A DNA stretch of 64,000 nucleotides from Nitrospiraceae bacterium (GTDB lineage Bacteria; Nitrospirota; Nitrospiria; Nitrospirales; Nitrospiraceae): contig SHZW01000006.1 in the NCBI GenBank assembly GCA_009692155.1, positions 1-64,000 on the forward strand, given 5' to 3'. Positions 1 to 64,000 of the stretch are shown piece by piece. The translations under genes and the position numbers were made by a program. Within the stretch, counting starts at the first letter, position 1; every line of letters starts with the position of its first letter. Below the pieces are notes generated by a model. It was not told where the DNA came from, did not search any database, and worked only from the letters and a program-made list of their open reading frames with translations.

Positions 1-157
1 ACTATGCCGCAAATGTTCCCGAAACCATAAACATGTTTCAATCTCTCAAGTGCGGGCTGAAATTTGTCTCTCCACCTCGCCGAGTGATCAACTGTAGGTT
101 CTGAGTCCTTAAGAGATTGAAACATGTTTATGGTTTCGGGAACATTTGCGGCATAGT
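1..157. repeat. 50-bp inverted repeat with 57-bp spacer
   Basis: Positions 1-50 are the reverse complement of 108-157 except for one pair (47 against 111). In RNA from the minus strand that pair would be a G-U wobble, so the 50-bp stem would be fully paired; in plus-strand RNA it is a C-A mismatch. The left arm touches the window edge, so the repeat may extend further left. No transposase or integrase lies next to it inside the window. It could be the end of a mobile element, a long-hairpin RNA, or an assembly-related palindrome. Confidence 0.85.
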
Positions 158-467
158 CGAACGCATTTTCAGTAGCCATTTGAAGGTATAAAAGACTTAC
201 CCGCGGACTGAATCTTGCCACTAAGTGGGGGAAGTACCTTTCAACTAGGCTATAAAAAAACTCCCAAGAAATGTTCCTCCCTTACTTGTCTTTAAGCCTA
301 GCCCTTAAGTGAGAAGAAAAACGGGGACATTCGTCGTTCGGCTGGAAGCAGGCTACGCTTTCGTAGGAATTGCGTCAATATTTCAGAGGGGGTAGCCAGG
401 ATTAGAGGCAATCAACGTTTGAGGGGCTATCACTACTGGAACAGCCTACAAAACTTGGCGAAGCGTT
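158..467. other. Non-coding stretch, relatively AT-rich
   Basis: No reading frame here looks like a protein. Base composition is more AT-rich than the flanking genes. The stretch lies between the 50-bp inverted repeat and a good plus-strand terminator, which suggests that something short is transcribed rightward. I do not recognise tmRNA, 6S RNA, RNase P RNA or a tRNA. A possible small RNA is inference only. Confidence 0.3.
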
Positions 468-512
468 AAAGGCGACAGGCTTGGAAGCGGCCTGTCGCCT
501 TTCTATTTTTAT
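468..512 (+). terminator. Rho-independent terminator, plus strand
   Basis: A perfect 13-bp stem (468-480 with 490-502), a 9-nt loop and then a T-rich tail (ctattttta). The T-tract makes it directional for rightward transcription, yet no gene is visible upstream on the plus strand. This is the main reason to suspect an unannotated RNA in 158-467. Confidence 0.7.
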
Positions 513-528
513 TAGTGGGAGACGTGCC

Positions 529-709
529 GGCGGGGTGGCATGCCCTGGAGCGAAATTCGCCGGAGGAACGGGGCGCCCATCGAGACTTTGCCGGGAAGGA
601 AAGCGGAAACTGACTGAGTCCGCAAATGAATTTCCGAAGGATTCCGCCCGGCAAAGTCCGAAAGGGCCGTTTCGGGAGGCGCTGAAGCGGAAGGGTATGC
701 CACCCCGCC
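529..709. repeat. Nested palindromic element downstream of the response regulator
   Basis: Outer arms 529-545 and 693-709 are complementary over 17 bp with one mismatch. Inner arms 584-595 and 647-658 are a perfect 12-bp inverted repeat. The whole is a cruciform-like unit of ~180 bp lying just after the stop codon of the minus-strand regulator gene at 721. It could be a REP/MITE-like repeat or a structured 3' UTR. No T-tract follows it, so it is not a classical terminator. Confidence 0.6.
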
Positions 710-720
710 GTCTTAGAGCC

Positions 721-2174
<1,454 letters not shown>

Positions 2175-2178
<4 letters not shown>

Positions 2179-4505
2179 GACATTCTCCCTGCCATCGAGC
2201 GCGCCACGAGCCGCTCATGCGAGAGCGGCAGGCAGACCGTAAACACGGACCCCTTGCCGACTTCACTGTCGACGAGAATCCGGCCACCGTGTCGCTCGAC
2301 AATACCCAGGCTGACCGAGAGTCCCAGCCCCGTGCCTTCCCCGGGCCCCTTGGTGGTAAAGAAGGGATCGAAGATGCGCGGCAGGACGTGGGCCGGAATT
2401 CCGCACCCCGTATCCTCCACGCGCACCTCGCAGTGCTCGTCATGAGCCCGCGTCCGAATGGTAATCACGCCGCCGTCCTTGGTCGCCTGGATGGCATTGA
2501 GGACCAGATTCATCAGGACTTGCTCCATCATGTGCCGATCCACCATCAACGCCGGAAGATTCCGCTGAAGCTGCCGGTCCAGACTGATTTTTTTCGCGGA
2601 CACCGCATGCTCGGTCAGCGCCAGGACCCGCTCGACGACGTCGTTGATATTGGCGGGAGAAAACTCGGGATCATGCTGCTGGGAAAAATCCAGCAATTGG
2701 CGGACGATCTTCTGGACCCGGCGCAGCCCATCTTCAATGGAGGCCATATATTCCTCCTGCCGTGCCGGCGACAGGGCGCCCTTCCTGAAATTGTAGAGGC
2801 AGTTCAGAATGCCCCCCAGCGGATTGTTGATCTCGTGCGCCACGCCGGCGGCCAGCTTTCCGACCGAGGCCAGTTTCTCGGAATTGCGGATCTGCTGCTC
2901 CAGCTTCTTGGTCTCCGTGATGTCACGCGCAATGCCGAGCACGCCGTGGATGCGCCCCTGCACATCGCAGAGCGGCGACACGCTGACCGTCACCATCCGG
3001 GTCTTGCCGGTCTTGCAGAGCATTTCCACTTCGTAGACCTGCTTGGCTCCGTTATCCAGCGTGCTTTTCAAGCGGCGGCCGCGGTGGCGTTTCGACAACA
3101 GGGACAGGTAGGGCCGGCCGATCAAATCGTCTTTCTGATACCCCCAGCTGGAAATCTTGCTGTTCACGTACGTGAACCGCTGCTCGGTATCCAGGGTATA
3201 AATGACGTCGTTGGCGTTTTCGAGCAGGTTCTCCAGATAGCGCTTGGTCGCTTCGATTTCCTTGGACCGCTGCTCAAGCTGACTGAACGACTGCTGCAAA
3301 TTCACCGCCATGCCGTTGAACGCGTCGACCAGATGCTCCAATTCGTCACCGGTCTTGAGCGTCAAGTGATGATCGAGGCCGCCTGCTCCGATCCGCTGCG
3401 CCACTTCGTGCAGCACAGCGATCGGCCTGGCGATCCTCCGGGCCACCCACGCGCCGGTCGCCACGAGCACCGCGAAGACCACCACGCCATAGACGGACGC
3501 TTTCAGGAGCAGCTGATTGAGCGTCGTGTAGGTTTCCGCCGGGTTCTGGCGCACGAAGGTGATCCACCGTTTTCCACCCAAACTGCCCGGCGCCAGGCGG
3601 TCGCTCAACCGCACCGGGGCAAATCCGATCAGGGAATTGCGCCCGCCATGCGAATCGTCTCCGGCAATGGACCACCCTGCCTGCATCGGACTCAACTGCT
3701 CGACCAGCGCCGGCGTGATCGCGTGCTCCTCCGGCGCCAGCACGGGACAGATCAGCGGCGTGCCGTCCGAACTCATCAACATGGCATGGCCGGTCGCCCC
3801 GATGGTGACCTCCGAAATCGACTGGAAGAGCGAATCCCGCTTCAGCAGCACGCTGACGACTCCGATGACCGCCCGCTGGTCGTCGTCCCAGATCGGAACG
3901 GCGACAATCAGGACGTGCGTGCCGTACGACGGATCAAAATGGATTTCGCTGACATACTCCGCGCCGCGTCCCTTGTTGAATGCCGCCTGCCACCAGGCGC
4001 TCTTGCCATGGAAGTACTCCCCTTGAGGGATCGAACTGACGACCAGCGCGCCCTGGTTATCCGTCACCAGAATCCCGAGATAGTCGGCCCGCCGGATGTC
4101 GTGCAACCGGATCAGATAGTTGGTCACGATACGATTGATGAACAGATGGAACTCGTTGCTCTTGCCCCGCTTCCGCCACTCCTTCTGCCAGTCCTGGATC
4201 ATGGACTCGATGTTGCGCGGATCCTTGCCCGCATAGCTGCGATTGGCCTCCGTCACGGACGTGCGGAGAAATGGCGTCGCCGCCAATTGTTCGGCTTCAT
4301 TGATCCCTCGGGTCACCTTCATTTCGACCCGGCGGGCCGCTTCCACGGCTTTTTCACGGAAGTTGGCCCCGATTATTTCGTGAAGCGCCCGGCGCTCGGT
4401 GAAGTAGGTAAGAACCAGGGAGAGTGTTAGCGGAAACAGGCCGACCATCACGATCGCCGTGATGATCTTGCGCTGGAGACTGTGTGACCGACCCCAGAGT
4501 TTCAT
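2175..4505 (-). CDS. Membrane sensor histidine kinase (Cache-HAMP-PAS-HisKA-HATPase)
   Basis: A 776-aa kinase. The N-terminal TM (about 15-32) precedes a large extracytoplasmic double-Cache-like region (about 33-330), a second TM (about 335-357), HAMP, PAS, the HisKA box with phospho-His in GVAHEINNPLGG, and an HATPase domain with N box (NLVLNAIQA), DTGCGIP and the G2 box GEGTGLGLS. It should sense a periplasmic small molecule and phosphorylate the sigma54 regulator encoded next to it. The Cache ligand cannot be read from sequence. The 167-bp gap to secF upstream suggests a separate transcription unit. Confidence 0.93.
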
Positions 4506-4672
4506 TTAGGTAACGCGAGACAATCCTTCTAAGTGCTTATTTTCATGCGCCTTTCATCTAATGTCAAGCAGGGGTAACATTCCTGGCGCTTCTATTTTTC
4601 ACGATATGGGGGTGCGCCAGGGATCGTAAATCAGCAGAACTTCAGCAGCCGCACTTCAGAAAGAAGGCCGGC

Positions 4673-5590
4673 CTATCCCTGCTTGAGCAGCTTCCCGGCT
4701 CCACTCGGCAAGATGACCAGCAACGAGCTGGCGACAAAAATCGAGGAATAGGTTCCCACGATCACGCCCCAGAGCAACGCCAGCGAGAAATCGTGCAGCA
4801 CTTCTCCGCCGGCCAGGGTCAGGGGAATCAACACCAGCACCACGGTCAGACTGGTCACAATGGTCCGGCTCAACACCTGATTGACGCTGTTGTTGACGAT
4901 CGTTTCCAGCCCGTCCCGGCGGCGCACGCGCAAATTCTCGCGGATACGATCGAACACCACCACCGTATCCGTCAGCGAATAGCCCGCGAGCGTCAGCAAG
5001 GCCGTCACGACCAGCAGCGTGATTTCCTTATCCAGAAGATAAAACAGTCCGAGCACCGCCAGCACGTCGTGAATCGTCGCCACGGCCGCCGCCACTCCGA
5101 AACGAAATTCAAACCGGGCGGCAATATACAGGATAATGCCGGCGAAAGAGATCAGGATGGCGATCAGCGCATCCTCCTGCAATTTATGCCCGATCGTCGG
5201 CCCGATCTCCGTCGAGGCCTCCACGTCGAGCTTCCGGACCGGAAACTCCTTGGTGAAAATGGCCACCACCCGATCCGCCACCTTCTCCTCGATCGTCGTC
5301 GTAGTCTTCATGCGGATCAGCAGCTTGTTTCCCGACGCAAACTCCTGAATCTCCACTCCACCAAGATTGTTCCGTTCGAGCGCCGCCCGCGCCTCATCGG
5401 TCCGGACCGGCTGATCGAATTTCAGCTGGACCGCCGTGCCTCCGGCAAAGTCGATGCCGAGATTGGCGGCCCCCCGGGCAATCTGCACAAGCGCCAGCAT
5501 GCCCAGCGCCATCAAGACGCCGGAACAGATAAACGCGATCTTGCGCTTGCTCATGAAGTCTATATTCGTTTTTCCAAGAATTTCGATCAT
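4673..5590 (-). CDS. secF: Protein translocase subunit SecF
   Basis: Inner-membrane subunit of the SecDF complex, which uses the proton motive force to help exported proteins across SecYEG. A TM near the N-terminus is followed by a periplasmic region with the hallmark GIDFAGGT, then five TM segments with the conserved GYSLTDTVVVFDRIREN. I chose the ATG at 5590 (MIEILGKT); an in-frame codon at 5608 would add six residues. The length (305 aa) fits the family. It lies 34 bp downstream of secD in the secF-secD-yajC-tgt operon. Confidence 0.96.
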   Translation of the reverse strand: MIEILGKTNIDFMSKRKIAFICSGVLMALGMLALVQIARGAANLGIDFAGGTAVQLKFDQPVRTDEARAALERNNLGGVEIQEFASGNKLLIRMKTTTTIEEKVADRVVAIFTKEFPVRKLDVEASTEIGPTIGHKLQEDALIAILISFAGIILYIAARFEFRFGVAAAVATIHDVLAVLGLFYLLDKEITLLVVTALLTLAGYSLTDTVVVFDRIRENLRVRRRDGLETIVNNSVNQVLSRTIVTSLTVVLVLIPLTLAGGEVLHDFSLALLWGVIVGTYSSIFVASSLLVILPSGAGKLLKQG

Positions 5591-5624
5591 GCGTGCTCCT
5601 GCATACAAATCCTGCCTCCAGTGC

Positions 5625-7268
5625 TCAAATGCTCAGTTGTTCGACCTGCCGGCGGCGGTTCATGACATCAAAGATCACCTTCGTCCCGACCAGGGCGGTG
5701 AACAGATTGATGGCGATGCCGAGACAGAGGGTCACGGCAAACCCCTTGATCGGGCCGGTCCCGAAGAGAAACAGCGCCAGGCCGGTGATCAGCGTCGTGA
5801 CGTGCGAGTCGATAATCGTCAGCAGCGCCTTGTCGTAACCTCCATCGACCGCCAGGCGGACCGGTTTGCCCTGCCGCAGTTCTTCACGGATGCGCTCGAA
5901 AATCAGGACGTTGGAATCCACGCCCATGCCCATGGTGAGAATGATTCCCGCAATGCCCGGCAACGTCAGCGTGGCGTTCAACGCCGCCAGCGCGCCGACC
6001 AGGCAGATCAGATTCAGCGTCAGGGCGAAGTCCGCAATGACGCCGGACAGGCGGTAATAGAACGCCATGAACAGCACGACCATGGCACCGGCCAGCAGCG
6101 TCGCGTGAATGCCTTTTTCAATGGAGTCTCTCCCCAGCGAAGGCCCCACGGTGAGGTCCTGGATGACCCTGAGCGGAGCCGGCAAGGCGCCGGCCCGCAG
6201 CACAATGGCCAGGTCGTTGGCCTCTTGCGTGCTGAAGCTCCCCGTGATTTGCGCCCGCCCTCCGCTGATCCGCTCCTGAATCACCGGCGCCGAATAGATC
6301 GTATTATCGAGGACGATCGCCATGCGTTTTTTGACGTTCTCTTCGGTGATCCGCTCGAACTCGCGGGCCCCCCTGGCATCAAAGGTCACTGCCACATACG
6401 GATCGTTGAACTGCCCGATGGACACGCGCGCGTCGCTGAGCACATCCCCCGCCAGCATGACGCGCTTTTTGACCAGATAGGGAATCCGGTATTCCCGTCC
6501 GCTGTCCTTCTCGACGACCTTTTCGAACAGAATCTGATCGCCTTCTGGAATTTTGTCCTGATGTTGCTTGAGGATGCTCTCTTCCTGCCCTTTGAGCACC
6601 CGCTGCGGCAATTCGGTCGCCAACCGGTTGGTGTCATCCAGCATCTTGAATTCCAGCAGCGCGGTTTCCTTGATCAGGTCCTTGGCCCGCTTCGGCTCCT
6701 TGATGCCCGGCAGCTGGACGACGATCTGCTTCAGGCCCTGGCGCTGGATCAGCGGCTCGGCCACTCCGAACTGGTCGATACGGTTCCGGATCGTTTCGAG
6801 CGCCTGGTTGATCGCGGAATCCTTGATTCGCTTGATCTCGCCTTCCGGCAGTTCATAGACCAGGGTGCTGTCGGAACCGGCGCCCGCGTTTTCCGAGAAC
6901 CCTGGAATTCCCTCGAGGATTTTCTGGATCTGCGCCTTCAGGTCACCCTTCGGGAACACCAGCGTCACCTGGGCAAACCCCGTGCGCTTGACCGACTCAA
7001 CCGTAATCTTTTTGTCGGTCAGAAGATCCTGGATCGTGTTGACGGACCGGTCCACGGCAATCTCAACGGCACGGTCCTCCTCGACTTCGAGCACCAGATG
7101 GATACCGCCTTGCAGGTCCAACCCAAGCGCGATTCCCTTGTTCGGGAACGCCCGTTTCAACCAGGGCGGCAGCGTCTGGAACAGGGCCGGATACGACGGA
7201 AGAAACGCCACCACCGAGAACACCACCACCAACGCCAGCATTACAAACCGCCCGCCAACTTTTTTCAT
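5625..7268 (-). CDS. secD: Protein translocase subunit SecD
   Basis: Large subunit of SecDF. A TM near the N-terminus is followed by the signature LGLDLQGGIHLVLEV, a long periplasmic P1 region, and C-terminal TM segments with GMGVDSNVLIFERIREE. I placed the start at the ATG at 7268 (MKKVGGRF), giving 547 aa; the longer frame to 7322 would run into yajC. A GGAG lies about 12 nt upstream. The heavy load of exported cytochromes and copper proteins in this region depends on this pathway (inference). Confidence 0.96.
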   Translation of the reverse strand: MKKVGGRFVMLALVVVFSVVAFLPSYPALFQTLPPWLKRAFPNKGIALGLDLQGGIHLVLEVEEDRAVEIAVDRSVNTIQDLLTDKKITVESVKRTGFAQVTLVFPKGDLKAQIQKILEGIPGFSENAGAGSDSTLVYELPEGEIKRIKDSAINQALETIRNRIDQFGVAEPLIQRQGLKQIVVQLPGIKEPKRAKDLIKETALLEFKMLDDTNRLATELPQRVLKGQEESILKQHQDKIPEGDQILFEKVVEKDSGREYRIPYLVKKRVMLAGDVLSDARVSIGQFNDPYVAVTFDARGAREFERITEENVKKRMAIVLDNTIYSAPVIQERISGGRAQITGSFSTQEANDLAIVLRAGALPAPLRVIQDLTVGPSLGRDSIEKGIHATLLAGAMVVLFMAFYYRLSGVIADFALTLNLICLVGALAALNATLTLPGIAGIILTMGMGVDSNVLIFERIREELRQGKPVRLAVDGGYDKALLTIIDSHVTTLITGLALFLFGTGPIKGFAVTLCLGIAINLFTALVGTKVIFDVMNRRRQVEQLSI

Positions 7269-7284
7269 GCGTGCTTCATGCTCC

Positions 7285-10572
<3,288 letters not shown>

Positions 10573-10626
10573 TCCCTCTCCTCTTCGCCCGCATATTCAT
10601 GAAGGCTTCTACGGTAACCTCATGAG

Positions 10627-10647
10627 CAAGCGGGCTAACCCCGCTTG
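10627..10647. other. Short perfect hairpin between mobA and argS
   Basis: An 8-bp perfect stem (10627-10634 with 10640-10647) and a 5-nt loop, followed by TTTT on the plus strand. It lies 90 bp after the mobA stop and 55 bp before argS. On the minus strand, the direction both genes are read, the tail after the stem is not T-rich, so termination of mobA here is uncertain. Confidence 0.4.
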
Positions 10648-10736
10648 TTTTCAGAAGAAAATAACTTCGGCAATTTAGCATAACTCATACGGGAGAACAA
10701 GGTGACGGTATCGTTCGCCTGATTCGCACGACCTTC

Positions 10737-11357
10737 CTATGCGCGGTCGTGGCCGGATCCGGCCAGCAGCTTCCGGGCAAACTCGAAGTCGGCCGGCGTG
10801 TTGATGTTAAAGAAAGACAGGAGTTGGGGATCGACATCCAGAAAGTCCTTCTCGGGAATCAGCTTCACGGTCAGGCCGGGAACTTCCGCCAACCCCTGCA
10901 CCTTGAATTGTTGCGCCCTGGCCATCTGCTCCAAATGCGGCAGGCAGGTTTTTGAGTACACCGCAAGCATGGGTTGCAGTCCGGTCGCCAGCTTTGGAAT
11001 GACGACATCGGATTGCGCGCCAAGCTCAGCGAGACGTCTGAGAACCGCTGGATTTAAAAAAGGCATGTCGCAACCGACAGCCAGAATCCTGGAATGGCTG
11101 GCCGAGGACAACCCCGTATACAAGCCTCCCAGCGCCGCGCAGTCGGGAATAAGGTCCGTCACTACGCGGTAGCCCTGGCCCGTCAGCTGAGGCAGCGGCT
11201 CCGCAAGGGCAACCAGCACCTCCTCGAAAAGGCTCTGCAGCACGGACAGCACCCGTTGCAGCAAAGCCTGCCCGCCAAGCTCAAGAAAGCGCTTGTCCCG
11301 ACCCATGCGCCGGCTTTTCCCGCCAGCCACCAGCACCCCGGTTACATTTGGAATCAT
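10737..11357 (-). CDS. mobA: Molybdenum cofactor guanylyltransferase MobA
   Basis: Attaches GMP to molybdopterin to form the guanine dinucleotide cofactor used by DMSO-reductase-family enzymes. The N-terminal nucleotide-binding signature VLVAGGKSRRMGRDK (about residues 6-20) and GCDMPFL are clear. I used the ATG at 11357 (MIPNVTG), 206 aa; the frame stays open to a TTG at 11381. It lies directly after the terminator of the cytochrome operon. This fits a cell with a molybdoenzyme such as nitrite oxidoreductase (inference). Confidence 0.92.
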   Translation of the reverse strand: MIPNVTGVLVAGGKSRRMGRDKRFLELGGQALLQRVLSVLQSLFEEVLVALAEPLPQLTGQGYRVVTDLIPDCAALGGLYTGLSSASHSRILAVGCDMPFLNPAVLRRLAELGAQSDVVIPKLATGLQPMLAVYSKTCLPHLEQMARAQQFKVQGLAEVPGLTVKLIPEKDFLDVDPQLLSFFNINTPADFEFARKLLAGSGHDRA

Positions 11358-11387
11358 CTGAGGCACAACACGCCTCGCCAAGAAAAG

Positions 11388-11419
11388 AAAAAGGGGGCGG
11401 GCTACCCCACCCCCTTTTG
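11388..11419 (-). terminator. Rho-independent terminator of the bd-like oxidase operon
   Basis: A strong G/C stem (aagggggcgggc paired with cccaccccctttt) with a minimal loop; read on the minus strand it ends in TTTTTCTTTTCT. It begins about 27 bp after the stop codon of the NxrC-like gene and marks the end of the respiratory operon before mobA. Confidence 0.85.
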
Positions 11420-11446
11420 TGCTTCCCTGCTCGCAGAAGGGATTAT

Positions 11447-13246
11447 TTAGGCTTTGCCCTTCTTACGATTGGTCCGTCTCGTCAGAATCCATCCTTCCAG
11501 AATCACGATACCCACCGCGATCAAAGTCGGATAGATGTAGGTTTCCTTCGGGATCGGCGGCTGAAGGACGAGGTAATAAAACGCAGACACGGCCATCTTG
11601 CGGCCGGCATCTCCGTTGTGGCCATCCCACGCAAAAAACACCATGGGGATATACTTGCCGACCTCGAACCTCACGTCCTCATCATAATCAGCCTTGAGGG
11701 GCCGCTTGATCATGACACTCCATTGACCGTCTTTCCACTCGGCCTTCGCCAGCTTCAGCTTCTCCGTGTAGTCCTCACGGTCTTCGAAATCCTTGTCCCA
11801 GCCGGTTCCCACGAAGGCACGCAACGACCCGTCCGCCTCCCACTTCACGATATCCACCGGGTACTTCTCATCTCCCCACAGGTACCGCGGCTTTTCCGGT
11901 GGCGGCAGCTCCTGCCACTTGACCGGGAACTGGATCGCGATGGCATCGTTGTAGACCGGGTACTTGTTCTGACCGCCCGCGATCGATCCTTCTTCGCCCG
12001 TCTTGGGGGCCTGTTCCTTCACACCATGGGTTTCAACGTTCACTTCAGTCGGCTGCCAGGGAATCTTGGTTCCGGCTTCCTTGGCGACGCTCTTCGTCCG
12101 GTCATCCCACTGGAACAGGAACGCGATCTGCTTGTCCTTCGCGCTATACAGCGACTTGACCCAGACATCGTCGAGACGATTCACGAAGTTCCGGGGCTTG
12201 TGCGTGATCTGTCCGCCAAGCAGCACAATGCGGCGCTCACGCTTCTGCCACAGCTCGTTCTCCGGATCGTCCGGGATTTCGCCCTCCACGGTTCCAGACA
12301 GGATCACAAACTTGACCTTCGGCTTGTCGGTGAGCAGATCGATTTCCAGCGGGTTCCCCTTGGCATCCCGCTCGCACAGCGATTGCACGAAGTTCGAAAT
12401 GTGCCACCGCTCCTCGACTGTGGTGTTATCCGCAAACGATGGCATCGGCGTGCCGTTAACTCCCGTGGAGAACGTCCGGAAGATGTTCTTCACGTTATAG
12501 GCATCCTGACGGCTTCCTCTGAAGTTCCAACACTTGTGCTGGTTAGCCGGCTGAATGGAGAATCCCCAGTCATCCTTCAGATTGAAGGCATTGCCGTCGC
12601 CACGGCCCTCAGCGCCATGGCACTCGATGCACTTCTTGTCGAGGAAGAGTTGCTTGCCCTTTTCGATGCTCTCCGGGGTTGCCTTGATCTGTGCCTTCAA
12701 GAGCTGATCCCAATCAAGCACCGTCACAGTCTCAGTCGCCTTGTCATCGAACTTCCGGTCTTTCACGAGCTGGTTTGTTACAAAGGACAGAACTTGCAAC
12801 CGCTGCTCGTCCGTCAGAATGCCTTCCCAGGACGGCATCGCCGATCCCGGCAGGCCATGGGTCACAGTTTCATACAAGTCGTTCTGTCCCTTGGTCGGCT
12901 TTTGGGCATCGAACAGCGGCAACTCACCGCTGGCCGTGTGCCGAATCTTGAAGGTGCCCTGATTGAAGTTTCTCGGGCGCGGCCAGAGACGGTCGGCAGC
13001 CGGGCCGTCACCCGCACCATCAACCCCATGGCACCAGACACACTTAGTGAAATAGACACGCTTCCCGGCTTCGATCATCTCAGCCGCAGGCAGCGGAGCC
13101 AGATCACCTTTTTTGAACCCGGCCGGCAGCCCGCTCCCGGCTTCCTCAGCAAAGATCGAGACACCGGCGCTGCCCGAGACCATCGTGATCGCGAACGCGG
13201 CCGCGAGAATAAGGACTGCTTTACTCGTCAACCCAGCTTGCTTCAT
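11447..13246 (-). CDS. Dihaem c-type cytochrome with ethylbenzene-dehydrogenase-like haem domain (NxrC-like)
   Basis: Exported 599-aa protein. Signal peptide (about 1-34), two cytochrome c domains with CVWCH (about residue 70) and CIECH (about 208), then a DOMON-like domain of the type II DMSO-reductase gamma-subunit family, then a C-terminal TM with an RRTNRKKGK tail. This architecture resembles the NxrC candidates of Nitrospira, which link periplasmic nitrite oxidoreductase to the membrane (family knowledge). No alpha or beta subunit is in the window, so its partner is unknown; it may pass electrons to the oxidase of its own operon. The ATG at 13246 has GGGG upstream. Confidence 0.82.
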   Translation of the reverse strand: MKQAGLTSKAVLILAAAFAITMVSGSAGVSIFAEEAGSGLPAGFKKGDLAPLPAAEMIEAGKRVYFTKCVWCHGVDGAGDGPAADRLWPRPRNFNQGTFKIRHTASGELPLFDAQKPTKGQNDLYETVTHGLPGSAMPSWEGILTDEQRLQVLSFVTNQLVKDRKFDDKATETVTVLDWDQLLKAQIKATPESIEKGKQLFLDKKCIECHGAEGRGDGNAFNLKDDWGFSIQPANQHKCWNFRGSRQDAYNVKNIFRTFSTGVNGTPMPSFADNTTVEERWHISNFVQSLCERDAKGNPLEIDLLTDKPKVKFVILSGTVEGEIPDDPENELWQKRERRIVLLGGQITHKPRNFVNRLDDVWVKSLYSAKDKQIAFLFQWDDRTKSVAKEAGTKIPWQPTEVNVETHGVKEQAPKTGEEGSIAGGQNKYPVYNDAIAIQFPVKWQELPPPEKPRYLWGDEKYPVDIVKWEADGSLRAFVGTGWDKDFEDREDYTEKLKLAKAEWKDGQWSVMIKRPLKADYDEDVRFEVGKYIPMVFFAWDGHNGDAGRKMAVSAFYYLVLQPPIPKETYIYPTLIAVGIVILEGWILTRRTNRKKGKA

Positions 13247-13279
13247 GGTGTTGTACCCCTTCACCGATTGAATGCGGGA

Positions 13280-14332
13280 TTAATCCCACGTCCGAGGATA
13301 ATAGCCAGTGTGCCAGTATTCGAACAATACGACCTTCCAGATTTCGTCGGTCGTCAGGTGCTGCTCCCAGGGCGGCATGACCGAGGCCCAGGGGAACCCT
13401 TCACGGGGAAGACCGAGGCCTCCCTTGGACACGCGCCAGAAGATAAATGTTTCCTGTAATTGCGCGATCGTCCCGGGATCGGTGAAATTCGCCGGAATCG
13501 GATTGAACGCAAACGCATGCAACCCGCGCCCGTTCAAGTTATCTCCGTGGCAGAAGTGGCAATTCTGGAAGAAGATCTCGCCGCCTTCCCGCACGTTTTT
13601 CAGATAGCCTTCCGCTTTCGGATCCCACGGATTGGCATTCTCCTGCATCAGGCGGCCCATCGACTGCTCGACAATGAGCTTGTTGCTGTATTCCTGATCG
13701 TACTTGCCTTCCGGATTGGCCCGGTAGGGATTCTGCGAAGTTTGGAGCACAAAGGTCTTTCCATGCACCTTGGTGCTCGCCGGAGGAGCCGGATGCACGG
13801 TCCTCAGCTCGATCGGCTCGTCGACGTCGGCACCGGCCCCCTGAGGGACAAACGACTGGTAAGCAAAGCCCCACAAGCCAAGAGGGATCGCGATCAAAAA
13901 GAAGGTCCGCAAACCCTTGTGTAACGGCGTGAGGCCATCCATCACGTTAAGAATGGGCTGTCTGAATTTCTTCCAATCTTCCTCGTTGCTCGACATCCAC
14001 ATGAAGACGGCCACCATCGTGACCGTGCCATACATGGCCCGGACGCTGAACGGAATGGGCGGATAGATACGGCTCTTGAGGTAGAACAGAATAAACGCAA
14101 CGAAGCCAATCCCCTGCCAGAACCGAGAGATCGTCATCCCCATCGAGTTCAGCATGTAGCTCAGCCCTGTGAAGCCGGCCACAAAGATGGACAACTCGAA
14201 GAGCATCTGCATCGGCATATAGCCTTCGACCAAATGCACGGTCGAAGCCGGAATCACTCCGAAGATCATGCCCAGCAGGACGAGCGACGCGATCACTCCC
14301 ACCACTGCGCCGACTGACATTAGTGCTTTCAT
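13280..14332 (-). CDS. Membrane monohaem cytochrome c
   Basis: A 350-aa protein with about five TM helices in its first 190 residues and a periplasmic C-terminal cytochrome c domain with one haem motif, CHFCH (about residue 260), and candidate axial Met in ASVMPPWEQHL. The N-terminal membrane part matches no family I can name. It sits in the oxidase operon, 36 bp after the next cytochrome gene, with a GGGAGT ribosome site 7 nt before ATG. It probably relays electrons to the bd-like oxidase (inference). Confidence 0.85.
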   Translation of the reverse strand: MKALMSVGAVVGVIASLVLLGMIFGVIPASTVHLVEGYMPMQMLFELSIFVAGFTGLSYMLNSMGMTISRFWQGIGFVAFILFYLKSRIYPPIPFSVRAMYGTVTMVAVFMWMSSNEEDWKKFRQPILNVMDGLTPLHKGLRTFFLIAIPLGLWGFAYQSFVPQGAGADVDEPIELRTVHPAPPASTKVHGKTFVLQTSQNPYRANPEGKYDQEYSNKLIVEQSMGRLMQENANPWDPKAEGYLKNVREGGEIFFQNCHFCHGDNLNGRGLHAFAFNPIPANFTDPGTIAQLQETFIFWRVSKGGLGLPREGFPWASVMPPWEQHLTTDEIWKVVLFEYWHTGYYPRTWD

Positions 14333-14368
14333 CTCTTCACTCCCTTTAATACACGCAAGAAACTGGAT

Positions 14369-15664
14369 TTACGAAATCTTCGGTGGCGGCGCGCCCGCTT
14401 TCACTTGAGACAGATAATCCACAATCTTCTTCAGCGCACCAGCACTCAGTTTCTGCCCGAATATCTTTGGCATCAAGTTATCAGGAAACCCTTTCACAAC
14501 GTAGGTGCTCGGCAACACGACGGACTCCATGATGTACTCCTGCGTGTTCTTTGCAGTCCCTTTATAAGCCGGGTCATGGATCCGGTTCGGTGCATTCGTC
14601 CCTTCTTCGAGCTTGGGGCCCTGGGTGCCGGTTGCGCCGGGAATCCCCGGGATGGTATGGCACACCACGCACTGCCCTTTCGCAAAAATCTGATCGACCG
14701 GCTCAGTGCCGTCGGCCAGCAGCTGCGTGGGGCCTGCCGCCTTATCATCCTGCTGCTTCGGCCGATCCGCTTCCGGAACAAACTTTTCGTAGGACTTGAT
14801 AATGTCTTCGTATGATGGCGCTTCCCTGCCCTCGCGCACGTAGAGCCAGGTATCCACCGCCGCCAACTCAGGCAGCGACAAAGATATCGGTGGCTTATGG
14901 ATCTTCGGCATGGGGCTTTCCTTGTCGTTCGTGCCCTTCACGCCGAAGCCGGGGGCAACATAGCAATTCGGGCAGGAATGCGATTCGGCGATGTATTCCT
15001 GGACCGTCGTCGCGGTCCCGCACCCGGGGCACGATTCCTTGTCAACGTAGGCACGCTTCTGCGGCTCACCCTTGTGGTAGTTCGGATCCGTCAGCCGCTC
15101 CTTCTCCGCGCGCTCTGGAAGGCCGAACAGGTTCGGCGCACGCTCGCTCAGGAACCCCTTTTGGAACCCGTGACAGAGCGGGCATTGGCCCTTTCCGATC
15201 GCGCCCTGCACGGAACTCTGCCCGATCCCGCCGAAGATAATTTTTTCACCCTCATCGGCCAACTGCTGAGACGACATGGCGTCGAAAACCAACTTCACGT
15301 CTGGGGGCGGAAACCCGCCTTCCACCTGCGGCAGCCAGTTCCCGTAGCCGGACAGCGCCGCCGCGACGAGGAACATGAACCCGCCGATCTTCAAGAGCGC
15401 GCTGACGTTGGAGAAATAGAGCGCCATCATGAAGGTCGTCGCGGTGATCAACACCAGCGAGACAGGCAGCAAGCGAGATTCGGCGAAGAAGTTGTCCCTA
15501 TAATTGGTAATCGCCATGAAGATCATGAGCGTGGCGAGCATGCCAATAAAGATCTTGAAGGCTCCGTCTTTATTCCCCTTGGTGAAGTTGTACACCAGCA
15601 ATCCCGCCAGGACTGCCAGCACTCCCCACCCCATACTCAGTGCGGCTACCAGTAACTCTTTCAC
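14369..15664 (-). CDS. Membrane dihaem cytochrome c with an inserted CPxC pair
   Basis: Four N-terminal TM helices (to about residue 115), then two related cytochrome c domains with haem motifs CPLCH (about 162) and CVVCH (about 331). The first domain carries an extra segment with CPGC and CPNC about 20 residues apart. Neither is followed by His, so they look like a zinc ribbon or degenerate haem sites rather than working haem c. Start: GTG at 15664, with GGAGG eight nt upstream, is better than the upstream GTG at 15682. Part of the oxidase operon; probably its cytochrome subunit. Confidence 0.83.
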   Translation of the reverse strand: MKELLVAALSMGWGVLAVLAGLLVYNFTKGNKDGAFKIFIGMLATLMIFMAITNYRDNFFAESRLLPVSLVLITATTFMMALYFSNVSALLKIGGFMFLVAAALSGYGNWLPQVEGGFPPPDVKLVFDAMSSQQLADEGEKIIFGGIGQSSVQGAIGKGQCPLCHGFQKGFLSERAPNLFGLPERAEKERLTDPNYHKGEPQKRAYVDKESCPGCGTATTVQEYIAESHSCPNCYVAPGFGVKGTNDKESPMPKIHKPPISLSLPELAAVDTWLYVREGREAPSYEDIIKSYEKFVPEADRPKQQDDKAAGPTQLLADGTEPVDQIFAKGQCVVCHTIPGIPGATGTQGPKLEEGTNAPNRIHDPAYKGTAKNTQEYIMESVVLPSTYVVKGFPDNLMPKIFGQKLSAGALKKIVDYLSQVKAGAPPPKIS

Positions 15665-15738
15665 TTCACAGCCCTCCCTCACCCAGTTCCCGCTTAGGCG
15701 GGGACCAGATCATAAGAAATCAAGCAATCAACCGAGGA

Positions 15739-17673
15739 TTAATGTCCGTGCGCAGGCTCGGGCACCCGGCCAGGCACATGAGCCTTTACATTAACCGGCA
15801 CTTTCTTGGCCCCCAACGTTCCCAGCCAGAATACGAACAGAATGCTGATCCAGAAAAACAGCACGTTAAATGAAATCATATTGGCGGCAAAACCCACCGT
15901 GTGCGTATAGGCCCAGGGCGAGTTATCGCGCATGATCTCATTCACATGCCAGAACAGACGCACGGACGACCGGATGTAGCCCATCAGCCCCATCATCCAG
16001 GTGAATGCCGTCGCCAGCATGATGATCGCGTACTGGGACCGCACAGAAATCTTGCCCCATTCGATCGGTCCCATCTGCTTGGCCCCCTTCAACATGAAGC
16101 CATTCAGAGCAGTCATGAAGAAGAGGCACGACAGCGTCGTGGCGACTTGAGGCACCGACAGCCCGACTCGGACGTTTGCCGGGATATAGTAGCCGTAGAC
16201 GGCAAGCCAGATGATATTCACATAGGCGAAACCGAAGAACGCCCCCATGAAGATGTTCCCGAAATTCTTCCACGGCACCATCGGCTCCTTGTTCCCGCGC
16301 ATATACCAGATAAAGCTCAGCACCGTCGTGGTGATGATCACGTTGATGCCGCCGTTCTTGGCCGACATCACACCGTAGTTCCCCAACACCGGGTGCTGCT
16401 GGCCGCCCATGGCTTTGAGCTCAGCCGGCGTCATGACCATCGTGTGCGGCGTGATGAAGATCAGGAACCCGCACACCAGCACAAACACCAGATACTTGAT
16501 GTACCGCTGATATTTTTCCGCGCCGCGCATTCTTCCGAGCGCCTGCCACAGGTAGTAGTTGGTGCTCAGAAACAGAATGCCGATCATGGTCGCCTGGATG
16601 ATGAAGAGCCACGCCAGCAGCCCGCCCATCAGCGTGATCCCCATCTGCTGACGGTAGGCATAGACCTCGCGCATCAGCCAGTAGCCGGCGAATGGCAGCG
16701 GAATCAAGAACGCAACGGCGAGGGCCATCGCGATATAGCCCATCCAGTCATAATGGGCCCGCTCCTCGTCGGTCTTCGCGGAGAGGAACCGGTACGCCGC
16801 ATAGGCCGCCACCACGCCACCGCCGAAGGCCATATTGCCCAGAATGCGATGCACGTTCAGCGGGTTCCACAGCGCCGTATGGATCACGTGCCAGATATTG
16901 CCCAGGAAGCGGCCCTGCTCATCCACGCCGGCTGGAGACATCATGAACCCGATCCAGGAATTCGCCAGCATCATCAGCAGAGTCCCAATGACGTTCAGGA
17001 TCACCGACATGCTGAGGTGAATCCACTTCAGGAACCCCTCCTTCATCTTGTCCCATCCATAATAGTAAATATAGAGGGTGCCGCTCTCGGCCACGAACAT
17101 CAACGCGTAGATGTGCATGACGGGGCGGAAGATGCTGGAGAGATACCCGAAGAACGCAGGATACAAAGTCAGAAAGGTAAAGATCAGAATGCCGCCAAGG
17201 ATGGCCGTCAGCGAGTAGGCCGTCAGGCTGATCTTGATAAAGTCATAGGCGAGCTGATCGTACTTCTTCGCCATCGCCTTGTCCTTGGTGACCACCCCCA
17301 TGAACTCGATGATCATACAGAAGATGGGTACCGCCAGGACGAAACTGCCATAATACAAATGCTGCTGGTTGGCAAACCACAGGAGCACGCGGCTCTCGAA
17401 GTTATAGCGCGGGTAGTCCCTGGGGCCGTCCACCGTCTTTGGGGCCGGAGCTCCCGAGACGATGCCCTCGGTCTTATAATAGACATCCCGGCCTTTCTCG
17501 ACCTTGGCCTCGTCCTTCTTCTCCCCCTCCGCCTTGACTGCAGGAGCCGGCGGCGCCTCGCCCCCTCCGCTCGCAAGCGCGTTCAACGAAGTGGCGACCG
17601 GCAGAAGAAGGAAGCCAATCATCGCGCAGAGCGCCATGATCGACCAGATCTTCTTTCCGTTTTGACGACCCAT
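15739..17673 (-). CDS. Cytochrome bd-like terminal oxidase, large subunit
   Basis: A 644-aa polytopic protein (about 13-14 TM) with an N-terminal signal anchor. CydA-like marks are visible: QQH in the first core helix (haem ligand position), ANSWIGFMMSPAG (CydA ANxWMQxPxG), NPLNVHR, and AGYWLMREVYAYRQQ at the GRQP-like site. The usual CydA is ~450-520 aa, so this belongs to the extended Nitrospira-type family proposed as terminal oxidase there (family knowledge). No CydB follows; cytochromes c and microproteins do. The start at 17673 has a perfect GGAGG with 7-nt spacing. A paralogue lies at 21248-23137. Confidence 0.85.
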   Translation of the reverse strand: MGRQNGKKIWSIMALCAMIGFLLLPVATSLNALASGGGEAPPAPAVKAEGEKKDEAKVEKGRDVYYKTEGIVSGAPAPKTVDGPRDYPRYNFESRVLLWFANQQHLYYGSFVLAVPIFCMIIEFMGVVTKDKAMAKKYDQLAYDFIKISLTAYSLTAILGGILIFTFLTLYPAFFGYLSSIFRPVMHIYALMFVAESGTLYIYYYGWDKMKEGFLKWIHLSMSVILNVIGTLLMMLANSWIGFMMSPAGVDEQGRFLGNIWHVIHTALWNPLNVHRILGNMAFGGGVVAAYAAYRFLSAKTDEERAHYDWMGYIAMALAVAFLIPLPFAGYWLMREVYAYRQQMGITLMGGLLAWLFIIQATMIGILFLSTNYYLWQALGRMRGAEKYQRYIKYLVFVLVCGFLIFITPHTMVMTPAELKAMGGQQHPVLGNYGVMSAKNGGINVIITTTVLSFIWYMRGNKEPMVPWKNFGNIFMGAFFGFAYVNIIWLAVYGYYIPANVRVGLSVPQVATTLSCLFFMTALNGFMLKGAKQMGPIEWGKISVRSQYAIIMLATAFTWMMGLMGYIRSSVRLFWHVNEIMRDNSPWAYTHTVGFAANMISFNVLFFWISILFVFWLGTLGAKKVPVNVKAHVPGRVPEPAHGH

Positions 17674-17736
17674 GGTATACCTCCCTGACAACCGTCTCAT
17701 GATTTTCAGTTTCACAATGTTCCGATGCGGCAACGA

Positions 17737-17961
17737 TTACTTTCTAAAGAGATACCAGTAGTCCAGTCCCTGCATTTCCATCAGGTAATGATCGACAATG
17801 TGGAAATAGGCGACCACGATGACGACGGACACCATCGCGGCATACGCCGTGTTATTCAGGATGTTCATCTTTTTCCCGACGAACAGCAGGACGACACCGA
17901 AGGCCAGAAGAGCAAACCAGAAGATTGGATTGGTGATAGCCTTGATAATCATCATTTCCAT
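17737..17961 (-). CDS. Small two-TM protein, likely oxidase accessory subunit
   Basis: A 74-aa protein starting MEMMIIKA, with two predicted TM helices and ending in DYWYLFRK. The ribosome site is GGGGGAG, 6-7 nt before ATG; the longer frame to 18018 has no comparable site. It lies 63 bp upstream of the bd-like oxidase on the same strand. Small subunits such as CydX or CcoQ are known in other oxidases, and this may play that role (inference). I know no named family. Confidence 0.72.
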   Translation of the reverse strand: MEMMIIKAITNPIFWFALLAFGVVLLFVGKKMNILNNTAYAAMVSVVIVVAYFHIVDHYLMEMQGLDYWYLFRK

Positions 17962-17992
17962 TGCAAGACTCCCCCTTAAAAAGTATGGCGGA

Positions 17993-18109
17993 TCAGCACG
18001 GACATTGAATGCCGGCAAACCAGTAGAAAAACCACAGGCCCACCGCGAGGGTGATATAAAAAATCATCTTGCCAAGTTTGACCTGGCTATCGTTCTGTGC
18101 CGCGTCCAT
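17993..18109 (-). CDS. 38-aa single-TM microprotein heading the oxidase operon
   Basis: The ATG at 18109 has AAGGAG with 6-nt spacing. The frame encodes 38 residues: a polar N-terminus (MDAAQNDSQVKLGK), one hydrophobic helix rich in Trp and Phe, and the tail CPC. It is the first gene of the operon, 31 bp before the 74-aa gene. The strong ribosome site, TM profile and position support a real CydX-like subunit. It is short enough for automatic callers to miss. Confidence 0.65.
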   Translation of the reverse strand: MDAAQNDSQVKLGKMIFYITLAVGLWFFYWFAGIQCPC

Positions 18110-18128
18110 GTTGTCTCCTTGACGTTAG

Positions 18129-18158
18129 TTGACAGATTTCTCATCCCTATGCTAAAGC
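18129..18158 (+). promoter_or_regulatory. Possible sigma70 promoter for the 34-aa gene
   Basis: TTGACA at 18129-18134, then 18 nt, then TAAAGC preceded by TGC (an extended -10 form). It points rightward to the microprotein at 18199, divergent from the oxidase operon. The -10 is weak. Confidence 0.25.
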
Positions 18159-18198
18159 TCACGACGCGCATGCACACGCGAGAGGCGATGGGGTAGAG

Positions 18199-18303
18199 AT
18201 GGGAAAAAACTCGAAAACCTTCGATATTGTAGTTTTGGCTGGCATGGTTGTCAATATAATTTTGGCCGTCTTTCTCATTCTCTACTACTTTGACTTCTTG
18301 TGA
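18199..18303 (+). CDS. 34-aa single-TM microprotein
   Basis: ATG at 18199, TGA at 18301-18303. The residues are a short basic N-terminus (MGKNSK) and one long hydrophobic helix ending YYFDFL. Its 3' end overlaps the convergent SUMF1 gene by 19 bp. The ribosome site (GGGGTAGAG) is imperfect. The codons make a clean membrane helix, which is unlikely by chance but not proof. It may be another small subunit of the respiratory complex. Confidence 0.45.
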   Translation: MGKNSKTFDIVVLAGMVVNIILAVFLILYYFDFL

Positions 18304-19202
18304 CTTTTCCCCCCTTTCACCGCCTGCGTGAATCCCTCGTTCTGAACGCCGGAAACAGCACAGCGAAAGCCGATCGTCTCATCCCGAAAATCCGGCACCA
18401 TTTTGTTTCGACTGGTCACGCGGACGTCCGTTCCTGACGTCGTGTATCCGCCTCCGCGAAGCACTCTGAACGTTCCGAATTCAGGTCCCTTGGGATTTTT
18501 GTCGACAGGATCGCGATAGGCGCCCTCCCCGTACCAGTCAGCAACCCACTCGATCACATTGCCGGCCCCGTCAACGACTCCGAACGGACTGACATCCCGT
18601 TTAAATGAACCGACCGGCGCCGCCACCTCGTAGCCATCTTTTGCCACCGCCCAATTGGATGCCAATGGATCGACCTCATTGCCCCATGGCCACAAACGCT
18701 TGTCGCCTCCTCGCATGGCTTTCTCCCACTCCGCTTCGGTCGGCAACCGCTTCCCCTTCCATCGACAATAGGCCTCGGCGTCGTCCCACGACACATAGAC
18801 CACCGGCTGATTGATGCCTCGCATGCGCGTCATATTTTTTGCGTAGCGGGACGGCGGCCCGGCTTTGCGATGATTGGTCGCTGCCACAAATGCGGCATAG
18901 TGATGGTTCGTCACTTCATATGTGCCGATCGTGTAGGCGTCGAGATGGATCGATTTCACCGGCTGCTCATCAAATCCTCCGGCGATCGTGCCGCGTATAA
19001 AAGGCCCGGCGGGAATGCCGACCGCCGCCTCTTCGATCGGAGATTCATCGGCACCGGCCGTTTGCGCATCGACCGCGGGCGCTTCCGGGAGGTCCGGCCC
19101 GATTGGCGGGAGCGTCGTTCCGCGAAGAATGCCCATGATCGGGAAACTGGCAAAGATCGCCACCACGACCAGCATCGCGATCTTGAAACGTGTTTCAATC
19201 AT
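18285..19202 (-). CDS. Membrane-anchored SUMF1/FGE-fold protein
   Basis: A 305-aa protein: N-terminal TM (about 8-28), then the formylglycine-generating-enzyme-like fold with GTYEVTNHHYAAF, LPTEAEWEKAMRGG, GNVIEWVADWYG, RVLRGGGY and the terminal IGFRC. The active-site cysteine pair of true FGE after RGGS is absent, so sulfatase maturation is unlikely. Such proteins are frequent beside respiratory genes in Nitrospira (recollection). It is the last gene of the second oxidase cluster, 63 bp after a related gene. Function unknown. Confidence 0.82.
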   Translation of the reverse strand: MIETRFKIAMLVVVAIFASFPIMGILRGTTLPPIGPDLPEAPAVDAQTAGADESPIEEAAVGIPAGPFIRGTIAGGFDEQPVKSIHLDAYTIGTYEVTNHHYAAFVAATNHRKAGPPSRYAKNMTRMRGINQPVVYVSWDDAEAYCRWKGKRLPTEAEWEKAMRGGDKRLWPWGNEVDPLASNWAVAKDGYEVAAPVGSFKRDVSPFGVVDGAGNVIEWVADWYGEGAYRDPVDKNPKGPEFGTFRVLRGGGYTTSGTDVRVTSRNKMVPDFRDETIGFRCAVSGVQNEGFTQAVKGGKSHKKSK

Positions 19203-19265
19203 GGCCGCAAACTTCTGGCTGGCCTCTCGTCCCGCGGGAAATAATGTCGCGCATGAATCGGGAGG

Positions 19266-20186
19266 CTACTTCTTCACTCGGAGGCGGGACTCGTCCGCAT
19301 CGCGCGCGCACCGGATGCCGATCGTGCTGTCCGTCCGCCATTTCTTGGCCGCAAACCGTTTCGACAGCCGGGCGTTATGCGACGTTTCACGCCAGGACCC
19401 GCCACGAATGACCTTCAGGTCCGCCTCTTCCGGCCCCGGGGGATCCCGGTAGGGCGTCTTCTTGTAGTAATTTTCGTCGTAGGAGTCTGCCACCCACTCG
19501 GCAACATTGCCCGTCATGTCATAGAGGCCATAGGGACTTCGCCCGGCCTCAAGCACGCCGGGCGGTGCGAGATACTGAAACCCGTCCTCCCTGCCGTCCA
19601 CGTTGGCCTGGCCAGGCACAAACGTATCGCCCCAGGCGTAGCGCCGCCGGCCCTCGCCGCGGCCGGCTTTCTCCCATTCCGCTTCGGTCGGAAGCCGCTT
19701 GCCCCCCCATTTACAATAGGCCTCCGCGTCCAACCACGACACACCGATCACGGGCAATTCGGGCTTTAAAATTTTTGCCTGGTCGTCTTCGAACACCGGG
19801 AATCCCGGCTTGTTCCGCTTGGTCATCCTGAGGAACCGGTCGTATTCCGCCTGCGTGACTTCCTTCTTATCCATATAAAAGGTCTTGAGGTAGGCCTGAT
19901 GCTCGGGCACTTCGTCAGGATCGCCCTCCGAGCTTCCCATCGTGAAGGGGCCTTCTGGAATCTGGATCATTTCGCGACCTTCATCGCCCACCAGCGTCTT
20001 GTACATCGAAAAGTCCCGTGCGGCAACCGCTGCCACCGGCCGATGCTCCGTCTTGACCGACGCCAACAGCTCGTGCTGCTTCTTCGCTTTATACGATTCG
20101 TGAACCAGCAACCCGATCATCAGCACAAACGAGGCAAAGACAAAAATAATCGACCCGATCAGAACGTTCTTATTCTCCATGCTCAC
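19266..20186 (-). CDS. Membrane-anchored SUMF1/FGE-fold protein
   Basis: A 306-aa protein with one N-terminal TM and the SUMF1 fold: IPEGPFTMGSSEGDPDE, KKEVTQAEYDRFL, LPTEAEWEKAGRG, GNVAEWVADSYDE, VIRGGSW, and terminal IGIRCA. Its sequence is related to the next gene downstream. It lacks the FGE cysteine pair. Start GTG at 20186 (AGGTG upstream) or ATG at 20180; the two differ by two residues. It follows a small membrane protein by 21 bp. Confidence 0.82.
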   Translation of the reverse strand: MSMENKNVLIGSIIFVFASFVLMIGLLVHESYKAKKQHELLASVKTEHRPVAAVAARDFSMYKTLVGDEGREMIQIPEGPFTMGSSEGDPDEVPEHQAYLKTFYMDKKEVTQAEYDRFLRMTKRNKPGFPVFEDDQAKILKPELPVIGVSWLDAEAYCKWGGKRLPTEAEWEKAGRGEGRRRYAWGDTFVPGQANVDGREDGFQYLAPPGVLEAGRSPYGLYDMTGNVAEWVADSYDENYYKKTPYRDPPGPEEADLKVIRGGSWRETSHNARLSKRFAAKKWRTDSTIGIRCARDADESRLRVKK

Positions 20187-20207
20187 CCGGCACCTTTCCT
20201 GTTTTTC

Positions 20208-20591
20208 TTACAGCTGCGAATCCGACGGCGGAGCCGCCAGTTTCCGTTCCGCCCACAGATCCAGCAGCATGGATGCCTGCACGCCAAGAAATCCCCCCAT
20301 TGCCGCGCCCGCGCCGGCTCCCCACGAAATCTTCTCGAAGCCGGCGACCAGCCACGCGAGCAGCCCGCCGAAGACGGTCCCGATCAAAATGCTGACCAGA
20401 AACCGCCTCCCTCCCAGCCATCCGACGACCAGACCGAGCGCGACGCCCAACGCGCCGGTGATCGGGATTGCACTGCCGCCCATGAACCAGCCGATCAACG
20501 TGCCGACCGTCCCCATGACCGCCGCACCGAAGGCCATATCCACGACCTTCCGCGGACCGAGTTGAACCGACTCTGCCTGAATCAGCGACAT
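20208..20591 (-). CDS. Small glycine-rich membrane protein
   Basis: A 127-aa hydrophobic protein with about four TM helices rich in GxxxG-like spacing (for example GTVGTLIGWFMGG). I recognise no family. It lies between a DUF3047 gene (24 bp upstream) and the two SUMF1 genes, all in one direction, so it probably belongs to the second oxidase cluster. No good ribosome site precedes the ATG. Confidence 0.65.
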   Translation of the reverse strand: MSLIQAESVQLGPRKVVDMAFGAAVMGTVGTLIGWFMGGSAIPITGALGVALGLVVGWLGGRRFLVSILIGTVFGGLLAWLVAGFEKISWGAGAGAAMGGFLGVQASMLLDLWAERKLAAPPSDSQL

Positions 20592-20615
20592 GGCCAGCGC
20601 GTCTCGACGAGACGG

Positions 20616-21251
20616 TTACGGAGCGGTCACAATGATCGGCCCAAAATCCACTTCCACGCCGGGTCCGCCCAGCAGGGAAATCCCCCAGGCCTGGGCCGCC
20701 GGTTCGTGCCGATGGATGCGCTTGAAATCTTCATACGCATTCACGCGCTGCTCCACCCACTCCCCAAATCCTCTTGAGCCTTTCTGCAAGACAATCTCGG
20801 AGGCGTCGAACAGCCCGCCTTCCGTCATCGTGCCGACGTCCTTGGTCTGGCTCCAGACATATTTCGTGGCCACCGGGATGACCAGCAGATCCGTGTCCAG
20901 CGAGACAAAGACCGCCGCGATCGGATCGGCTCCAGCCGGCGCTTTTTTCACCCGCCAGCGCCACGTGACGATCGGCATGGCCTTGGGATCCCAGGCGATC
21001 CGCTTGTAGACCCGCTGATCGGCGCCCTTGGCTGCCAGAAACGTCATGCCCTTCTCGGATTGAACCGTGTATTGTTTCCTCGCTTTCGTCTCCTGTCGCT
21101 GCGCCTTCCATGCCGTCGGGAACCCGTCCGCGTCTTTGGCACTGTACTCATCCAGCACCAACAAGCCGGCCGATTGGGCCGACATCGGAACGGAGAACGC
21201 GCAGAACACGACCAGCGCGCCGACGGACGCCATTCCTGCCACATGCTTCAT
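20616..21251 (-). CDS. DUF3047 exported protein
   Basis: A 211-aa protein with a signal peptide (about 1-28, ending SAQSAG) and the DUF3047 core: YKRIAWDPKAMPIVTWRWRV, DPIAAVFVSLD, VATKYVWS, and a terminal VDFGPIIVTAP. The biochemical role of this family is unknown. Its ATG overlaps the stop of the second bd-like oxidase (ATGA), so it is co-translated with it. The frame remains open far upstream to 22268, but that part overlaps the oxidase and is a shadow. Confidence 0.82.
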   Translation of the reverse strand: MKHVAGMASVGALVVFCAFSVPMSAQSAGLLVLDEYSAKDADGFPTAWKAQRQETKARKQYTVQSEKGMTFLAAKGADQRVYKRIAWDPKAMPIVTWRWRVKKAPAGADPIAAVFVSLDTDLLVIPVATKYVWSQTKDVGTMTEGGLFDASEIVLQKGSRGFGEWVEQRVNAYEDFKRIHRHEPAAQAWGISLLGGPGVEVDFGPIIVTAP

Positions 21252-23137
21252 GACGGCTGCGCCTCCTGCGGCGACGGCGGAAAGAGCGGCCGGTTCTCCA
21301 TCGCCGCATCCATTTGGGGAAGCGGGCGCTGATCGCGGCTGCTGAGCCAGAACAGCAGCAATGCCGTCATCCAGAATACCACCATGTTCACCGTCACCAT
21401 CTTGGCCGCAAAAGCCAGCGTGGGGGTATAGGCCCAGGGCGAGGCATCGGGCATCAGTTCGTTGACATGCCAGGCCAACCGGCCTGACGAGCGAATATAG
21501 CCCATGAGTCCCATCACCCACGTGAAGGAAGCCGCCAGCCCAAAGAGCGTCACCATGCCCCGGACGGACATTTTTCCCCACACCACCGAACCATGCACGA
21601 TCGCCCCGCGCAGCATCGCGCGATTGAGCAACAACCCGGCTACGACGGCCGTCAGCGTGGTAAACGCCTGCGGCGATGACAGCCCCACGCGCACACTGGC
21701 CGGCACATAGAACCCGTAAATGGCCAGCCAGACGATGTTCACCATGCCGGCGCCAAACAACGCGGCCAGCAGGATGTTCCCCTTGCGCGCCCAGGGCACG
21801 GTGATCGTACGATTCGCGCGCCGGTAGAAGATATAGCTCAAGGCCGTCAGGCAGATCATCACGTTCACCGCGCCGTTCTTGGCCGACATCACGCCGTAAT
21901 TGCCGACCACCGGATGCTGCGCGCCTCCCATGGCTTTCACTTCGCTTCCGGTCATCATCACCGTATGCGGCGTCAGCCACACGAAAATGCAGCCCGTCAG
22001 CCCCAGGATCAGGTACTTGTACGCCTGCTCGTAGCGTTGCCCTCCCTGCAGCCGCCCCATGCTCTGCCAGAGGTAATAGTTGATGCCGAGAAACAGCACG
22101 CCGATCAGGAGCGCCTGCACGACGAACAGCCACGTCAGCAGCCCGCCCATCATCGTCACGCCCATGCTTTGCCGGAACGCATACACCGACCGCATCAGCC
22201 AGTAGCCCGCAAAAGGCATCGGCAACAGCGCGACCACCGTCACGATCAGGAACACCGCCCCGACCCAATCGTAGTAGGCCCGCTCCTCCTCCGACTTGCT
22301 CGTCAAAAACCGATACGACGCGTAGGCCAGCACCACGGCCCCGCCGGACATGATGTCCGCAAGAAACCGGTGGACATTGAGCGGATTCCAGAGCGCCGTG
22401 TGCATCAGGTGCCAGACATTACCCAGAAAGCGCCCCTGGGCATCCACACCGGCCGGCGACATCATGAAGGCAATCCAGCTGTTTGCCAGAAACAACAGCA
22501 TCGCACCGAAGATGTTGGAGAGGATGCCGATCGCTGCATGGAACCATTTCAGCGCCGGCGACGCCATGCGGTTCCAGGTGTAGTAGTAGGCGATCAGGCA
22601 CAGGGCTTCCGCGTTGAAGACGAAGGCATAGACGGGCATCATCGCCTTGAATGTCCCGCCCATGTACTGCATGAAGCCCGGATAGAACCAGATGAACAGC
22701 CCCAGCATCAGGCTCCCGACCACAGCCGTCAGCGACATCGCCAGCAGCGCGACGCGCAGAAAGTCCCGGGCCGTCTGGTCGTACCGTAGCGCCGCCGCCC
22801 GGTCGCGCGTGACGAGACCGGCAAACTCCAGGATCACGCAGAAAATGGGAAGTGCGAGCACGAAGCCGCCGAAATAGGTGTGCTGCTGGGTGACAAACCA
22901 GACGAACGTGCGGTTGTCCAGTGAGCCATAGCGGGGATAGGCCGACGCATCACCTGCCGGCGCCGGCGGACCATTGGGAACACCCGGCGTCTTGTAATAG
23001 ACATCCGTGGCCGTCTCGGTTGCAGGCCCCGCACTGTTCTCTGCCACGGTTGCGGCACCGAGCGGCACCGCGAGCAGCGCCAGCACGAACATGATGGCAG
23101 CCCATGCAACTGGCTTTGACTGAAAATGATTGATCAT
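21248..23137 (-). CDS. Second cytochrome bd-like oxidase, large subunit
   Basis: A 629-aa paralogue of the protein at 15739-17673, similar along its whole length: a signal-anchor N-terminus, DVYYKTPG, QQHTYFGGFVLALPIF, ANSWIAFMMSPAGVDAQGRFLG, NPLNVHRFL, AGYWLMRSVYAFRQ. It keeps the same haem-ligand candidates. Unlike the first copy it has no adjacent cytochrome c or 74/38-aa genes; it is surrounded by PCP_red, DUF420-like and DUF3047 genes. ATG at 23137 preferred over a TTG at 23164. It overlaps DUF3047 by 4 nt. Confidence 0.83.
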   Translation of the reverse strand: MINHFQSKPVAWAAIMFVLALLAVPLGAATVAENSAGPATETATDVYYKTPGVPNGPPAPAGDASAYPRYGSLDNRTFVWFVTQQHTYFGGFVLALPIFCVILEFAGLVTRDRAAALRYDQTARDFLRVALLAMSLTAVVGSLMLGLFIWFYPGFMQYMGGTFKAMMPVYAFVFNAEALCLIAYYYTWNRMASPALKWFHAAIGILSNIFGAMLLFLANSWIAFMMSPAGVDAQGRFLGNVWHLMHTALWNPLNVHRFLADIMSGGAVVLAYASYRFLTSKSEEERAYYDWVGAVFLIVTVVALLPMPFAGYWLMRSVYAFRQSMGVTMMGGLLTWLFVVQALLIGVLFLGINYYLWQSMGRLQGGQRYEQAYKYLILGLTGCIFVWLTPHTVMMTGSEVKAMGGAQHPVVGNYGVMSAKNGAVNVMICLTALSYIFYRRANRTITVPWARKGNILLAALFGAGMVNIVWLAIYGFYVPASVRVGLSSPQAFTTLTAVVAGLLLNRAMLRGAIVHGSVVWGKMSVRGMVTLFGLAASFTWVMGLMGYIRSSGRLAWHVNELMPDASPWAYTPTLAFAAKMVTVNMVVFWMTALLLFWLSSRDQRPLPQMDAAMENRPLFPPSPQEAQPS

Positions 23138-23144
23138 GCTTGGC

Positions 23145-24239
23145 TCAACTGTGCTTTCCCGCAATGACCGTCGGAGAGGGAATCGTGGACATCACCCCAG
23201 GCGGCGGGCCGCCTCGTCCCAGAGTCGGCTGCTTCGACAGAATACCCATCACAAACGGGCAGCGCAACAGGGAAGGCGGGACTATCTGGCGAAGCTGATT
23301 TTCCACATGGCGGCGATGCCCCAGGTAATAACAATACATCGCCATCATACCGGCCACGGCACCGGCAATCACTCCCCGCGTCAGGCTGCCACTCACGTCA
23401 GTGTGCATCACGAAGAACAACAGCCCAGCCCACGAGAGATAATAGGTCGCGGCAAAGGCGAGACCGGGCCACCACCAATAGCGAAACAGTTCCATCCATC
23501 CGGCCGCGCTCATCATGGCGCTCCACCCGCCGGGCCGTTGTTCGCCCGCCAAATACGCCCACACGGACAGGCTCCCGGCGCACAGCGTCACCAGGATCAA
23601 CTGGGCCAACCCTGTTGCCGCCTGGTCATGCACCATGCCCAGAGCAACCGCCACCACCGCACAACCCAACGCTGGGAACAGCGCCCACCGGACGATCTGC
23701 CCGGTTCGAGCACCGGCGGTGTCTCTGAAGCTCGCACCGTCTGGAAATGTCACGATCGGTTCGCCTTGCCGCTGGAGGCGGCGGACATGTCCGATCTCGA
23801 ACGCATCGCGCGCGACAGACGTACAGGCAATGATGATCGCCATCATCGCCGGGCCGTCCGGATGCTGGAGAAAATCGTAATTCACCAGAATCTTCAGCAA
23901 GGCCAGCACCATCAAGGACAACTGCACGCCGTAGACGAATCCAATCCATCCGACCAGCCAGGCCAGCCGGCGCATGCCGTCTTCGCGCCTCACTTGAGCA
24001 AGAGACACCTGGCGTCCCATCCGATAGGACCAGACCGCCGTCGCCGCCGACACCACACCGCTCACTGCCAGCAACATGATCGCATCCGAAAGCGGGACGA
24101 TCTGTTTCGTCAGGCGGTAGATGACAAAAGCCACGAGGCCAGGGGCAAGCATCACCAGCCGCTTGCGCTTGCGGACTGGCTCCGCCGTCACTGCCAGCGC
24201 CAGGGAAGGGAGCACCCGCAAGGCCATCCGATGCAACAT
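23145..24239 (-). CDS. Polytopic membrane protein of unknown family
   Basis: A 364-aa protein with about eight or nine TM helices, an RKRKR basic stretch after residue 22, and a Pro/Gly-rich C-terminus. Potential metal ligands are scattered (for example MHTDV, YYLGHRRHVENQ). I recognise no family. It ends 7 bp before the second bd-like oxidase, so it is likely co-transcribed and may be an additional membrane subunit or assembly factor. Confidence 0.7.
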   Translation of the reverse strand: MLHRMALRVLPSLALAVTAEPVRKRKRLVMLAPGLVAFVIYRLTKQIVPLSDAIMLLAVSGVVSAATAVWSYRMGRQVSLAQVRREDGMRRLAWLVGWIGFVYGVQLSLMVLALLKILVNYDFLQHPDGPAMMAIIIACTSVARDAFEIGHVRRLQRQGEPIVTFPDGASFRDTAGARTGQIVRWALFPALGCAVVAVALGMVHDQAATGLAQLILVTLCAGSLSVWAYLAGEQRPGGWSAMMSAAGWMELFRYWWWPGLAFAATYYLSWAGLLFFVMHTDVSGSLTRGVIAGAVAGMMAMYCYYLGHRRHVENQLRQIVPPSLLRCPFVMGILSKQPTLGRGGPPPGVMSTIPSPTVIAGKHS

Positions 24240-24295
24240 AATGAGCTCGTTAGGCGTGAAACGTAAGGCGAAGCCCCGCCCCCACGTTTTACCTT

Positions 24296-24787
24296 TTACG
24301 TCTTTTGCGCCGCCATTCCGAAATACTTGGCTTTGACTTCTTCCATCAGCTCGACGGTCACCGTGGCCTGCCCTCGCTCCAGCGCGGTCCGTTCCAATTC
24401 GACTTTCGCCATGGCACGGACCGGCCCCGGCACATTATCCAGCCGCCGCTCGGCTTCAAGATCCCACGCGACCGTCCCGCCATTTTGCGCCTGGGCCAGC
24501 AAGGTAAAAGAGATGACCCGTTGTTCTTTCGAGCGCGCATAGTCCTCGGCCTTTTGGCGGACAAGCGGCGCGACGTAGGGCGGCATGCGGTCCAGCACAT
24601 GCCGGGCCTCGTCGGTCCACATGAGCCGGTCCACCAGTGAGGCTGCCTCAGCCACCGGCGCTTCCGTCCCGACTTTCCAGTGGCACCCGCAACATGCGAA
24701 TCGTACGAACCAGGCCGACGCGCGGCCATCCATCCGCTCTTCGATTCCTTCCGTATGCATCCAGCGTCCGCAGCCGCAGGTCAGCAT
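24296..24787 (-). CDS. Cys-rich protein with two PCP_red-like domains
   Basis: A 163-aa protein. The N-terminus has clustered cysteines (CGC near residue 4; CCGCH near residue 32), possibly a metal site. Two tandem ~45-residue units follow: WTDEARHVLDRMPPYVAPLV... and WDLEAERRLDNVPGPVRAMA.... Each resembles the PCP_red domain found at the C-terminus of the protochlorophyllide reductase B subunit. The organism shows no photosynthesis genes here, so the domain must serve another job, perhaps in assembling the oxidase. ATG at 24787, 4 bp after the preceding gene. Confidence 0.68.
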   Translation of the reverse strand: MLTCGCGRWMHTEGIEERMDGRASAWFVRFACCGCHWKVGTEAPVAEAASLVDRLMWTDEARHVLDRMPPYVAPLVRQKAEDYARSKEQRVISFTLLAQAQNGGTVAWDLEAERRLDNVPGPVRAMAKVELERTALERGQATVTVELMEEVKAKYFGMAAQKT

Positions 24788-24791
24788 GGCA

Positions 24792-25508
24792 TTACCCAAT
24801 TTTCCCCGGATACAGAATGTAGAGCATCGTGTACGTGAGACTGCCGGTCACGAACAGCACGCAATAGACGATCATCGTAAACAGACCCAGCGCCCGGTGC
24901 CGCCGTTCGCCGTTCGGCCAGATCCGCTGAATGGCCATTTCCACGGCAAAGACGATCCCGATCAGGATCACGAACCCGAGATAGACTTCCAGCTTACGCA
25001 CCGAGAATCCCGCTGTCGCCACGCGCCAGAGAAACAGTCCGACGAGGACCGCCGCGATGCTGCCGAAAATTTTCCCGACTTTCCCCCAGGAGGTCTGCAG
25101 CAGGGCATCGCGAAGCACACGCTTGCCTTCGACGATAGCCTGCGAGCGGAATCCCAGCACGATCATGTAGACCGCCATGACGATACCGATCACCACCAAC
25201 ATGATGTGGAAGGTCAGAAGAGGAATAAATACATTGTGATACAGGGCTTCCGATCCTCCGAAGCCTTCCTTCCCTTCAAAGGCCAGCACGCCCAGCGACC
25301 GGAAGAGGTAATAGCTGGTGAAAAACGCCAGCATGGCGATCATGCCGCTCAGCATCAGCCAATGATGCACGTGCCCCTGCCGCTGGCGCGCCTGCAACCA
25401 GCCGATCACAAACAGGGTCGTAAATACGGCCGCCATGAGCTGGCTGAGGTCCGCGCCCATCGTCGCGTGTGTGCCAAAAAACCCCGATTGCTTGAGAAAC
25501 TCCGCCAT
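24792..25508 (-). CDS. DUF420-like membrane protein
   Basis: A 238-aa protein with about six TM helices. Features like DUF420: HHWLMLSGMIAM, SYYLF, a central FHIMLVVIG helix, and the C-terminal RHRALGLFTMIVY...LTYTMLYILYPG. DUF420 proteins occur with haem-copper oxidase genes and are linked to oxidase assembly (CtaM type). Here it sits in the second bd-like oxidase cluster, between PCP_red and the methyltransferase. Family assignment is by motif only. Confidence 0.65.
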   Translation of the reverse strand: MAEFLKQSGFFGTHATMGADLSQLMAAVFTTLFVIGWLQARQRQGHVHHWLMLSGMIAMLAFFTSYYLFRSLGVLAFEGKEGFGGSEALYHNVFIPLLTFHIMLVVIGIVMAVYMIVLGFRSQAIVEGKRVLRDALLQTSWGKVGKIFGSIAAVLVGLFLWRVATAGFSVRKLEVYLGFVILIGIVFAVEMAIQRIWPNGERRHRALGLFTMIVYCVLFVTGSLTYTMLYILYPGKIG

Positions 25509-25529
25509 GTCGTCCTTGACTCCAGTAAT

Positions 25530-25594
25530 GAGTTATCAGTTCTCAGTTTTCAGTTTCGAAAAACTCAACGCTCAGCACTCAGGACTCAGCACTT
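25530..25594. repeat. Heptamer-repeat element 1 (cagtttt / cactcag units)
   Basis: Nine near-identical 7-nt units in strict phase: gagttat, cagttct, cagtttt, cagtttc, a 4-nt turn, then aactcaa, cgctcag, cactcag, gactcag, cactt. The two arms are roughly complementary to each other. The stop codon of the methyltransferase (25586-25588) lies inside the right arm. Confidence 0.85.
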
Positions 25595-26566
25595 CTTCCC
25601 TTCCACCACCGCAGTTTGCTCGAGTTCGATCACGCTGCTGAAGCCCGCGTCTGTCATCCACCGCATCGCATCGGCGGTCCGATAGCACCGGCCCTTTTCC
25701 GTGTTCACAAGAATGTGCACCGCGAAAGCCGTGGTCCAGGCCGGGCCGGTTCCCGTATCGTCCAGAAACCGGTCTTTGATCACCAGCCGGCCGCCAGGAT
25801 TCACATGGGCGTGCACGTTCTTCACCACCGCGGCATTCATCCGATCATCCTGATAGTGCAGAATGTCCGACATCAGCACGATGTCGTACGACGCGCCGAG
25901 GGAATCCTTGTTGAAATTGCCGGGCTTCAGCGTAATCCGATCCTCCAATCCCGCTTGTTTGACAGTCCGCTCCGTCACCCGCAGCGTTTGTGGCAGATCG
26001 AACACGGTCGCCTTCAGATCCGGATAGACGGTGCAAAATGCGATGGCATTGGTGCCGGCGCCGCCGCCTAAATCGAGCATGGTCCTGGCCTCCCCCAGCG
26101 CCAGCCGCTTGGCCAGTGCCGGTCCGCTCTGCTCGCCGATCCGGTGCAGCACGGACAGGACGCTGGCCCCCAGCTCCGGATCGGTTTCAAACACGTGCTG
26201 GGTAACCGGCGAGCGTCCGGTCTTCACGGATTCTTCCAGCTTGCCCCAGTTGTTCCATTCCGCATCGTGAAGCATCAGCAGATGACCGATGTAGCCTGGC
26301 GAGGTTTTCACCAGATGGGTCTGAGCCACCGAGGTGTTGGCAAACCGGTCGCCGTCTTTCGTCAGCACGCCCGTCGCCACAAGCGCATTCATGAGCAGCT
26401 CCAACGTGCGCGCATCCGCGCCCATCCGCTGCGCCACTTCATCCGCTGTGCGCGGCTTGGTGTCGATTGCAGAGAACAGGTCCAGCTTGACGGCGGTTAA
26501 TAGGATTTTCGTTTCCCAGTAATAGCCGAGTTGGAAGATTTCGGCGAGTGAGAGTTCGCGTGGCAC
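25586..26566 (-). CDS. SAM-dependent O-methyltransferase (acetylserotonin/CrtF-like)
   Basis: A 326-aa protein: an N-terminal winged-helix dimerisation domain (about 1-100, YYWETKILLTAVKLDLF), then a Rossmann fold with SAM motif MLDLGGGAGTNAIAF (about 167), FDLPQTL, and VLMSDILHY with a candidate catalytic His. Small-molecule O-methyltransferase; substrate unknown. The start is GTG with GAGGAC upstream. The last codons and stop come from the heptamer repeat. It heads the second oxidase cluster (77 bp before the DUF420-like gene). Confidence 0.85.
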   Translation of the reverse strand: MPRELSLAEIFQLGYYWETKILLTAVKLDLFSAIDTKPRTADEVAQRMGADARTLELLMNALVATGVLTKDGDRFANTSVAQTHLVKTSPGYIGHLLMLHDAEWNNWGKLEESVKTGRSPVTQHVFETDPELGASVLSVLHRIGEQSGPALAKRLALGEARTMLDLGGGAGTNAIAFCTVYPDLKATVFDLPQTLRVTERTVKQAGLEDRITLKPGNFNKDSLGASYDIVLMSDILHYQDDRMNAAVVKNVHAHVNPGGRLVIKDRFLDDTGTGPAWTTAFAVHILVNTEKGRCYRTADAMRWMTDAGFSSVIELEQTAVVEGKKC

Positions 26567-26674
26567 GGATGTCCTCGAAAAACAAAGACCTTTTTGATCG
26601 TCCTGCGTCAGGACGTGTCATCTTACCCAGAGCCTCATTGCAAAGGCAACTGAGGACGCGGAGCATAGAAACAG

Positions 26675-26708
26675 AAAGGGCAGTGACGGTTGCCCGCCAC
26701 TGCCCTTC
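26675..26708 (-). terminator. Terminator of the blue-copper protein gene
   Basis: Stem aagggcagtg / cactgccctt with a ~12-nt loop, 23 bp after the stop of the gene at 26731. On the minus strand it is followed by TCTGTTTCT. It separates this gene from the methyltransferase. Confidence 0.75.
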
Positions 26709-26730
26709 TCTTGCACGTGAACCGAAACGA

Positions 26731-27516
26731 CTACTTGATTTGGGCGGTCACCGTCGCCTTACCGCCTTCGGGCACATCGACTTCGACTTCAACCGCCTTG
26801 CCCTTGCCCACGAACGGATGCCAGACCGTCAGCTTGTGCTTGCCCGCCGGCACGTCCTTGATTTCGAAGGAGCCGTCATTGCCCGCCACCGCGAAGTGCG
26901 GGTTGTTCACCGGCCAGAAGAACGACTGCATGAACTCATGCTGGTCGCACTGCAGGCGGAGCATGGAGCCCTGCTTGCGCATGATCGCCGGCTTGTCGAG
27001 CTTGGAGTCTTTCTCCGCGAGCGCGATATTAAAGATCGTCGAGGAACTGGGGCCCATGACTTCGAAGGAATGCGGGTTGTGCAGCACGCCCTTCAACGAC
27101 TTCGGATCGTCCGGATCGCTGTCATGGTTCTCGACGTGGAAATTCTTCATCTTGACCACCACGCCCGTGTACGGCTGGAACTCGCAGAACTCGGCCACGA
27201 CTTCGGTGCCCTTGTAGCCGTCGACGAACGCCTTGTCCTCGACGTCGGCCACCGCCACCACGGCGCCCTTGAGACCACCACCATTGACCTCGATGGTCTT
27301 CAGGATCCGCTTGTCGCCCTGAGAGAGTTCCTTTTTGGGAATCTTCGGGCAGAATTTCGGATTCGGGAACTTGGCGAAGGAGAAATCCTTCTCCTCGGCC
27401 TTGCCGGCATAGGTCACCTTACCTGAAATGGTCCCGCCGGCAAACGAGGTGAGGGGCATGGCGAGAAACGCCACCGCCACCATAACAACGACAAACAATA
27501 CACCCTTCTTCTCCAT
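26731..27516 (-). CDS. Exported cupredoxin/carboxypeptidase-regulatory-like protein
   Basis: A 261-aa protein with a signal peptide (about 1-26, ending TSFAGG) and a GTISGKVTYAG start of the mature part. A candidate blue-copper site is formed by His in LHNPHSF and the cluster QCDQHEFM (Cys-x2-His-x2-Met). The C-terminal ~70 residues are a carboxypeptidase-regulatory/transthyretin-like beta domain (GSFEIKDVPAGKHKLTVWHP). Related genes lie at 29096 and 30049. It has its own promoter (27640-27669), perfect GGAGG ribosome site and terminator, suggesting independent strong expression. A periplasmic electron carrier is inferred. Confidence 0.78.
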   Translation of the reverse strand: MEKKGVLFVVVMVAVAFLAMPLTSFAGGTISGKVTYAGKAEEKDFSFAKFPNPKFCPKIPKKELSQGDKRILKTIEVNGGGLKGAVVAVADVEDKAFVDGYKGTEVVAEFCEFQPYTGVVVKMKNFHVENHDSDPDDPKSLKGVLHNPHSFEVMGPSSSTIFNIALAEKDSKLDKPAIMRKQGSMLRLQCDQHEFMQSFFWPVNNPHFAVAGNDGSFEIKDVPAGKHKLTVWHPFVGKGKAVEVEVDVPEGGKATVTAQIK

Positions 27517-27639
27517 GACACTGCCTCCTTGTGAATGGATCGCGATAAACTGACCGACTATGGCTTAGACCGTGTTTCTCGAACCGTGTGGGTGACTCAA
27601 CCTATCGGCGGGCCGTCCTGCGCGGTTTAGAAACGGCTT

Positions 27640-27669
27640 TTTATACTGCAACGCCGGGTGAGGTGTCAA
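27640..27669 (-). promoter_or_regulatory. Sigma70 promoter of the blue-copper protein gene
   Basis: On the minus strand, TTGACA (27664-27669), an 18-nt spacer, then TATAAA (27640-27645). Both boxes are near consensus. Transcription would start near 27632, giving a leader of ~115 nt before the ATG at 27516. Confidence 0.65.
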
Positions 27670-27679
27670 GCACCCCCTG

Positions 27680-29080
27680 TCACCCCTCGATCGGGTCACC
27701 CTTGCCGGTTCCAGCCTTCCCATCCAACCAGCGGATCAGGGCACCGGCCGCCGTGGCCCGCACCGCCTCGTCCTGGTCGTGCAAGGCCTGTTTCAGGAGG
27801 CTGCCGGTCTGCTCACTTTTAATGTGACCAAGCGCTCTGGCTGCCATCATTCTCGGCAGGGGCAAGGGGTCCTGGAGAAGAAGCTGCAACGTACCGATGG
27901 CGTCCTGAACAGATTTGCCCCGTGCTTTTGTAAGCGATTTGGCCACGCGATCCCGCACGCGCGGACTATTATCATTCTTCAACTCGCGCACCACTCCTGC
28001 AACCTCATCATAGGGCACGCCGAACTCCAACAACACCTCGACGGCATCCGCCCTGACCCCTGGGTTTTGATCGTTCAGGCTTTGTTTCAATGCAGGGAGC
28101 GCGTCGCGGTATTGCAATTTCCCCAGACTGCTCACGGCGGCGCCCCGGACAACCGGGATCGGATCATGCAACGCCTTGAGCAACAAGGGGCCGGCCTTCC
28201 TCTCACCAAGATCGCCCAACCCCGACACGGCTGCGGCCCGCACGGAGGGCTGCGTCTCTCCCAGCGCGGCTTCGAGTTCGGGGAAGGATGCGGCTTTCTT
28301 TAACAGACCGAGCGTCCGCAGCGCGGCGCTCCGTTCTTCTGGATTCCTGGATTTCGCCGATCCGCTCAGCCGTTCCCATCCGAGCGGTTGATTTAGCATG
28401 GCGAGCGCGCCGGCAGCGGATACGCGCACCAGCGGCTCCTCATCGTCGAGCGACTTCTCGATCAACCCGGCCATCGCCCTATCACCAGTCTTCCCCAGCG
28501 CCTGCACGGCGTATACCCGGACATAGGCGGCCTGGTCCTGCAGCGCGCCTTTGAGACGCGGTGAGCGCTGGCCCGCCTTCAGTTGCCCTAATCCCTTTAC
28601 CGCGAGTGCGCGTATCATTCCGGATCCGTCGCTCAACCCGTCTTCGAAATAGGGAACCGTCTCCTCAGAGTCGATTTCCTTGAGCGCGGTATACCCTGCG
28701 CCTCGCATCTGGTCCCGCATATCCTTGAGCAAGGGGACGATGAATCCGAACGACACCTCACGCAGCAACGGCCGGTCCTCTGATTTTCCGGATTGCACAA
28801 GCGCGTCATATTCGGCCAGCGCGTCCAGCGGCTTGCCCGATTTCGCGAAGGCTTTGATCTTGAGCCGGCGGACGTCGGGAGTAACCTTGCCGCCTTTCTC
28901 CAACGATTCGAGGATCTGAAGCGCCTGGTCATACTGCTGCTTGCTGAAGGCGGCTTGCGCCTCCTTCAAACCGTCAGGCCGAGCCGGCTCTGCGGCCAGC
29001 GCAGGGCTACTGATCGCCAGGAAGCACCACGTTACAGTCAGAAGGAAAAGACGAGTTGGAAAGGAGTGAAGGGAAGTCAC
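27680..29080 (-). CDS. Exported TPR/HEAT-repeat protein
   Basis: A 466-aa protein: signal peptide (about 1-29, ending SPALAA), a short TPR-like part (AQAAFSKQQYDQALQILESL), then about ten HEAT/PBS-lyase-like repeats from residue ~110 to the end (units such as RAAAVSGLGDLGERKAGPLL). Probably a periplasmic scaffold binding other proteins. It lies 15 bp after a cupredoxin-like gene in the multicopper-oxidase island. The start is GTG. Confidence 0.85.
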   Translation of the reverse strand: MTSLHSFPTRLFLLTVTWCFLAISSPALAAEPARPDGLKEAQAAFSKQQYDQALQILESLEKGGKVTPDVRRLKIKAFAKSGKPLDALAEYDALVQSGKSEDRPLLREVSFGFIVPLLKDMRDQMRGAGYTALKEIDSEETVPYFEDGLSDGSGMIRALAVKGLGQLKAGQRSPRLKGALQDQAAYVRVYAVQALGKTGDRAMAGLIEKSLDDEEPLVRVSAAGALAMLNQPLGWERLSGSAKSRNPEERSAALRTLGLLKKAASFPELEAALGETQPSVRAAAVSGLGDLGERKAGPLLLKALHDPIPVVRGAAVSSLGKLQYRDALPALKQSLNDQNPGVRADAVEVLLEFGVPYDEVAGVVRELKNDNSPRVRDRVAKSLTKARGKSVQDAIGTLQLLLQDPLPLPRMMAARALGHIKSEQTGSLLKQALHDQDEAVRATAAGALIRWLDGKAGTGKGDPIEG

Positions 29081-29095
29081 GTGGTGACGAATGGC

Positions 29096-30025
29096 TTAAT
29101 GCTGGAGCTGAACTAACGGCTCAATGTGCAGGGGATGGCCAAGCGCTTCCATGCCGAACCGGGGATTCTCCACGACCTGGTGGGAAGTGCGGCGTCCAGC
29201 CGGTGCCTTCATGGAAAAATGTACCTCGGCCTTGCCGTCCGGCTTCACCACGACAATCTCCTCCGACATGGTGCCTACATAAGGATGCCACGCCACCATC
29301 CGATAGCTGCCGGGCGGCACGTTCTCGATCGTGTACGAACCGGAGTCATCCGTGATCGCGTAATAGGGATTGGAAACCGCCAGCCCCCAGCTGAGCATAT
29401 AGGCATGAAAGCCGCATTGCATGACGAACAGCTTACGGCCTTTGTGCAAATTGACAGGCTCCAGCATGGACGGACCGGGCATGTGCCGGTGCGTCGCATG
29501 GAGATCGCCGCGCTTGTGATGGGCATTCATCGGCAACGGCGAATTGAAGATCACGCGCGGACCCAACTGCAGTGACGTCTCGTACGCCTGAATGTCGTGC
29601 ATGACCGGGTCCATGTTCACGACTTCCACTGCATGGCCGTTGCGCACCACGGTCACAAAGGGCTGGAACTTGCAATCGCGTGCTTCGACACGGGGCACCG
29701 ACAGATCGAAGGGCCTGCCCCTCTCCACGCCTTCCAGAGAGATGGCGACATCCTTGAGCCCGCCAGTCTGATCGATTGAAAAATCGTGGAGCAGCCGCCA
29801 GCCGCTTCCATTCGAGATGCGACCGCAGTATTCCGGATCGGGGAAGGTGACGAGATTGAACCCTTGCGACGTTGGAACCGGCTGGCCCTGAAGCGTCACC
29901 TTGCCGGTGATAGTCCCGCCATGCTCGACCTCGGCTACTTCATAGGCCGAGGCGGGCATGCCGGGCAGAAGACCAAGCGCCAGCATCCCTCCAATTGCCA
30001 AGAAGATTCGATGGGAAAGGATCAT
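29096..30025 (-). CDS. Exported cupredoxin/carboxypeptidase-regulatory-like protein
   Basis: A 309-aa protein with a signal peptide (about 1-27). Candidate type 1 copper ligands: His in DPVMHDIQAYE (about 124), then Cys, His and Met in MQCGFHAYM (about 205). A carboxypeptidase-regulatory-like beta domain follows (GSYTIENVPPGSYRMVAWHP). It is very similar to the next gene upstream (30049). It lies 23 bp downstream of that gene, so probably the same operon as the multicopper oxidase. Likely electron carrier or copper-binding partner (inference). Confidence 0.8.
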   Translation of the reverse strand: MILSHRIFLAIGGMLALGLLPGMPASAYEVAEVEHGGTITGKVTLQGQPVPTSQGFNLVTFPDPEYCGRISNGSGWRLLHDFSIDQTGGLKDVAISLEGVERGRPFDLSVPRVEARDCKFQPFVTVVRNGHAVEVVNMDPVMHDIQAYETSLQLGPRVIFNSPLPMNAHHKRGDLHATHRHMPGPSMLEPVNLHKGRKLFVMQCGFHAYMLSWGLAVSNPYYAITDDSGSYTIENVPPGSYRMVAWHPYVGTMSEEIVVVKPDGKAEVHFSMKAPAGRRTSHQVVENPRFGMEALGHPLHIEPLVQLQH

Positions 30026-30048
30026 GCGGGGGGAAGAATGCCCGATCT

Positions 30049-30957
30049 TTAAGGCTTTTGCAACTCAAGGGTCGGACGGATATCCACGGTCTTGCCCAAC
30101 GATTCCGGGCCGTAGTGGGGATTCTCCATGATCTCGTGCACGCTCCGCCGTCCGGTGGGCGTCTTGAAGGCGAACGCTGCGGTCGCGGTGCCTTTCGCCT
30201 TCACAACGATCTTCCTCTCCTGCATGGTTTGGACCTGCGGATGCCAGGCGACCAGCACATACTCGCCGGGCGGGACATCGGGAATCGAAAACGTCCCGTC
30301 TTTTGCCGTCACCGCATAATAGGGATTGTCGATCGCCATCCCCCAGCTTTCCATGTAGGCATGAAACCCGCACTGCATCACGAAGATACGGCGTCCCTTG
30401 GTCATGTGGATCGGTTGCGTCACCGGCTCGCCGGCCAGATGCTCGTGGCTGTCCGCACTGACTTCACGGCGGTGGTGGGCATTCATCGGCAGCGGCGTAT
30501 TGAACAACACGCGCGGCCCGAGATGCGACGTCTCGTAGGCCTGGATGTCGTGCATGACGGGATCCATGTTCATCACCACGACGTCGCTCCGATCCTTGAC
30601 GATCGTCATAAACGGCAGAAATCGGCAGTCGCGGGCTTCGATCGTCGGTGGAGAAAACGCAAAGGACTTGCCCCGTTGGACCTCTGCCAGAAATACCACG
30701 ACATCCTTCAACCCGCCGTCCGACGCGATCGCAAACTCATCCAGCACACGCCAGCCGGTGCCGGTCGAGATCCGCCCGCAATAGACCGGATCGGGGAACG
30801 TGATGAGATTGAATCCCTTGGCGACCGGCTTGCCGCCGGCGATCGTCACCTTGCCTGAGATCACCCCGCCGTCGGACACGGTGATTTCTTCATAGGCCCG
30901 CGCCGGCACAGAACACACCAGCATCATGGCCATCGCCAGGACCATTACTCGCGTCAT
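30049..30957 (-). CDS. Exported cupredoxin/carboxypeptidase-regulatory-like protein
   Basis: A 302-aa close paralogue of the protein at 29096, with a signal peptide (MTRVMVLAMAM...PARA), His in DPVMHDIQAYE, the CGFHAYM copper motif and the GTFSIPDVPPGEYVLVAWHP beta domain. ATG at 30957 with GGAG eight nt upstream; the frame extends to 30990 but would enter the hairpin. It is the first gene after the multicopper oxidase, separated by a strong hairpin that may attenuate transcription. Confidence 0.8.
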   Translation of the reverse strand: MTRVMVLAMAMMLVCSVPARAYEEITVSDGGVISGKVTIAGGKPVAKGFNLITFPDPVYCGRISTGTGWRVLDEFAIASDGGLKDVVVFLAEVQRGKSFAFSPPTIEARDCRFLPFMTIVKDRSDVVVMNMDPVMHDIQAYETSHLGPRVLFNTPLPMNAHHRREVSADSHEHLAGEPVTQPIHMTKGRRIFVMQCGFHAYMESWGMAIDNPYYAVTAKDGTFSIPDVPPGEYVLVAWHPQVQTMQERKIVVKAKGTATAAFAFKTPTGRRSVHEIMENPHYGPESLGKTVDIRPTLELQKP

Positions 30958-30989
30958 TGAGAATGCTCCACTATGATTCATCATAAACA

Positions 30990-31018
30990 ATGAGGGGGAG
31001 CCTTGGGCTCCCCCTCAT
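30990..31018 (-). terminator. Hairpin between multicopper oxidase and cupredoxin genes
   Basis: A perfect 13-bp stem (30990-31002 with 31006-31018), 3-nt loop, then TGTTTA on the minus strand. It lies 33 bp after the multicopper oxidase stop. The short T-tract suggests partial termination, which would set a lower level for the downstream genes, or protection of the upstream mRNA. Confidence 0.6.
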
Positions 31019-31051
31019 GTTACAGCACAGCACTGAATCGGACCAGCCGTT

Positions 31052-34000
31052 TTACCGCGTCGACACCGGCACGATCGGCGTCGAAGTCTCCGCTCCGGCG
31101 CGCTTCGAACCAGGTGTCGCACCGCTCAACGACAGGAGCGACTGATCGCCGGCCGGGCGAACCCGCAGATAGCCCCACTGCCCGGACTGGGAGTACGGCA
31201 ACCGCTGGTTGCTCCAGACGTAATCGCCCGCCATCCGATACGGACCACCCGCCGACGGCAGGAACGCGTCGATGGTCTCCGAGCCGGAGAATTCCACGAC
31301 GCTGATCTGATCCGCGCCCCGCATGAAGGGCTCGATGGGCCACTCATGCTTCTCGACGCTGAACATCTGATTCTGCTCGTTGTTCGCACCGAACACGTGG
31401 ATCCGCACAGGATCGCCCGCGTGCGCCTCGATGAGCGGCGTCACTGGATCTTCCGGCTTGTCGGTCTTGCACGGCTGGAACATCTTGCCCAGCGAGCAGC
31501 CCGATTCCTCGCGGAACTTGTACGGCTCCGACCGGTAGTTGACGCCGGTCAGGCCCGCCACGTTCTGCACGTAGGGCATGAAACTGGTGCCGATGATGTT
31601 GTCCTCGTCCTGGAAGAACAGCGCCGCATCGCGGTAGTTCGTCCGATGCTCGTAGCCCTGGAGGGTTCGATCCACGATCACATCGGCCACCCAGGCGTTC
31701 TTGCTAGACACATCCGCGCCTGTCTTCGGATCGCGATACTGGGCGCCCTTCGGCCCGATAATCACGGCGCCGAACAGGCCGTCCCGCGGATTGGTCATCA
31801 CGTTCCCCCAATCCCACACCAGCGAGGAAATCTCGCCCAGCGACGGATCGGCATAATAGGTGTACGTGCGGCTTTCACCCGCGGCGATCGTCTGATCGCC
31901 GCCGTTATTACCCACGTTCGCGCCCAGCGAATCCTTGGGATCGAACGCCAGGGAGATCGCCGAGAATGACGCGCGGCTCTTCTTCATCTTGTTCTTCAGA
32001 TTGACCTTGATACAGTCCCCCGTGTTGACACGCAGGGTCAACGGCATCGGCTGCGCGCCGGTCGCCGCCGCGGACGCATCGCCCTCCAACGCGAAAATCT
32101 TCGCGTCGGGGTTGGTGATCTGGATCTTCCGCTCGAAGTCCACCTCGATGGTGTCCGGCGCCTTCGGGTTGAACTTCATGGACGGATAGTCCATCGCCAC
32201 CACATTGAACGACTTCACCGGCGCACCGGCCGGGCAGACCGGCATGGCGCCGGGGATTTCGTTCCGGCCGCTGTATCCCGCCGGCAGTCTCTGCAGATCC
32301 GGCTGCTCCTTGTCGTGCACCCGGATGATGCCCCAGGCGCCTTCCGAGAATTTCGAGGAGCGCCCGTTGAAGTGAATGTAGTCGCCGGCCTGCGCGCGCG
32401 GCCCGCCCGCCTTCGGCACGACCAGGTCGTACCGCTCGGCGATTCCGATGTGGATCGAGTTCTTGCGGTTCGCATCGCCCGCATAGCGCTCGCTCAGGAA
32501 GGTATGGCCCGAAATGGTCCAGACCATGCTCTCGTTCATGAGCGTATGCAGCAGCCTGAAGACCATCGTGTCGCCCGTGTAGGCGCGCAGCAACGGCGTG
32601 TAGGGATCTCCATGGATCTTGCTGTCGAAGATCTTGGAGCTGTCCGGATTCGTCGCCAACCGCTGCGCAATCGGTCCCGCTCGGAAATTCAATCCGCTGC
32701 CGGTCGTATGCGTGCCGCCATTCAGGAACGGCATCGGCGTCATGTAAATCTTCTCCGGCATCATAAAGGACACGGTCTTACCTGCTTCCAGCGCCACTTC
32801 GATCGGCTGGCCGGGAGGATTCCCGGCCGTCACGATGTTCACCGTGTGCGGCACCGTGTCATGGACCATGACCGACAACTCCCGGAAGCTGCCGTTCACC
32901 GCATGACCCACCGGCTCGACGGTGCGTATGTCCGCCACCGGACCGCTCCGCACTTCCTTGCCGGTCGCCGGATTATGATACGTCGACCCGAACGGCTCGG
33001 CGATGAAGGCCCCGAAGCCACCGTGCGGCCACGTGGTCGCGCCGAAGGCATGGTCGTGCCAGAACACCGTGCCCACGTCCGCATCCACCCAGAACCGCTG
33101 CCGGACGAACTCCACCGTGATGATGTCGTTCGCCGGGTGGTCGTTCTTCAGCGGACGCGTGAGCGTGATGGTATTGCCGTTGATCTCTTTGATCCGGGCG
33201 ACTTCGTTACCCTTCACATTGTCCGCCCCGACCAGCAATTCCGTATTCACATGGAACTGGGCCGCGTTCTTGACTGTGATGCTCTTGGCCCCCTTCTTGG
33301 CCGCCGCCGTGATCGCCGAGTTCATCGGCGCCGGCAGGCCCTTCTTGTTCTTCTTCTCCAGCATCGTGAACGGCCGGACCGACTGTTCGTAGGAGAAGCC
33401 GGTGATCACGCCGTCCGACGACTGGTTGTCGAACTGCAGGAAATGCCAGTGCGTGTTGATCTTGGACGACTGGAAGTTCGTGTAATCGTCGTCGTCCCAC
33501 TCGCTGGTCAGCGTCCAGTCCACGCAGTCATAGATATTGCCACGGACGACCAGCGGATATTTGAGATCGTCGTTGGCCCGGATCGCCGCTTCTTCGTCAT
33601 GCAAGACATAGATCAAGCCGTTCGGATCCACCACGGCCGGCTCCTTGCCCTGCGCCTTGGCCAGCTTGATCGGGAGTTTAATGAAATGGACGTTATAGCT
33701 CTTCCGTCCGGCATTCTCCGGGCACAGGCTCCAGCGCCCACTCTCGCCCGGCTTCGCCTGCTCCAGGCTCGGCTCGCCGTCCTCGTCCCGGGCGATCATC
33801 TCCAGCCATGGCGCGCCGGAGTGCCGCGGGGAGAACATCACCCGCTTGCCGAAGTGCGGCGTCAAGTGCGGCCACGCCACCTTGCCTGTCGCCGGTTCGA
33901 ACGTGATCGGATGCCGCTTGCCCGGATGCGTGGACTTGTACTTGGGATTGTCGATCGTGCTCTCTTTCTCGCTCATCGCGCGGGGGCCTTCCCAGATCCA

Positions 34001-35890
34001 GTCCAGCACCGTCGCATCGTAGGAAACGATCTGCCCCTTCTCGTCGTCCTTGTGGCCCGGCTTGCCCTGTGGCGGCAGCTGCATCTCGACCCAGTCCTTG
34101 ATGTTGATCACGGCCGGATTCGACTTCCAGTTGCTCTTACCCTTGTCCGCGATCTGGAAGGTTTTGCCGAACCAATCCAAGGTCTTGCCGACCAGCTTGT
34201 CTGAAGTCACACCGGACTTGATCCGGCCCTTCCGGTCCGGCAGTTCGCGCAGGTCCGGCATCGTATCGTTGCGCTGGTCTCCAATCTGCATCGTGTTGTA
34301 CACGCGCCAGTAGCCCCACATGCCCGCCACATAATGGTGCGCGACGTGGCAGTGGAACAGGAAGTCGCCTGCCAGCTGCTGGCAGAGACCCGATCCGCAC
34401 TCCGTCTCCAGGTCGAGCGCCTCGGAGGGCCCGATCACTTCAACGTCCACGCGGTCCGTCTTGACGCGGATCACCGGATATTTCACCGGCCCGTTGGTCG
34501 CCGTGGCCCACAAATTCATGTCGTCGATCGCCCGCGGGCTGCGCGGCCAGCGGATGGTGCCGCCGTGCGGATGGTGCGAGTGGAACACTTCCGACCCGCC
34601 GTGCACGAGGCGGAACTTGGCCGGATCGCCCATGTACGAGCGAGGAATCGTCGGGGACGGATCGCCGAAGGTATAGGAACTGTAGCCCATCGACTCGTCC
34701 TCGAAGCCGAAGTACTCGTGCTGCACGTGCATATTATTGATGCCGAACGGCTCGCTGCGGTAGTTGATCGAGCGGCCGGCCGGGCGATAGGCATCCGTCA
34801 GCGGATCGCGCTGCGGGATGAAGTCGCCCTTCTTATTGTTGATCCGGAAGGCTTCGTCGCCGTTCTCGTGGTAGATCAGCACGAACTCGCGGAAATCCGG
34901 GCCGGTCCCGTTCTTGATGATGACCTGCCAGCCACTCCGCGCCGGCGTCGGATCGCCAGTGCCCAGCGGCTCCAGGTACTCCGAGCCCTTCGGTTCCACG
35001 ACGAAGGTACCGAACATGCCCAGCACCGTCAGCTCGCGGTCGTTGCTGAAACTGTGGAACTGCCGGCCGCCCTCTTGAGTCGCCGGGTGGATGTACCATT
35101 CCAGATCGGCCGCCTTGTCCTTGGCGACGATCGAATCCGGGTTGGTCGTCGTCGCCGGCTTGCCGGTTGCTCCGACCACCATACTGGAGCCGTGGATGTG
35201 CAGACTCACATCTTCGCCGCCCTCCAGCTTGTTCTGCAGCTTGATCTTGACGCAGTCGCCCTGGTTGCCGCGGATCACCAGCGGCTGAATCCACTGGGCC
35301 TGCACGCCGGGCAGCACCGCGCCGGGGTCATAGCCTTCCTTATCGCGGGCTTCCGCATTCTTCTTTTCTTCCGCGCGGATCTTGTCGAGATTTTCGGTCA
35401 GCGTGTACATGTAGCCGGGGTAGAAATCCAGCCACTGGTTGAGCGTGATCTCAACATTGATCGCCGACACGTCGTAAGACCGGACCGGGGCGCCAGCCGG
35501 GCAGCGGCCGCCCTGCATGACCGGTTCCTGGCGCGGGTCCGAGACGAGCAGCATGTCCTGCCCGCCGGCCCCATACTGGTGCATCATGGACATATTGTTG
35601 AAGGCGCCGGTCGTGTGCTGCCCCTGGGCGTCCTGCTCCATCTGGCGCATAATGCGCTGATGCTGCATCTCCACCTGGAACGAACGCTCCGCGCGCCCCT
35701 CCTTGGCGTCTTCCACAATGGTCTGGCCCTTGAGTTTCTCGGCCCACTCCGGCGTCTGCTGGGTCATCCCCGTCTGGTGGACGTGGGCTGCCGGCGTCTC
35801 AGCCGAGACCGCCACCGGGAGCATTGCGAATGCGCCGATGGCCAGCCAACTGAACGGGCGGACAACTGAAGAGAAAATGGGGTGTAACAT
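31052..35890 (-). CDS. Giant multicopper oxidase with permuted copper motifs
   Basis: A 1612-aa exported protein: signal peptide (about 1-30) and three large two-cupredoxin units (about 130-530, 730-1190, 1220-1580). Copper motifs in order: HIH (231-233), HSHHPH (437-442), HCHVAHHYVAGM (513-524; type 1 plus type 3 ligands), HWH (814-816), HDH (945-947). The two late trinuclear motifs come first and the two early ones come after, a permuted order as I recall for MnxG/McoA-type manganese oxidases, which are of similar size. Unit 3 has lost its ligands. Substrate unknown: Mn(II), Fe(II), Cu(I) or other. ATG at 35890 with perfect AGGAGG. Confidence 0.88.
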   Translation of the reverse strand: MLHPIFSSVVRPFSWLAIGAFAMLPVAVSAETPAAHVHQTGMTQQTPEWAEKLKGQTIVEDAKEGRAERSFQVEMQHQRIMRQMEQDAQGQHTTGAFNNMSMMHQYGAGGQDMLLVSDPRQEPVMQGGRCPAGAPVRSYDVSAINVEITLNQWLDFYPGYMYTLTENLDKIRAEEKKNAEARDKEGYDPGAVLPGVQAQWIQPLVIRGNQGDCVKIKLQNKLEGGEDVSLHIHGSSMVVGATGKPATTTNPDSIVAKDKAADLEWYIHPATQEGGRQFHSFSNDRELTVLGMFGTFVVEPKGSEYLEPLGTGDPTPARSGWQVIIKNGTGPDFREFVLIYHENGDEAFRINNKKGDFIPQRDPLTDAYRPAGRSINYRSEPFGINNMHVQHEYFGFEDESMGYSSYTFGDPSPTIPRSYMGDPAKFRLVHGGSEVFHSHHPHGGTIRWPRSPRAIDDMNLWATATNGPVKYPVIRVKTDRVDVEVIGPSEALDLETECGSGLCQQLAGDFLFHCHVAHHYVAGMWGYWRVYNTMQIGDQRNDTMPDLRELPDRKGRIKSGVTSDKLVGKTLDWFGKTFQIADKGKSNWKSNPAVINIKDWVEMQLPPQGKPGHKDDEKGQIVSYDATVLDWIWEGPRAMSEKESTIDNPKYKSTHPGKRHPITFEPATGKVAWPHLTPHFGKRVMFSPRHSGAPWLEMIARDEDGEPSLEQAKPGESGRWSLCPENAGRKSYNVHFIKLPIKLAKAQGKEPAVVDPNGLIYVLHDEEAAIRANDDLKYPLVVRGNIYDCVDWTLTSEWDDDDYTNFQSSKINTHWHFLQFDNQSSDGVITGFSYEQSVRPFTMLEKKNKKGLPAPMNSAITAAAKKGAKSITVKNAAQFHVNTELLVGADNVKGNEVARIKEINGNTITLTRPLKNDHPANDIITVEFVRQRFWVDADVGTVFWHDHAFGATTWPHGGFGAFIAEPFGSTYHNPATGKEVRSGPVADIRTVEPVGHAVNGSFRELSVMVHDTVPHTVNIVTAGNPPGQPIEVALEAGKTVSFMMPEKIYMTPMPFLNGGTHTTGSGLNFRAGPIAQRLATNPDSSKIFDSKIHGDPYTPLLRAYTGDTMVFRLLHTLMNESMVWTISGHTFLSERYAGDANRKNSIHIGIAERYDLVVPKAGGPRAQAGDYIHFNGRSSKFSEGAWGIIRVHDKEQPDLQRLPAGYSGRNEIPGAMPVCPAGAPVKSFNVVAMDYPSMKFNPKAPDTIEVDFERKIQITNPDAKIFALEGDASAAATGAQPMPLTLRVNTGDCIKVNLKNKMKKSRASFSAISLAFDPKDSLGANVGNNGGDQTIAAGESRTYTYYADPSLGEISSLVWDWGNVMTNPRDGLFGAVIIGPKGAQYRDPKTGADVSSKNAWVADVIVDRTLQGYEHRTNYRDAALFFQDEDNIIGTSFMPYVQNVAGLTGVNYRSEPYKFREESGCSLGKMFQPCKTDKPEDPVTPLIEAHAGDPVRIHVFGANNEQNQMFSVEKHEWPIEPFMRGADQISVVEFSGSETIDAFLPSAGGPYRMAGDYVWSNQRLPYSQSGQWGYLRVRPAGDQSLLSLSGATPGSKRAGAETSTPIVPVSTR

Positions 35891-36048
35891 GGGACGGCCT
35901 CCTTGAAATGGAAATGACATGGCAAGCTCTGTGAATCAGTTATGTGGTTACAGGATGGACACTGGCGGGAACACTACCCGGCCTGTGACACGTAACCGCG
36001 ACAACCCTCCAAACAACATTTTGATAAATATAGAATAAAAACGGCCCT

Positions 36049-36077
36049 ACGATACTCAAGTCGCCAAACCATGTCAA
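36049..36077 (-). promoter_or_regulatory. Sigma70 promoter of the multicopper oxidase
   Basis: On the minus strand, TTGACA (36072-36077), exactly 17 nt, then TATCGT (36049-36054). Transcription would start near 36042, leaving a ~150-nt leader before the ATG at 35890. The gap 35891-36174 also separates it from the divergent kimA, for which I see no convincing promoter. Confidence 0.5.
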
Positions 36078-36174
36078 CCCCTTTGGGACCCATTTTGAGA
36101 ACGAAACGGTCGCGTGACGGCACCGCGCAAAGAACCTTCTCGCGAGACCCGATCTTATGCCATAATGGGTACCC

Positions 36175-37995
36175 ATGTTCCTCAAGCGTCTGCTCCTCGG
36201 GTCTCCCCTCAAAACCGCACAAGCCGCGCACGAACGGTTATCCAAGCGTTACGCACTGGCCGTCTTCTCTTCCGACGCCCTCTCCTCAGTCGCCTACGCG
36301 ACGGAGGAAATCCTGCTGGTCCTGATCCTGGTCGGGACCGCCGCCCTGAGCTATTCCATTCCGGTCAGCATCGCCATCGTGCTCCTGCTGACGATCCTCA
36401 CGCTGTCGTATCAGCAAATCATCTACGAATACCCGGCCGGCGGCGGCGCCTACACCGTCTCCAAGGCCAATCTCGGAATTTGGCCGGGCCTCACAGCCGC
36501 CGCCGCCCTCATGATCGATTACGTGCTCACGGTCGCGGTCAGCGTCGCGGCCGGCGTGACCGCTCTGACCTCGGCGGTACCGGAACTGCTCCCACACCGC
36601 GTCGCAATAGGGCTCGCCACCATTATTCTGATCCTGGTTATGAACCTGCGCGGGGTCCGGGAATCCGGCAAGTTTTTCGCGACCCCGACCTACATCTTCA
36701 TCGGCTCACTCTTCTTCATGCTGGGCATGGGGGCCATGCGGATCATGAACGGGCAGCCGGCGGAGGCCATCGCGTGCCAGCCCGTCGTCGCAGAGACGAC
36801 GGAAGCGCTCACGCTCCTGGTGCTGCTCCGCGCCTTTTCGTCCGGCTGCACGGCGCTCACCGGCGTGGAAGTCATTTCCAACGGCGTCTCGGCCTTCAGA
36901 AAACCGGAACCCCGCAACGCCTCGCTCACCATGGCCGGCATGGCGATCATCCTGGGCACGATGTTCATCGGCATCAGCGCGATGGCGCATCATCTGCGTC
37001 TGACGCCCTGTACCGACGAAACCGTCGTTTCGCAGATCGCCCGCGCCACCTTCGGCACCGACTTCATGTACTACCTCATCCAGATTTCGACGATGTTGAT
37101 TTTGTTCCTGGCCGCCAATAGCGCCTACAACGGGTTCCCACGTTTGGCGTCGTTGCTTGCGAAGGACAGCTACATGCCGCACCAGATGGCGCTGATGGGC
37201 GACCGGCTCGTGTTCTCCAACGGCATCGTCTTCCTTGGCGCCTTTTCCTGCTTCCTGATCTGGTTCTTCGACGGCGACACGCACGCCCTGATCCCGCTCT
37301 ACGCCGTCGGCGTGTTTTTATCGTTCACGCTGGCGCAGGCCGGCATGGTGAATCGCTGGCTGGCCAAGAAGGGCCCGCACTGGAGAAAGAAGCTCACGAT
37401 CAACAGCGTCGGCGCCGTCACCACCGGCATTGCGACGTTGATCATCGGCAGCACCAAGTTCATGCACGGCGCATGGATCGTCGTGGCGTTGCTGCCGCTG
37501 ATCATGCTGTGGTTCCGTTCCATCCACGCGCATTATGAGGCGGTGGACGAGCAGATCACGCTCTCGCGCGACCACCGGCCTCCGCAGCCTCGCAAGAACA
37601 CCGTCATCGTCCCGATCAGCGGCGTGAACTGGGCGGTCATCCGCGCCCTGGACTACGCGCGCGGCCGGTCGGCGGACATTCGCGCCGTGCTCGTGGACAT
37701 CGAACCGGAACAATCCGCCAAGATCGAAATGCAATGGGCCCAGTGGGGCTGCGGGGTCCAACTGGTCGTCCTCCCGTCGCCCTACCGCTCGGTGCTGATC
37801 ACGCTGCTCGATTACATCGAAGACACGCTGGAGAAGGACCCGCACAGCTGGGTGACCGTGGTCATCCCGGAAATTCTCCCCGCCAGGTGGTGGCAGAATA
37901 TTCTGCACAACCAGCGCGCGCTCATGCTGAAAGGCGCGCTGCTGTTCAAGGATCGGGTGGTCCTCACGGACGTGCCGTTCCACCTGGAGCGTTAG
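36175..37995 (+). CDS. kimA: KimA-type potassium transporter (APC superfamily)
   Basis: A 606-aa protein matching the Bacillus KimA (YdaO) layout: LFSSDALSSVAYATEEIL-like entry helix, YPAGGGAYTVSKANLG, VDYxLTVAVS, AFSSGCTALTGVE, about 12 TM helices to residue ~450, then a cytoplasmic USP-like domain (VIVPISGVNWAVIRALDYAR...) ending LTDVPFHLER. KimA is a high-affinity proton-coupled K+ importer controlled by c-di-AMP in Bacillus. No c-di-AMP riboswitch is recognisable upstream here. Divergent from the multicopper oxidase. Confidence 0.85.
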   Translation: MFLKRLLLGSPLKTAQAAHERLSKRYALAVFSSDALSSVAYATEEILLVLILVGTAALSYSIPVSIAIVLLLTILTLSYQQIIYEYPAGGGAYTVSKANLGIWPGLTAAAALMIDYVLTVAVSVAAGVTALTSAVPELLPHRVAIGLATIILILVMNLRGVRESGKFFATPTYIFIGSLFFMLGMGAMRIMNGQPAEAIACQPVVAETTEALTLLVLLRAFSSGCTALTGVEVISNGVSAFRKPEPRNASLTMAGMAIILGTMFIGISAMAHHLRLTPCTDETVVSQIARATFGTDFMYYLIQISTMLILFLAANSAYNGFPRLASLLAKDSYMPHQMALMGDRLVFSNGIVFLGAFSCFLIWFFDGDTHALIPLYAVGVFLSFTLAQAGMVNRWLAKKGPHWRKKLTINSVGAVTTGIATLIIGSTKFMHGAWIVVALLPLIMLWFRSIHAHYEAVDEQITLSRDHRPPQPRKNTVIVPISGVNWAVIRALDYARGRSADIRAVLVDIEPEQSAKIEMQWAQWGCGVQLVVLPSPYRSVLITLLDYIEDTLEKDPHSWVTVVIPEILPARWWQNILHNQRALMLKGALLFKDRVVLTDVPFHLER

Positions 37996-37997
37996 CG

Positions 37998-39119
37998 ATG
38001 ATAAGTGAAAAGTTAAAAGTGAAAAGTGAAAAGTGGGTGCCGGCCCTTTGTCTTTTTACTTTTTCCTTTTTCCTCATGCTGGCCTCGCAGCCGGCCTTGG
38101 CGTTCAAAATTCTTGAGCCGGCTGAAAATGCTGCGCTGAAAGCCGGGCAGCCGGTCACCGTTAAGGCGGACGTGGGACGGGAAGCGGGCATCGTCAGCGT
38201 GAAATATTTCTGGTACCACGAGATGGACGAGACGCTCGTCGAGCAGGACGAGGCCAAGGGCGGGTCGGACAAAGGGGGCATGCACCTGGTCGAAAAGTAC
38301 TGGCAGAAAGACTTTGTCTACGGCGGCAGCGTGGTGGCGGTTGCCGCGCTCGTCGCCACGGTGGACAGCAAGCCGCCGTATGGCGGCCCGCTCATGGTCC
38401 CGAAAGCAGCCATCGGCACGGTACGTTTGCTGGCCGTCGCGGAAATCTCTCGCGGCCGGCTCGGCTCACGCACCGTGTTTGATGAAATTCTCTTACAAGT
38501 CGACCCGGGCGCCGAACTGACGAGCATCGACTTTGAAACCGACAAACCGCTGCGCCTGGGCCGTGCCGGCCAGGCGGCCACCTACGGGCAGATTGATTCG
38601 CTCGGCAAGACCTTCGAGTTGCCGGTGGTCGGCTCCTTCGCCGACGGTGTCGAGCGGCCGATCAACTCCCCCTCCACCGGATCGCAGTACACCTCGTCCA
38701 ACGACAAGGCGATCAAAGTCCTCTCCGAGGGTCTTCTCCAGATCGCCGGCAACGGCAAGACCGTGCTGACCGTGGCCAACCGAGGCAAACAGGCGTCGCT
38801 GGATGTCTCCGTTGAAGTCAACACCGAACCCAACGAGGTGCCCATCGCCGATGCCGGCCCAAACAAAAACGTGAAGGCCGGCACGAAAGTGAAGCTCGGT
38901 GGTTTGAAGAGCCGCGATCCGGAAGGCGAAGCGCTGTTCTATCAGTGGAGCCAGATCCGTGGCAGCAAGATCGCCCTGCTGGATTTGAACATGGCCGAAG
39001 CGTCGTTCCTCGCCCCGCAGGTGTCCGAAAAACGGCTGTATCGGTTCAAACTGCGCGTGACGGATAAAAAGGGTGCGGATTCGGCGCCGGCATATGTTGA
39101 CGTTATAGTAGAACCTTAG
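37998..39119 (+). CDS. Exported protein with Ig-like/PKD domain
   Basis: A 373-aa protein, ATG two bases after the kimA stop. Signal peptide about residues 1-34, ending QPALAF. Beta-rich domains follow: an N-terminal FKILEPAENAALKAGQPVTVKADVG (bacterial Ig-like), a middle domain, and a C-terminal PKD-like unit (PIADAGPNKNVKAGTKVKLGG...YQWSQIRG). Odd: the first ~25 codons are made of heptamer repeats, and the right repeat arm encodes the hydrophobic core of the signal peptide. The 3' end overlaps the convergent gene at 39103 by 17 bp. Function unknown. Confidence 0.8.
   Translation: MISEKLKVKSEKWVPALCLFTFSFFLMLASQPALAFKILEPAENAALKAGQPVTVKADVGREAGIVSVKYFWYHEMDETLVEQDEAKGGSDKGGMHLVEKYWQKDFVYGGSVVAVAALVATVDSKPPYGGPLMVPKAAIGTVRLLAVAEISRGRLGSRTVFDEILLQVDPGAELTSIDFETDKPLRLGRAGQAATYGQIDSLGKTFELPVVGSFADGVERPINSPSTGSQYTSSNDKAIKVLSEGLLQIAGNGKTVLTVANRGKQASLDVSVEVNTEPNEVPIADAGPNKNVKAGTKVKLGGLKSRDPEGEALFYQWSQIRGSKIALLDLNMAEASFLAPQVSEKRLYRFKLRVTDKKGADSAPAYVDVIVEP
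38003..38073. repeat. Heptamer-repeat element 2 (aagtgaa / tttttcc units), inside a signal peptide
   Basis: Five phased units on the left (aagtgaa, aagttaa, aagtgaa, aagtgaa, aagtggg) and four on the right (ctttgtc, tttttac, tttttcc, tttttcc). The arms are purine- and pyrimidine-rich complements. Both lie in the 5' end of the exported Ig-like protein gene and are translated. Confidence 0.85.
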
Positions 39120-40563
39120 CAGAGCCGTACGTTTCCCCCGCCGTTGTCAGTTCCTTCCGATGTCGCTTGAGTTCCGATCCATAGCGTGACTTCAACACTG
39201 CCGCCTCGAACAGCGCGATTCGCTTCCCGACATTGTCAATCTCGCGTTTGAGTGAACTGACCAGGCCCCACCCTGCCGGAGTGAGCCAGCCGAGTTTGCG
39301 CGCATGCGCCAAATCCTTGAGTGAATAGCGGACGGATTCGACTTCTTCGAGGCAACGAAACCGCGCGCGGAGGAGTTGATGATCGGTCAGGATTGCCCCA
39401 CCTCTAGCCTCTCGCCCCTTGCCCCTCGCCTCGAACGACGAAAGTCGTTCGAAGAGAATTGCACCCATTGTAAATGTAAACGTCGCGTGGAGGATGCCGC
39501 GCAGGGGACGGAGGCTGCGGCGCCAGGGAGAATAGAAAATTTCCTGATTCCGGTCCTTGTGATAGAGCACCGCCTGCCGCAGCAGCAGATTCAAATGATG
39601 GTGACTGTTTTCGTGGATCAGGTCGTCAATCAGGTCGAGGTCGTCCCGGTCGAAGCAATTGATAAAGGAGAGGCCGGGCCGGTGCCGGTAGCTGAAGCTG
39701 ACGACGCCCTTGGCTTTGAGCGGCACAATCCGGTTGGTCAGATGCGCGAGGTTTCGATAGCCTTCGGGCCAGGCCTGCTCGATCACCATGCGCGCCCGTT
39801 GGATCCGTTCAGCGGCATTGCCCCTTGTCGGCACGATACGGGCAGGTGTTTTATCCTTCCTATATATAATGGTGGGGCTGAGGGCCAGGCCGCAGGGCCA
39901 GCGTGGCCCCGGATGCTTGAGCCATTGCGTAGGCACCACCTGGCCGTGCGTGAGTTCGACCCGCGCTCCCTCCAAACCAATGGCGACCCAACCGGATAGC
40001 TCGGCCCGCTCGAAATTGGGGGCCAGATCGAACGGCGCAAGTTTTCCCCGCCGCTTGTGTTGCTCGAACCACGACGAAGGCAGGCCCAGCACCAGGAACA
40101 TGGATTCCTGCGTGACGTTCCGGGCCAGGCGGACGCAGAACGTCGAGAGACGAGTGGGCAGTTTGGTCGACTCCGGTTTCCGGTTCGGGAACAACTCGTC
40201 CAGATACGTGTGTTCGTAGAACTGCTCGTCGCAGGTGGCGAGGAAGGATTCGGCGAAGCCGGCGCGGGATCGTTCCCGTTTCAACTGCTGCTGCACATCC
40301 AGAAAATAGACGAGATCGTTCAGCTCTTCGATCCAGCCGACGACTTTCCAGTGCGAGAAGTGCTCCGGCTTGAGCGCCTGGCCGACGGCTCGGAAATAGT
40401 CAGGGGCAAGGTGAAGGGAACGTGCTTGGTCCCGATATCGCTTGTCGAGCTCGTCGCAGAGATCGAACAGGAGCCCGCGCATGGAGGCGCGAAACCGGCT
40501 CTGCAGGGCCGCGAGCGCAGAATCGTCAAACAGCGGAAGTGAGTTAGAGCGTTCCAGCGCCAC
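39103..40563 (-). CDS. HExxH-motif protein (putative peptide-modifying family)
   Basis: A 486-aa cytosolic protein. The segment LIDDLIHENSHHHLNLLL (about 318-335) contains HExxH, followed by EIFYSPWRRSLRPLRGILH. This resembles the HExxH domain proteins proposed to modify peptides (aKG-HExxH type); assignment rests on motif only. The region ELARGKGREARG near residue 383 is encoded by heptamer repeats. No precursor peptide or transporter for a RiPP cluster is visible nearby. The start is GTG at 40563, overlapping the 3' end of the nuclease gene by 20 bp. Confidence 0.68.
   Translation of the reverse strand: MALERSNSLPLFDDSALAALQSRFRASMRGLLFDLCDELDKRYRDQARSLHLAPDYFRAVGQALKPEHFSHWKVVGWIEELNDLVYFLDVQQQLKRERSRAGFAESFLATCDEQFYEHTYLDELFPNRKPESTKLPTRLSTFCVRLARNVTQESMFLVLGLPSSWFEQHKRRGKLAPFDLAPNFERAELSGWVAIGLEGARVELTHGQVVPTQWLKHPGPRWPCGLALSPTIIYRKDKTPARIVPTRGNAAERIQRARMVIEQAWPEGYRNLAHLTNRIVPLKAKGVVSFSYRHRPGLSFINCFDRDDLDLIDDLIHENSHHHLNLLLRQAVLYHKDRNQEIFYSPWRRSLRPLRGILHATFTFTMGAILFERLSSFEARGKGREARGGAILTDHQLLRARFRCLEEVESVRYSLKDLAHARKLGWLTPAGWGLVSSLKREIDNVGKRIALFEAAVLKSRYGSELKRHRKELTTAGETYGSAKVLL
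39399..39452. repeat. Heptamer-repeat element 3 plus hairpin, inside a gene
   Basis: Five phased units cacctct, agcctct, cgcccct, tgcccct, cgcctcg (39399-39433), followed at once by a perfect 9-bp hairpin with GAAA loop (39431-39452). It lies in frame within the HExxH gene and encodes a Gly/Arg/Glu-rich linker. Confidence 0.75.
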
Positions 40564-41032
40564 CCTGCTCTTTCATTGATATGCCTGCGGAATCGAGCAG
40601 GTCGCGCCCGACCAGAATCGGCGCTTTGAAATGAATGGCGAGCGCGATGGCGTCGGAGGACCGGCTGTCGAAAACTTTCGTTATGTCTTTCGTCGTAACG
40701 GAGAGCGCGCCGAAGTAGGTGCCGTCGTGCAGCGTAATGACGACCTGCGTCACCTTCGCACTCATCGCCGTCAGGATCGTGTGCATGAGATCGTGCGAGA
40801 GAGGCCGGGGCGTCTTCTCGCCGGTCAAGGCGCCGTGAATCGACAGGGCGACCGTCGGGTCCACAAAGACGGGAATCACTTTCTGCTCGGCTTTCAGCAG
40901 CACGACATGCCCGCGATCCGTGAGGCGCACCTCGACATGTTCGATCTTGACCTTGGGCGTCTCGGCCGCCAAACTGACAAGCGCCCCTCCGATTACCATT
41001 CCAATAGACAGAGCGAGAATGAGCTGTTTCAT
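40544..41032 (-). CDS. Exported bifunctional nuclease family protein (DUF151)
   Basis: A 162-aa protein. N-terminal hydrophobic segment with signal character (MKQLILALSIGMVIGG...SLAAE), then the BFN/DUF151 domain: LTDRGHVVLLKAEQKVIPVFVDP, RPLSHDLMHTIL, and SRSSDAIALAIHFKAPILV near the C-terminus. Related proteins cleave DNA and RNA in vitro, but an exported form would act in the periplasm; its role is unclear. ATG at 41032 with a GGGGGG ribosome site; the longer frame to 41188 overlaps the hydrolase gene. Confidence 0.82.
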   Translation of the reverse strand: MKQLILALSIGMVIGGALVSLAAETPKVKIEHVEVRLTDRGHVVLLKAEQKVIPVFVDPTVALSIHGALTGEKTPRPLSHDLMHTILTAMSAKVTQVVITLHDGTYFGALSVTTKDITKVFDSRSSDAIALAIHFKAPILVGRDLLDSAGISMKEQGGAGTL

Positions 41033-41043
41033 GGTGCCCCCCC

Positions 41044-41676
41044 TCATGCCCTGATATACGCGTTTTCGTCTTTTTCGAATCCGATCACGGTTTCGGCCCC
41101 ATGTCCTGTAATCACGCGTGTCTGTTCGTCCAGTGTGTACAGCCGTTCCCGGATCGAGCGTTCGATCGCATCGAAATCGCCGCCCCACAGATCGGTCCGG
41201 CCGATGGCCCCGCGAAACAGCGTGTCGCCGGCCAGCACGAGCTGCACCGACGGAAAATGAAAGCTCATCGAACCGGGCGTATGCCCCGGCGTATGCAGGG
41301 CGATGCCTTTGAGTTCGCCGACCTCGATCTGTTCTTCATCGCTCAGAAAATGCTCAGGCATGAGTGCCGGCGCCGAGGCTACGCCGAACAGCTTGCACTG
41401 GACGTCCAATTTTTCCCACAGCAGCTTGTCCTGCTCGTGGAGGCAGAGCGTTGCGCCGGTGGCCCGCTTCAACTCGCTTGAAGCCAGGAAATGATCGAAG
41501 TGCGCGTGCGTGTGCAGAATGCGCTCGACAATGAGGCCCAGACTCCGGACTTCATTGAGAATCTGCTCCACGGCTCCACCAGGATCCACCACGATGGCGC
41601 GCTTGGTGACCGGATCGCCGATGATGGAACAGTTGCAGCCCAACGGCGGCACCGGGAATGTTTTCACGATCATCAC
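41044..41676 (-). CDS. MBL-fold metallohydrolase (glyoxalase II-like)
   Basis: A 210-aa metallo-beta-lactamase-fold enzyme. Zinc ligands: THAHFDH (about 56-62), HTPGHTPG (about 130), the Asp of AGDTLFRGAIGRTDL (about 152) and terminal His in TGHGAE. Likely hydrolyses a thioester such as hydroxyacylglutathione or a related substrate; the family is broad. It ends 11 bp before the nuclease gene start on the same strand. Confidence 0.9.
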   Translation of the reverse strand: MMIVKTFPVPPLGCNCSIIGDPVTKRAIVVDPGGAVEQILNEVRSLGLIVERILHTHAHFDHFLASSELKRATGATLCLHEQDKLLWEKLDVQCKLFGVASAPALMPEHFLSDEEQIEVGELKGIALHTPGHTPGSMSFHFPSVQLVLAGDTLFRGAIGRTDLWGGDFDAIERSIRERLYTLDEQTRVITGHGAETVIGFEKDENAYIRA

Positions 41677-41712
41677 GACCTCATGCTATCGCCCGTGCAC
41701 GGAGTTGGCAAG

Positions 41713-42369
41713 TCATGGACCGGCCGACGGCTCGCCGGACTGCGCCATCCAGAGCACTTCCGTGTCGGCGATCGTCCAGACCCTGCCGCGCCGGTTCAGC
41801 CACACCAGGAAACCTCCGCCCGTGCCGTCCAGACGTTCTTCTTCCACGTAGACCAGGGCTTGATCCTCACGCCGGGTAAACCCGACGCGTGAGAATCGCA
41901 GGAGCCCGATGGTCGAACGGGGCGCCTGGATGCGGCGCCGGTTGGCGGCGGGGATCGGCGCGAGCGACACCTCCGGTTCTTCCGGAACTCCGCCCCGCAC
42001 AAAGCGGTACGGGACGCCGAAGTTGAACTTCCCGTCGAGCCGGGATGGCGCCTTCAGCTTAAACAGAAAATCATCCAGCAAGACGGGCGGCAGCCTGTTC
42101 TCGAAGATCTCCTCTTCCTCCAGGGACTCCCGGCTCAGATATTCCCGCTCGTTCTTCTCCGCCTGCGAGACGGTCAGCCGCTCGATGACGACCATTGTCG
42201 TTCGGGAGGTGAGAAACTTGTCCCGCACCACCAGATCGTAGAGAGGATACTCTTCCGCCGGGACAGCCGTCGGTTGTTTCCCGACCAGGTCTGCGGCTTC
42301 GAGGCTCAATGGAATCCCCAGCACCAACACGATGGCGAGGGAGAAACCCATCCGTTCAGCAATCAGCAT
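41713..42369 (-). CDS. Exported protein of unknown function
   Basis: A 218-aa protein with a signal peptide (about 1-25, ending LSLEAAD). The rest is mixed alpha/beta with an acidic stretch ESLEEEEIF and a C-terminal part IGLLRFSRVGFTRREDQALVYVEEER resembling secreted proteins with a terminal TRVGFN-like motif. I recognise no named family. It lies 36 bp before the hydrolase gene in the same direction and is divergent from the SUMF1 gene at 42428. Confidence 0.7.
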   Translation of the reverse strand: MLIAERMGFSLAIVLVLGIPLSLEAADLVGKQPTAVPAEEYPLYDLVVRDKFLTSRTTMVVIERLTVSQAEKNEREYLSRESLEEEEIFENRLPPVLLDDFLFKLKAPSRLDGKFNFGVPYRFVRGGVPEEPEVSLAPIPAANRRRIQAPRSTIGLLRFSRVGFTRREDQALVYVEEERLDGTGGGFLVWLNRRGRVWTIADTEVLWMAQSGEPSAGP

Positions 42370-42427
42370 AGGGGCAGGATAACGTGGCTGGCGGCCTTTT
42401 CCAACATCCTGCTACAATCCCGTCCTA

Positions 42428-43339
42428 ATGCGTCTCGTATGGGCCTTGGTACTGAGCAGCGTCATTCTGGCGACGACCGGCACCTCGCGCGTCGTGGCTC
42501 AATCGTCGCCCGTGGCGCCTCCCGTCGCGGAAGGCATGTCGAAAAACCTGCCCGGCCGCCTGGCCGGCATCGCCGGCCACGTCACGCCCTCGCCGGCTGT
42601 CACGATTGCAGCCGGCCGGTTCCTGATGGGTTCGATCCGCGTGGACGACGATCCCTATGGACTGCAGACTCAGTACGACGATACGGAACTGCCGCAGCAT
42701 AAAGTCTGGCTCGATGCGTACGACATCGACCGGGACGAAGTCAGTCTCGGCGAATACCTCGCGTTCCTCCGCCGCGACCAGCGGAGCGTGTCGGAGGAAT
42801 TGCAACGGCTTATCTGGCACATGATCACCGTCCACGCGGCGACCGACGAGGGGCTGGCCCGCTGGCCGGCGCTCTACGTCACGTGGATCGAAGCGGCGGA
42901 TTTCTGCCATTCAATCGGCAAACGTTTGCCGACCGAGGCCGAATGGGAAAAGGCCGCGCGCGGGACGGCAGGCAATCTCTTTCCCTGGGGCGCACAGGCG
43001 CCGACGACCGGCCTGGCGATGTTCGACCAGTATCACGTCCATGAAATTCCGCTCGTGCAGGTGGTCAGCAGCGGCGACAAGGGACGCAGCCCCTACGGCG
43101 TGCATCACATGGCCGGGAACGTGGCCGAGTGGGTGCAGGACTGGTTCGGCTTCGACTACTATGCCATCACGCCGGATCGGAATCCGCCGGGCCCCGGTGT
43201 CAGCCGCTATAAAGGCGTGCGTGGCGGTTCCTGGAAGAGCAAACCGATGATGCTGCGGACTGCCACGCGCAGCGGCGCCTTGCCCGACCAACGCTCTCCG
43301 ACCATCGGTTTCCGTTGCGCGAAGTCCATGCCGAAATAA
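42428..43339 (+). CDS. Exported SUMF1/FGE-fold protein
   Basis: A 303-aa protein with a signal peptide (about 1-25, RVVAQ), then the SUMF1 fold: AGRFLMGSIRVDDDPYG, YDIDRDEVSLGEYLAFL, RLPTEAEWEKAARG, GNVAEWVQDWFG, GVRGGSW and terminal IGFRCAKS. The catalytic Cys pair of FGE is missing. Third member of the family in this window, but soluble periplasmic rather than anchored. A TACAAT box lies 10 bp before the ATG with no clear -35. Confidence 0.84.
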   Translation: MRLVWALVLSSVILATTGTSRVVAQSSPVAPPVAEGMSKNLPGRLAGIAGHVTPSPAVTIAAGRFLMGSIRVDDDPYGLQTQYDDTELPQHKVWLDAYDIDRDEVSLGEYLAFLRRDQRSVSEELQRLIWHMITVHAATDEGLARWPALYVTWIEAADFCHSIGKRLPTEAEWEKAARGTAGNLFPWGAQAPTTGLAMFDQYHVHEIPLVQVVSSGDKGRSPYGVHHMAGNVAEWVQDWFGFDYYAITPDRNPPGPGVSRYKGVRGGSWKSKPMMLRTATRSGALPDQRSPTIGFRCAKSMPK

Positions 43340-43420
43340 TAAGGCATTTGAATACCCGAGGTTCCCCATGACACGTCGGAGTTCCTATGCTACAGTTAAG
43401 CGCGTTGTGCTGGGAGTCTC

Positions 43421-43913
43421 ATGATTCGCGCTGCCTATAAACTGCTACAAGTCATCAGCTCCTAGACCGAACCGGGCCAGATCAGCCTGGGGTTTGCGTT
43501 CGCTCTCATTGCCGGATTCACGCCGCTGGTCAGCCTGCATAATGTATTGGTGCTGTTTCTCATTCTGGTCCTGCGGGTCAATCTGTCGGCTTTTTTCCTC
43601 GGCCTGGCTTTTTTTCTCCGGCCTCGCCTACCTGCTCGACTCGGTTTTCCATCGCATCGGCCTGGCCGTCCTGACGGCCGGCCCGTTGGAAGGACTCTGG
43701 ACGGCATTCTACAATTCGACGCTCTGGCGTCTGGAGCGGTTCAATAATTCGATCGTGATGGGCAGCCTGGTCGTCTCACTGGTTTTGTTCGTACCCTTCT
43801 ATCTGCTCTCCAACAAACTGATTCTCAAATACCGTGAGCATTTCCTCGCGTGGGTCCAGAAGACGAAGCTGGCCCACGTGCTGAACATCCTCCGCTACGG
43901 AGGAGATGTATGA
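43421..43913 (+). pseudogene. TIGR03546 membrane protein, interrupted
   Basis: Conceptually repaired, this is a ~164-aa membrane protein: MIRAAYKLLQVISS, then an in-frame TAG (43463-43465), TEPGQISLGFAFALIAGFTP..., then a frame change at a run of seven T (~43608-43616), then SGLAYLLDSVFHRIG... to the end LNILRYGGDV. It matches TIGR03546, which usually precedes a TIGR03545 gene, as here (4-nt ATGA overlap). Two lesions suggest a pseudogene or sequencing error; polymerase slippage at T7 could explain only the second. Confidence 0.75.
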
Positions 43914-45724
43914 CGGGCGATCGCACGCCGGCCGCTCCCGCCGCTCCGCCGAAATCTCCACAGCAGCCGGACGGTGCCAGCCGCTGGATTCGCTGGCCGG
44001 GCGTGATCGCCTTCACAGTCGTCACGGTGCTGCTCGCCGCCGTCTGGTGGCTTTTAGTGGATGGCCTGATCGAATGCGTGATCGAACGCACCGGCACCCA
44101 GGCGGTCGGCGCCAAAGTGGAACTGGCCGCAGCCGACCTCACCCTCATCTCCCTCGGATTGACCCTGACCGGGTTGCAAGTCACGGACCCGGACGCGCCG
44201 ATGACGAATGCCGTCGAGGTGTCGCGCATTAGTTTCCTGATGGACGGACTCAATCTGCTTCGCCGGAAAATCATCATCAACGACATGACCGTGGACGGGG
44301 TTCGCTTCGGTACGCCGCGCAAGACCTCCGGCGCGATCGGCAAGCAGGAACCTGGAGTCGTACAGAAGGCCGCCAGGACCAAATTCGTGCTGCCCTCTGC
44401 GCAGATCCCCGACGTGAAAGAGATTCTGGCGAAAGAAGAGTTGCAGTCGCTGAAGCTGGCCGAGTCCCTCCGCGCGGACATTCAAGCCGAACAGGACCGA
44501 TGGAAGCAGCAGATGGCCGAACTGCCGAACAAAGCGAAATTCGACGACTACAAGCAGCGCCTCGACAAAGTGAAATCCTCCGGGAATGGCGGACTCGGCG
44601 GCATCGTCGGCGGCGCCGGTGAAGCGGCTTCCATCCAGAAGGACATCAGCCAGGACATCGACAAGATCACGGCAGCAAAGAAGACTTTCGAGGGCAATCT
44701 TGTCCAGCTTCGCAAGCGGCTCGACGAAGCGACCAAGGCTCCGGAAGAAGACCTGCGCCGCATCCGGGACAAATACGCCCTCTCGCCGCAGGGCCTCGCC
44801 AACATGAGCAGCGCGCTGATCGATGGACCGCTCGGCGACAGGATCGAAACCGCCCTGCGGTGGTACGCCAAACTGCAGCCCTACCTGCAATCAAGCGGCG
44901 AACGCAAAGGGAACGCGGAAGTGGTGAAACCGCTACGCGGTAATGGCGTGGACGTGCGGTTCAAGGAACAGGCGCCGCTGCCGGACTTTCTGATCCGCAC
45001 GGCGAAGATCGGGCTGGACCTCGCCGCGGGCCTCGTGTCCGGCACCATCCGCAACATCACACCGGACCAGCCGGTTCTCGGAACTCCAACCACGTTCGAA
45101 TTTTCAGGAGACAAACTGACAGGCGTGCAGTCCCTGAAACTCAATGGCGAGATCAACCGCGTTGACCCGGCGAAGCCGCACGATGCGGCTGCGCTGAATG
45201 TCCGCGGGTACCGCCTCTTGAACCTCGCCCTGTCCACCGATGACAGTTTGCCCGTCTCCGTGAAAGAAGCCTGGACGGATCTCGATCTCAAGGCCGACTT
45301 GCGCGGCGAGGCGCTGGATGCAGACCTGGCAGCCACCCTGCAGTCGGTCCGGATCACCACCGGCACCAAGCCTGACGCGGGCGCCGTGGCCAAAGCCGTG
45401 GCGGCAGCACTGTCCGATGTCAAATCCTTGCACGTAAAGGCCGATATCACCGGCACCGTCAAACAATATGATGTCCGTTTGTCGTCCGACCTCGACCAGG
45501 TGTTGAAACAAGCGCTCGGCAAGCAGATGCAGGAACAGGTGAACAAGTTTGAAGGACAATTGCGGACGGCCATCGCCGAGAAGGTCAACAAACCGCTCGG
45601 CGATCTCAAATCCAGCTTCGGCGGTCTCACCGGAATCGGCGACGAGCTCAATGCCCGCCTTCAGCAGGCTGGCGGCCTGACCGAGGGCGGCGGCAGTCCA
45701 GGCGGCTTGAAGTTGCCCTTCTAA
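43910..45724 (+). CDS. TIGR03545 family protein
   Basis: A 604-aa protein: Pro-rich cytosolic N-terminus, one TM (about 32-50), then a long periplasmic region with AsmA-like beta parts (VTDPDAPMTNAVEVSRISFLMD...INDMTVDGVRFGT), a coiled-coil (about 165-285) and a C-terminal region ending GGGSPGGLKLPF. TIGR03545 is a conserved bacterial family found next to TIGR03546; role unknown, perhaps in the envelope. The ATG overlaps the upstream stop and follows GGAGGAG. Confidence 0.85.
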   Translation: MTGDRTPAAPAAPPKSPQQPDGASRWIRWPGVIAFTVVTVLLAAVWWLLVDGLIECVIERTGTQAVGAKVELAAADLTLISLGLTLTGLQVTDPDAPMTNAVEVSRISFLMDGLNLLRRKIIINDMTVDGVRFGTPRKTSGAIGKQEPGVVQKAARTKFVLPSAQIPDVKEILAKEELQSLKLAESLRADIQAEQDRWKQQMAELPNKAKFDDYKQRLDKVKSSGNGGLGGIVGGAGEAASIQKDISQDIDKITAAKKTFEGNLVQLRKRLDEATKAPEEDLRRIRDKYALSPQGLANMSSALIDGPLGDRIETALRWYAKLQPYLQSSGERKGNAEVVKPLRGNGVDVRFKEQAPLPDFLIRTAKIGLDLAAGLVSGTIRNITPDQPVLGTPTTFEFSGDKLTGVQSLKLNGEINRVDPAKPHDAAALNVRGYRLLNLALSTDDSLPVSVKEAWTDLDLKADLRGEALDADLAATLQSVRITTGTKPDAGAVAKAVAAALSDVKSLHVKADITGTVKQYDVRLSSDLDQVLKQALGKQMQEQVNKFEGQLRTAIAEKVNKPLGDLKSSFGGLTGIGDELNARLQQAGGLTEGGGSPGGLKLPF

Positions 45725-45742
45725 TCCGGACTCGACGACATC

Positions 45743-47237
45743 ATGGGCCTTTCCACCAGCATCCACGAAATCAAAACACTGGTCCTCTCCTCCCACCCCG
45801 TCATCGCCATTGAAACAGTCGAAGAAGAGCGCGTCCGTTCGCTTCTGCTGTCGGTCAGCAAGCAAACGCAGATGCCGCTGTTCGAATGGTCCATGACACG
45901 AGGATTTTCCCGGGCCGAGATGTCCTCACCGATCAACCGGACGATCGCGTCGCCGTCCACCCTACTGACGCACCTGGAGGGGCTCCGCCCGCAAATCATT
46001 GTGCTCTTGAAGGACTTCTCCCGCCACCTGGATGAAGCCGCGCATGCCCGCCTGTTCCGCGAGGTGGCGGAGCAGTTCGCCAAAAAACGGTCGACCGCCG
46101 TGCTGGTGAGCGACACGGTGCAACTCCCGAACGAGATCGAAGCCCCTCACCGTCCGCTACCGCTTGCAGTTGCCGGATCACGAAGAGTTGGGGGTTGTGG
46201 TCACGAGCGTACTCGAATCGATCGGCAATAAAGCTCCTCGCGGGAAGGATCTCTCGTCCCAGGACCGCGACGAGCTGCTGCGGGCCCTGAACGGCCTGAC
46301 GCTGAACCAGGCGCGGCAGGCCATCTCGCACGCCATTCTCGAAGACGGCGCCCTCACCCCGCGCGCCGTGCAAGGCGTGCTCGACCGCAAGGCCCAGATG
46401 ATCAAGGAAGGCGGTTTGCTGGAATATTACCCGCTGGCGGACAACCGCTTCGAACTGGGCGGGTTCGCAAATTTAAAAGCCTGGCTGCAGCGCGCCTACC
46501 TGGGATTCAGCCCGGAGGCCAGGGCGCTGAACCTGGCGCCGCCGCGCGGCATCCTGCTCGTCGGCGTTCCCGGTTGCGGCAAGTCGCTGGCCTGCAAAGT
46601 CATTGCCCGCGATTGGAAGCTGCCGCTGATCAAACTCGATGCCGGACGGCTCTTCGACAAATTCGTCGGCGAATCCGAGAAAAACTTCCGCAAGGCGGTC
46701 GCCATGGCCGAATCCATGGCTCCGGTCGTCTTCTGGATCGACGAAATCGAAAAAGGCATGGTGTCGGCTGGAAGCGGCGAGGCCGATGCGGGGCTCGGCC
46801 GGCGACTGTTCGGCGCGTTTCTGACCTGGCTGCAGGAGAAAAAACAGGAAGTGTTCGTCGTGGCGACGGCCAACGACCTCTCCGTCCTGCCGCCTGAATT
46901 ATTGCGGAAGGGCCGCTTCGACGAGATTTTCTTCGTGGATTTGCCGAACGAGGAAGAACGAACCGCGATTCTCAAAATTCAGCTCGGCCTGCGCAAGCAG
47001 AACGCCGCGACGTTCGAGCTCAAAACCATCGTGCCGGCCTGCGACGGGTCCAGCGGCGCCGAGATCGAACAGGCCGTCGTCGCGTCGCTCTACCGTGCGC
47101 TGTCAAAGAAACAACCGCTCGACACCGCCCTGCTCCTGGAGGAACTCCGCCAGACCGTGCCGCTTTCCGTGTCACGCCGCGAAGACATCGCACGGCTCCG
47201 CGACACGGCGAAGGGCCGTTTCGTCAACGTACGCTGA
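45743..47237 (+). pseudogene. AAA+ ATPase (Ycf46-like), frameshifted
   Basis: Two frames make one protein of ~497 aa. The first (from 45743) gives MGLSTSIHEIKTLVLSSHP... to LPNEIEA; the second continues LTVRYRLQLPDHEEL... to GRFVNVR (47237). The break is one extra C in gaagcccctcacc (~46142-46147). The C-terminal AAA+ domain is intact: Walker A GVPGCGKSLACK, Walker B VFWIDEIEKG, sensor 1 VVATAND and arginine-finger region LLRKGRFDEIFF. This matches the Ycf46-type ATPases. A true frameshift, or a sequencing error, are both possible; the second half could be translated alone from 46164. Confidence 0.78.
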
Positions 47238-47291
47238 CCACCACTACAGCCTGGCTCTTGGCTGACACTCCCTGTGCCTCATGAGTTTTCT

Positions 47292-47417
47292 GCAGGCTGT
47301 TCAAAAAGCCCGTTCAGTAAGGCCGCAGCGAGCGAGAGCCCGAGGCGTATGTTTTTCGGTACGTTGAGGGTTCGAGCGATGCGAGAACGAAGCTGGCGGG
47401 GTTTTTCAACAGCCTGC
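47292..47417. repeat. Palindromic intergenic element (MITE-like) at the gltD 3' end
   Basis: Terminal arms 47292-47312 and 47397-47417 are 21-bp inverted repeats with two mismatches. The interior is also partly self-complementary around gcgtatgtttttcggtacgttg. I recall very similar elements scattered through Nitrospira genomes (not verified). The right arm supplies the last codons (AGC) and the TGA of gltD at 47406-47408. Confidence 0.75.
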
Positions 47418-48839
47418 TTTGGCCGACTTGCCGGCTTTGAGGTATGCATCCACGCCCGCGGCCATCTTGCGGCCTTCGGCAATCGCCCACACGATGAGGG
47501 ACTGGCCGCGCCTGGTGTCCCCGCCGGCAAAGACCCCCTCCACGCTGCTCATGAAACGCTCGTCCGCGGCGACGTTGCCCCGCGCGTCGTACTTGACGCC
47601 GAGGCTGTCGAGCAGGCCGTTCTTGACCGGGCCGGTAAAGCCCATCGCGAGCAGCACAAGATCCACATCCATCTCGAACTCGGTGCCGGGCATCGGCGTG
47701 AACTTGCCGTTCTCGAACGCCACTCGGTGCGCGTGCAGTTTCGTGACCTGCCCGTTGCGGCCGGTAAATTTGGTGGTCGACACGCTCCACTGGCGATCGC
47801 ACCCTTCTTCATGCGCATGCGACGTCCGGAGCTGCATCGGCCAGAGCGGCCAGGGCGTGGAGCCGGCCCGCTGCTGCGGAGGCTCCGGCAGCAACTCGAA
47901 CTGGTGCACGGCGCTGCACTCCTGCCGGTGCGTCGTGCCCAGGCAGTCCGACCCCGTATCGCCGCCGCCGATGATGACGACCTTCTTGCCCTTAGCCGTG
48001 ATCGGTTCATCAGTGATTTTGTCGCCGGCGCCGCGCTTGTTCTGTTGCATCAAAAAATCCATCGCGGGATGGATGCCGTTGAGTTCGCGCCCCGGTATCG
48101 GCAACTCACGCGCCTGTTCGGCGCCCATGGCCAGACAGACCGCATCGTACCGTCCGCGTAAGTCTTCTCCACTGATGTCCTTGCCGACCGTGACACCTGT
48201 TTTGAACTCGACTCCTTCGGCCCGCATCTGCTCCAGCCGGCGGTCGATCACCTCTTTTTCCATTTTGAAATCCGGAATGCCGTAGCGGAGCAGCCCGCCG
48301 ATCCGGTCGGCCTTCTCGTAGACCGTCACGCTGTGCCCGGCGCGCGCCAGTTGCTGGGCCGCGGCCAGGCCGGCCGGGCCGGAGCCGATGATCGCCACGG
48401 TTTTACCCGTCCGCGACACGGACAGGACCGGCTGCACCCAGCCCTCGTCAAATCCTTTGTCAATGATGTTCCACTCGATGACGCGGATGGACACCGGATC
48501 GCTGTTGATTCCGAGCACGCAGGCCGATTCGCAGGGCGCGGGGCAGAGCCGCCCGGTGAATTCCGGGAAATTATTCGTCGTATGCAGCGCCTTCAGCGCA
48601 TCCTGCCAGCGGCCGCGATGAACGAGATCGTTCCATTCGGGAATCAAATTGACGACCGGACAGCCGTGCGTGCTCTGGCAGAACGGCACGCCGCAGTCCA
48701 TGCAGCGCGCGCCTTGTGTCTGAAGCTTGTCGTCCGCAAAGGGCTCGTAAAACTCCTTCCAGTCCCGAAGGCGCAGCTCGACCGGTCGGCGCTTGGGGCC
48801 TTCACGGGCGAATTTTATGAAGCCTTTAGCGTCAGCCAT
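47406..48839 (-). CDS. gltD: Glutamate synthase small subunit
   Basis: A 477-aa flavoprotein passing electrons from NADPH to GltB. N-terminal iron-sulfur domain with CMDCGVPFC and CPAPCESACVLG (two 4Fe-4S binding regions), FAD motif GSGPAGLAAAQQLARAGH (about 153), and the NADPH motif VVIIGGGDTGSDCLG. ATG at 48839 with GGGGAAAG upstream. It follows gltB on the same strand, separated by a heptamer repeat. Its last three residues come from a palindromic repeat, a sign that the element landed at the end of the gene. Confidence 0.96.
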   Translation of the reverse strand: MADAKGFIKFAREGPKRRPVELRLRDWKEFYEPFADDKLQTQGARCMDCGVPFCQSTHGCPVVNLIPEWNDLVHRGRWQDALKALHTTNNFPEFTGRLCPAPCESACVLGINSDPVSIRVIEWNIIDKGFDEGWVQPVLSVSRTGKTVAIIGSGPAGLAAAQQLARAGHSVTVYEKADRIGGLLRYGIPDFKMEKEVIDRRLEQMRAEGVEFKTGVTVGKDISGEDLRGRYDAVCLAMGAEQARELPIPGRELNGIHPAMDFLMQQNKRGAGDKITDEPITAKGKKVVIIGGGDTGSDCLGTTHRQECSAVHQFELLPEPPQQRAGSTPWPLWPMQLRTSHAHEEGCDRQWSVSTTKFTGRNGQVTKLHAHRVAFENGKFTPMPGTEFEMDVDLVLLAMGFTGPVKNGLLDSLGVKYDARGNVAADERFMSSVEGVFAGGDTRRGQSLIVWAIAEGRKMAAGVDAYLKAGKSAKAGC

Positions 48840-48864
48840 TCTTTCCCCAGTCTTTTCTCTTTCA

Positions 48865-48892
48865 GAAACTTCTTACTTCTTACTTTTTACTT

Positions 48893-48906
<14 letters not shown>
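48865..48906. repeat. Heptamer-repeat element 4 (cttactt units) between gltB and gltD
   Basis: Six phased units gaaactt, cttactt, cttactt, tttactt, ttaactt, tttactt. Only one arm is present, without a complementary partner. The gltB stop codon (48893-48895) lies in the fifth unit, and the last residues QVKS of GltB are repeat-encoded. Confidence 0.8.
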
Positions 48907-53434
<4,528 letters not shown>

Positions 53435-53468
53435 TTTGGTTGTGAAACCCCGCGTGTGATTTTTTCTC

Positions 53469-53498
53469 AACTTACCGGACGCCATGCAAATCTGTCAA
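53469..53498 (-). promoter_or_regulatory. Probable gltB promoter
   Basis: On the minus strand, TTGACA (53493-53498), 18 nt, then TAAGTT (53469-53474). The start of transcription near 53462 would leave a ~28-nt leader before the ATG at 53434. This placement supports 53434 rather than 53485 as the gltB start. Confidence 0.4.
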
Positions 53499-53555
53499 GC
53501 CAAGAACTTCTCCGAACTACGCAATTCCGAACGTTAAAACCCTCATTTCCGATGC

Positions 53556-53584
53556 TTGACAACGACCGGGCCCTTCCCTAGACT
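53556..53584 (+). promoter_or_regulatory. Sigma70 promoter of the polyprenyl synthase gene
   Basis: TTGACA (53556-53561), exactly 17 nt, then TAGACT (53579-53584). The predicted transcription start is at about 53591, coinciding with the first ATG of the gene, so that start would be leaderless; the ATG at 53627 would have a 36-nt leader. Confidence 0.6.
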
Positions 53585-53590
53585 CGCCGC

Positions 53591-54595
53591 ATGCAAAACG
53601 GTCCCGTCACGCCGACACTCCACACGATGACCGACGTGTGGGAGGCCTACGGCAAGGAGCTGGAAGGCGTCGAGGATCACATCCGAAAAAACCTCGATTC
53701 GTCCGTCACACTCGTCAACACCGTCGCGGCCTACATCCTCAGCAGCGGCGGCAAACGCATCCGCCCGCTCCTGTTGCTGCTGTCGGCCCGGCTGTGCGGA
53801 GACACCTCGTCCGATCCGCAGAGCCTCGGCAGTCTCGTCGAATTCATTCACACCGCCACGCTGCTGCACGACGACGTCGTCGACGACGCCGACCTGCGCC
53901 GCGGCCGGCAGACCGCCCGCAAAGTGTGGAGCAACCAAATCAGCATCCTCGTCGGCGACTATCTCTATTCCCATGCCATGCGTCAGATCGTCACCTTCAA
54001 AAACCAGGCGGTCAACGAAACCCTGGCGGAAGCCTGCAGCAGGATGGCGGAAGGCGAAGTGCTGCAACTCTACCATCACGGCAGCATTGCCATGACCGAA
54101 GCCGACTACATCCGGATCGTGGAGCATAAAACGGCGAGCCTGATCGCGACATCATGCCGCATCGGCGCCATCATCGGCCGCGCGTCCGAAGAGCGGCAGG
54201 CGGCGCTCTTCCGGTTTGGCGAGTACATCGGCATCGCCTTTCAAATGGCGGACGACACGCTCGATTACACCGCCAACGGAGCGCAGCTGGGCAAAACACT
54301 GGGGCAGGACCTGCGGGAGGGCAAGATCACGATTCCCCTGCTCCATCTGCTGCAACAGTGCCCGGAGCCGGATCGGCAGATGATCAAGGATCGCCTGGAA
54401 ACCCGGACGCTGTCGGAGACCGATCTGCAACGGATCATCGCGCTGATGCAGGACTATGGATCCATCGCCTATGCGATGGATCGGGCGCGCGCCTACGTTG
54501 CGGCGGCCACCCGGAGCCTGGCCCTGTTCGATGACTCGCCGGCCAAGCGCGCGCTGGTCATCGTCGCCGACTACATGGTCAATCGCGACCGGTAA
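53591..54595 (+). CDS. Polyprenyl (octaprenyl-type) diphosphate synthase
   Basis: A 334-aa trans-prenyltransferase condensing isopentenyl diphosphate onto allylic diphosphates, for quinone side chains. First Asp-rich motif DDVVDDADLRRGR (about 97), second DDTLDYTA (about 221), and GGKRIRPLLLLLSA. The start is uncertain: ATG 53591 would be leaderless given the promoter, and ATG 53627 (MTDVWEAYGKEL) is an alternative. Neither has a clear ribosome site. AMMECR1 and DUF1015 genes follow on the same strand. Confidence 0.92.
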   Translation: MQNGPVTPTLHTMTDVWEAYGKELEGVEDHIRKNLDSSVTLVNTVAAYILSSGGKRIRPLLLLLSARLCGDTSSDPQSLGSLVEFIHTATLLHDDVVDDADLRRGRQTARKVWSNQISILVGDYLYSHAMRQIVTFKNQAVNETLAEACSRMAEGEVLQLYHHGSIAMTEADYIRIVEHKTASLIATSCRIGAIIGRASEERQAALFRFGEYIGIAFQMADDTLDYTANGAQLGKTLGQDLREGKITIPLLHLLQQCPEPDRQMIKDRLETRTLSETDLQRIIALMQDYGSIAYAMDRARAYVAAATRSLALFDDSPAKRALVIVADYMVNRDR

Positions 54596-54655
54596 TCCGC
54601 GCCCGCATCTGCCGTGCTCAACCTGCTTGCGCCATCAGATCGCCGCTGTGACGAC

Positions 54656-55195
54656 ATGCCGCTCCCGCACAACACCCATCCGCTGGTGAAACTGGCCACC
54701 GAGGCGGTGGAGGCGTTCGTCCGAAACCAGGAGATCATCGCCCCGCTGGTTGATGTCTTCGAACAATATCCGCAGGCGCAGCGCCGGGCCGGCGCGTTCG
54801 TCTGCCTGAAGGCGCGCGGCCAGTTGCGCGGCTGCATCGGCACGACGGAGCCGACGCGGGAAACCCTGGCCGTGGAGATCGTGGAAAACGCCGTCGCGGC
54901 GGCGACGCGCGACCCCCGCTTCGAGCCGGTGAGGCCGGATGAACTGGCCGAACTGACGATTACCGTGGATGTGCTGTCCACGCCGGAGCCGGTCGTTGAC
55001 GAGACGCGACTCGATCACCTGCGCTACGGCGTGATCGTGCGGGCGGGCGCGCGGCATGGCGTGCTGCTGCCGGACATCGAGCACATCAATTCCGTCCACG
55101 AGCAACTAGTGACGGTGCGGCTGAAAGCCGGCATCGGTCCCACCGAACCGGCCGAATTGTTTCGGTTTGAAGTCACCCGCTACACACACGAATAA
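54656..55195 (+). CDS. AMMECR1 domain protein
   Basis: A 179-aa protein with the AMMECR1 core: HPLVKLATEAVEAFVRN, GAFVCLKARGQLRGCIGT (the invariant LRGCIG), NAVAAATRDPRF and LTITVDVLS. The biochemical function of the family is not established. ATG at 54656 chosen because it lies just before the conserved HPLV; a GTG at 54614 would add 14 residues. Confidence 0.88.
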   Translation: MPLPHNTHPLVKLATEAVEAFVRNQEIIAPLVDVFEQYPQAQRRAGAFVCLKARGQLRGCIGTTEPTRETLAVEIVENAVAAATRDPRFEPVRPDELAELTITVDVLSTPEPVVDETRLDHLRYGVIVRAGARHGVLLPDIEHINSVHEQLVTVRLKAGIGPTEPAELFRFEVTRYTHE

Positions 55196-55233
55196 ACGGT
55201 TGATGCCGCACAGCGGGCTGGCATAAACTCCGG

Positions 55234-55282
55234 CACTCATTCACCATCACTCATTCGGAATAACCAGGGCGGAATAACCAGG
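55234..55282. repeat. Heptamer-repeat element 5 (cactcat / aaccagg units)
   Basis: Seven phased 7-nt units: cactcat, tcaccat, cactcat, tcggaat, aaccagg, gcggaat, aaccagg. Alternate units repeat, so a 14-nt period is superimposed. It lies between the AMMECR1 and DUF1015 genes, just before the ribosome site of the latter. Confidence 0.55.
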
Positions 55283-55294
55283 GGAGTTTGAAGC

Positions 55295-56596
55295 GTGGCG
55301 AATATCATTCCCTTCAAAGGCGTGCTCTACAATCCGGCCAGGGTGTCCGACGTGAGCCGCGTCGTTGCGCCTCCGTACGACGTGATCGATGCGGCGTTTC
55401 AGAATGCGCTGCATGCCCGCCATCCGCACAACGTCATCCGGCTCGAACTGGGCCTGGACGAACCACAAGATAGCCCCGGACAGAATCGCTACACGCGCGC
55501 CGCCACGCTGCTCAAAGACTGGATGACCGGCGGGGTGCTGCAACGGGAGCGAGCGCCGGCGATCTATCCCTACACGATCGAGTACCGCTCGCCGTCGGAT
55601 GAATCCGGCACGCCGATGAAAACACTCAAGGGATTTTTCTCGACCGTCGAGCTGGAAGAGTTCAGCACCGGCAAGATCTACCCGCACGAAAATACGCGGG
55701 CCGCCGCCAAAACGGACCGGCTCAATCTGCTGGAGGCCTGCGGGGCCAACTTCAGCGCGATCTTTTCGCTGTTTTCAGACCCGCAGGGGGCCGTCATCCG
55801 GCTCATCGACAAATCCGTCAACGCCGACAAGCCGCGCTTCGAGTTCACAGACGACGAAGGATTCCGCCAGCGCCTCTGGGCCATCACGGACCGGACGGTG
55901 CTGAACGAGATCGTCACCTTCATGCACTCGACCCCGCTCTTCATCGCGGACGGCCACCACCGGTACGAGACCGCGCTCAACTATCGGAAATCCTGCCGCG
56001 CACGCGCGGCGGCGGCGGGTCTCCAGCCCTACGATGCCGTCCTGATGCTGTTCGCCAGCCTGGAAGATCCCGGCCTGACCGTGCTCCCCACGCACCGCGT
56101 ACTGACGACGCCTGTGCCTCCGCTTGCCGATATCAAGCGTCTGCTCGGCGAGGCCTTCGACTTCGATGAGATCCCGCTGAAGCAGTTCCTGCACGCGCTC
56201 CGCAGCCGTGGGCAGACCGCTCCCGTCTTCGGCCTGGCGCTCGGCGGCGCCCCGTCTCCGTGGTTGCTGTCGGTCAAATCCGGCCACCGCCCCAAGGCCG
56301 GCGCCTCAGAACGGGACAAGCTGGACGTCTCGCTCCTGCAAACTCTGGTGATGAACAAACTCTGCCCGAAAGAATCCGACCAGCACGCGTTGATCTATAC
56401 CAAGGACGATCATGAAGCGCTTGACCTGGTTGCCCAAGGCAAGGCCACCGCCGCGCTGCTGTTGAACCCCACGAAGGTGAGCGAAGTCCGGGCCGTGGCT
56501 GCGGCCGGCGAACGCATGCCCCACAAGTCCACCTACTTCTTTCCCAAGCCCCTGACCGGTCTCGTGATGAATGTGATGGAGGAACAAAAAGTATGA
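55295..56596 (+). CDS. DUF1015 family protein
   Basis: A 433-aa protein of a widespread family of unknown function: N-terminal IIPFKGVLYNPARVSDVSRVVAPPYDVID, the central HSTPLFIADGHHRYETALNYR and C-terminal PHKSTYFFPKPLTGLVM. The GHHRYE motif is reminiscent of the SerK-type serine kinases of this family (recollection). GTG start at 55295 with GGGAG eight nt upstream. Its stop codon falls in the first unit of a heptamer repeat. Confidence 0.9.
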   Translation: MANIIPFKGVLYNPARVSDVSRVVAPPYDVIDAAFQNALHARHPHNVIRLELGLDEPQDSPGQNRYTRAATLLKDWMTGGVLQRERAPAIYPYTIEYRSPSDESGTPMKTLKGFFSTVELEEFSTGKIYPHENTRAAAKTDRLNLLEACGANFSAIFSLFSDPQGAVIRLIDKSVNADKPRFEFTDDEGFRQRLWAITDRTVLNEIVTFMHSTPLFIADGHHRYETALNYRKSCRARAAAAGLQPYDAVLMLFASLEDPGLTVLPTHRVLTTPVPPLADIKRLLGEAFDFDEIPLKQFLHALRSRGQTAPVFGLALGGAPSPWLLSVKSGHRPKAGASERDKLDVSLLQTLVMNKLCPKESDQHALIYTKDDHEALDLVAQGKATAALLLNPTKVSEVRAVAAAGERMPHKSTYFFPKPLTGLVMNVMEEQKV

Positions 56597-56716
56597 ATGA
56601 TGAAGTATGAATGATGAACTATGAAAAGGAATCGAGAAAAATCATCCTCTCGGCAAACAGGTTTCTTTTCTCTCGGCAATAACTTCATCGTTCAGCATTC
56701 ATAGTTCATACTTTCT
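56591..56716. repeat. Heptamer-repeat element 6 (gtatgaa / agttcat units), inverted arms
   Basis: Left arm: gtatgaa, tgatgaa, gtatgaa, tgatgaa, ctatgaa (56591-56625). Right arm: acttcat, cgttcag, cattcat, agttcat, actttct (56682-56716). The arms are approximate reverse complements with a 56-nt spacer. The DUF1015 stop codon (56594-56596) lies inside the first unit. Confidence 0.88.
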
Positions 56717-56726
56717 GATTTTCCCC

Positions 56727-56756
56727 TTCCCAGGGCATCCCCGCCTCGGCTATACT
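56727..56756 (+). promoter_or_regulatory. Possible promoter of the second sigma54 regulator
   Basis: TATACT at 56751-56756 is a good -10. The only -35-like box 18 nt upstream is TTCCCA (56727-56732), which is poor. Confidence 0.3.
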
Positions 56757-56792
56757 CGCTTCCCTTAGGACTCCTTATTCGAGGCCAGCTCG

Positions 56793-58199
56793 ATGGACAA
56801 GCCGATCGCCAAAGCCAAGATTCTCGTCGTTGACGACGATACCGACATCATCACCGTCCTCCGGGACCGCCTGGAAGCGCTCGGCTACGGCACGGTCTGC
56901 GCAGGCGACGGGCTCCACGCGCTCGAGTTGATCGAGCAGGAAACGCCGCATCTCATGCTACTCGATCTAGAAATGCCCAGGCTGTCCGGCCTGGATGTAC
57001 TCAAGCGCCTGGCCCAAAGCCGGCCCCTTGGCTACGAGATGCCGGTCATCGTCATGACCGCCCATGGCACGATCACCGCTGCTGTGCAGGCGATGAAACA
57101 AGGGGCGCACGATTTCCTGACCAAACCCTTCGACGTGGATCATCTGGCGATCGTCATCACCAAAGCCCTGGAGCGCGCCTCGCTGGCGCGGCAGGTGGAA
57201 TGCCTGCGGACCGAAATCGAAGCCCGCTACGCGACCATCGTCGGCCAGAGTTCGGCGATGAAATCTGTCGTTGAGATGGCCAAACGGACCGCCAATTCGG
57301 ATGCCGGCGTGCTGCTGCTGGGCGAGAGCGGAACCGGCAAGGAGCTGTTCGCGCGCTCCATGCATCAGTGGAGCCCGCGCCGCGCCATGCCGTTCGTCGT
57401 CATCAACTGCGTGGCGCTGACGGAGACGCTGCTGGAGAACGAACTCTTCGGACACGAGAAGGGCGCGTTCACCGGCGCCGACCGGCTGCAAAAAGGCAAG
57501 ATCGAAATGGCCGACGGCGGCACGATCTTTCTGGACGAGATCGGCGATATGCCGATGCCCTTGCAGGCCAAATTGCTGCGCGTGCTCCAGGACCATGAAT
57601 TTCAGCGCGTCGGCGGCACCCGCACCGTCAAGGTGAACATTCGCGTCATCGCCGCGACGAACAGGGAGCTGAAACGCGCCGTCAAGGACGGGCGTTTCCG
57701 CGAGGATCTGTTCTTCCGCCTCAACGTCGTCACCCTGACGCTGCCGCCGCTGCGCGACCGCACCGACGACCTGCCGTGCCTGGCCGAATTTTTCCTCTCC
57801 CGCCACGTCCGCGAAACCAAGAAGGGCCCGATGCGCCTGGCGCCCGACACCCTCGCCGCCATCCAGCGCTACACCTGGCCCGGCAATGTCCGGGAACTGG
57901 ACAATGCCATTGCCCGCGCCGTGGTGCTGAGCGAGCACGATCTCATCACACCGGACCTCCTGGCCCTCTCGCCCTGGGACAGCCCGGCCGGCTCCGGAGA
58001 CGGATCGCTCGCGTACTATCTTGATCTCCCCTACCACGACTCGATGGAGGAGCACAGCATGGCCGTGATCCGCCATGCGCTGGATCGCGCCGACGGCAAC
58101 CAAACCAAAGCCGCTGAACGGCTCAAGCTCCAACGGACTTACCTCGCCCGCCTCATCAAACAAAAAGGGATTTCCTCTTCCGAATCCTCCGCAAGTTGA
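56793..58199 (+). CDS. Sigma54-dependent response regulator
   Basis: A 468-aa NtrC-type regulator: receiver (VDDDTDI near residue 14; phospho-Asp in [11 protein letters not shown]), AAA+ domain with [20 protein letters not shown] and Walker [11 protein letters not shown], and a Fis-type HTH ([21 protein letters not shown]). No histidine kinase lies next to it, so it is an orphan here. Unlike the regulator at 721 it has no Cys-rich linker. Targets unknown; copA lies downstream, so control of copper export is conceivable but unsupported. Confidence 0.92.
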
Positions 58200-58226
58200 T
58201 TTGCCGACACCTGAACCTGTTAGGAT

Positions 58227-58316
58227 GAGGGCACGAGGCGCGGGCCTCGGGACGCGAGACGAAGACAAATGTTGTTGCGCCTTGTCTCGTGCCTCGCGTC
58301 TCGTGTCTCGCGCCTG
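58227..58316. repeat. Heptamer-repeat element 7 (cgagacg / gtgtctc units), inverted arms
   Basis: Left arm of six units: gagggca, cgaggcg, cgggcct, cgggacg, cgagacg, aagacaa. Right arm of five units: ttgtctc, gtgcctc, gcgtctc, gtgtctc, gcgcctg. The arms are close reverse complements around a 13-nt loop (aagacaa opposite ttgtctc). It occupies the gap between the regulator stop and the copA start. Confidence 0.88.
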
Positions 58317-58334
58317 CGCGAACGGAGTGAGCGA

Positions 58335-60884
58335 ATGGCCATTGATCCTGTTTGCGGAATGACAGTTGAAGAAAACACGGCTGCCGCAACAGCGGTCTAT
58401 CACGGCACGACCTATTACTTTTGCGCGCCGGGATGCAAACGTCGCTTTGAGGCCGATCCCGATAAAATCTTGCAGGCAGGACCGCAGGGGATGGCCCAGT
58501 CCGCCGCGCAGCCAACCGTACAGATGGTGACGCTGGGGCCAACGAGCAGGCGCGAGTCGCGGGACACGGGGCACGAGACTCGGCCGTCGACCCTTGCGCC
58601 AGCCCCTCGCCTCACGCCTCACGCCTCACGCCTCACGCTTACGATTCCCATCGAAGGCATGTCCTGCGCCTCCTGCGTCGCCAGGATCGAACAGGGCCTC
58701 CAGGCCACACCGGGCGTACTGCGTGCCTCGGTCAATCTGGCAACTGAAAAAGCCACCGTGGACTACCAGCCGGGAGCCACGAATTCCGAAGCCATCCAGG
58801 AGACGATCCGCTCGCTTGGCTATACGCCGCTGATGCCCGCAGCACAGAAGACGGATGCGGCCGGCGACCGCGAGGACACCGCTCGCGCGCTGATGGTGCA
58901 ATGCTCCGTGGCCGCTGCGTTGACCATCCCCATCATGGTCCTGGGCATGGCCGAGCACCTGGGCATTTCGATCTCACAGACGGCGTCGTTCTGGGCCCAA
59001 TGGCTCCTCGCCACCCCCATTCAATTCTGGGCCGGCCGGCGCTTCTATAAAGGAGCGATCGCGGTCGCCCGGCACGGCTCCACCGACATGAATACGTTGA
59101 TCGCGGTCGGCACCTCGGCGGCCTATCTCTACAGCGTCGCTGCCGTCCTGGCGCCGGAGTTTTTCGCCGCGACCGGGCAGGCGCCCGCGGTGTATTTCGA
59201 CACCTCGGCGTCCATCATCACGCTCATTCTGTTCGGACGCCTGCTGGAGGCGCGGGCCAGGGGGCGGGCCTCGGAAGCGATCCGCGCGCTGGCGGGCTTG
59301 CAGCCCAAGCGGGCGCGCGTCATCCGCAACGGGCGCGAGTCGGATCTGCCGATCGAAGACGTCAGAGTCGGCGATCTCGTAATCGTGCGGCCCGGCGAGA
59401 AAGTTCCCGTGGACGGTGTGGTGCGCCAGGGCGCTTCGGCCGTCGACGAATCCATGATCACAGGAGAGAGCCTGCCGGTGGACAAACAGCCCGGCGACCC
59501 GGTGGTCGGCTCGACGCTGAACTGCACGGGCAGCCTGCGGATCGAAGCCACGAAAGTGGGCCGCGAGACGGCGCTGGCCCGGATCATCCGGATCGTGGAA
59601 GACGCGCAGGCCGCCAAACCGCCGCTCGCCAAGCTGGCGGATCGGATCGCCGCGTATTTCGTCCCGGCAGTCATGGGCATCGCGGGGCTGACGTTCCTGC
59701 TGTGGCTGATGCTGGGACCGTCGCCGGCATTCACGCACGCGCTGCTCAACGCCGTCGCCGTGCTCATCATCGCCTGCCCCTGCGCGCTTGGACTCGCCAC
59801 TCCGACCTCCGTCATGGTCGGCATCGGCAAGGGCGCGGAGCACGGCGTGCTGATCCGGGGCGGCGACGCCCTGGAACGCGCGCACCAGCTCACGACCGTC
59901 GTGCTGGACAAAACCGGCACCATGACACGCGGCGAGCCGTCCGTCGGCGCCGTCCTGCCGTTCGCCGAGGGATGGACGACCGAACAGATCATCGCCATCG
60001 CGGCCTCCGCCGAACAGGATTCGGAGCATCCGGTGGGAGCGGCCATCGTCCGTCACGCCAAGGAACAGGGGCTCGCGCTCCGCGCGCTGGAGGCCTTCGC
60101 CGCCGTGCCCGGGCACGGCGTCCGCGCCACGGTGGCCGGACCGCCGAATTCCCAGATGGTGTTGATCGGGAACCTCCGCCTGATGGAAATCGAGAATATT
60201 CACGTTTCATCCCAGGCACAGCAGGCGGCCCAACACCTGGCAGCCGCCGGCGTCACTCCGATGTACGTCGCCGTCAGGACAGCGGGCGAACCATCTCACG
60301 CTCCCAGCGTCATCGGCGTCATCGCCGTGACGGATACGCTCAAGGAGCATGCCCGCGAGACCGTCGCGGCGCTTCAGCGCCTGGGTTTGGAGGTCATCTT
60401 ATTGACCGGCGACAACCAGCGCACGGCCCAGGCCATCGCCGGGCAACTGAGCATCACCCGCGTGCTCGCCGAAATCCTGCCCGACCAAAAAGCGTGGGAG
60501 ATCAGGCAACTGCAAGACACCGGCAAGATCGTGGCGATGGTCGGCGACGGCATCAACGATGCGCCGGCCCTAGCCCAGGCCGACGTCGGCATCGCAATCG
60601 GTACCGGCACCGACGTGGCGATGGAAGCCGCCGATCTCACCTTGATCACCGGCGATCCGCGCGGCATCGTCACCGCCATCGCCCTCTCGCGCGCGACGAC
60701 CAGGAACATCAAGCAAAACCTGGCTGCCGCTTTCTTCTATAATGTGCTCCTGATTCCCGCGGCGGCGCTGGGCGTCCTCAACCCCATCTGGGCTGCGGCG
60801 GCCATGGCTCTCTCGTCCGTGAGCGTTGTCGGCAACGCCCTCCGCCTGCGGCGATTCTCGCCCCTCAAAGCGCTCGCGTCCTGA
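58335..60884 (+). CDS. copA: Copper-transporting P1B-type ATPase with YHS domain
   Basis: An 849-aa ATPase exporting Cu(I). Order: YHS metal domain ([10 protein letters not shown]...[12 protein letters not shown], about 1-45), a repeat-encoded linker (about 70-102), one HMA domain with GMSCASC (about 110), eight TM helices, TGES, the metal-binding CPC in [12 protein letters not shown], the phosphorylated Asp in [12 protein letters not shown] in SEHPVG, and the hinge [15 protein letters not shown] at 58335 with GGAG; a longer frame from 58269 translates repeat sequence. Fits with the copper proteins of the window. Confidence 0.94.
58546..58642. repeat. Heptamer-repeat element 8 (cgagtcg / cgcctca units), inside copA
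   Basis: Left arm gcaggcg, cgagtcg, cgggaca, cggggca, cgagact; right arm agcccct, then cgcctca four times in perfect tandem, then cgcttac. In frame in copA, it encodes the linker between the YHS and HMA domains (Arg/Ser/Thr/Pro-rich). Confidence 0.88.
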
Positions 60885-60941
60885 ACCGAATCCGCTGATG
60901 AAAACCCGTTTCCAGAGGTACACCGAGAACCTCGGCGTTGA

Positions 60942-60969
60942 TTGACACCGGGGAACGCGGAGGTATTCT
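60942..60969 (+). promoter_or_regulatory. Sigma70 promoter of the cyclase gene
   Basis: TTGACA (60942-60947), 16 nt, then TATTCT (60964-60969). The start of transcription near 60976 gives a ~57-nt leader before the ATG at 61033. Confidence 0.5.
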
Positions 60970-61032
60970 GCCTACGCGCCGACAACGGACGCACAATCAT
61001 CACGACCACCCTCGTCTGACCGCGGAATCTCC

Positions 61033-62125
61033 ATGCAGGCACTCAAAACGTACCTCGCCGAGCACTTCGAGTTTCTCTTCGTCAACACGATCCTGATCGT
61101 CACCACCGCCATTCTCGTGTTCCTGCCTCACAAACTGGCCTTGCTCAATGTCTATTTTCTCTCCGTCATCATGACAGGCTATTTTCTCGGCAAACGGCCG
61201 GCGGTTCTGGGATCGGTTCTCTGCATCCTGGTCGTGGGCATCTACGTGGTCCTGTTCCCGGACGAGTTTCTCGAAACCAAGACCGAAATGGACCTCTATC
61301 TCACGATCGTGACCTGGGGGGGCTTTCTCATTCTGGCCGGGGCCACCGTCGGGCAACTGCAGGAACGGCTGGCACAGGAAGTCCAGGCTACGCGACAGCT
61401 CAACGTCGATCTCCAGCATCAGCAAGCCGAAGTCCAGCAGGCCAATCTCACGCTCCGCGAATCCAGCGAGAGCCTGGTCACGCTGAACCGCAGCTTGCAA
61501 ACCCAACAGGACGAACTGGGCCGGGCCAATGCCGTGCTCAAGGAACGCTCCGACGAACTGGAGCTGTCCAGGCGCTCGATTGAATCGCTGAAATCCAAGG
61601 TGGAGGAGACGCTGTACTCCACCATGGACGCCTCGGTGGTGAATCTGCTCATCGAGGGCCGCCTGCGCAATGAGAAGCGCAATCTGAGCGTCATGTTTTC
61701 CGACCTCGTCGGGTTTACCACCTATTCGGAAGGGCTGCCGCCCGAAGCGGTCATTCGCGATCTCAACCGGTACATCGGCGACATGGAACCGATCCTGTTC
61801 AGTTATCGCGGGCACATCGACAAGTACATGGGCGACGGCATCATGTGCGAGTTCGGCGCGCCCCTGGAATACGAATGCCATGCACTGCTGGCCGTGCTGG
61901 CCGCGCTCAAGATGCAGGAGAAAATGGTCCAGCGGAGCTACCCGTGGAGAATGCGGATCGGCATCTGATCCGGATCGACAATCACCGGGCTCATCGGACA
62001 CAAACGCCAGACGTTCACCGCCGTTGGCGACGTGGTCAATGTGGCGGACCGGCTGGAAAAGGTCTGCACGCCGGAACGCATCCTGATCGATCTGCAAACC
62101 TACAACGACATCAGCCACATCGTGG
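61033..62125 (+). pseudogene. Adenylate/guanylate cyclase, interrupted by TGA
   Basis: Four TM helices (about 14-110), a coiled-coil (about 115-205), then a class III cyclase domain: NLSVMFSDLVGFTTYS and DKYMGDGIM carry the metal-binding Asp residues. At RIGI a TGA (61966-61968) interrupts it, but the same frame continues SGSTITGLIGHKRQ... and GDVVNVADRLE, the rest of the cyclase fold. After 62120 an A8 run (~62133) shifts the frame into the downstream TPR/HD-GYP gene. The original gene was probably a single cyclase-TPR-HD-GYP protein. Two lesions point to decay or sequence error. Confidence 0.72.
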
Positions 62126-63061
62126 ATGCTAGGAAAAAAAATGGACGTGTCCACCACCATCTTCGCCGATCCCAAGACGGAAGAGTATCTCGTGCAACTC
62201 CACACCAGGATTTCCGCCGATCCCAAGAACGCGTCCGCGTATTATGAACTCGGCCGCATTCACCTGGACCTGAAGGAGCCCGGGGAAGCCCTGTTCTACT
62301 TCGAGCAGGCTTTGGAACTCGACAAGGAGAACAAGGATTTCAAGGTGGCCTATGCCGAAGCGGGCATGAAGGTCCACGAAACCGAGCGGCTGAGCGTGAA
62401 GGGCAAGCGCCATCGGGTGGAGGCGTTCGAAGTCATCGGCCTCAAAGACCCGTTGCTGAATCGGGACAAGCTTCCGCAGAAATTCTACGACGAATTCCGC
62501 GCCGTCGCTGATCTGATCAAGATCCCGGCCGACATCATCCTGCCCATCGAAGCCATGGACGGCAGCATCGGCCATTCCACAACCGTCGCCGTGCTGTTCT
62601 ATGCCCTGGCCCAGGCCCTCGGCCTGCCTGAAAAGGACAAGAAGGATCTGCTGCTGGCGGGCTTCCTTGCGGACATCGGAAAAGAGATCGTCCCTCACTC
62701 CATCCTGAACCGCGGGGGCAGTCTCAGCAGCACCGAGTTCGACCTGATCAAAACACACACGGCGGAAAGCGTGCGGGTCATGAAAGCCAAGGGCTATGAA
62801 AACGAAGCGGCGCTCCAGATCGTCGCGCACAGCCATGAAAACTTCAACGGCACCGGCTATCCGAAAAACTTGAAGGGCGACGCGATTCCAATCGGCTCCC
62901 GCATCATCGCCGTGGCCGACACCTACGATGCCCTGACCTCCAAACGGCCCTACCGGGATTCATGGGAACGGCATTCCTCCATGGACCAGATCGATCGCGG
63001 CGTCGAAAAAGGCCTGTTCGATCCGAAGATCGTGCAAGCACTGCACGCGTTCATGGACTGA
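62126..63061 (+). CDS. TPR and HD-GYP domain protein
   Basis: A 311-aa protein, start 62126 or ATG 62141 (MDVSTT). TPR-like N-terminus (ADPKNASAYYELGRIHLDLKE), then an HD-GYP domain with GHSTTVAVLFYALA, HENFNGTGYPKNL and DTYDALTSKRPYR. The canonical HD dyad is changed: the site reads FLADIGKEIVP, with Ala in place of the metal-binding His, so c-di-GMP phosphodiesterase activity is doubtful. It may be the C-terminal part of the interrupted cyclase upstream. Confidence 0.82.
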   Translation: MLGKKMDVSTTIFADPKTEEYLVQLHTRISADPKNASAYYELGRIHLDLKEPGEALFYFEQALELDKENKDFKVAYAEAGMKVHETERLSVKGKRHRVEAFEVIGLKDPLLNRDKLPQKFYDEFRAVADLIKIPADIILPIEAMDGSIGHSTTVAVLFYALAQALGLPEKDKKDLLLAGFLADIGKEIVPHSILNRGGSLSSTEFDLIKTHTAESVRVMKAKGYENEAALQIVAHSHENFNGTGYPKNLKGDAIPIGSRIIAVADTYDALTSKRPYRDSWERHSSMDQIDRGVEKGLFDPKIVQALHAFMD

Positions 63062-63072
63062 ACGGCAAAACC

Positions 63073-63107
63073 GTGAGGCGTGAAACGGAAGGCGTCAGGC
63101 GAGGCGG
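63073..63107. repeat. Heptamer-repeat element 9 (gtgaggc units)
   Basis: Five phased units: gtgaggc, gtgaaac, ggaaggc, gtcaggc, gaggcgg. Single arm between two convergent genes. The stop codon of the nucleotidyltransferase (63095-63097) falls in the fourth unit. Confidence 0.7.
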
Positions 63108-63829
63108 TCCTTCAGATTAATCAATCCTGCTTCCGCGTCGCGCTGGGCCTGCGCATAACGCTCCGGCGTCCCGATATCCGACCAGTAGCCCGATAGCTCG
63201 CATCCCGCAACGGTCTCCCCGGCCTCAATCGCCCGGACATAGGCCTCGATGATGGACGACTCGCGCCCCGCCGGCACGTCCGCCAGCAACCGCGGGTGCA
63301 TGAGATGCACGCCGGCAAACATCTGCTTCCGGGTCCGCCTATCAGGATTTTTCCCGCGCCCATTGATTCGGATCACATGATGCATCGCATCCAGTTCCAC
63401 GGCGCCCCACCGATCCGGATCGGGGTCCGTCCGCAGCGCCATCGTGGCGACGGCACGGTTCTGCCGGTGGGCGGCCGCCATGCCGCCGAGATCCATGTCG
63501 AACAGCGTATCCCCGTTCAGCACGAAAAACGGCTCGCCGCCGAAGAACGGCTCGGCCTGCTTGAGACCCCCGCCCGTGCCTAGAATCGCCGGTTCCTTCG
63601 AATAGGCGATCCGCATGCCGAATGCCGAGCCGTCGCCGAGTTCCTGTTCGATCAGGTGGCCGAGATGGTGCAGATTAATCATGACCTCCGTGACATCGTA
63701 ACGGCGGAGCAGCAGCAGGTTCCAGGCGATAAGAGGACGGCCGGCGATCGGCAGAAGGGGCTTGGGCAGGGTGTCGGTCAGTGGCCGGAGGCGGGTGCCG
63801 AGTCCGGCTGCTAAGATCATCGCCTTCAT
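63095..63829 (-). CDS. Sugar-1-phosphate nucleotidyltransferase (MurU-like)
   Basis: A 244-aa enzyme with the signature MKAMILAAGLGTRLRPLTDTLPKPLLPIAG at the start and FFVLNGDTLFDMDL (metal-binding Asp), then YWSDIGTPERYAQAQ. It makes an NDP-sugar from sugar-1-phosphate and NTP. The short form with these motifs resembles MurU, the MurNAc-1-P uridylyltransferase of cell-wall recycling; other sugars are possible. ATG at 63829. The partial gene upstream would be its operon partner. Confidence 0.88.
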   Translation of the reverse strand: MKAMILAAGLGTRLRPLTDTLPKPLLPIAGRPLIAWNLLLLRRYDVTEVMINLHHLGHLIEQELGDGSAFGMRIAYSKEPAILGTGGGLKQAEPFFGGEPFFVLNGDTLFDMDLGGMAAAHRQNRAVATMALRTDPDPDRWGAVELDAMHHVIRINGRGKNPDRRTRKQMFAGVHLMHPRLLADVPAGRESSIIEAYVRAIEAGETVAGCELSGYWSDIGTPERYAQAQRDAEAGLINLKDRLA

Positions 63830-63840
63830 CGGAATTCGGC

Positions 63841-63919
63841 GCAGGCGAGAGGCGAGAGGCACGAGGCAAGCGGCAGCTCCTCTTCACCTCTAGCCCCTAG
63901 CCCCTCGCCCCTCGGCCTA
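63841..63919. repeat. Heptamer-repeat element 10 (agaggcg / agcccct units), inverted arms
   Basis: Left arm gcaggcg, agaggcg, agaggca, cgaggca, agcggca (63841-63875); right arm cacctct, agcccct, agcccct, cgcccct, cggccta (63885-63919). The arms are roughly complementary with a 9-nt spacer. The stop codon of the partial gene (63917-63919) lies in the last unit. Confidence 0.88.
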
Positions 63920-64000
63920 TTGTAATTCAGGCACATACGGCGTCAGGTGCTTTCTAAGTGTCGCCAGTTCAGGATATTTTCCAAGATTCCGGCGCACGTA
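63917..64000 (-). CDS. C-terminal end of a gene cut by the window edge
   Basis: An open frame enters from the right edge and ends at TAG (63917-63919) after LRKHLTPYVPELQ. The 27 visible residues are helical, with Arg and Leu rich segments. In MurU-type operons the partner is a sugar kinase of the aminoglycoside-phosphotransferase fold (AmgK), and this tail would fit such a protein. That is a guess from context. Confidence 0.5.
   Translation of the reverse strand, partial: YVRRNLGKYPELATLRKHLTPYVPELQ

Follow-up and report, generated by a model that had tools for sequence, protein, structure and literature searches.

A gene module around a CydA-like protein in Nitrospiraceae, with three conserved microproteins, as a candidate quinone / periplasmic-cytochrome oxidoreductase

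Introduction

Does an operon that combines a relative of the cytochrome bd large subunit with several c-type cytochromes encode an oxygen reductase, or a complex that moves electrons between quinones and periplasmic carriers? The question is raised by six consecutive genes in a 64,000-nucleotide stretch of Nitrospiraceae DNA (hereafter the window), which an earlier note had read as an oxidase supercomplex whose NxrC-like protein would couple a periplasmic molybdoenzyme directly to O2 reduction.

Much of this arrangement has been described before. Mundinger et al. 2019 describe alt_NxrC_2 (NITMOv2_3640) of N. moscoviensis as a dihaem protein of 66.8 kDa that has a signal peptide and a single transmembrane (TM) segment; it clusters with two membrane c-cytochromes and bd-like_3, a duplicate bd-like_4 lies a few genes away in all Nitrospira, and a supercomplex is already considered (PMC6606698). 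A homologous cluster was reported in Nitrospina and Kuenenia by Lücker et al. 2013, with the Q-loop of bd-like replaced by helices and all quinol-binding residues lacking (PMC3578206), and transfer of electrons from nitrite via an alternative NxrC to a bd-like terminal oxidase has been proposed (PMC8026999). Because both are already published, neither the cluster nor the idea of the earlier note is new. What is new here is the three microproteins, the nos-type linkage, the loss of the NXR-C haem-b Met and the residue status of bd-like.

Results

Layout of the operon

On the minus strand, from 18109 to 11447, the genes m1, m2, bd-like, cytA, cytB and alt-NxrC follow one another with intergenic gaps of 31-63 nt. 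The features are as follows.

11389..11418, minus strand: terminator-like hairpin at the operon end, 13-bp stem, T-rich tail
11447..13264, minus strand: alt-NxrC (= alt_NxrC_2), signal peptide, two c-type haem domains, EB_dh domain (7.1e-15), C-terminal TM segment
13280..14332, minus strand: cytB, membrane monohaem cytochrome c, one CxxCH (CHFCH), several hydrophobic segments
14369..15682, minus strand: cytA, membrane dihaem cytochrome c, two CxxCH (CPLCH, CVVCH)
15739..17733, minus strand: bd-like subunit (CydA superfamily; = bd-like_3), Pfam Cyt_bd_oxida_I 1.7e-15
17737..17961, minus strand: m2 microprotein, 74 aa, two hydrophobic segments, conserved C-terminal motif D..LM..QGL
17993..18109, minus strand: m1 microprotein, 38 aa, one TM segment, C-terminal CPC
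18199..18303, plus strand: m3 microprotein, 34 aa, single TM segment, MGKNSKTFDIVVLAGMVVNIILAVFLILYYFDFL, divergent from the operon and m1
21248..23164, minus strand: second bd-like gene (= bd-like_4), upstream of the operon, 54% identical to bd-like_3

The likely start of the bd-like gene is the ATG at 17673. cytA has about four hydrophobic segments at its N-terminal side and an additional CPGC/CPNC pair, which is seen in Nitrospiria members only. All the genes named in the earlier note were found, closely spaced on the minus strand and followed by the terminator-like hairpin, in agreement with its claim of an operon. The CxxCH counts and hydrophobic segments of cytA, cytB and alt-NxrC likewise bear out three c-type cytochromes, two of them multi-TM, and the bd-like large subunit does stand without CydB: no Pfam match to subunit II was found among the 28 window ORFs scanned. 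No match to a molybdopterin oxidoreductase was found among the window ORFs scanned.

Judged by sequence, the four-gene core is the known Nitrospira bd-like_3 / alt_NxrC_2 cluster: the four genes lie in one cluster with bd-like_4 a few genes away, a position that is kept in long Nitrospiraceae loci. The gene set is that of N. moscoviensis, and the one difference found is that the microproteins go without mention in the available text of its description. The Nitrospina / Kuenenia cluster also has a bd-like protein without Q-loop, an alternative NxrC, c-cytochromes and nearby cupredoxin-like genes (PMC3578206, PMC8026999), but it is linked to NXR genes, has other cytochrome haem numbers and, in some anammox genomes, has bd-like and cytA fused.

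Conservation of the four-gene module

Among 60 Nitrospiraceae genomes, 47 could be tested, having orthologues of bd-like, cytB and alt-NxrC on one contig; two more were split by contig ends. All 47 keep the same strand and the order bd-like, cytA, cytB, alt-NxrC, with 1406-1477 nt between bd-like and cytB, enough to hold cytA, and a spacing of 18-78 nt from cytB to alt-NxrC. Longer loci of the class and phylum also have cytA in its expected place. When public genomes were scanned with a cytB profile, 444 loci with relatives came up, many of the scanned loci being from metagenome-assembled genomes. The best 80, ranked by similarity to a distant Nitrospirota query, were read, and nearly all of them hold the four genes in this order, in about ten phyla; their hosts include Nitrospirota, Aquificaceae, anammox Planctomycetota, several proteobacterial groups, Poribacteria, Rokubacteria and Gemmatimonadales. 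The gene order, which the earlier note had put forward as a check, is thus conserved within Nitrospiraceae and, with few exceptions, across the best 80 of 444 loci. Synteny was not accepted as proof of an oxidase, since nos-type clusters and anammox genomes show it too.

A relative of bd-like occurs in 54 of the 59 genomes of the anammox order. In the Scalindua and Anammoxibacter loci bd-like and cytA are a single open frame, and a fused polypeptide is present in four genomes of the order. Because of this fusion and the strict gene order, the operon products very likely form one complex. The earlier proposal of an oxidase supercomplex is therefore well founded as to the complex (47/47 order, anammox fusion), while its oxidase nature is put in doubt by the Q-loop loss, the replacement of Glu99 by Tyr, the anammox hosts, which literature and taxonomy give as anaerobic, and the NosZ-like neighbours.

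Three conserved microproteins

Beside the module, HMMs built from few members detect m1 at 33 loci, m2 at 38 and m3 at 33, counts that include the seed sequences; one weak m2 match and one weak m1 match look spurious. The matches are almost always immediately upstream of a bd-like gene. The pN/pS ratio is 0.07 for m1 (46 Nitrospiria sequences), 0.18 for m2 (24 Nitrospiria sequences) and 0.09 for m3 (37 Nitrospiria orthologues); the pairs behind these ratios are not independent, and the contrast between synonymous and amino-acid change is large. All three are coding and under purifying selection. Of the two microproteins claimed previously, both m1 and m2 are real and conserved, but the count was too low, as m3 lies on the opposite strand. 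None of the three turned up in module types of the Thermodesulfovibrionia, Aquificaceae and anammox bacteria, and a partial literature search found no report of microproteins beside the module. CydX is a small accessory TM protein of cytochrome bd, and by analogy m1-m3 are probably structural subunits, which may serve assembly or stabilisation as CydX does.

Fold and residues of the bd-like subunit

The AlphaFold2 model of bd-like (pLDDT 82, pTM 0.82) has about 13 TM helices and a signal helix. Its residues 109-645 match CydA/AppC with Z 33.5 (7ose_A, rmsd 3.3 over 349 residues). The next structural family is ActF of alternative complex III (Z 22.8), which is weak evidence because the protein is a helical bundle. 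In CydA, His19 and His186 are haem ligands and Glu107 belongs to a proton path. Profile alignment places His19 at H125, Glu107 at E216 and His186 at H295, all invariant among 53 sequences, so that haems near the CydA positions are plausible. The position of CydA Glu99 is occupied by Tyr209, which is also invariant (53 sequences). The profile alignment stops after TM6; there is no Q-loop quinol site, and the model shows helices in this region. A weak local alignment of RQPW with RLFW (GRQPW motif; probability ~48%) puts Ser589 at Glu445, and Met393 is not alignable. Glu356 (GYWLMREVYAYRQQ) was considered as the Glu445 equivalent from sequence resemblance; the C-terminal RxxW (592-595) suits the fold order better, and neither assignment is firm. 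The protein thus lacks the canonical quinol site and has an altered O2 site; these features neither prove nor exclude O2 reduction.

The module thus resembles canonical cytochrome bd (CydAB, CydX) in its CydA fold, its equivalents of His19, Glu107 and His186 and its small accessory TM proteins, whereas it differs by having no CydB, no Q-loop, Tyr for Glu99, c-cytochrome partners and extra helices at about 373-547. With alternative complex III it shares a membrane core with c-cytochromes and the ActF match, but the operon has no ActB-type iron-sulphur subunit and its core is a sequence relative of CydA and not of NrfD/ActC/ActF.

Several of these features bear on whether the module is a cytochrome c-fed O2 reductase, as the earlier note held, in which electrons from NXR would travel via alt-NxrC and the membrane cytochromes to bd-like and on to O2. 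The CydA fold with its conserved H125, E216 and H295, the aerobic host, the same proposal for the homologous Nitrospinae cluster (PMC8026999) and the classing of OR-N members, of which some types are given for Nitrospirales, as oxygen reductases (PMC12342949) would all fit. Yet Glu99 is an invariant Tyr, the weak alignment has Ser589 at Glu445, cluster-type bd-like proteins are reported to lack two haem-copper-type ligands (PMC8026999), the module occurs in anaerobic anammox bacteria and nos-type clusters, and a different paralogue (NIDE0901-like) is favoured as the O2 reductase of Nitrospira (PMC12342949). O2 reduction is on balance unlikely, and we keep it in consideration because the CydA core is partly intact, OR-N proteins are so classed and the quinone site of the competing reading is itself hypothetical.

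alt-NxrC and the molybdoenzyme

The profile of alt-NxrC matches NXR-C (7b04_C, E 3.5e-21) and EBDH gamma (2ivf_C), a likeness that lies in its EB_dh domain. Haem b of KsNXR-C is bound by Met155 and Lys305 (PMC8387239). The Met155 position is Trp463 in alt-NxrC, and Lys556 is present one residue off register; alt-NxrC further differs from NxrC by two added c-haem domains and the TM segment. Other aligned Nitrospiria members have Phe, Trp or His at the Met155 position (Trp/Phe in most), and many non-Nitrospiria members retain the Met. Since the same EB_dh domain is found in modules linked to NosZ-like genes, and in other modules, the NxrC-like look appears to be a property of the module everywhere and no sign of a molybdoenzyme partner. 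In Nitrospira genomes nxrAB are located elsewhere (PMC6606698). The NxrC-like protein as proof of molybdoenzyme coupling was ruled out, as the domain is also nos-linked and the haem-b Met is lost, and the claim that it couples such an enzyme to O2 is not supported.

The relationship to NXR-C (7b04_C, E 3.5e-21) and the C-terminal TM segment would also suit a passive membrane anchor or electron relay for a soluble NXR complex, with no catalysis of its own; an anchor role has been suggested (PMC6606698). We consider this very improbable: the domain also occurs beside NosZ-like genes, the haem-b Met has become Trp463, and a conserved haem-binding CydA-like core would be superfluous.

Neighbourhoods in other genomes

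Among the best 80 of 444 loci, those of nine Thermodesulfovibrionia, Magnetobacterium-type (Nitrospirota) and Aquificaceae genomes have the module inside a nos-type cluster that includes a NosZ-like gene. The order is c-cytochrome, NosZ-like, NosR-D fusion, NosF, NosY, cupredoxin-like, transglutaminase-like, thioredoxin-like and cupredoxin-like, then bd-like, cytA, cytB, alt-NxrC and usually NosL. In Magnetobacterium casense the NosZ-like gene is about 9 kb further up; the stretch retrieved there stops short of the module, whose genes were read in locus L073. The NosZ-like proteins of these clusters are divergent, because they score 468-504 bits with TIGR04246, below its curated cut-off of 625, and their probable identification is backed by the accessory genes. 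A clade III NosZ (L-NosZ; 770 bits, cut-off 700) lies directly downstream of the module in a Gallionellales genome, and NarG (1390 bits, cut-off 1084) and NarK adjoin it in a Desulfuromonadales genome. Several of the best 80 of 444 loci, in Poribacteria (cox) and others, adjoin haem-copper oxidase genes. A partial literature search found no report of the module-nos linkage. The window also has three cupredoxin-like genes (26731-30990), with relatives in 31 module loci among the best 80 of 444.

The adjoining N-oxide genes raise the possibility that the bd-like core is an NO reductase or uses N-oxides in some other way; this would account for its presence in nitrite oxidizers, anammox bacteria and NosZ-like neighbourhoods. 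No cytochrome bd protein is known to act as an NO reductase, and Poribacteria loci adjoin cox genes. MAG nzgw271, with the module on a contig (L096), is reported to be without norB, and novel NO reduction was suggested for it; however, norBC is prevalent in Thermodesulfovibrionia, the class with the nos-linked module (PMC11033732). Taken together, NO handling is improbable.

Discussion

The factor common to the contexts of the module would seem to be a periplasmic high-potential redox enzyme and not O2, and on this basis the module's most likely role is to carry electrons from the quinone pool to periplasmic carriers or back. Its gene order recurs in many bacteria, in some beside a probable N2O-reducing enzyme, and three small conserved proteins accompany it, which makes it resemble a general electron-transfer complex more than an enzyme dedicated to consuming O2.

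From the sequence families, gene order, conservation, coding microproteins, predicted fold and lost residues described above, we infer a complex and its electron routes. The components would be a Q-loop-less CydA-like membrane b-cytochrome, two membrane-anchored c-cytochromes, a dihaem EB_dh cytochrome and, in this clade, three microproteins. The c-haems may exchange electrons with periplasmic high-potential partners, which here could be NXR-derived cytochrome or copper carriers and elsewhere a NosZ-like or Nar-type enzyme, and the b-haems would deliver electrons to the quinone pool of the membrane or take them from it. Respirers of N2O or nitrate would use the downhill direction, from quinol to the periplasmic reductase, whereas nitrite oxidizers and anammox bacteria would drive electrons uphill at the cost of proton motive force to feed reverse electron transport. 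We give even chances to such a reversible quinone / periplasmic-cytochrome oxidoreductase, working uphill in nitrite oxidizers. During nitrite oxidation the N. moscoviensis cluster belongs to the 40 genes with the strongest transcription, and reverse electron flow has been proposed (PMC6606698; PMC3578206).

Several observations speak against a quinone-linked module. bd-like has no canonical Q-loop, and PMC3578206 finds all quinol-binding residues lacking; a NosR-like protein could itself supply electrons in nos clusters; several loci adjoin haem-copper oxidase genes; and OR-N proteins are classed as oxygen reductases (PMC12342949).

A broader form of the quinone / periplasmic-cytochrome reading, which we hold only tentatively, is that the module forms a general respiratory complex not recognised before: a counterpart of complex III that derives from CydA, contains the three microproteins as subunits and links quinones to periplasmic N-oxide enzymes in either direction. 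If this is true, electrons would run downhill to a NosZ-like or Nar-type enzyme in respirers, whereas in nitrite oxidizers and anammox bacteria they would travel uphill from NXR. Since these four genes also occur in nos-type clusters and in many phyla, other organisms are at hand for tests of direction and substrate, and the three microproteins are concrete missing subunits for purification or structure work on the complex. The module would be set apart from the search for the Nitrospira terminal oxidase. For the step by which periplasmic nitrite oxidizers raise electrons from nitrite (about +0.42 V) to quinones, this cluster with its strong transcription is a standing candidate.

Genes adjoining the module and its relatives

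The following genes share the window with the four-gene module (bd-like gene, cytA, cytB and alt-NxrC):

18285-19202, first of two FGE-sulfatase-domain (formylglycine-generating-enzyme-like) genes, by domain
19266-20186, second such gene, by domain
21248-25508, second bd-like gene (bd-like_4) and its conserved neighbour set
23145-24239, membrane protein without Pfam match, in that set
24296-24799, PCP_red-domain protein, in that set
24792-25508, DUF420 membrane protein, in that set
26731-27516, 29096-30025 and 30049-30990, three mutually related cupredoxin-like / CarboxypepD_reg proteins
31052-35920, protein of the unusual length of 1622 aa, multicopper-oxidase-like, with Pfam matches over only part of it

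The neighbour set of bd-like_4 is collinear across Nitrospiraceae. Both FGE-sulfatase-domain genes are located between the two bd-like clusters, and at least one copy occupies the same position in most long Nitrospiria loci (L048-L061). Some Nitrospiraceae carry an additional bd-like copy, about 80% identical to the module's own bd-like_3, without adjoining partner cytochromes in loci L051 (6666-8945) and L052 (9034-11037). In a Gallionellales genome, a clade III lactonase-type NosZ is found immediately downstream of the module (locus L146, 12797-14650).

The dihaem cytochrome cytA (14369-15682) has additional CPGC/CPNC cysteine pairs, inserted at residues 218-240, close to the first haem, and seen in Nitrospiria members only; they possibly form a metal site. 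Since homologues of the three cupredoxin-like proteins are found near the module in 31 loci from other phyla, among the best 80 of 444, these proteins may be the electron carriers of the module.

Follow-up and report, generated by a model that had tools for sequence, protein, structure and literature searches.

A very large predicted multicopper oxidase of the Nitrospiria and the cupredoxin encoded beside it

The window, by which we mean the whole 64,000-nucleotide stretch that was analysed (positions 1 to 64,000 of contig SHZW01000006.1 of a Nitrospiraceae bacterium, assembly GCA_009692155.1), carries a gene for what is predicted to be a very large secreted six-cupredoxin multicopper oxidase (MCO). 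It is followed by genes for three cupredoxin proteins, CupA, CupB and CupC, and by a respiratory gene cluster (table 1). The MCO open reading frame spans positions 31052–35920 on the reverse strand and encodes 1622 amino acids when counted from 35920. The predicted signal peptide begins after the ATG at 35890, and this, together with the AAGGAGG box in front of the same ATG, indicates that the 1612-residue start chosen in the first-pass annotation of this DNA is right. Residue numbers given here for MCO count from 35920, and subtracting 10 converts them to the numbering of the 1612-residue protein. All four groups of copper-binding motifs lie where that annotation had put them, except that its range of 814–957 for the last two mixes the numberings, HDH being at 945–947 in the 1612-residue protein.

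Table 1. Features of the MCO locus, with positions in the window.
Feature	Position	Strand	Basis or remarks
MCO gene, 1612 aa; Sec signal peptide followed by six cupredoxin domains	31052..35890	(-)	ORF, RBS, PF07732/PF07731, MnxG 9bxa match
Ribosome-binding site AAGGAGG	35898..35904	(-)	Sequence; 7 nt before ATG at 35890
MCO motif C, HSHHPH, residues 447-452, domain 2	34565..34582	(-)	H447, H450, H452 invariant in 131/131 Nitrospirota copies
MCO motif D, HCHVAHHYVAGM, residues 523-534, type-1/type-3 ligands, domain 2	34319..34354	(-)	H523, C524, H525, H529, M534 in 131/131
MCO motif A, HWH, residues 824-826, domain 3	33443..33451	(-)	131/131
MCO insert, ~85 aa, separating motifs A and B	33101..33358	(-)	Alignment; largely absent from Bacillus MnxG
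MCO motif B, HDH, residues 955-957, domain 3	33050..33058	(-)	131/131
MCO third two-domain unit, without copper ligands	31106..32245	(-)	HHalign, units 1/2/3 99.8-99.9%
CupA, cupredoxin (H147...C207-x2-H210-x2-M213) + CarboxypepD_reg domain	30049..30990	(-)	Directly downstream of MCO; probable start 30954
CupB, CupA paralogue (54% identical)	29096..30025	(-)	Domain and sequence comparison
HEAT-repeat protein	27680..29080	(-)	Within conserved neighbourhood
CupC, third cupredoxin/CarboxypepD_reg protein (31% to CupA)	26731..27516	(-)	Domain and sequence comparison
Cytochrome bd-like oxidase subunit	21248..23164	(-)	PF01654 on N-terminal part; synteny in N. moscoviensis and N. defluvii loci
Second cytochrome bd-like oxidase subunit	15739..17733	(-)	PF01654
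Cytochrome c + type II DMSO-reductase gamma-like (NxrC-like) protein	11447..13264	(-)	PF00034, PF09459, TIGR03477

MCO consists of three mutually homologous two-domain cupredoxin units, as seen when it is split at residues 135–565, 590–1225 and 1226–1605 and the parts are compared with HHalign (99.8–99.9%). The third unit had been described as having lost its ligands, and the alignment bears this out, since HWH and HDH of unit 2 fall opposite the ligand-free FSA and WDW of unit 3. Two further domains have no copper site, the first of unit 1 and the second of unit 2; an HIH at residues 241–243 in domain 1 is vestigial and varies among the Nitrospirota copies. MCO is thus predicted to have one intact copper site, with type 1 copper in domain 2 and the trinuclear centre between domains 2 and 3, which is the placement normal for bacterial six-domain MCOs (PMC3600357). 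The order of its motifs, HxxHxH and HCHxxxHxxxxM before HxH and HDH, had earlier been singled out as permuted. That order turns out to be nothing special, as it is identical in Bacillus MnxG and agrees with the usual site placement in bacterial six-domain MCOs (PMC3600357). A covalent trimer of two-domain units offers three possible trinuclear interfaces, so no permutation is needed to account for it; circular permutation was rejected, as the order follows from triplication and the loss of different sites. Ceruloplasmin and hephaestin likewise have six cupredoxin domains and a single trinuclear centre, but that centre sits between domains 1 and 6 (domains 6 and 1 in ceruloplasmin) rather than between 2 and 3 (PMC3600357).

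All copper ligands of MCO are invariant in an alignment of 131 Nitrospirota copies. The pattern HCHxxxHxxxxM arose in none of 20,000 shuffles of the MCO sequence and seven HxH arose in 12 of them; HxxHxH alone is a weak signal, appearing in 994 of 20,000. Residue 528, at +5 of the type-1 motif and beside the type-1 His, is H in 127 of the 131 copies and mostly P in the outgroups. The Nitrospiria proteins are distinguished by this His for Pro, a longer loop after motif C and an insert that puts some 85 additional residues between motifs A and B.

The first-pass annotation had likened MCO to the Mn(II) oxidases of the MnxG/McoA kind. Bacillus sp. PL-12 MnxG (PDB 9bxa, Mnx H340A complex) is the sole PDB match to MCO by single sequence (E 2e-75) and the clear best match by profile (E about 2e-106). 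An AlphaFold model of residues 135–1228, made from a shallow alignment of 49 sequences, was of low quality, with a pLDDT of 61.6 and low values near several ligands, and was used for a fold search alone, in which MnxG was again by far the best match (E 2.6e-39, the next about 2e-11). The structural comparison suggested by that annotation therefore gives the fold and, the model being too weak, not the copper centre; that the copper ligands of MCO would meet rests on homology to MnxG. The two proteins have six cupredoxins, site placement and motif order in common, but MCO is about 390 amino acids longer and carries the insert between motifs A and B, position +5 of its type-1 motif is H where MnxG has P, and a downstream cupredoxin takes the place of MnxE/MnxF-like partners. 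Judged by neighbours and size, no MnxE/MnxF-like pair was found beside MCO, the upstream gene being a divergent permease and the downstream genes cupredoxins.

Kinship of the MnxG kind thus stands, but orthology does not. Our phylogeny of long multicopper oxidases, a check proposed at the outset, took in a Priestia MnxG orthologue, Pseudomonas-type MnxG relatives, and haloarchaeal, actinobacterial and other homologues. It gave a Nitrospiria clade apart from both Bacillus and Pseudomonas MnxG, a branch with support of 100 separating all 47 Nitrospiria rows of this quick tree from Priestia MnxG; the deepest nodes, where branches are long, are uncertain. By its place in this tree MCO belongs to a Nitrospiria-specific clade and is a distant relative of MnxG, not an MnxG orthologue. 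The NCBIfam MnxG equivalog model NF041487 gives MCO 120 bits against a cut-off of 3100. Because the Priestia orthologue of Bacillus MnxG, a near-full-length match, itself scores only 333 bits, we consider this model to be Pseudomonas-type. MCO is a distant homologue of that type, whose nearer relatives (L149, 1409 bits; L164, 1418 bits) fall in another clade. Large MCOs of another clade are also carried by Nitrospirota outside the class (L163 and L164 of G130; L165 of G254). Membership of the CopA/CueO type was ruled out by a score of 20.8 bits with TIGR01480 (cut-off 478.95) and by the presence of six domains rather than the three-domain size. No match to MCO was found among the phages searched. 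Matches in 'Opitutales' and 'Nitrosomonas' MAGs (L045, L063) likely come from misbinned Nitrospirota contigs.

The genes around MCO follow an order conserved in Nitrospira: APC permease, MCO, CupA, CupB, HEAT, CupC, methyltransferase, DUF420, PCP_red and bd-like oxidase. The respiratory cluster occupies window positions 11447–17733 and 20208–25508 and comprises an NxrC-like/cytochrome c fusion, two more c-type cytochromes, two bd-like subunits, DUF420 and PCP_red. Inside it, at 18285–20186, lies a pair of FGE/SUMF1-type genes (PF03781), and such pairs recur beside B-type MCO-cupredoxin pairs (L068, L080, L168, L172, L175, L177). An exported orthologue of MCO, 81% identical, is found in the same gene order in Ca. 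N. defluvii, near bd-like oxidase and cupredoxin genes (L028/L166), and the family has therefore already been described. The orthologue of N. moscoviensis is 82% identical. In 2013 Luecker et al. described an MCO of Nitrospina gracilis and Ca. N. defluvii that resembles the Bacillus SG-1 Mn oxidase and whose gene has NXR, bd-like oxidase and cupredoxin genes in its vicinity; in their proposal, Mn(III) made in nitrifiers may serve in defence against ROS (PMC3578206). The window differs from that description in that MCO lies in a bd-like oxidase cluster, with the nxrA/nxrB-like genes on another contig. Since the genome has such genes, the window organism is probably a nitrite oxidiser.

A search of 396 Nitrospirota genomes found MCO in 163 of the 164 sampled Nitrospiria and in only 7 of 232 others, all of the latter being weak matches; detailed searches gave one to four copies per genome of the class. 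We then compared this distribution with that of NxrA, querying with the NxrA of the window's genome at a threshold of 1e-60. (TIGR03479 was dropped as a marker, as nearly all of the 396 genomes matched it, with two candidates per genome scored.) At this threshold no NxrA was found in any of the 20 genomes that belong to the class but not to the order, in three genomes of one family of the order (f4), or in the Nitrospiraceae genomes G239 and G110, the last of which is closed; all of these carry MCO. As genomes without an NxrA match keep MCO, the enzyme is unlikely to serve nitrite oxidation alone. The enzyme, with all its copper ligands, is present in practically every Nitrospiria genome with or without nxrA, and so must matter to the class. 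The closed G110 genome (99% complete) has three MCO copies (L176, L177, L178), one of them divergent and grouping in the tree with an HCHIPQ-type copy. Family f4 also holds a very long-branched homologue (L190, G311:C8) whose neighbour in the tree is a Streptomyces homologue.

What most sets the Nitrospiria loci apart is the cupredoxin. CupA has a His...Cys-x2-His-x2-Met site, invariant in 63 sequences, and a cupredoxin fold; its model is confident (pLDDT 91.7) and matches NirK, plastocyanin, auracyanin and amicyanin in the PDB (probability 1.00). We counted pairing among the 98 MCO copies that have at least 1.5 kb of downstream flank, 4 of which fall outside the Nitrospiria clade. A same-strand cupredoxin lies downstream of 81 of the remaining 94, no more than 300 bp away in 75 cases, and is absent there beside 13, some of which have one upstream or shared in tandem. 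None of ten outgroup MCO loci has a downstream cupredoxin. The pairing persists in families whose MCOs are about 60% identical and where little else of the neighbourhood remains. Identities among MCOs and among cupredoxins are correlated (Mantel r 0.76, none of 2000 permutations as high, the permutations ignoring shared ancestry). In three of the four genomes that hold both A- and B-type cupredoxins, the two types share only about 50% identity, as expected if MCO-cupredoxin pairs duplicated together. By these comparisons, the CupA-type cupredoxin has co-diversified with MCO across the Nitrospiria; adjacency and co-diversification would not establish electron transfer between the two or its direction.

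We tentatively favour the idea that CupA is the physiological electron partner of MCO and that the pair may act in the periplasm as a copper relay or electron sink that reduces O2. From what is known of MCO chemistry, electrons would enter MCO singly at the type-1 copper and pass along the His-Cys-His to the trinuclear centre, where O2 would be reduced to water. The neighbouring CupA would act as partner in this exchange, and the pair would work beside the cytochrome c/bd-like respiratory cluster and not as a stand-alone, mineral-forming Mn oxidase. Our preference for a CupA partnership over direct oxidation of Mn or Fe comes from the pairing, which is the strongest of the class-specific signals and which MnxG-type loci do not show. 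The pairing turns the label 'MnxG-like' into a two-protein system that is open to expression and assay.

Direct metal oxidation is nevertheless a possible, if somewhat less probable, role: MCO may be an Mn(II) or Fe(II) oxidase like MnxG, taking electrons singly from metal bound close to its type-1 copper and reducing O2. The closest solved relative is, after all, a Mn oxidase, and the nearly constant H528 adjoins the type-1 His. This residue occupies what we take to be the position of the ceruloplasmin iron ligand Asp1025. The idea is in print for the homologue in Nitrospina and N. defluvii (PMC3578206), and mnxG-like genes have been called in Nitrospirota MAGs from Mn-nodule sediment (PMC10367259). 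Set against these points are the separation of the clade from both MnxG groups, a divergent permease upstream where an MnxE/MnxF-like pair might have been, the near-universal occurrence of MCO among Nitrospiria genomes, including those of nitrite oxidisers, and the cupredoxin partner, which is absent from all ten outgroup loci. For the Mn site of MnxG, the literature searched gave no details at the level of residues.

An improbable combination of the two ideas would have electrons from Mn(II) or Fe(II) leave the type-1 site of MCO for CupA and the cytochrome c/bd-like chain, and not go only to O2. A lithotrophic role for an MCO would need a periplasmic electron carrier (PMC9040806), and CupA, if the combination were true, would be that carrier for MCO-based Mn(II) lithotrophy throughout the Nitrospiria. 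The same study reported two 'novel MCOs' in all Manganitrophaceae in 2022, their role there being putative (PMC9040806). Ca. Manganitrophaceae belong to the same class, and as MCO is near-universal in it, these proteins and the window MCO are probably of the same family; those organisms differ in growing on Mn(II).

It is unlikely that MCO is a CueO/CopA-like periplasmic cuprous oxidase serving copper homeostasis, for which CupA would be a copper-binding partner. Its neighbours do bind copper, and some outgroup MCOs (Streptomyces, Priestia, Rubrobacter) have CopC/CopD-type genes close by, but the TIGR01480 match is marginal, copper efflux genes are absent among the MCO neighbours examined, and genomes hold one to four copies. 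Least probable of all is a dedicated part in nitrite oxidation, carrying electrons between NXR and the terminal oxidase, since the genomes with MCO and no detectable NxrA (the 20 class members outside the order, G239 and closed G110) outweigh for us the MCO paralogue less than 6 kb from nxrA in two genomes (G149, G253), the Nitrospina gene within the NXR cluster (PMC3578206) and the nxrA/B-like genes of the window genome.

A claim that MCO is a new type of enzyme fails, as the family has been in print since 2013 (PMC3578206) and appears again in later reports (PMC9040806, PMC10367259). Undescribed in the literature searched are its class-wide retention, its independence from nxrA and the co-diversifying cupredoxin; multicopper oxidases go unmentioned in the main text of a 2025 comparative study of the Nitrospirales (PMC12342949). 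The MCO-cupredoxin pair bears on the link between manganese oxidation and nitrification within one class.

Finally, some MCO copies carry a LysM domain between motifs A and B, as in L054 (CDS 310–5394; E 4.6e-16) and L067 (CDS 10019–15172; E 6.9e-15), an insertion that suggests anchoring of these copies to peptidoglycan.
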